Shown here: in pieces, positions 1 through 23,627 of the stretch
How the letters are laid out: each line of letters starts with the position of its first letter
How positions within the stretch are numbered: position 1 is the stretch's first letter
Source of the DNA: a virus
Virus record (IMG/VR): IMGVR_UViG_3300025280_000176
Location: 1-23,627 of that record
DNA length: 23,627 bases
Reading direction: 5' to 3' (one strand)
The notes under the pieces: model-generated
What the model was told of the DNA's origin: nothing
The model's database searches: none
The model's input: the letters and a program-made list of their open reading frames with translations, nothing else
Position numbers and translations under genes: made by a program

Positions 1-1
1 T

Positions 2-322
2 AGTTCTAATCCAGATGAAAACGTTAAAGGTCTGTCATATTTGACTCTCAACGGTGAGACTTATTACATTCCCACCAAAAACTTTTTAGAGGCGTTTTTA
101 ATGAACAATTTAGCCCCCTCAACTTCAGGTGAAGATTTATTTCTGGAAATTGGAGATGCTACCACGCCAGACCCTACTGCTGGAGCAGACTCTACTGGCG
201 GGGGGGTTTATGGGGCGATATTACAACAACTGCAATTTAGTCAAACTCCCGGTTTAGAAGATAGATGGTTATTTACTATTGGATTCTTACTTATCCGTAG
301 GACAGGATTGGTGGGGGGGTAA
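2..322 (+). CDS. Unknown phage protein, 5'-truncated, probably structural
   Basis: The reading frame is open from the left edge, so the first visible TTG at 41 is probably not the start and the gene begins outside the window. The 106 visible residues include a Gly/Thr/Asp-rich stretch and end in RRTGLVGG. I do not recognise the family. Position directly before a tail protein suggests a virion protein (inference). The stop TAA at 320-322 overlaps the next start codon by one base (TAATG), which implies translational coupling. The last two sense codons are GGG GGG within a run of seven G, a possible -1 slippery site described separately. A second G7 run lies at 200-206. Confidence 0.6.
   Translation, partial: SSNPDENVKGLSYLTLNGETYYIPTKNFLEAFLMNNLAPSTSGEDLFLEIGDATTPDPTAGADSTGGGVYGAILQQLQFSQTPGLEDRWLFTIGFLLIRRTGLVGG
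313..322 (+). other. Candidate -1 ribosomal frameshift site G GGG GGG before TAA
   Basis: G313-G319 is read in the zero frame as xxG GGG GGG TAA. This matches the X XXY YYZ slippery heptamer pattern with the stop codon directly after it. A -1 slip reads GTA then ATG at 322, in frame with the 1156-residue tail protein and with no stop between, giving a fusion. Transcriptional slippage on G7 could do the same. The pattern is seen directly; its use is inferred. Confidence 0.4.
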
Positions 323-3300
323 TGGCAGGCTTTAGAAAACAAGCAATGTTGTCTTATTGGGATGGTGATTCCTGGGAGAATATTGTACTAACAGGTACTA
401 CAGCTAGTGCAATATTTTCATTAGATATAATAGATGAGCTTAATATACCTAAATCAGCAGCAATATCCATATTCAATCCTTCAGCAAACCCTTATTCTGG
501 TTCGGCAAGTTCTGCGAAAGGTCCACATACAGGTAAATTCACAGATTTTATACCAGTTAGAGTAATTGATCAGGAATCAAAAGATATTATATTTTATGGG
601 GTTGTTTATTCTGTAAGAGAAAATTTTGATCCTCAATATGGTATGTTGATTCATTTAGAGTGTAGGGACTATACAATAGAATTAAGGGATAATATATCTC
701 ATGGTGAAGTTGGGTATAACATTGATACTTCAGTAGCAACTTCTGCTGTAGTAACTAATTTTGCTGATTCTAATATAACTTCCACATCTGCCGGAAAGGT
801 ATGGTCTACCAGTATTTCAACTCGTAGCGCTTTAATTAAATCATTAATTAATAGATTCTCAAGTAATTTAGATACATCAGATACTACTAAATTTATAGTT
901 TCAGCCCAAAAATTTAAACAGGATTTTATATATCGTTTATCAGGATACAATAAAAAATCTATTTTAAGGCATGTTGCTGATAATGCAATGAGTGAATTAC
1001 ATTCAGCCATTGGAGAGGATGAACTTTTTGGGTATGATTTTTATGTAGACCCTAATACAGTCACTACAAGCACTGCTACTAAATCAACGCCTGATTTTAA
1101 TTATTTTAGGCGCGGAACCAGGCCAAATACAGACCCTGCGAACTATGGTTTAACTGTGCAATTCCCAACTACCTCTGGAGCAACAGAAACCGGACGTTTA
1201 TTTAATATGTCTAGGTTTAATTTTATTAGACCTAAAGATGAGATTTATACAAGTGCTATTTTAGAATATTTAGCAACAAAACAAGGTGCGAATGCGGATA
1301 AATCATTTTTACAAGAATTACGTCTTGAAGCCTTAACAGTAAAGGCAGTTGGTACTGGGAGTGCTTTAACAACATTAGCGGAAGCATTAGATGATTCTGA
1401 AACCGCTATAGATGTAACTAGTGCAAGTTCAATAGCCGCCGGGCAGACCATCAAAGTTGATGATGAAGAGATGTATGTCAGCAGTAAAAGTAGCAATACC
1501 TTAACAGTTATCAGGGGATCAAACGGAACAGCGGCAGCAGCGCATGATAATAGTACCAATGTCACCTCTGGATTTACATGGGGAGGGAAAAACCTTAGCG
1601 GTGGAACAGATGCTCTTAATACTACTGAATTATTACAATGTAGATTAGATGGGTCTGGAGATCCTAATGGCGGAACTGGAGCAAGCGGTGGCACACTTAC
1701 AGATGTTGCGAGAATTCAATATATAAATAGAACAAAAGGTACGATAGATACTAATAATGTAGCTTATGTTTTAATTTCAAATGTGGATCAAGGTAAGAAT
1801 GCCTCTGTTTTTGCTGATGGTGTAATATGGTACGGAAAAACAAACACCGCAGCTTCTTTCACTATAAAAAGCAGACCCCAAAGCACCCTTAATATAACCC
1901 GTACTGCAAAAATATCTACTTCAGAAAGTAGCCCAGAGTTTCTTAGGGAAAGAGTAGCTTCTACATTAATTAAAAATAGCAATACAATACTTAGAGGTAG
2001 TTTTTCAACACGTACAAAACCCATAAGTTATTTTGATAATAGCCCATCTGCTATTGATAGTACATCTTCCACAACGCAGACATACACATTAGCGAATGTT
2101 GGAACGACAGCACAATTATCTACATTAGGGGCGGCTATAAGTAGCACAACCGCGACAACCTTAACTGTAGCTAGTTCTAGTAGTATGGCAGCAGGACAAA
2201 CGATTAAAATTGATTCTGAAGAGATGACCATAGCAAGTGTGTCAGACGGCACTACTATAGTAGTTGTACGAGCGGTAAACCAGGATGTTGGTGGAGGAGT
2301 AGCTGCTACGCATAGTGATACAACAGCAATTTATAATGTAAGTGGTAACCCATTAAATAATGGTGTTAGAGTAGGAACGGCTATTGCTGAATTAGATTCT
2401 TCTAGTAACCCAACAACAACATATGGATATGTTTCAGCAGTTACGGCAACACAAGTTACCGTTACTTGGGCTACAGGTGTTGTAGCTACTGATTCCATCA
2501 TAAGATATTATGTTCCGGTCAGAGCTGGTGATGTTATTAAAGTAACTAATAATTTAGCAGATGTAGATCAAATCTTTTTAGTTGCGAAAATCGCCTATTC
2601 TGAGCAAGTATCAGGTATCATGAGTACACAGTGGGAGGTAATAGGACACAGTAGTGCCGCTGAAGGCGGGTATAGCCGAAGAAGTAATGCTGTTATGGTA
2701 CAAGACGAAATAGCTTATGAAACCGGATTAGCTGTAACAACCCCATCCCCATCTTCTAATTTAACTACAGAATTAGAAACAAATCTTACTATTCGACCCT
2801 ATGCCACTAATGTGGTAGCTTGGGGTGACGGTACATTTAACACAGGTACAGGTAGATTTCCAGATGATGGCACAATAACCGTTGGGGATTTGACCCTTAC
2901 AATTGAAGAAGGTACAACTAATTCTACTTCTTTTATGATTAACGAGAATAATGGTAATCCGGGGCAAAGTGGAACTACGATGGCGGCGGATGAACCTTAT
3001 TACATATATTATCCGGGTCAAGGCACAGCATTAAAAGCTGTTATGAAAAAGAATTATGAATATGTATCAAATGAACGAACATTTGTAGTTTTTGAAGCTA
3101 TAGCAGCTTCCCCTCTTGCCGCATATACCTGGAAAATTGACGAACCTTCTGAAACTACAACAGTTACAGGCACTATTTTTGGGGCTACGGTTCAAGAATC
3201 TGATATACAGGTTACAGATAGTGGGGCAAACAGAGCGGCGGGCACTACTGAAAAATTCAAAGTTACATCAGCGGATGGTGGCGTAACACTAAAACTCAGA

Positions 3301-3792
3301 AGTTTTGATGATACTGCCGAAATAGAGATGTCTGGCAATTCTGGTAGTGGTACTATGATAATGAAACCTCATGGAAGCATATCAAGTACATATACTTTAA
3401 CATTCCCAAATGGTCCAGCAGGAACAGATAATCATGTGTTAACGGCTGATGGGACTGCTGGAGCAACTGATTGGGCAGCTTCCTCATCCTCGAAAAGGTA
3501 TAAAGAGAATATTAGAGAAATGGAGCTAGATAGCTCAAAGATATATGATCTAACACCCAAAAGTTTTAATTATATAGATGGGCATGTAAGTCTTTTAGGT
3601 GGATCTACATTCGGGTATGTTGCTGAAGATATAGAGGATATATTACCGGAAGTTATTCAATATAACAAAGAGGGGCAACCGGATTCATTACACTATCAAT
3701 TATTAACAGTATTACTGGTAGAAGAAATTAAAAAACTAAAAACCAGATTAGAAGAGTTGGAATCTAAAGACCATGAGGAAAAATCCTCGTAA
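322..3792 (+). CDS. Tail tip/fibre protein with C-terminal peptidase S74 chaperone domain
   Basis: A 1156-residue virion protein, probably part of the tail tip or fibre. The last ~100 residues (about 1054-1156) match the peptidase S74 intramolecular chaperone family: SSSKRYKENI, then FGYVAEDIEDILPEV, then YQLLTVLLVEEIKKLK and a terminal coiled coil. S1056 and K1061 have the five-residue spacing of the Ser-Lys dyad of endosialidase-type chaperones, so self-cleavage near 1056 is expected after trimer folding. Just before it, TLTFPNGPAGTDNHVLTADG is a common phage fibre linker. Two related modules lie at about 350-415 and 601-673. The N-terminal ~130 residues have a beta-rich, hub- or baseplate-like look (tentative). 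The start ATG overlaps the previous stop and has only G-rich sequence as a ribosome site. It could be a receptor-binding fibre instead of a hub. Confidence 0.8.
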   Translation: MAGFRKQAMLSYWDGDSWENIVLTGTTASAIFSLDIIDELNIPKSAAISIFNPSANPYSGSASSAKGPHTGKFTDFIPVRVIDQESKDIIFYGVVYSVRENFDPQYGMLIHLECRDYTIELRDNISHGEVGYNIDTSVATSAVVTNFADSNITSTSAGKVWSTSISTRSALIKSLINRFSSNLDTSDTTKFIVSAQKFKQDFIYRLSGYNKKSILRHVADNAMSELHSAIGEDELFGYDFYVDPNTVTTSTATKSTPDFNYFRRGTRPNTDPANYGLTVQFPTTSGATETGRLFNMSRFNFIRPKDEIYTSAILEYLATKQGANADKSFLQELRLEALTVKAVGTGSALTTLAEALDDSETAIDVTSASSIAAGQTIKVDDEEMYVSSKSSNTLTVIRGSNGTAAAAHDNSTNVTSGFTWGGKNLSGGTDALNTTELLQCRLDGSGDPNGGTGASGGTLTDVARIQYINRTKGTIDTNNVAYVLISNVDQGKNASVFADGVIWYGKTNTAASFTIKSRPQSTLNITRTAKISTSESSPEFLRERVASTLIKNSNTILRGSFSTRTKPISYFDNSPSAIDSTSSTTQTYTLANVGTTAQLSTLGAAISSTTATTLTVASSSSMAAGQTIKIDSEEMTIASVSDGTTIVVVRAVNQDVGGGVAATHSDTTAIYNVSGNPLNNGVRVGTAIAELDSSSNPTTTYGYVSAVTATQVTVTWATGVVATDSIIRYYVPVRAGDVIKVTNNLADVDQIFLVAKIAYSEQVSGIMSTQWEVIGHSSAAEGGYSRRSNAVMVQDEIAYETGLAVTTPSPSSNLTTELETNLTIRPYATNVVAWGDGTFNTGTGRFPDDGTITVGDLTLTIEEGTTNSTSFMINENNGNPGQSGTTMAADEPYYIYYPGQGTALKAVMKKNYEYVSNERTFVVFEAIAASPLAAYTWKIDEPSETTTVTGTIFGATVQESDIQVTDSGANRAAGTTEKFKVTSADGGVTLKLRSFDDTAEIEMSGNSGSGTMIMKPHGSISSTYTLTFPNGPAGTDNHVLTADGTAGATDWAASSSSKRYKENIREMELDSSKIYDLTPKSFNYIDGHVSLLGGSTFGYVAEDIEDILPEVIQYNKEGQPDSLHYQLLTVLLVEEIKKLKTRLEELESKDHEEKSS
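1369..1566 (+). repeat. Tail-protein module, copy 1
   Basis: Encodes residues about 350-415 of the tail protein. It shares with copy 2 the core IAAGQTIKVDDEEM and a following T-V-x-R-G-x-N-G-T-A-A-A-A-H pattern. Similar beta modules are common in phage tail proteins. At DNA level only short stretches match, such as GAAGAGATG, so the duplication is old. Confidence 0.65.
2122..2340 (+). repeat. Tail-protein module, copy 2
   Basis: Encodes residues about 601-673 with core MAAGQTIKIDSEEM and a later VAATHSDTTAI that matches the AAAAHDNSTNV end of copy 1. The two copies are separated by about 185 residues of other sequence, so they are dispersed modules and not a tandem array. Confidence 0.65.
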
Positions 3793-4177
3793 GATAAAAA
3801 GAATTGTTAGGTATAAGGAAGAAAATCCCACTTTAACATTAAAAGATATTGGTAAACGATTCAAAACATCAAAACAATATATACATAAAGTATTAAAAAA
3901 CCAAAATATACCTACAGCTATACGAGCCAGGAAAAAAAGGGTTTCTTACTGCTTAGAATGCGCATCTCCTATATACATTAAGTATTTACTTAAAAAACCT
4001 ATCTGTTCTACAAAATGCCATTTTAAATACTTTAATATAAAGATAACTTGTGATTATTGTAGAACACCTTTCTACAGGAAAAGATCAGCACTCATACAAA
4101 AATCCGTAATGGGTTACAAGCATAGTTTTTGTACCTTACAGTGTTTCTATAGGGCACAGAGAGCCGGAATAACTTAA
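3773..4177 (+). CDS. Small helix-turn-helix and double zinc-ribbon protein
   Basis: A 134-residue basic protein of unrecognised family. Residues about 14-45 (LTLKDIGKRFKTSKQYIHKV) look like a helix-turn-helix. Two Cys4 zinc-ribbon patterns follow: C60-x2-C63 with C78-x3-C82, and C93-x2-C96 with C120-x3-C124. The CSxxC/CTxxC style resembles DNA-binding fingers that accompany HNH homing endonucleases, but no HNH core is visible. It overlaps the tail gene by 20 bases, has no clear Shine-Dalgarno, and ends just before the main promoter region. A role as DNA-binding regulator is possible; a decayed homing endonuclease is the alternative. Confidence 0.65.
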   Translation: MRKNPRKIKRIVRYKEENPTLTLKDIGKRFKTSKQYIHKVLKNQNIPTAIRARKKRVSYCLECASPIYIKYLLKKPICSTKCHFKYFNIKITCDYCRTPFYRKRSALIQKSVMGYKHSFCTLQCFYRAQRAGIT

Positions 4178-4180
4178 CAC

Positions 4181-4209
4181 TTAACATTAGAACACAAATT
4201 TGCTATAAT
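4181..4209 (+). promoter_or_regulatory. Sigma70-type promoter (TTAACA, 17 bp, TGCTATAAT)
   Basis: TTAACA at 4181-4186 is five of six to the -35 consensus minus one (TTGACA has G and A where this has A and A; four to five matches depending on alignment). A 17-bp spacer leads to a perfect TATAAT at 4204-4209, with TG at 4202-4203 forming an extended -10 except for spacing of one base. It lies between two genes and would serve the takeover/replication operon from 4257. Predicted transcription start is about 4215-4217. Confidence 0.7.
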
Positions 4210-4237
4210 ATTCATGAACCCTTTGGGTTCATATATT
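4207..4237 (+). terminator. Hairpin at the operon junction: terminator or 5' mRNA stem
   Basis: ATGAACCC (4214-4221), loop TTT, GGGTTCAT (4225-4232) form a perfect 8-bp stem. AATAT and ATATT extend it with a two-base bulge. An AU-rich tract follows, but without a pure U run, so it is a weak-looking intrinsic terminator for the upstream tail operon. The predicted start of the 4181 promoter falls within the left arm, so the new transcript could start with a 6-bp stem at its 5' end. Confidence 0.5.
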
Positions 4238-4256
4238 ATTTATTTAAGGGGTATTA

Positions 4257-4463
4257 ATGTTCACGATACCAAGTTTTTTAAAAACTAAAAGTTTTTGGAT
4301 TTTATTTACAGCATTATCCTTCGCTCATATTGCTGAGGATATGATTTGGGCTATTTTAGCCAGGTACACCGCAGTTCCTATAGGGTTATTAATAACAGGG
4401 ATTATATTGTGGGCTTTTGCTATATCTATTTTTGTTAAATATTTAGATAAAAAGAAACAATAA
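4257..4463 (+). CDS. Small two-helix membrane protein
   Basis: A 68-residue protein with two predicted membrane spans, about residues 12-34 and 39-61, a short connecting segment with RYTA, and a basic C-terminal tail (KYLDKKKQ). The first span contains charged residues (HIAED), which is unusual for a simple anchor. AAGGGG at 4246-4251 is a good Shine-Dalgarno. It is the first gene after the main promoter, and its TAA overlaps the ATG of the sigma factor gene. An inner-membrane role in early infection such as superinfection exclusion is an inference; a holin is possible, but no endolysin is near. Family not recognised. Confidence 0.7.
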   Translation: MFTIPSFLKTKSFWILFTALSFAHIAEDMIWAILARYTAVPIGLLITGIILWAFAISIFVKYLDKKKQ

Positions 4464-5014
4464 TGGAAATAGATAATGATTTAATACAACAATGGGAACC
4501 GAAGATCCAAAAAATGATATCTAATTTGTATATAGTAGGTATGGATAAAGATGATTTAATACAAGAATTAAGGATAGCAATTATAAAAGCTGCGAAGTCC
4601 TTCGACCAGAATAGGGAATATAAATTTCATACTTATCTACATACTACTATGATCAACCATATACGAACGTTAATAAGCAAGGAACAGAAAAGACGACGGG
4701 ATACAAGTGGGACTTGGGTGAATGAAGTAAGTTTACAAGCTGCTTATCCGGTACATGACCAATCGAGCTCTGAAGCCACCCCAGTAGAGCCGGAAGATCC
4801 AAGAGCCGTGAGAGAACATCAAAATATGGAAACGGAAAGGTTTGTTCACTCTAAAAAATTAAGTTTGAAAGAACAAAAATTTCTTGAATTACGTCAAGAT
4901 GGTATGACTATGGAAGAAATCAGTAAGGATTTAGGGGAATCAGCTTATAAGGTTCGCCAAATACTAAGAGAAAAGTTCCTGGATTTAGCTGATGAACATC
5001 AACTTAATCTTTAA
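4463..5014 (+). CDS. Phage-encoded sigma70-family sigma factor
   Basis: A 183-residue protein with the two-domain layout of ECF-like or phage sigma factors. Residues about 10-72 match region 2 (DKDDLIQELRIAIIKAAKSF, then KFHTYLHTTMINHIR), which binds the beta' clamp and melts the -10. After a charged, Ser/Pro-rich linker (about 76-125), residues about 131-175 match region 4 (LSLKEQKFLELRQDGMTMEE, then SAYKVRQILREKF), a helix-turn-helix. It would redirect host RNA polymerase to phage promoters, as T4 gp55 and SPO1 sigma factors do. It is coupled to the upstream gene through TAATG and precedes the replication genes, consistent with early expression and later action. Candidate target sites are at 18422 and 23182. 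Confidence 0.85.
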   Translation: MEIDNDLIQQWEPKIQKMISNLYIVGMDKDDLIQELRIAIIKAAKSFDQNREYKFHTYLHTTMINHIRTLISKEQKRRRDTSGTWVNEVSLQAAYPVHDQSSSEATPVEPEDPRAVREHQNMETERFVHSKKLSLKEQKFLELRQDGMTMEEISKDLGESAYKVRQILREKFLDLADEHQLNL

Positions 5015-5037
5015 TTTATGGATACGGGATTAAAGAT
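5007..5037 (+). promoter_or_regulatory. Inverted repeat directly before the start codon at 5041
   Basis: ATCTTTAAT (5007-5015) and ATTAAAGAT (5029-5037) form a perfect 9-bp stem with a 13-base loop. It spans the stop codon of the sigma gene and ends three bases before the next ATG. The gene at 5041 has no strong Shine-Dalgarno; the nearest G-rich bases (CGGG) are in the loop. There is no U-run, so it is not a terminator. A translational control or processing role is inferred. Confidence 0.4.
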
Positions 5038-5040
5038 ATA

Positions 5041-5295
5041 ATGGCAAAAAGACGTAGAAAGGGAGGTTTAATTCAAAGTACCAAATCAATTAAAGATGAG
5101 GATTATACTTTTAGAATTATAGCTATAAACCCCCCCTCTAAAGTATGGGTAGTTGGAAAATATACTTCATTTAATGAAGCTAAGGAGCTTATTGACAGTT
5201 TAGATGCTGTGGATGTAGACTACTACTTAGAAAATATTAATTCTAATAGAGTTTTATACTCAAAAGTAGGAAATTCACCAAATGGCAAGCCCTGA
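5041..5295 (+). CDS. Small unknown protein
   Basis: An 84-residue protein with a very basic start (MAKRRRKGG) followed by an alternating strand/helix pattern (DYTFRIIAI, KVWVVGKY, SFNEAKELIDSL, YYLEN, RVLYSKV). This suggests a small alpha/beta fold. It has no motif I can name. It begins after a hairpin and ends inside the helicase gene (14-base overlap), so it is probably co-translated with it. Position between sigma factor and helicase suggests a replication or takeover accessory (inference only). Confidence 0.65.
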   Translation: MAKRRRKGGLIQSTKSIKDEDYTFRIIAINPPSKVWVVGKYTSFNEAKELIDSLDAVDVDYYLENINSNRVLYSKVGNSPNGKP

Positions 5296-6529
5296 ATTTG
5301 TAGAATCCGCGGTACTTTTTAAATTAACTAAAAAAGAAAATTTTGATAAGTTTAAGTTTTCAGTACAAGATTTCCACCTTTATGCTAAACAATATAAATT
5401 TATTGCTCAGTACGTTGATAGGTGTGGATCACCCCCGTCTGTCGAAGTTTTACATAATGAGTTCCCAGAACTTGATGAAAATAGCAAAACACAAAAATTT
5501 GAGTTTGCTTTAGAGCAATTTGAAGAAGCCTCAATAGGCCGCCAAACGATACGAGCTTTTAGAGATGTCGACTCCATAATAAATGAAAATCCGAAACAAG
5601 CCCTTAGTAATATCTTAACCAGCTTATCTAACATAAGAGTAGGTATGGACAGAAATCTTGATCTATATAATTCCGGTAGTTTAGATCGGTTAGATGAGTA
5701 TAGAGATAGAGTTGATAAACGCAATAAAAATGTTTCAGGTTTAATGGGTATACCTACTAGTTTTACATCACTTAATGATGTTGGGGTTGGGTGGATGCCA
5801 GGAGAGCTTATATCGGTTTTTGCGCGGCCTACTATAGGTAAGACATGGATGTGCATCCATTCTGCGGCTACGGCGATCAGAGGGGGCTTTAAAACGTTAT
5901 TAATATCCACTGAAATGCCTACTCAATCCATGAATATGAGATTGGATGTAGTTTTAGCTAATATGATGGGCTATAACTTATCACATAGTGCTTTACGCAG
6001 GGGGGATAAGATTAATGAAGCTGAATATATAGACTTCCTATCTAAAGCAGATCAAAAATCATTATTAGTTTGTGATGGTATTTCCGGACACATAAGTATT
6101 ACTTTGGAAGATATATCTAATTTAATTAGGCAGAATAAACCTGAGTTTGTAGTAATAGATGGTGTTTACTTATTAAATACAGGAACTTCTAAAAAACAAG
6201 CTTGGGAACAATCCCATGAATTATTTTATGGTTTAAAGAATTTAGCTATTTCTATGGAAATTCCTATTATGGTTACGACCCAGGCAACTAGAGAAGTTGT
6301 AGATGAATTTACTCACCCTAAAACAAATCAAGTAGCTTTTGGTGATGCATTATTTAGAGCTGCTGATGTGGTTATATCAATGTGTACTTTATCTGAGATA
6401 GAAAATGATAAAAGAAGTATTAGTTTTCAGAAATATAGAGATGGTGAATTGATGAAGGATTTGACAGTTATGCATTGGGACGTAGATAATGGTAATATTG
6501 AAGAACGACCCGATTATTTAAATACATAA
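5282..6529 (+). CDS. DnaB-like replicative helicase
   Basis: A 415-residue helicase of the DnaB/RecA-fold superfamily, expected to form a hexamer that unwinds the replication fork 5' to 3'. Visible motifs: Walker A ARPTIGKT (181-188), the catalytic glutamate in LLISTEM (E211), Walker B FVVIDG (289-294), the sensor-like TTQATR (332-337) and the arginine-finger segment QKYRDGE (383-389). The N-terminal ~150 residues are helical and would be the DnaB N-terminal collar. The Walker A has Ala where Gly is usual, as in many DnaB proteins. The start ATG overlaps the preceding gene, with AGGA about ten bases upstream. It is followed by the primase gene, so the two likely act together at the fork. It lacks a fused primase, unlike T7 gp4. 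Confidence 0.88.
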   Translation: MASPEFVESAVLFKLTKKENFDKFKFSVQDFHLYAKQYKFIAQYVDRCGSPPSVEVLHNEFPELDENSKTQKFEFALEQFEEASIGRQTIRAFRDVDSIINENPKQALSNILTSLSNIRVGMDRNLDLYNSGSLDRLDEYRDRVDKRNKNVSGLMGIPTSFTSLNDVGVGWMPGELISVFARPTIGKTWMCIHSAATAIRGGFKTLLISTEMPTQSMNMRLDVVLANMMGYNLSHSALRRGDKINEAEYIDFLSKADQKSLLVCDGISGHISITLEDISNLIRQNKPEFVVIDGVYLLNTGTSKKQAWEQSHELFYGLKNLAISMEIPIMVTTQATREVVDEFTHPKTNQVAFGDALFRAADVVISMCTLSEIENDKRSISFQKYRDGELMKDLTVMHWDVDNGNIEERPDYLNT

Positions 6530-6544
6530 AGTAAGGAGTTTGAA

Positions 6545-6730
6545 ATGGGTTTATTAGATTTATTTACTAATACAGATGATGTAGTGGTAACAACAAGAAG
6601 AAGTAAAGCGGAAAGTAAGGAAGACATAGATATAACAGTTGGCATGATAAAAGAAGGAATCGCCCGTGATTCTGATGGCTATCCCAATGAAATAGCTTTT
6701 TTCTTAAGGAAAGCTAAAAAAGATAGATAA
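6545..6730 (+). CDS. Small unknown protein between helicase and primase
   Basis: A 61-residue charged protein (TTRRSKAESKEDIDITVGMI) with a C-terminal basic helix (FFLRKAKKDR). AAGGAG at 6533-6538 gives a good ribosome site. Its TAA overlaps the primase ATG (TAATG), so the two are probably translated together. No family recognised. A helicase-loading or primase-accessory role would fit its position but nothing in the sequence proves it. Confidence 0.65.
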   Translation: MGLLDLFTNTDDVVVTTRRSKAESKEDIDITVGMIKEGIARDSDGYPNEIAFFLRKAKKDR

Positions 6731-8352
6731 TGATAGATTGGTATTCCCAATTATTAAAATATGGGATTGAAGCACCAATTACTGAACAGTTTGTTATTAA
6801 TTGTCCATTACCTGAGCATAATGATAGGCGTGCATCGTGTTCTATTAATACAGAGAAGGGTGTTTGGATATGTTATGCTGGATGTGGTCAGGGTAGTTTA
6901 TTCTCTTTAATTAGCGATATATCCCATAAACCAATAAAACAACTAAAAAACGAATTAGACACACCTTTAATACACACAAGTTTTTTTGATGATAAACCAG
7001 GTGTAAAAGAGCTGGATATTCCCCCCCAAACTTCTTATGCTGGTTTACGTTCTCTTTCAGATTTTCATTGGATCTATCAGAGAGGATTTACAAAAGAAAT
7101 TTTAGATAAGTGGGAATGTAAGCAAAATAAGTACGGTGATTTTGCTATACCAGTACAATCGTCTAATAAAACCCCATTGGGTTGGATTACGCGAAGGTAT
7201 GAAGAACTACCTAAATATTTATTTACTAAAGGGTTTAAAAAATCTAAGGTTTTATTCGGGGAAAATAACTTACAAAATAATGACTTAATACTGGTCGTAG
7301 AAGGTGTTTTGGATACTATATGGCTAGATCAGCATAATTATTCGTCTGTGGCGGTTCTAGGGGCCTCTGTGTCGAAGTATCAAATAGATTTATTAGGGAA
7401 TTTAAATCCAAGTGAAATAGTTTTATGTTTAGATAATGACCGAGCGGGTCATGAAGGGGTAACAAGAGCATTAAAAACTAAAGGGGAGACACTAGACGTT
7501 GCTTTTGAGGATAGATTCATGATATCCTTTGTAGACTTTCCACTTAGGTATAAAGATTTTCAAGATGTTAGGAATAAAGAAGAGTTAGATTTAATTATAA
7601 GAAATAGAAGTTTTTTAAGGAGAACAAAAGATATGGGTATTATAACTTTTGAAGGGCGTAAACCAAAGAAGAGTTCAGAGAACGAGAATGAATATGTTCA
7701 ATACTTTTTTCAACCGGGAGATGCAGTGTTTTTTACAATGTTAGCTTCTGGCGATAACACACCCGAAGTAAGGAAAGTAGAAAAGCGGTGGTTAGATGAT
7801 TATTTTATGTATATGTGGCAAAATAGTTCAGGACAATGGACTTCGTTAATGGATCATGAGGATATAGATAATAGCGTTGTGCCTGAAGGTAATAGAAGTA
7901 ATTTTAAACTTTCATTCTGGGTATATATACATGAAATTCACCATAGTTTAGAACATAAAAGAGTTGTAGCTGGCATGCATCAAGAGTTAATAGATCAAGG
8001 TATTTGGGAGGAAGCAGAAACTCCTGGAGGCAGGAAAATATTTAAAGAAGAAATTAATGGGTTACGCATTATTACTACAAGCATGTCAAATTGGAATCAA
8101 CAATTTGCGAAAATTGGTGACGAAGTTGGTGAGTTAAATAAAGTTGTAATGAAAATGGCTAGAGAGGGGACAGGTATAGACACTCGATATTTCATAACTT
8201 CTACATCACTTAATAATGAAATACCTAAAGATGTTTTAGAGAAGGCTGCCAATATAGAGCCAATAAAGGATTATTTTTATAGAACTCATGGTGGTGAATC
8301 TCTTAAAAAAGAAACAGCTAGTGTAAGCACATCCGCGAATTTATTTGATTAA
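6730..8352 (+). CDS. Toprim DNA primase with an unusual C-terminal extension
   Basis: A 540-residue primase. Residues about 25-52 form a CHC2-type zinc finger (C25, H30, then C48-x3-C52), which recognises template. The Toprim fold follows, with the acidic motif VVEG (E191) and LDNDRAG (D235, D237), which bind the metal for RNA primer synthesis. After about residue 295 the protein continues for some 245 residues that are not part of the primase core. This part includes FFQPGDAVFFT, KRWLDDYFMYMWQ and FKLSFWVYIHEI, and it ends in SANLFD. The extension may be a single-strand DNA-binding-like domain with an acidic aromatic tip, but this is not certain. Translation is coupled to the upstream gene by TAATG. 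It ends just before the polymerase gene. Confidence 0.85.
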   Translation: MIDWYSQLLKYGIEAPITEQFVINCPLPEHNDRRASCSINTEKGVWICYAGCGQGSLFSLISDISHKPIKQLKNELDTPLIHTSFFDDKPGVKELDIPPQTSYAGLRSLSDFHWIYQRGFTKEILDKWECKQNKYGDFAIPVQSSNKTPLGWITRRYEELPKYLFTKGFKKSKVLFGENNLQNNDLILVVEGVLDTIWLDQHNYSSVAVLGASVSKYQIDLLGNLNPSEIVLCLDNDRAGHEGVTRALKTKGETLDVAFEDRFMISFVDFPLRYKDFQDVRNKEELDLIIRNRSFLRRTKDMGIITFEGRKPKKSSENENEYVQYFFQPGDAVFFTMLASGDNTPEVRKVEKRWLDDYFMYMWQNSSGQWTSLMDHEDIDNSVVPEGNRSNFKLSFWVYIHEIHHSLEHKRVVAGMHQELIDQGIWEEAETPGGRKIFKEEINGLRIITTSMSNWNQQFAKIGDEVGELNKVVMKMAREGTGIDTRYFITSTSLNNEIPKDVLEKAANIEPIKDYFYRTHGGESLKKETASVSTSANLFD

Positions 8353-8357
8353 GTTAC

Positions 8358-8377
8358 GATAAGTATTAAGACTTATC
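8358..8377 (+). promoter_or_regulatory. Hairpin abutting the DNA polymerase start codon
   Basis: GATAAGT (8358-8364), loop ATTAAG, ACTTATC (8371-8377) form a perfect 7-bp stem that ends directly before the ATG at 8378. No Shine-Dalgarno is visible upstream, so the stem occupies the ribosome site. The layout recalls the T4 gp43 translational operator, where polymerase binds a hairpin at its own ribosome site. Autoregulation here is inferred. Confidence 0.45.
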
Positions 8378-10399
8378 ATGATAGTCAATAATAATAATTT
8401 TAAAGAGGCTTTACAGCAATTAAAGTCATCAACCTTGGAAACGAAAAGCGTTGTTATTGATGTGGAGACTAATGGTTTAGATTATGATATTAATCAATTG
8501 TGTGGTATAGGAATTGGCGAACCTAAATATAAGGGGGTAATGCAGTATTACCCCTTTTTACATTCCGGTGAAGATAGAGATCAAAATCTTTATAAAGAAC
8601 ATCGCACACAACTGATCGAGTTTTTAAACTCATCCATAAACACTTTTATTGGATATAACCTTAAATTCGACTTACATTTTTTAGCTCAAGAGGGGTTAGC
8701 TTGTCTTAATAAAACTTTAATTGATGTAATTGTGATGGTTAGGCTAATTGAACACTCAGACATTAGAGAGTTAAGTTTAACAGCTACAGGCAATAGGCAT
8801 TATGGTCCAGAAGCAGTACAGTATGATCTTGATACTAAACACGAGTTACGTAAGAATAACTGGTACAAAAATTTTTCTGAAGCACCAATAGATTTTTTGG
8901 GGGAATATTGTAAAGAGGATATTAATTTAACTGCGAGATTATACCAGGAGTGTTTAGTAAAGATAAAGAAAACAGATCAAAGTAACATATTTAACTTAGA
9001 ATGTAAGCTAACTAAAGTATTACTTGAAATGGAAATGTTAGGTATCTCAATTGATAAAGAATACACTTTAAAAATTCAAAAATTATTATTAATACGCTTA
9101 AATGAACTTGAACGTGAAATACTTAATGTATCCGGTATGAAAAAATGGAATCGTGATATTCCAATAGCTTCCCCCAAACATGATGAAAAAGAATTTAATA
9201 TATCTAGCCCAAAGCAAATCGGGGAAGTTTTCGCCTCTTTGGGAATAGAATCACCAATAAAGACTGAAAAGGGGGCTGCTTCTTGGAATGAGGCGGCTTT
9301 AGTAAACATAAATCACCGTTTAGCCGGGTTAATACGGCAATACAGAGCATTACAGAAATTAAAGTCCACTTATGTAGATAGATATGTAGATAAAGATGTT
9401 ATGCGAACATCTTTTTGTAATTGGGGTACAGCAACAGGGAGACTTTCCAGTAGAGATCCAAATTTACAAAATATACCCAGGAATCATTTTCGTTTAGTTA
9501 GTCCTGAGTTAACTGAAGAAGAAAAACTTAGAATAAAAAACAAAATAGACGCTATGGTTTCATCAAAAGGTCAACAACTTAATGTAGAGTTATCTGATGA
9601 TGTACTAGAAACTTGGGCATTTATTGGGGATGAATCTTATGATGATAGAGATGAAAATCAAATATCTATTAGACGTTTATTTGTGCCCAGGTCCCATTAT
9701 TCATTAGTTAGTTTTGATTATAATCAAATGGAAGTTCGAGTTTTTATGTCCTACTTTAGAAATGAGACTATAGATGCATTACTTAACAAAGATGAGGTGG
9801 ACTTTCATGGAGAGGCGGCTAAGTTAGCATTTAACATTACTGAAAACGATGAGCAGTTTAAATTTTATCGACAACTAGCTAAAGGTATAACTTTCGGTAC
9901 AATTTACGGTATCGGCAAAAATAGACTAGCAGAGCAGTTAAAAACAACTCCAGAAGAAGCAGCAAGTTATAAAAGAAAATATTTTGAGGGTATGGTTGGA
10001 TCTAAAAAATTTTTTAATGATGTTGTTGCTAGGGTTAAACAGAGTAAAAAGGGTATAAAAAATAGATATAATCGTAGATATCATATAAAAGCAGATTTTG
10101 CTTATAAAGGAGTTAATTATCTTGTACAAGGAACTAGTGCTGACATTCTTAGTGAGAGAATGGTAGAAATTTCTAAATATTTACAAGATAAGAGATCCAA
10201 TATAGTCTTACAAGTACATGATGAGATTATATGTGAGATACATGAATCTGAATTAGGCTTAATTCCAAAGCGAATCAAAGAATTACTTGAACAAAACAGT
10301 TTAGATATCCCTTTAAAAGTTGATATGGAGTTATGCGTTAAATCGTGGGCTAATAAAAAAGATTTTAAAGATATGTCATTTTTAGATTATTCAGATTAA
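8378..10399 (+). CDS. polA: Family A DNA polymerase with 3'-5' exonuclease
   Basis: A 673-residue replicative polymerase. The proofreading domain has Exo I (IDVET, D28/E30), Exo II (NLKFDLHF, D98) and Exo III (YCKED, Y177/D181). The polymerase domain has TATGRLSSRDPNLQNIP (351-367), motif A (SFDYNQMEVR, D447), motif B (R498, K502, F506, Y510) and motif C (QVHDE, H614/D615). There is no 5'-3' exonuclease domain. Residue F506 aligns with E. coli Phe762, the wild-type state linked to faithful synthesis. About 55 extra residues lie between QNIP and IRRLF, compared with E. coli Pol I. The only upstream signal is a hairpin, not a Shine-Dalgarno. A terminator-like hairpin lies inside the gene at 8531. 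Confidence 0.93.
   Translation: MIVNNNNFKEALQQLKSSTLETKSVVIDVETNGLDYDINQLCGIGIGEPKYKGVMQYYPFLHSGEDRDQNLYKEHRTQLIEFLNSSINTFIGYNLKFDLHFLAQEGLACLNKTLIDVIVMVRLIEHSDIRELSLTATGNRHYGPEAVQYDLDTKHELRKNNWYKNFSEAPIDFLGEYCKEDINLTARLYQECLVKIKKTDQSNIFNLECKLTKVLLEMEMLGISIDKEYTLKIQKLLLIRLNELEREILNVSGMKKWNRDIPIASPKHDEKEFNISSPKQIGEVFASLGIESPIKTEKGAASWNEAALVNINHRLAGLIRQYRALQKLKSTYVDRYVDKDVMRTSFCNWGTATGRLSSRDPNLQNIPRNHFRLVSPELTEEEKLRIKNKIDAMVSSKGQQLNVELSDDVLETWAFIGDESYDDRDENQISIRRLFVPRSHYSLVSFDYNQMEVRVFMSYFRNETIDALLNKDEVDFHGEAAKLAFNITENDEQFKFYRQLAKGITFGTIYGIGKNRLAEQLKTTPEEAASYKRKYFEGMVGSKKFFNDVVARVKQSKKGIKNRYNRRYHIKADFAYKGVNYLVQGTSADILSERMVEISKYLQDKRSNIVLQVHDEIICEIHESELGLIPKRIKELLEQNSLDIPLKVDMELCVKSWANKKDFKDMSFLDYSD
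8531..8559 (+). terminator. Intragenic terminator-like hairpin in the polymerase gene
   Basis: AAGGGGGTAAT (8531-8541), loop GCAGT, ATTACCCCTTT (8547-8557) form an 11-bp stem with one G-U pair. It contains eight perfect pairs, GGGGTAAT with ATTACCCC, and is followed by T-rich bases (T8555-T8559). It has the shape of a rho-independent terminator in the sense direction, about 150 bases after the polymerase start. It may attenuate polymerase expression, or be a coincidence of codon choice. Confidence 0.45.
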
Positions 10400-10412
10400 G
10401 GAAGGAATTATT

Positions 10413-10718
10413 ATGAAACAAAGTTACGAAGAAGCTTGCAGGGAAGCTGCATTAGAAATAGCCCAGGTTGTGATAAACAAACAACATGATTACGGGCATG
10501 ACAACATACTAGCTTTTAGAGAAAAGGGATTAGTTGTTAGATTGTGGGATAAGGTGTCCAGGTTAAAAAACCTGATGTGGAAAAACGATTACGAGCCAAA
10601 GAACGAATCAGTAGTAGATACGTTTATAGATATCGCTGGATATGGTATAATTGCTTTAATGTTAGCTAAAGGGAGTTTCACTAATGAACTCCAAGAAAAC
10701 AAGTCAATGGGGGATTAA
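10413..10718 (+). CDS. Nmad1/DUF1599-family protein
   Basis: A 101-residue helical protein. KQHDYGHDNI (24-33), then EKGLVVRLWDKVSRLKNL (37-54) and SVVDTFIDIAGYGIIALML (66-84) match the DUF1599 family, also named nucleotide modification associated domain 1. The fold is MazG-like all-alpha, and family members are found in phages, sometimes with base-modification genes. A role in nucleotide handling is the best guess. The gene follows the polymerase by 13 bases with AAGGAAGGA as a strong ribosome site. No partner modification enzyme is visible in the window, so no modified base can be claimed. Confidence 0.8.
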   Translation: MKQSYEEACREAALEIAQVVINKQHDYGHDNILAFREKGLVVRLWDKVSRLKNLMWKNDYEPKNESVVDTFIDIAGYGIIALMLAKGSFTNELQENKSMGD

Positions 10719-10719
10719 T

Positions 10720-10941
10720 ATGTCTTTAATTTCAGTTAAAATTGGATTTACACAAAAAATGGCGGATTTTGAAAATCGCCGTATTGATGTCGAAATATCA
10801 GACATTGATACAGAGTTATCTTTAGAAGCTCAGTTAGCGGATGCGGATACTGCTATAGATGCTAGTTTGGTGGTATTAAAAACCAAGCTAAGTGAACTAT
10901 ACAATAAAGGCAATAGTGATGATATAGAGGAGGATGAATGA
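10720..10941 (+). CDS. Small acidic unknown protein
   Basis: A 73-residue protein starting at ATG 10720, chosen because GGGGGA lies seven bases upstream and it begins right after the previous stop. An upstream in-frame ATG at 10684 would add 12 residues but overlap the previous gene by 35 bases. It has a strand-like start (MSLISVKIGF), an acidic helical middle with Asp/Glu/Ala repeats (DIDTELSLEAQLADADTAID) and an acidic tail (SDDIEEDE). Its stop overlaps the recA-like start by four bases (ATGA), so the two are coupled. Family not recognised. Confidence 0.6.
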   Translation: MSLISVKIGFTQKMADFENRRIDVEISDIDTELSLEAQLADADTAIDASLVVLKTKLSELYNKGNSDDIEEDE

Positions 10942-11876
10942 AGAAAACAGCATCCGAGGTTATAAAACAACTACTTAAAAAACATAAAAACCTACAATCA
11001 GGGGATAGTGTTGGGTTAGAGTATGACAGGATTCCATTTAATATCCCAGCTTTGGATAAATTAACTGGTGGCGGCATACCTAAGAAAAGATTCACTTTAA
11101 TTTATGGGCCTACAAATGTTGGTAAATCATATTTAGCTTCACAGATTATTGTTAATGTTCAAAAGCAGGGTGGAGTAGCTGCATGGATTGATACAGAACT
11201 ATCTTATGATCCTAAGTGGGTTAAAAAATGTGGTGTGGATACAAAAAACCTCCTATTTTTAGAACCAACTACTGGAGAGGAAGCTTTTAACACGATTAGG
11301 GAGTTAATGCTGGACGGTGTGGATATTATTGTATTGGATAGCATAGCTGGGTTAGTACCCACTACAGTATTAGATGAAGAGTTTAGTTATAACCCTATGG
11401 CTTGGCAAGCTAGATTTGTAAATAGTGCCTTACCTAAATTATTACCTAATCTTAAACACGGATCCGCTTTTGTAGCTATAAACCAGGTAAGGTCCTCTGT
11501 GGGTCCTACAGCTTTAGATAACATGCCCGGGGGATTAGCTCAGAGTTTCTTCGCCCACTTCTTAATACAAGTTCGGAGACATGGTTGGATAAAAGAAGGT
11601 AAGCAGAACGTGGGTTTTGATATGGATATTAGGTTACGCAAAACGAAAGCAGGCGGTGAAAACTGGAATTCGGCAACTATTCCCTTTAGAGTTGAGGGTG
11701 GTATAGACATTATGGAAAGTTATATTCGGGAAGCAATTAAACAACGCATGATTAAACAAGCTGGGCCTTGGTATACATATAATGATATTAAATTACAAGG
11801 TTTAAATGGGGTTAAAGAATTCTTTATTGAGAATAAGAAACTTTTTAAGGAATTGCAAAGTGGGCTTACTACCTAG
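10938..11876 (+). CDS. RecA-like recombinase
   Basis: A 312-residue ATPase of the RecA/UvsX superfamily, expected to pair homologous strands in phage recombination. Walker A is GPTNVGKS (57-64). The WIDTELSYDP segment (83-92) matches the catalytic Glu region of RecA (E87). Walker B is IIVLDS (130-135). INQVR (181-185) and the following MPGGLAQSFFAHFLIQVRR (196-214) match the L2 and GG region of RecA. It is smaller than E. coli RecA and lacks its C-terminal domain, although an unrelated helical end is present. It is coupled to the preceding small gene by ATGA, with AGGAGGA as ribosome site. The following gene overlaps its end by 17 bases if the GTG start at 11860 is used. It heads the recombination cluster. 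Confidence 0.9.
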   Translation: MKKTASEVIKQLLKKHKNLQSGDSVGLEYDRIPFNIPALDKLTGGGIPKKRFTLIYGPTNVGKSYLASQIIVNVQKQGGVAAWIDTELSYDPKWVKKCGVDTKNLLFLEPTTGEEAFNTIRELMLDGVDIIVLDSIAGLVPTTVLDEEFSYNPMAWQARFVNSALPKLLPNLKHGSAFVAINQVRSSVGPTALDNMPGGLAQSFFAHFLIQVRRHGWIKEGKQNVGFDMDIRLRKTKAGGENWNSATIPFRVEGGIDIMESYIREAIKQRMIKQAGPWYTYNDIKLQGLNGVKEFFIENKKLFKELQSGLTT

Positions 11877-12192
11877 AGATTTCACAAAGCAGGAGAATAT
11901 AATTGCTGAGTGTTTATCTGATTTAGGGCTTAGATATACAGAACAATATGAGATTTATCCATATACCGCAGATTTCTATATACCAGAACTCCGAATGATT
12001 ATTGAAGCTGACGGAACATATGGTCATTTTAAAAAGCGTGATTTAAAAAGAGATGCAAAGTTACAAGAATATAATGATGTGGAGTACATCTTACACATTA
12101 AAGAAACTAAGAGGAAAGCTATAAAGGAATTTTTATGCCAGGCATTATCAAATTTAACGATGCTAAAAGACCCAACAAGACCAGAACAATAG
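11860..12192 (+). CDS. Vsr/DUF559-like PD-(D/E)xK endonuclease
   Basis: A 110-residue protein if it starts at GTG 11860, chosen for AAGGA at 11847-11851 and the limited overlap. An ATG at 11806 in the same frame would add 18 residues within recA. The core YTADFYIPELRMIIEADGTY (35-54) resembles very short patch repair endonucleases and DUF559 proteins, with D38, E49 and D51 as likely metal ligands, H56 and a basic helix after it (KKRDLKRDAKL). It would cut DNA. It overlaps the Cas4-like gene by 58 bases. Whether it is a mismatch endonuclease, a resolvase or a homing-type enzyme is not settled by sequence alone. Confidence 0.72.
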   Translation: MGLLPRDFTKQENIIAECLSDLGLRYTEQYEIYPYTADFYIPELRMIIEADGTYGHFKKRDLKRDAKLQEYNDVEYILHIKETKRKAIKEFLCQALSNLTMLKDPTRPEQ

Positions 12193-12815
12193 AAATACAA
12201 CCTGAAGATGTGTGGTTAAACACAGTATTAGATAAGTATTTAACAGGTACAATGACCCCACCAAGAAATGGGGTTTTCCATCCATCCACATTAAGTAATA
12301 AGTGTGATAGAGCTGTATGGTTAATTTATCATGGGAAAATGCCTAAAGCCGTGTTAGATCCTAAATTAAATCGTGTATTCCAGAATGGTAGTTATTTAGA
12401 AAAACGGGTTGAGACTTGGTTTAAAGGGTTAGGTATTCTAATGGGTCAAGAGGTGAAGGTGAAACATGAAAACCCCCCAATGTCAGGAAGAATAGATTTC
12501 CTTATTAAACATAAAGAGTATGGACTAATACCGATAGAGTTAAAATCTATAAATAACGCTGGTTTTGGGAGTTTAAAAGGGCCTAGAGAAGATCATAAAA
12601 CTCAACTTCAAATATATTTGAATGTGGGGCGATATGATATAGGAACTGTTTTTTACGAAAATAAAAATACTCAAGCTATTAAAACTTTTCTAGTTAAGAG
12701 GGATTTAAAACAATGGGATGCGATATTAACTAGATGTTTTAATATACAAAATATGAAAATACCACCAACCGAATGTACAGGATTAGTTTGGTGTGCGTGT
12801 AAAAAAGTTAAATAG
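12135..12815 (+). CDS. Cas4-like Fe-S PD-(D/E)xK nuclease
   Basis: A 226-residue nuclease. The RecB/Cas4 nuclease core is seen as GRIDFLI (D121), IPIELKS (E135, K137) and QLQIYLNV (Q157-Y161 region). C57 in the conserved SNKCDRAVWL segment and C214, C220, C222 at the end (ECTGLVWCAC) give the one-plus-three cysteine pattern that binds a 4Fe-4S cluster in Cas4 and AddB. It likely degrades or resects single strands for RecA-mediated recombination. No CRISPR array or other cas gene is present, so an adaptation role is not supported. AAGGA six bases before the ATG gives a good start, within the end of the upstream gene. Confidence 0.85.
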   Translation: MPGIIKFNDAKRPNKTRTIEIQPEDVWLNTVLDKYLTGTMTPPRNGVFHPSTLSNKCDRAVWLIYHGKMPKAVLDPKLNRVFQNGSYLEKRVETWFKGLGILMGQEVKVKHENPPMSGRIDFLIKHKEYGLIPIELKSINNAGFGSLKGPREDHKTQLQIYLNVGRYDIGTVFYENKNTQAIKTFLVKRDLKQWDAILTRCFNIQNMKIPPTECTGLVWCACKKVK

Positions 12816-12826
12816 GAGAATTTATT

Positions 12827-13318
12827 ATGCAGGATTGGACAATAACAAAATCTTTAGAGAAGGCTAAACAAGAGGTAGACGCTCTTAATATACCTAGTTT
12901 TAGTATGGATTTACCCGAAAGAGATCATTTAGAATTCTCTAATTTAATGAATGTTGAAAATAGTCAATTAGAAACTTTTTTAACTATGTATGGGGGGTAC
13001 AAAGCTTATCTAGAAACTGAATTAGCTGACCAGGACGCCTTAATGTGGGCGTTAGAAGCTTCTTTTGTGGAAGATTACAGTATAGCGCATTATAAAGTCG
13101 CTAAAGTGTATGAGGAGCTTTCCATACGAAAACCCACAAAAGAAGAGCTTAGAGGTGAGGTTTTAACTAAATTCCCAGCTATATTAGCTGCTAAACAAGA
13201 AATTATAGACGCTCAAGTTAAACTTAAGAAGATTTCTGGTTTATTAAATTCCCATACTACTGCATATAATACAGTTTCAAGAGTTGTTGCCTTAAGAACT
13301 TACAGGCCGAGTGTATGA
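12827..13318 (+). CDS. Unknown helical protein in the recombination cluster
   Basis: A 163-residue protein predicted mostly helical. It has an acidic N-terminal half (about 30-85) and a region with KPTKEELRGEVLTKFPAILA (116-135) followed by heptad-like AAKQEIIDAQVKLKKISGLL, suggesting a coiled coil. I do not recognise the family. AGGAG is a good ribosome site. Its stop overlaps the RuvC-like start (ATGA). Position between two nucleases suggests a recombination accessory such as a mediator, but this is inference. Confidence 0.7.
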   Translation: MQDWTITKSLEKAKQEVDALNIPSFSMDLPERDHLEFSNLMNVENSQLETFLTMYGGYKAYLETELADQDALMWALEASFVEDYSIAHYKVAKVYEELSIRKPTKEELRGEVLTKFPAILAAKQEIIDAQVKLKKISGLLNSHTTAYNTVSRVVALRTYRPSV

Positions 13319-13770
13319 ATTATTTAGGTTTGGACTGTTCTTCGCTGGCTATTCATGGGGTTTTATTAGATTCTGAAGAACAAATAAGTTCGATGCATAA
13401 ATGGGGGAGCAAGAAAAAAGTTTTTGAGGAAAGATTCCCTGAAATATCGTTAGGATTTTCCAAAGATTTGAGTAAAATAAAATTAACTGGTAAAGCTTCC
13501 ATTGAAGCAGCGATTTTTATTCAAAATCCAAAGACGACTATCGCAATCGCTCATGTAGTTGGATTTGTTTGGGGTACTTTGTTACAAAAGGGCATTGATG
13601 CGATTAGGGTGGATAATAAACAATGGAAAAAAGGCGTTTTAGGTAAAGGAAATGCCTCAAAAGATGATATCAGACAATTTGCGGTAGATAAATGGGGAGA
13701 TGTTTTCCCTGAGCAAGATTATGCGGATGCGGCATGTATAGCATTATGGAATAAAAGGAGATTAGACTAA
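13315..13770 (+). CDS. RuvC-like Holliday junction resolvase
   Basis: A 151-residue RNase H-fold nuclease. LGLDCSS (D7) is the first catalytic aspartate strand, ASIEAAIF (E64) the second acidic residue, and QDYADAACIALW (D135/D138) the C-terminal acidic helix, matching the RuvC catalytic set. NKQWKKGVLGKGNASKDDIR resembles the DNA-binding segment of the family. It would cut branched DNA before packaging and completes the RecA/Cas4/Vsr-like cluster. It is coupled to the previous gene by a four-base ATGA overlap and to the next by TAATG. Confidence 0.82.
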   Translation: MNYLGLDCSSLAIHGVLLDSEEQISSMHKWGSKKKVFEERFPEISLGFSKDLSKIKLTGKASIEAAIFIQNPKTTIAIAHVVGFVWGTLLQKGIDAIRVDNKQWKKGVLGKGNASKDDIRQFAVDKWGDVFPEQDYADAACIALWNKRRLD

Positions 13771-14270
13771 TGGTAGGCGGTTTAAAAAAGGTAAGACCAG
13801 AAATTCAGATTCATTTTAACAGTAAAGCAGTAAAGAAAAAAAAGAAGTATGCGGATAAATTCCCAAAGAAATTACCTACTTTAGAGGACGTGAAACAAGA
13901 ACGTGGGGTAGTGGTTTGGTGTAAGTACATTGATTGTAAATATAACCAGGAAATAAAAGGGTTACAAAGAACTTCCGGAACGATATTAAAAAATAAATTG
14001 TATAGCCCTATAGCGGAACAGGAAGCTATATGGTCATCCATATGTACAAGAGATGAGATAGCTATTACTTATGATGAGGTATATATAGGAGCAGGGAAAT
14101 TTAAAATTAAAGTGCCTACTTGCTTTACGTCATCTACGAAAAAAACAGGTCATTTTGATTTTACTAGTATCTTACAAGGTGATGGATCTCCTATTGGTGG
14201 TAACATCGACTCTCAACATGTTTCTGATGCTGGATATGGGGCATTAGACCCTAACAGCATGTATGAATAG
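13770..14270 (+). CDS. Unknown protein before the terminase genes
   Basis: A 166-residue protein. It has a basic N-terminus with a five-lysine run (KKKKK), then a region with paired cysteines (WCKYIDCKYN) and two further cysteines (ICTRDE, TCFTSS), followed by strand-rich sequence. The C-terminal ~40 residues are Gly/Asp/Ser-rich and probably flexible. No family recognised. A zinc-binding module is possible. Its start overlaps the stop of the RuvC-like gene, and the terminase small subunit begins nine bases after it, so it may belong to either module. Confidence 0.65.
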   Translation: MVGGLKKVRPEIQIHFNSKAVKKKKKYADKFPKKLPTLEDVKQERGVVVWCKYIDCKYNQEIKGLQRTSGTILKNKLYSPIAEQEAIWSSICTRDEIAITYDEVYIGAGKFKIKVPTCFTSSTKKTGHFDFTSILQGDGSPIGGNIDSQHVSDAGYGALDPNSMYE

Positions 14271-14279
14271 GAGGAGTAA

Positions 14280-14786
14280 ATGCCTAAAAAATTTCCTGAA
14301 TCTGTAAAACTTGAGGCTATGAAATTATTTGTAGCTGGGGATAAAACTGCTAAAGAAATAGCAGAAATAATATCCAAAGAAAATAACACAGAAGTGAAGC
14401 CTGTGACTATTTATTCATGGGCGAAGCAATATAGTTGGGGTGAGCAGAAAGATGTTGCAAGATTTGATAATCAACAAGAAATAGCTGAATCAGAAGCGCA
14501 GAGATATCATAGAGTGCAACAGGAACAGCTTGAGAGGTATACAGAAGTATCTAATAAAGCGTTTAAAGAATTAGGTGGGTTACCTTTTGATAGGGCTTTT
14601 GATGCTATAAAGGCTATAGATATAGGCATTAAAGGGCAAAGGGATGTTTTATCTGGACTGATAAATTTACAATTCGTTCAGGACGTTTTAGGGATTCTAG
14701 TTGAAGAGATACCCGATCAGGATATTTTAAATAAGATAGCCGTTAAATTAAAAACTTTAGTACAAAATCAGGAGGAAGATAAATAG
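14280..14786 (+). CDS. Terminase small subunit
   Basis: A 168-residue protein with a homeodomain-like helix-turn-helix at about 7-55 (ESVKLEAMKLFVAGDKTAKE, then KPVTIYSWAKQYSWGEQ). A long helical region follows that would form the oligomerisation core. This layout and its place directly before the large terminase gene identify it as TerS, which selects the packaging site. GGAGGA upstream gives a strong ribosome site. It ends two bases before the GTG start of terL. The packaging site itself (cos or pac) is not identifiable. Confidence 0.8.
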   Translation: MPKKFPESVKLEAMKLFVAGDKTAKEIAEIISKENNTEVKPVTIYSWAKQYSWGEQKDVARFDNQQEIAESEAQRYHRVQQEQLERYTEVSNKAFKELGGLPFDRAFDAIKAIDIGIKGQRDVLSGLINLQFVQDVLGILVEEIPDQDILNKIAVKLKTLVQNQEEDK

Positions 14787-14788
14787 CC

Positions 14789-16456
14789 GTGGCATCTGAT
14801 GTAATAACAGTAGAAAATGCTTTTAATCTACTTTCGGAAGGTTTAAAGAAGCAGGAGAAATTTAAAGTTGGTTCTTTTAAAGATTTCCTTCAAAATATAT
14901 GGTGTTATAGTTTTGACCATCCAGAGTATTTCCAAGCCTGGCATGTGGGGGTGTTAGCCGACGATATAGAGGAATGTCTGGAAACCGGAATGAATTATGT
15001 TGCGGTATTACCGAGATTCCATTTTAAATCTACTGTATTAGGACATGCGTTTAGCGTTTGGAGATTATTAACCGCACAAAGGGATTGTTCTGTACTTTAT
15101 CTTAGCTATTCTGACGGAATGGCAAAATATCATATATCAGAAATTAATAAAGCGATTTCCAGAAACCCTATTTTAAATGAGATACTAGTTAATAGAAGCC
15201 CCAAAGCAGATTTTTCAGCTAGATATTATTTAAACAATAAACCTGTGGAGATAATGCATGGGGGGCTATTCAGCTTTAAACGTGGAATGCATGTTAATGG
15301 AGCATTAATAGCGGATGACGTATTACGTGATCCAGAGAATCCTTTAAATATAGGGCAGATAACTAAAGTGGAAGACCATTTTATGACAGAATCAATGTTC
15401 ATTCCCTTACGGGGGACTCCAACTATTGTGTTAGGAACTCCGATGATGCCTGGAGACATACTTTCTAAGCTCCAAGAAGACAGTCGTTTTAAATCAAGAG
15501 TGTTACCTGCTTTAGACCCTGTACCCGGTAGAAGGGTTTTAATGCCGGAATTATATTCCGAGGACTGGTTATTACAACAGCAAAAAGCAAGACCTAAATC
15601 ATTCGCTTCGGAATTCATGTTGATACCTCATTTTTCAACTGAATCTTATTTTGACGAAGAGGATATACTTAAATGTCAGGATGAAATATTAAGGTCTGCC
15701 CCTGCCACTAAAGTTTTCAGCGACTTAGAAACTGGAGACCAAATATTTGGTGGGTTTGATGTGGGGAAGAAAAGACATCCATCTCATTTAGTTTTATTTA
15801 GAAAACGTGGGGAAAGAATAGAACAGATACATCAATCCTTTTTAGATGGTTGGTCATATTCTGACCAGATTGAGTATCTTAATGAAGTTGCAGAAAATTT
15901 TAATTTAAATTCTGGATATATAGATAATACTAGAGGGGAGTTAGAAGATAGGGGGTTAGATACTAGGTGGTTATCTAAAATATTTAGTCGAAAGTCAAAA
16001 AACACTATGGCAGGTATATTTGAGAAATTTGTACATAGTGGTAATTTAAGATTAATTAAAGATGAAAGACAAAAACAACAAATATTATCAGTAAGTAATG
16101 ATTTGAAAGCTCCCGATACCCCACTAGGCCACGGAGACGCTTTCTTTTCAATAGCGATGGCATTAGAGGCAGTACATGATACTGCGTATAAGTTTGTGGA
16201 TTTGGGCAGTGCGAATGATTGGTTTGAGGCTGTAAGTCCATATGAAACACCAGAGAGCAGGTTAGAGAAGCATGATAATTCAGGGTTAGGGAAGGTAAAT
16301 AAAAATTCCCCAGCCCAGGCATTACAAATGGAACCTGTTAACGCTCAGGAACGCATGTCTTCTGCACCTAATCCACAGTGCAAAGAAGCAGTTTGCAGTC
16401 CTTCTTTTTGGGTAGCGGAACGTGGTTTATGTTTATATTGTGGAATACGTAAATAA
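14789..16456 (+). CDS. Terminase large subunit
   Basis: A 555-residue packaging motor with GTG start; GGAGGA lies 12 bases upstream within terS. The ATPase has a Walker A variant LPRFHFKST (74-82), Walker B ALIADD (172-177) and coupling motif LGTP (215-218). The RNase H-fold nuclease has D324 (FGGFDVG), D379 (GYIDNTRG) and D450 (GHGDAFFSIAMAL). It would cut concatemers and pump DNA through the portal. About 90 residues follow the nuclease, ending with C531-x4-C536 and C548-x2-C551, a possible zinc-binding tail not typical of TerL. The gene is followed by the ribonucleotide reductase instead of the portal, an unusual order. Confidence 0.92.
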   Translation: MASDVITVENAFNLLSEGLKKQEKFKVGSFKDFLQNIWCYSFDHPEYFQAWHVGVLADDIEECLETGMNYVAVLPRFHFKSTVLGHAFSVWRLLTAQRDCSVLYLSYSDGMAKYHISEINKAISRNPILNEILVNRSPKADFSARYYLNNKPVEIMHGGLFSFKRGMHVNGALIADDVLRDPENPLNIGQITKVEDHFMTESMFIPLRGTPTIVLGTPMMPGDILSKLQEDSRFKSRVLPALDPVPGRRVLMPELYSEDWLLQQQKARPKSFASEFMLIPHFSTESYFDEEDILKCQDEILRSAPATKVFSDLETGDQIFGGFDVGKKRHPSHLVLFRKRGERIEQIHQSFLDGWSYSDQIEYLNEVAENFNLNSGYIDNTRGELEDRGLDTRWLSKIFSRKSKNTMAGIFEKFVHSGNLRLIKDERQKQQILSVSNDLKAPDTPLGHGDAFFSIAMALEAVHDTAYKFVDLGSANDWFEAVSPYETPESRLEKHDNSGLGKVNKNSPAQALQMEPVNAQERMSSAPNPQCKEAVCSPSFWVAERGLCLYCGIRK

Positions 16457-16473
16457 CATTGGAGGATAAGAGG

Positions 16474-18408
16474 ATGACAAGCGTTGCTACAACAACATTA
16501 ACAACACATAATAAGGCTTTATCAAAGCAGGCGGAAACAATCTTAGAACATAGGTATTTATTAAAAGATACAAAGGGAAATGTTGTTGAAGATAGCAATA
16601 CATTGTTTAAAAGAGTTGCTAAAGCAATTTCTTCTGTAGAAACTAATTACTACACTTTACCGGTAGAAACGGAGTTAGTTGAAAACGACTTTTTTGAAAT
16701 GCTTTCTAATCTTGAATTCATACCCAATTCCCCAACTTTAATGAATGCTGGAACAGAGCAGGGAACCTTATCCGCATGTTTCGTTCTACCTTTAGAAGAT
16801 TCGATGGAAGGTATTATGAAAGCCGCTACTGACACAGCTATGGTACAAAAGTTTGGTGGTGGAACCGGATTCTCGCTCTCAAAAATTAGACCTAAAGGAT
16901 CTAAAATTAAAACCACTCACGGAATTGCGTGTGGCCCGATAGAAGTATTAAAAACACTTTCACGGGTTTCCTCTATGATAACTCAAGGAGGTAAACGTGA
17001 TGGAGCGAATATGGCTGTTATGTCTGTTTATCATCCTGATATTTTGGAGTTTATTACTTGTAAGTCTAATGAAGGGGATATTCATAATTTCAATATATCA
17101 GTGGGAGTTGATTCACATTGGATGGATTGTGTGGTAAATGGATTAGATTATACTTTAATTAATCCCCATGATAACACGGTAGCCGGAAAATTAAATGCGG
17201 AGGATGTATTTAATAAGATAGTTGAGGGGGCGTGGAAAAACGGCGAACCAGGAATGATTTTCTTAGATCAAGTCAATACAGACAATCATGTATCTGAAAC
17301 TTACGGGGAAATGATTGCTACCAACCCATGTGGTGAGCAGCCTCTCTTAGGAAATGAATCTTGTAATTTAGGTTCAATTAATCTAGCACAGTTTTATAGT
17401 AATAGGGATTTACAACTTGTAGAGGAACCCGTATGGAAAGCTCAAATAAACTGGGAAAGATTACAAAAAGTAACCCGTTTATCAACCAGGTTTCTAGACA
17501 ATGTAATAGACGCTAATCACTATGCGACTCCTGACATAGAGCATATGACTAAAGCTACTCGAAAGATCGGTTTAGGGGTAATGGGATTTGCAGATTTATT
17601 AATTCAACTTAGAATTCCATATAATTCCGAAACAGCTAGAGAAGTTGGAAATGAAATAATGTCCAAGATTAAAGAATGGGCTGATAATGAATCTTTGGAT
17701 CTCGGTTCTCAAAGAGGAGCTTTCCCTGCTTGGGAAGATAGTACATTTAATAAAAATTCCGAAATATACAGGAATCATTGTCGCTTGACTGTTGCTCCGA
17801 CAGGGACAATATCTATGTTAGCCGATTGCTCAAGTGGGATAGAACCAACATTTGCATTAGCCTGGAAGAAACAAAACATTTTAGAAGGTAAATCCTTTAA
17901 TTATGTAAATAAGTATTTTGAATCGGATGCTAAAGAATACGGTTTTTATTCACAAGGGTTGATGGAGTATCTTGCTAATGGGGGTTCATTACAAGAATCC
18001 CAATATAATATACCCACATGGGTAAAAAATGTTTATATTACTTCCCCAGACATTTCACCGGAAGATCATGTATTAATGCAATCCACATTCCAAAAACATG
18101 TAGATTCTGGAATCTCTAAAACTATTAATTTTGCAAATAAAGCGTCAGTAGATGATGTTAAAAATGCTTATATGTTAGCGTGGGATATGAAATGTAAAGG
18201 TATTACTGTGTATAGAGCCGGAAGTAGGGAGAAGGAAGTTTTAGTTAAAGGAACAAATGCAGGTAATCAATTAGAATTTACCTTACCGTTAACGAAAGAA
18301 GAAAATCAAACAAATACAGAGGATTGTTGCGCTAATCCATACATAGTGATGGAATCAGGTTGTGAGACTTGTAAGGCTTGTGGCTTCAGTGCTTGTGTCA
18401 TTGCTTAG
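16474..18408 (+). CDS. nrdJ: Class II (adenosylcobalamin-dependent) ribonucleotide reductase
   Basis: A 644-residue single-subunit reductase that makes deoxynucleotides. Start at ATG 16474, with GGAGGA seven bases upstream; a TTG at 16459 is less likely. Motifs: C102 in LSACFVLP and C297 in ESCNLGS form the reducing pair; NPCGE (284-288) carries the thiyl radical C286; KFGGGTGFSLSKIRPKG (126-142) and LTVAPTGTISMLADCSSGIE (438-457) match NrdJ. The C-terminus has C630, C633 and C636 in a CETCKAC-like arrangement that shuttles electrons from a redoxin. The next gene is a glutaredoxin, its likely partner. It needs a cobalamin-making or -importing host. A class I enzyme with NrdB is excluded by the absence of a small subunit gene nearby and the NrdJ-like motifs. 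Confidence 0.92.
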   Translation: MTSVATTTLTTHNKALSKQAETILEHRYLLKDTKGNVVEDSNTLFKRVAKAISSVETNYYTLPVETELVENDFFEMLSNLEFIPNSPTLMNAGTEQGTLSACFVLPLEDSMEGIMKAATDTAMVQKFGGGTGFSLSKIRPKGSKIKTTHGIACGPIEVLKTLSRVSSMITQGGKRDGANMAVMSVYHPDILEFITCKSNEGDIHNFNISVGVDSHWMDCVVNGLDYTLINPHDNTVAGKLNAEDVFNKIVEGAWKNGEPGMIFLDQVNTDNHVSETYGEMIATNPCGEQPLLGNESCNLGSINLAQFYSNRDLQLVEEPVWKAQINWERLQKVTRLSTRFLDNVIDANHYATPDIEHMTKATRKIGLGVMGFADLLIQLRIPYNSETAREVGNEIMSKIKEWADNESLDLGSQRGAFPAWEDSTFNKNSEIYRNHCRLTVAPTGTISMLADCSSGIEPTFALAWKKQNILEGKSFNYVNKYFESDAKEYGFYSQGLMEYLANGGSLQESQYNIPTWVKNVYITSPDISPEDHVLMQSTFQKHVDSGISKTINFANKASVDDVKNAYMLAWDMKCKGITVYRAGSREKEVLVKGTNAGNQLEFTLPLTKEENQTNTEDCCANPYIVMESGCETCKACGFSACVIA

Positions 18409-18421
18409 GTAATTAACATAA

Positions 18422-18435
18422 TTTGAGTATAATAA
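18422..18435 (+). promoter_or_regulatory. Candidate phage promoter, TTTGAGTATAATAA
   Basis: A perfect TATAAT (18428-18433) lies in the gap between nrdJ and the glutaredoxin gene. No -35 element is visible at 16 to 18 bp. It matches the site at 23182 in 13 of 14 bases. Predicted start is about 18440, leaving a short leader with GGGAG before the ATG. It may be read by the phage sigma factor. Confidence 0.5.
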
Positions 18436-18453
18436 GATTAACTGGGAGAATTT

Positions 18454-18690
18454 ATGGGGGTAATAATATATACATCCAATGGTTGTGCTCCATGCATGGC
18501 TACGAAATCTTGGTTAGGCAAAAATAATATTTCATATACAGAAAAAAATATTACAGAGGAAGAAAATAGGAAAGAACTCATTCAGAAGGGTTATCAATCA
18601 ACACCGGTAACAATGATACAAAATGAGGGGGATATAACTTACATAGTAGGTTATAACGTTAGGAAATTAGAACAAGCTTTTAGTATATAG
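18454..18690 (+). CDS. Glutaredoxin (NrdH-like redoxin)
   Basis: A 78-residue thioredoxin-fold protein. The active-site motif is CAPC (C11-x2-C14) after strand IIYTSNG, and the cis-proline loop is STPVTMI (T50-P51). Length is typical of short glutaredoxins and NrdH redoxins. It lies directly after the reductase gene and should reduce its C-terminal cysteines. GGGAG is the ribosome site. It may be transcribed separately from its own -10 element. CAPC is not the classic glutaredoxin CPYC or the NrdH CxxC variant, so the electron donor (glutathione or thioredoxin reductase) is uncertain. Confidence 0.85.
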   Translation: MGVIIYTSNGCAPCMATKSWLGKNNISYTEKNITEEENRKELIQKGYQSTPVTMIQNEGDITYIVGYNVRKLEQAFSI

Positions 18691-18703
18691 AGGAGAATTA
18701 ATA

Positions 18704-19156
18704 ATGCCTATAGGAAACATGTTAGCTGGTGGAGAACTACAATACGTAGCATTACAGGATGAAGCGGGAACGTGGAGGATATTAGATACATGGCATGATG
18801 ACCTTAAGCAGGTTGATGCAGATGCTGACATTTCGGATGATAGTCCAGCAGTATCCGTACTTTCAGAGGGTCAGTTTCATGCTCTAGTAAAAGAAGCCGG
18901 TAGATTAGGGGTTTTACAAAACGCTAATCATGGGATAAACGAGGCGGAATTAGCTGAATTAGATGAGGGGATATTAAAAAGGGATGAAGATATACAATCT
19001 TTACATAACCAAATAACAAAACTAAAAGAAGAAAAAAATCAACGGGCACGCGACACCTCACCCACAAATGATTATGAATTAAAAGAAAAAGCTATGAACA
19101 CAATATTAAAATTAGTTTCAATACAGGACATGACCAATTTAGGCGATAAGGAATGA
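18704..19156 (+). CDS. Unknown protein before the portal
   Basis: A 150-residue protein. The N-terminal ~30 residues (MPIGNMLAGGELQYVALQDE, then WRILDTW) look like a short beta unit. An acidic linker (about 36-46) follows, then helices, with a coiled coil at about 84-118 (HNQITKLKEEKN). No family recognised. AGGAGA is a good ribosome site. The AAGGA ribosome site of the portal gene lies inside its last codons, so the two are likely expressed together. A head-assembly role is possible from context. Confidence 0.68.
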   Translation: MPIGNMLAGGELQYVALQDEAGTWRILDTWHDDLKQVDADADISDDSPAVSVLSEGQFHALVKEAGRLGVLQNANHGINEAELAELDEGILKRDEDIQSLHNQITKLKEEKNQRARDTSPTNDYELKEKAMNTILKLVSIQDMTNLGDKE

Positions 19157-19160
19157 TTAT

Positions 19161-21056
19161 ATGAAGTTGTCAAAATACCTTCCCCAGGTTCCAAAAATGA
19201 CACAACAGATGGCTGATTTAAATAAGCAGATTAGTTTGTTGGATGTGATGAAAGCAAGTGGAGACACTAATGTTGCGCCTACTATAGGGTTAGACCATGT
19301 AGTTAATACTTGGATACGCCATCAAATGGCCTATAGACAGCAACTTGTACAAGATTTACAAACAATAGCCATGTCTGTAGAGGAGATTAGGGGGCCTTTG
19401 TCTCATATAACAAGTGAGGTTTTTAGGCGGGGATTGGAGTTTGTCCCAACTGTAGAAAATCCAGATATGGAACAAAAAGAAAAACTTAAGACCTGGACAG
19501 CAGATTGTAATGTATTTGACCAAAGTATAGAGGAAGTGTTACGACAGTTCCATTTCGATGTAAATTCTCTTGATGATGGTTTCTTATATTTAGCTAAGGA
19601 ATATACAGATATGGGGGATGGTAAGGTTACCGCTAGGATGCAGGAGATTAGACGTTTAAATCCAGCTTTAATGGAATTCGATCTTGATACCGTGGGATTA
19701 CCCAAAAACTCCCATTTCCTTTGCCCTATACATAGAGAAAATGTACATGAAGCTTCAGGGACATGTGAAAAGGATAATTGTGATATTGAATTACATCCTG
19801 CAATGTATAAGTATTACCACAGAAATAAACACATGTATTTTACAGATAGTGAGGTTATTCACCTATCTAAATTCTCTCCCACTGAAACATATGGTTGGAG
19901 TCCACTACTTACTATTTTTGAAAAAGCTTTAACATTAGTGGGTATGGATAAGAATCTCTATAGGTATTTCTTTGAGAGGAAGATGCCAGCGGCTATGTTA
20001 ATGGTAACTACGGATGACCCAGAATCATTGCGTAGAGAACGAGAGCATATAGCGGCTCAAACTCGGATAGATCCTAACTATATACCAATGGTAGCTGTAT
20101 CTGCCAGGAATCAAAGGGGCCGTGTTGATTTGGTTCGTTTATTCCACACCCTTCAGGAGATGGATTATCTCCCTGTTCGAGATGAAATTAGAGAAAGGGT
20201 GGCGGCAATGTGGGGGGTAACCCCAGCTTGGCAGGGAGCACCTGAAGCTTTCGGAGGATTATCAAGTCAAACACAGCAATTAGTTGTTATGAGTCGTGTA
20301 GTAGAAGGTGACCAAAGATTATTCCATGAAAAGATTTTCCCTCAGTTATTAAAAGCATTTGGAATCACAGATTGGGAAATAAAACTCCCCAATCCAGAAG
20401 AGAAGGCGGAGAACACCAGATTATCATTTGCACAACAGAAAATTCAAATTGTTAATCAGTTTGCTCAACTCGGCTTTGATATCAAGTTAAAGGAACAAGA
20501 TGTGGATATATGGGAGGCTGATTTTGTTGTTAGTGGGGAATATGTACCTACAGCTAAATTAGCTGGAGAGCAGTTAGCTATGGGTATTGAACAACAACGT
20601 CAGTTATTAGAGGAGCCTGAAGAAATAGTTGAGGAGGAGGAAGATATACAGTTAATGAGTAAAGCTATACCCAAACATAAACGTAAGTTTAAAGGTAGAA
20701 CTGGTGGCGTAACTCCTAATTGGGCAGATAAAGCACCAAATGAGGAAAGAGATATAGATGAATACGCAGAAGCTAGAGCTAAAAAGAATGAATTAACACT
20801 ATCTAAATCCTGGATTGAATCATTAAGTTATCAAGGATTCACATCGCCGGTTATAAAAGAGATAACTTCAGATATGAGTAAAATGTGGTTTTCCCAAAAT
20901 GATATTGAATATGTAGCTAATTTATCGCCTACAGGTGTTACTCATATTGAAAAAGCGGTATTTACAGATCCTAAGAAATTTAAGCGTAAAAGCAACAAAC
21001 AGGAAAAAAACATTACCAAGCAATTGGCGGAAGTTGATGCTGGAATAGATTTTTAA
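19161..21056 (+). CDS. Portal protein
   Basis: A 631-residue portal, which would form the dodecameric DNA entry channel. Recognisable segments are VIHLSKFSPTETYGWSPLL (232-250), FERKMPAAMLM (271-281), VRLFHTLQEMDYLPVRDEIR (325-344), AMWGVTPAWQGAP (349-361) and VVEGDQRLFHEKIFP (380-394), typical of phage portals. C188-x2-H191 and C202-x4-C207 suggest an inserted zinc knuckle in the wing. Residues about 484-495 are a Glu-rich stretch, and the ~130-residue C-terminal part is basic and helical, possibly a barrel or a fused segment. It follows terL by some 2.7 kb, separated by the reductase block. Confidence 0.88.
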   Translation: MKLSKYLPQVPKMTQQMADLNKQISLLDVMKASGDTNVAPTIGLDHVVNTWIRHQMAYRQQLVQDLQTIAMSVEEIRGPLSHITSEVFRRGLEFVPTVENPDMEQKEKLKTWTADCNVFDQSIEEVLRQFHFDVNSLDDGFLYLAKEYTDMGDGKVTARMQEIRRLNPALMEFDLDTVGLPKNSHFLCPIHRENVHEASGTCEKDNCDIELHPAMYKYYHRNKHMYFTDSEVIHLSKFSPTETYGWSPLLTIFEKALTLVGMDKNLYRYFFERKMPAAMLMVTTDDPESLRREREHIAAQTRIDPNYIPMVAVSARNQRGRVDLVRLFHTLQEMDYLPVRDEIRERVAAMWGVTPAWQGAPEAFGGLSSQTQQLVVMSRVVEGDQRLFHEKIFPQLLKAFGITDWEIKLPNPEEKAENTRLSFAQQKIQIVNQFAQLGFDIKLKEQDVDIWEADFVVSGEYVPTAKLAGEQLAMGIEQQRQLLEEPEEIVEEEEDIQLMSKAIPKHKRKFKGRTGGVTPNWADKAPNEERDIDEYAEARAKKNELTLSKSWIESLSYQGFTSPVIKEITSDMSKMWFSQNDIEYVANLSPTGVTHIEKAVFTDPKKFKRKSNKQEKNITKQLAEVDAGIDF

Positions 21057-21066
21057 AAGGATTAAC

Positions 21067-21687
21067 ATGAAAAAAGTTAAAAAAGAAGATGGATCTTTTG
21101 GAGATCAAGGGGGCGTAGCGTTTACCTCCACTGATTCAGGGATATTTTCACCAACATATGGTAGACATAAAGCACCGAAAAAGAAAACAAAAGGGAAAAC
21201 TGGTATAGGCAGGCTTGCTGATTTCCTCACAGATAACAGCCCCGAACAAAAGATGAAGAAATCCAATACAAAACCTTTAGTGGATTTAATCAGTTGGGTT
21301 ACCTTAGAGCTTCGTAAAGAGAGTAATTCACGTTTTACCCAACAAAATAGTGGTTCCTCGATAAATGACCAAATCCCAAGAATTGACTGGAAGAAAAAGA
21401 AGGAAGAATCTCCCGAAGATACTAATGTGGAGCCTTCAGAATTTGATGCGAAGCCAGATGAACAAGCTGCATTAAAACAAAACGATGAAATTAAACGCAT
21501 TAAGCAATTAGATGATAGTCAAGATGATAAGGGGAATGATCCTAATGATACGGGGAAGGCTTCAACAGCAGCACCTGCGGGGTTAAATATAACATTAGAT
21601 ACCCCAGCTGATGAACTAGATTCCGATGAAGAAGAAATTGAAATTGAAATTCCGGAAGACGATGAGATAAAAAAAGATAGTTTCTGA
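21067..21687 (+). CDS. Acidic unknown protein after the portal
   Basis: A 206-residue low-complexity protein. The N-terminal part is basic with KAPKKKTKGKTGIG (35-48). The middle has DLISWVTLELRKESNSRF, and the second half is rich in Asp/Glu with a tail of EEEIEIEIPEDDEI-type sequence. The charge split and position after the portal resemble scaffold-like or head-accessory proteins, but no family is recognised and scaffolding is only a guess. AAAAGGA gives a good ribosome site ten bases upstream region of the ATG. Confidence 0.68.
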   Translation: MKKVKKEDGSFGDQGGVAFTSTDSGIFSPTYGRHKAPKKKTKGKTGIGRLADFLTDNSPEQKMKKSNTKPLVDLISWVTLELRKESNSRFTQQNSGSSINDQIPRIDWKKKKEESPEDTNVEPSEFDAKPDEQAALKQNDEIKRIKQLDDSQDDKGNDPNDTGKASTAAPAGLNITLDTPADELDSDEEEIEIEIPEDDEIKKDSF

Positions 21688-21750
21688 GAGAAAGAAGTTA
21701 ATCCATCTTGAAATGGATCATACCCAACAAATTAAAGAAAAAGATTAATT

Positions 21751-22044
21751 ATGTATTCTAAGTTATGTTTTAAATGCGATGGCCCTACCTATATAGACAT
21801 AGATGGGGATTTACATTGTATTGTATGTGGGAGAACAGTTAATTTAAAGATCAGGAGAAATTATGATTCCAGAACAGGCAAAATCAGAGATAATAAAAAA
21901 ACGTTCGGAGGGGATGACGTGGGATTCGATAGCGGATTGGGTGAACGAAAAGTACGGAGTAAAGGTTCACAGAACGTCGATTCAACGTTGTCACGAGAAA
22001 GAATTATGGGCGGAAGAAGAGGAGTTCTTACCTCCAGAAGATAG
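21751..22044 (+). CDS. Small zinc-ribbon protein overlapping the next gene
   Basis: A 97-residue protein. Residues 6-27 form a zinc ribbon, C6-x2-C9 with C23-x2-C26 (GDLHCIVCGR). The remaining ~70 residues are Arg/Gly/Asp-rich and probably disordered. Its last 182 bases are also the start of the metallophosphoesterase gene in another frame. Either the frames are truly overlapping genes, or only the zinc ribbon is meaningful. No clear Shine-Dalgarno is seen. The preceding 63-base gap holds only a 6-bp inverted repeat (ATCCAT/ATGGAT at 21701-21718). Confidence 0.6.
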   Translation: MYSKLCFKCDGPTYIDIDGDLHCIVCGRTVNLKIRRNYDSRTGKIRDNKKTFGGDDVGFDSGLGERKVRSKGSQNVDSTLSRERIMGGRRGVLTSRR

Positions 22045-23173
22045 GATAAAATTAGATAAAAAGGTTGCTCATTCTAAAGGTGAATCGACCTTATATAAAA
22101 AGTTATACCAGCAACTCCTTAAAGATAACATTAAAAAAGAATTAATAATTGATTCTATTAAACACCTAGCTCCCAGGTTTAAGCCTGTAGCTTCAGTTAG
22201 GTATAACCCCCCTAAAGGTAAATTTGTAGGTAAGCATACCCAAACTGTTGTGGCTCCGTTATCTGATACTCATATAGGAGAATCAGTAGATGCTGAACAG
22301 ATGGTTGGTCTTAATACATATGATTTCAATATTTTTAATCAACGCTTATATGGGTGGGCGAATCAATTATTAAATCTAGTTAATTACCGAAGAAATATTG
22401 CTAAAGTAGATGATTTAATAGTTCCTATGCTTGGGGATATGATATCCGGAGATATACATGAGGAACTTGCCAGGTCAAATATATCTAACTGTATGGAACA
22501 GATGATAAGGGGTGCTAATTTGATAGCACAAGCCTTGATGTTTTTGGCTCCTCATTTTAAATCCATACGAGTACCTTGCGTGGTTGGTAATCATGGTCGA
22601 ATGACCAGGAAACCTCCTATGAAGGATAAGTATATGGACTGGGACTTTATGATGTATCAATGGGTAAGTGTTTTTTGTAAAAACCAAAAGAATTTAATCT
22701 TTGACATCCCTAAAAGTTTTATAAACACATTCTCCATATATAACAATACAATATTAATTATGCATGGGGATAGTATTTCTGGAGCTGGTAGTAATATGTC
22801 CATTGCAAGAGCAATAACTTCTTTGCGGGGAGTTTTACAATATCAAAAGAACGTTAATAGTGAGGTGGGTAATCAAAATCCTTTTAATAAGGTAATACAA
22901 TTTGATTCTGCTATTATTGGACATTTCCATCGTGTGGATGAGATTGATATAGGAACTGGGTCTCTTCATATCGCAGGATGTATGAAAGGACCGGATGAAT
23001 TTGCGTTACAAAGACTTCATGCAGCCACTAAACCGAAACAATTAGCATTATATTTTCACCCTAAGTATGGCTATATAGGTAAAGAAATAATTTATTTAAA
23101 TAGATATGATAGGAGTAAAAATAAGTTTAATGATGATGTACCACTCATTTGGTCTTCTTTAATTGAAGAGTAA
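21863..23173 (+). CDS. Helix-turn-helix/calcineurin-like metallophosphoesterase
   Basis: A 436-residue protein. The N-terminal ~50 residues form a helix-turn-helix (KKRSEGMTWDSIADWVNEKY, then VHRTSIQRC). From about 125 a binuclear metallophosphoesterase is clear: PLSDTHIGE (D135-x-H137), MLGDMISG (G191-D192), VVGNHGR (N243-H244), IMHGDS (H301-D303) and IGHFHR (H354-x-H356), all five motif sets. The middle ~70 residues are helical and basic. It would hydrolyse phosphate esters, possibly nucleic acid as in SbcD/Mre11, or protein phosphates as in lambda phosphatase; the substrate is not known. CAGGAGA before the ATG gives a strong start. It lies between head genes, which is unusual for a nuclease. 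Confidence 0.85.
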   Translation: MIPEQAKSEIIKKRSEGMTWDSIADWVNEKYGVKVHRTSIQRCHEKELWAEEEEFLPPEDRIKLDKKVAHSKGESTLYKKLYQQLLKDNIKKELIIDSIKHLAPRFKPVASVRYNPPKGKFVGKHTQTVVAPLSDTHIGESVDAEQMVGLNTYDFNIFNQRLYGWANQLLNLVNYRRNIAKVDDLIVPMLGDMISGDIHEELARSNISNCMEQMIRGANLIAQALMFLAPHFKSIRVPCVVGNHGRMTRKPPMKDKYMDWDFMMYQWVSVFCKNQKNLIFDIPKSFINTFSIYNNTILIMHGDSISGAGSNMSIARAITSLRGVLQYQKNVNSEVGNQNPFNKVIQFDSAIIGHFHRVDEIDIGTGSLHIAGCMKGPDEFALQRLHAATKPKQLALYFHPKYGYIGKEIIYLNRYDRSKNKFNDDVPLIWSSLIEE

Positions 23174-23181
23174 CTAAATTT

Positions 23182-23195
23182 TTTAAGTATAATAA
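23182..23195 (+). promoter_or_regulatory. Candidate phage promoter, TTTAAGTATAATAA
   Basis: A perfect TATAAT (23188-23193) lies in the 27-base gap between two genes, with no -35 element, matching the 18422 site in 13 of 14 bases. The predicted start (about 23200-23201) coincides with the next ATG, so the transcript may be leaderless. Confidence 0.5.
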
Positions 23196-23200
23196 CTATT

Positions 23201-23627
23201 ATGGTTAAAGCTAAAAGAGATATTTTAAACGAACCTTTTACACAAGAGATGATTAATATATTCGAGTCTGAGTTACTTAGATTAGAAAAACCTTACTTTA
23301 AAAAATTAGGTAATTCAACATACAAAACCGCTCAAGAAGAAGTACCTTTACAAAGCGGTAATTTAAGAGATAGCGCGACTTTATCCGAAGCTGATTATAC
23401 TAAGGGAGAGGCTTTTAGTATTAAATATGCTGCCTCATATGCATACGCATTACATGAAGGTGAACAGGTGACACCACAAGAACTTGATGCAACTGGTCAA
23501 TATCCGTGGAGCGCTTATACTAGATCTTACATGAGACAGGGTAAGAGGGTAAGAGAACACTTTAAAACTTATAAGAAATATTATAAACCAGTGTATGTAA
23601 ATAATAGTTTTTGGGCCTCACTAGACC
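23201..23627 (+). CDS. gp10-like connector/tail-completion protein, 3'-truncated
   Basis: The first 142 codons of a gene that runs off the right edge. PLQSGNLRDSATLSEADY followed by FSIKYAASYAYALHEGE resembles the HK97 gp10-like family of head-tail connector or tail-completion proteins, in which a G-x-L-R-x-S segment precedes a YA-x-x-hEfG-type segment. A Lys/Arg/Tyr-rich stretch (RVREHFKTYKKYYKPVYV) follows. No Shine-Dalgarno is present before the ATG, and the TATAAT ends seven bases before it. Assignment to this family is moderate because the C-terminal half is missing. Confidence 0.65.
   Translation, partial: MVKAKRDILNEPFTQEMINIFESELLRLEKPYFKKLGNSTYKTAQEEVPLQSGNLRDSATLSEADYTKGEAFSIKYAASYAYALHEGEQVTPQELDATGQYPWSAYTRSYMRQGKRVREHFKTYKKYYKPVYVNNSFWASLD

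Follow-up and report, generated by a model that had tools for sequence, protein, structure and literature searches.

The locus and its relatives

The DNA under study, IMGVR_UViG_3300025280_000176, is a whole IMG/VR virus record of 23,627 bases (hereafter the window), a fragment in which genes are cut at both ends. It carries an operon coding for a sigma-70-family protein and replication proteins and, further along the same strand, portal and minor capsid-like genes. The elements of concern here are the following:

4181..4209 (+), host-type promoter before the sigma/replication operon: TTAACA at 4181-4186, 17 nt, then TGC and TATAAT at 4204-4209
4214..4232 (+), perfect hairpin ATGAACCC-TTT-GGGTTCAT from a terminator-like scan, where the sigma-operon transcript is predicted to begin
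4463..5014 (+), sigma-70-family factor of 183 aa: region 2 at aa 7-76 (4481-4690) and region 4 helix-turn-helix (HTH) at aa 132-170 (4856-4972)
18405..18414 (+), weak upstream element TTAGGTAATT of the 18422 promoter, -35 to -26, overlapping the RNR stop codon
18422-18435 (+), predicted late promoter -10 site TTTGAGTATAATAA, TATAAT at 18428-18433, before the glutaredoxin, F3 and portal genes
18454..21056 (+), genes downstream of this first late site: glutaredoxin-like (18454), F3 (18704) and portal (19161)
23182-23195 (+), predicted late promoter -10 site TTTAAGTATAATAA, TATAAT at 23188-23193, in the gap 23174-23200
23201..23627 (+), minor capsid-like gene F25, truncated by the window end

For comparison we gathered 152 loci from IMG/VR with portal and sigma queries and used 21 longer contigs at full length, with ORFs called mechanically and clustered by BLASTP into families; the calls in these relatives are simple in-house ones, and some start codons may be off. 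The only GenBank phage records matching the portal are those of haloarchaeal viruses, at ~27-29% identity, and the group is thus essentially uncultured. Among the structural families, F26 was recognized as the capsid by PF17236 (4e-10) and F32 as the tail tube by PF18906 (2e-9), while the minor-capsid identity of F25 is based on weak matches: its ortholog in contig G001 matches the minor head protein family phrog_556 (1.4e-4), and a PF11114 match is weak and below the cut-off. Profile searches returned no match for F38 or for F24, which sits just before the capsid gene.

Elsewhere in the window, a 1,156-aa protein (322-3792) matches the long tail fibre profile phrog_33119 at its C-terminus (aa 1054-1149), where the sequence looks like an intramolecular chaperone domain. 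An ORF of 97 aa (21751-22044), which has two CxxC pairs, shares ~180 bases, in another frame, with the start of an exonuclease-like gene (21863-23173). Adjoining the sigma operon is a gene for a 134-aa protein (3773-4177) with an HTH-like N-terminus and several cysteine pairs; its family has 63 members, and it is a possible second regulator.

A start signal shared by structural genes

An earlier note on this DNA had drawn attention to the sites at 18422 and 23182 as copies of one motif. They are indeed identical at 13 of 14 positions, and both are intergenic and on the coding strand. The note's impression that this form is seen nowhere else in the window also holds: the exact pattern TTTnAGTATAATAA has these two copies and no others on either strand, as against none in 100 dinucleotide shuffles of the window, and the reversed pattern used as a control has no match there. 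Its sole one-mismatch site, at 13467, lies within an ORF, and the 11 two-mismatch sites (5 expected) carry little weight. The stretch between the sigma gene and 18422 is free of late sites. The first site lies in the gap 18409-18453, followed by a Shine-Dalgarno sequence (GGGAG, 18444-18448) and the start codon at 18454, and has orthologous counterparts before F44/F3 in relatives; the second is separated by 7 nt from the start codon at 23201, with no Shine-Dalgarno sequence.

The structural genes of this large uncultured phage group share the start signal TAGTATAATA, and its replication genes are without it. In a survey of 410 non-redundant intergenic gaps from 131 contigs, the commonest 8-mer was GTATAATA, found in 76 gaps in the forward direction versus 4 in the reverse and ranking ahead of the Shine-Dalgarno 8-mer AGGAGGAA (26 gaps). 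We then searched each family for AGTATAAT or GTATAATA over a stretch from 130 nt upstream to 12 nt inside the gene. The motif precedes F25 in 37/37 cases, F24 in 36/39, F32 in 17/17, F3 of the portal operon in 47/71 and F22 in 10/42, counts that measure conservation and not independent events, because orthologous sites are related by descent. The same search found it before none of the genes for sigma (0/69), DnaB (0/70), primase (0/128), PolA (0/55), RecA (0/51), TerL (0/41) and RNR (0/52). Altogether it precedes 36-37 different gene families.

The pattern recurred in a held-out set of 64 contigs that had played no part in finding it: the motif stood upstream of F24 in 11/11, F25 in 7/8, F32 in 3/3, F38 in 6/6 and F3 in 14/38, and of no gene for DnaB, PolA, RecA, TerL or RNR, and GTATAATA occurred in 35 gaps forward and in none reverse. 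Five of 19 held-out sigma genes also appeared to have the motif, but these were not counted, as at the sites inspected the motif falls in what appears to be the coding end of the upstream gene (Lys-Tyr-Asn-Lys codons) in a single family. When the data are pooled, AGTATAAT lies within 160 nt upstream of 97/115 F24, F25 and F32 genes versus 13/1,227 genes of the replication and sigma operons, and among contigs retrieved only through the capsid leader RNA, GTATAAT was found upstream of that leader in 71/76. The 81.6-kb contig G023 has 15 copies of AGTATAATA on the strand of its sigma gene and none on the other; they include sites at 81200, 78412 and 76514, the next being at 49464, and this leaves 27 kb free of sites, inside which is the sigma gene (66.7-66.9 kb). 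Counts on the sigma strand and the other are 11 to 0 in G028, 7 to 1 in G024, 6 to 2 in G027, 8 to 3 in G025 and 4 to 1 in G026. Across these contigs the hits are not distributed at random but show a strand bias and a bias toward structural genes, those expected to be late, and we regard the existence of a late-promoter class as close to certain. No description of this motif was found in the open-access literature that we searched, whose coverage was partial.

Architecture of the predicted late promoters

With TATAAT numbered -12 to -7, the sequence of the late sites is T(-15) A(-14) G(-13) TATAAT A(-6), wherein G(-13) and TATAAT were fixed by the selection of sites and the remaining positions were measured. 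Across 136 non-redundant sites from 37 families there is a further weak element, R R A A/T A/T T (RRAAWT), at about -32 to -27. It is also seen in the 34 sites that have non-coding DNA at that place, and in leave-one-family-out scoring it was positive, with positions farther upstream being negative. A free-position, MEME-like search gave mostly conserved coding ends instead of this element and was not used as evidence.

This bears on the description of the two window sites as being without a -35. The statement stands for TTGACA, which at a match of at least 5/6 accompanies 5/117 late sites, about the chance level; it falls short with respect to the weak, family-specific upstream element, which scored +5.0 bits at 18422 and -0.1 bits at 23182 with a matrix whose training set excluded the F25, F3 and F44 families. 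A strict -10-only model is weakened by the conserved -32 to -27 element: such a promoter may exist at 23182, though it is not the rule. A TG at -15/-14 is likewise absent from the late TATAAT boxes of F24, F25 and F32 (0/106). Among all intergenic TATAAT boxes, a good -35 showed no significant association with the absence of AG at -14/-13 (p = 0.39), and the two promoter classes are therefore separated more by gene class than by this test.

Start-codon spacing and predicted leaderless mRNAs

Spacing between TATAAT and the first ATG of an ORF is bimodal in the 136 sites, falling either at 3-8 nt or at 13 nt and above, with one site at 9 nt and none at 10-12 nt. The short class comprises 26 sites, 17 of them at exactly 5 nt, and none has a Shine-Dalgarno sequence by what was a permissive test; nearly all sites of the longer class have one. 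The F25 sites show a like pattern. The missing Shine-Dalgarno sequences at 3-8 nt are partly forced, since the motif itself fills that place, but the sharp spacing peak and the empty stretch next to it are not forced by motif position. The simplest reading of the short-spaced sites is that transcription would begin at or just before the ATG. Some late mRNAs, including that from 23182, are thus predicted to be leaderless because the -10 box is so near the start codon. Leaderless phage mRNAs are already known (PMC5312081).

The phage sigma factor and its operon

The sigma gene proposed at 4463-5014 was confirmed by matches to Pfam Sigma70_r2 (1.5e-12) and phrog_351. Its region 2 reaches 47.6 bits against PF04542, above the cut-off of 24 and placing it in the sigma-70 superfamily; Sigma70_r4 gives 19.8 bits, under the cut-off of 24.1. 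In an alignment of 36 sequences (A1) the blocks WEPKIQKM, QELR and FHTYLH and the residue N65 are invariant, and a region 4-like block, GLTMEEIxxDLGESAYKVRQxLR, is conserved; divergent sigmas found later relax some of the invariant positions. A PDB profile search retrieved sigma-E (1or7) as the best match, with E 1.1e-5 over regions 2 and 4. In the AF2 model (mean pLDDT 69, pTM 0.43) the helices of regions 2 and 4 are for the most part predicted with confidence, and the linker between them has low confidence. A Foldseek search with this model agrees with sigma folds, the overall TM being low owing to the flexible linker; given the quality of the model, this search says only that the protein is sigma-like.

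Exactly one Sigma70_r2 gene is present in 14/15 long contigs, and the 15th, G001, has a divergent sigma that was found by family. This sigma (G001 26197-27084; G013 10252-11139, coding-strand coordinates) is very different, at 295 aa with a long N-terminal extension and a tyrosine at the place of R68 of the window protein, in contigs whose portal (82%) makes them the next nearest to the window and whose promoters are unchanged; it looks like a case of gene replacement or fast divergence.

Upstream of the operon, the postulated host-like promoter at 4181 is present, TTAACA-17-TATAAT with TG matching 11/12 of the consensus, and its ortholog in G001 is TTAACA-17-TAAAAT. For the hairpin at 4214-4232, G001 and L087 have a similar counterpart in the corresponding position. 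In relatives the sigma operon often has a host-type TTGACA-17-TATAAT promoter. Sigma-70-type promoters of at least 10/12 precede it in 9/18 non-redundant lineages, the window among the nine; the other half, in whose chosen gap no good promoter of host type is seen, counts against the order of events proposed below, as does one of the nine, G005, in which both TTGACA and AGTATAATA stand before the sigma operon.

Who reads the late promoters

The earlier note had envisaged a three-step program leading from a host-read promoter through the phage sigma to the late sites. Its positional part has stood: the motif lies upstream of structural genes, is nearly absent before the replication and sigma operon, and a host-type promoter is often found there. 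The reading of the motif by the phage sigma is our interpretation. In the first step, host polymerase with its housekeeping sigma would transcribe the operon of phage sigma and replication genes from 4181, as suggested by the consensus promoter at this position and its recurrence in relatives. In the second, the small region 2 plus region 4 protein would, as expected from its family, bind the host core polymerase. In the third, this holoenzyme would initiate at the TAGTATAATA extended -10 with the weak RRAAWT about 15 bp upstream, before the portal, minor capsid, capsid and tail tube genes, a placement that is observed directly; at some of these promoters, 23182 included, the spacing suggests that the mRNA would begin at or a few nucleotides from the ATG and be leaderless. 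The order of host-read promoter, sigma and late promoters appears well supported by the comparison among relatives. That the phage sigma reads the late sites is in our view probable, since there is one sigma per contig in the 15 long contigs, the motif marks genes that are expected to be late, and the motif-free operon encodes the sigma; that the whole constitutes a three-step late-transcription system of this uncultured phage group, with the phage sigma acting at the late promoters, is probable too, by a judgement drawn from genomic data. The patchiness of the portal-operon site, seen in the F3 counts of both data sets, tells against this explanation.

An attempt to connect sigma and motif by covariation was unsuccessful. 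The idea that R68, aligned by eye to T440 of sigma-70 and invariant in A1, reads the G at -13 came from a distant groundwater relative that has a leucine at that place and no G at -13. It was rejected, as G003, G004 and G008, with isoleucine there, and G001 and G013, with tyrosine, keep AGTATAATA. This groundwater phage, at 50% identity in the portal and 34% in the sigma, encodes a sigma homolog but shows no enrichment of AGTATAATA and has other repeated promoter-like sequences, a single case and no more than suggestive. A scan with its own sigma yielded no viral relatives. The 110-kb phage contig JACOXG010000010.1 (L207, L212-L217), from a Candidatus Daviesbacteria metagenome-assembled genome, has a portal at 50% and a capsid at ~70%, a short sigma homolog and repeated AAAACATTTTCTTTCAATATAATATAAT. 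As the sole genome-contig match it raised Candidatus Daviesbacteria as the host, which we rejected because the match is too distant and the genome possibly mis-binned.

An alternative, which we consider unlikely, is that a host sigma, housekeeping or alternative, reads the late promoters, perhaps aided by a phage activator, for which the HTH/Cys-rich protein encoded at 3773-4177 is a candidate, the phage sigma serving other genes or another purpose. TATAAT is, after all, the standard housekeeping -10 box, the cyanophage Ma-LMM01 achieves three temporal classes with only host sigma-70-like promoters (PMC5780444), and the change of R68 under an unchanged motif means that no coupling between sigma and motif is visible. 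Against this stand the lack of both TTGACA and the TG at the late sites, the occurrence of TTGACA host-type promoters in the same genomes and the retention of the sigma gene in all long contigs examined. A role of the motif as an RNA-level signal for processing or translation would account for its nearness to start codons and its near confinement to the coding strand, but is very improbable: its spacing from the start codon ranges from 3 to >100 nt, a conserved structured leader intervenes at the capsid operon, and it is shaped like a -10 box which at 3-8 nt replaces the Shine-Dalgarno sequence. Chance similarity in AT-rich DNA, which does produce the looser two-mismatch versions, has a negligible claim on the exact pattern, absent as it is from the shuffles, and is refuted by the strand and gene-class bias in the group and again in the held-out contigs.

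Comparison with known systems

The preferred reading, with the phage sigma at the late promoters, has its closest precedent in phage T4, where a small sigma-70-family protein, gp55, reads late promoters consisting of an extended TATA-like -10 with AT-rich DNA downstream, and the host sigma reads the early genes (PMC2988020). The present system resembles it in having a small phage-encoded sigma-70-family protein, late promoters in which an extended TATA-like -10 predominates, followed by AT-rich DNA, and early genes that the host sigma would read. The likeness to gp55 drawn in the earlier note does not extend to the family level. T4 gp55 belongs to phrog_234 and is sigma-70-like in domain 2 only, whereas the window sigma, of phrog_351, also has a region 4-like HTH; hhalign pairs the two with a probability of 3.3% (E 0.013, 41 columns, region 2). 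Further, T4 late promoters have an 8-bp TATA box and no conservation at -35, in contrast to TAGTATAATA with its weak conserved upstream element. A gp45-like clamp (PF02916) had no match in eight long contigs, themselves fragments, nor in any control genome. The system would be much like the T4 late switch in kind, with its own sequence code.

The two-domain layout, with regions 2 and 4 only in 183 aa, is shared with the ECF/group 4 sigmas such as E. coli sigma-E. The -10 of the late motif is TATAAT-like, which ECF -10 elements are not, and the upstream element here is weak. The typical ECF -35 is GGAAC, to which RRAAWT is vaguely similar, and its purine-purine-A-A may resemble a GGAA-type -35. 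SPO1-type phages have sequential, sigma-driven gene classes, but with promoter sequences unlike those found here. Ma-LMM01 is an aquatic phage, also with early, middle and late classes, but it lacks a sigma of the gp55 type and all its classes depend on host-type promoters (PMC5780444).

If correct, this reading allows the promoters of a large uncultured phage group, known here only from sequence, to be decoded, making late operons readable from assemblies and the timing of expression predictable, and the phage sigma with its promoters makes a compact system of two parts that can be put to the test. Which late genes have leaderless mRNAs is additionally predicted by the spacing rule. A review of T4 asked why a fused late sigma, combining gp55 and gp33, does not exist (PMC2988020); should the present protein be confirmed as a late sigma, its possession of both regions 2 and 4 would make it an apt comparison. 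More tentatively, and with the balance somewhat against it, we suggest that a single polypeptide with both regions might drive the whole structural regulon with no clamp, and that at many genes the -10 might replace the ribosome-binding site and yield leaderless mRNAs.

A conserved leader of the capsid operon

In relatives, a leader of ~80-120 nt comes after the predicted late promoter that stands upstream of F24 and the capsid gene (L019 about 5050-5186; G001 46291-46411). It contains the hairpin AAGGUCGGAGGUGGCUUAGACCAACCUU, which is strongly conserved, and would fall about 1 kb past the 3′ end of the window. The AAGGUCGGAGGUGGCUUAGACCAACCUU leader was found in 51 contigs, nearly all before F24/F26 and with none on the reverse strand, and its core in at least 120 IMG/VR stretches; it has no Rfam match. 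It may serve to control translation of the capsid operon. The outer stem covaries, with G-C changed to A-U in 8/33 and U-A to C-G in 2.
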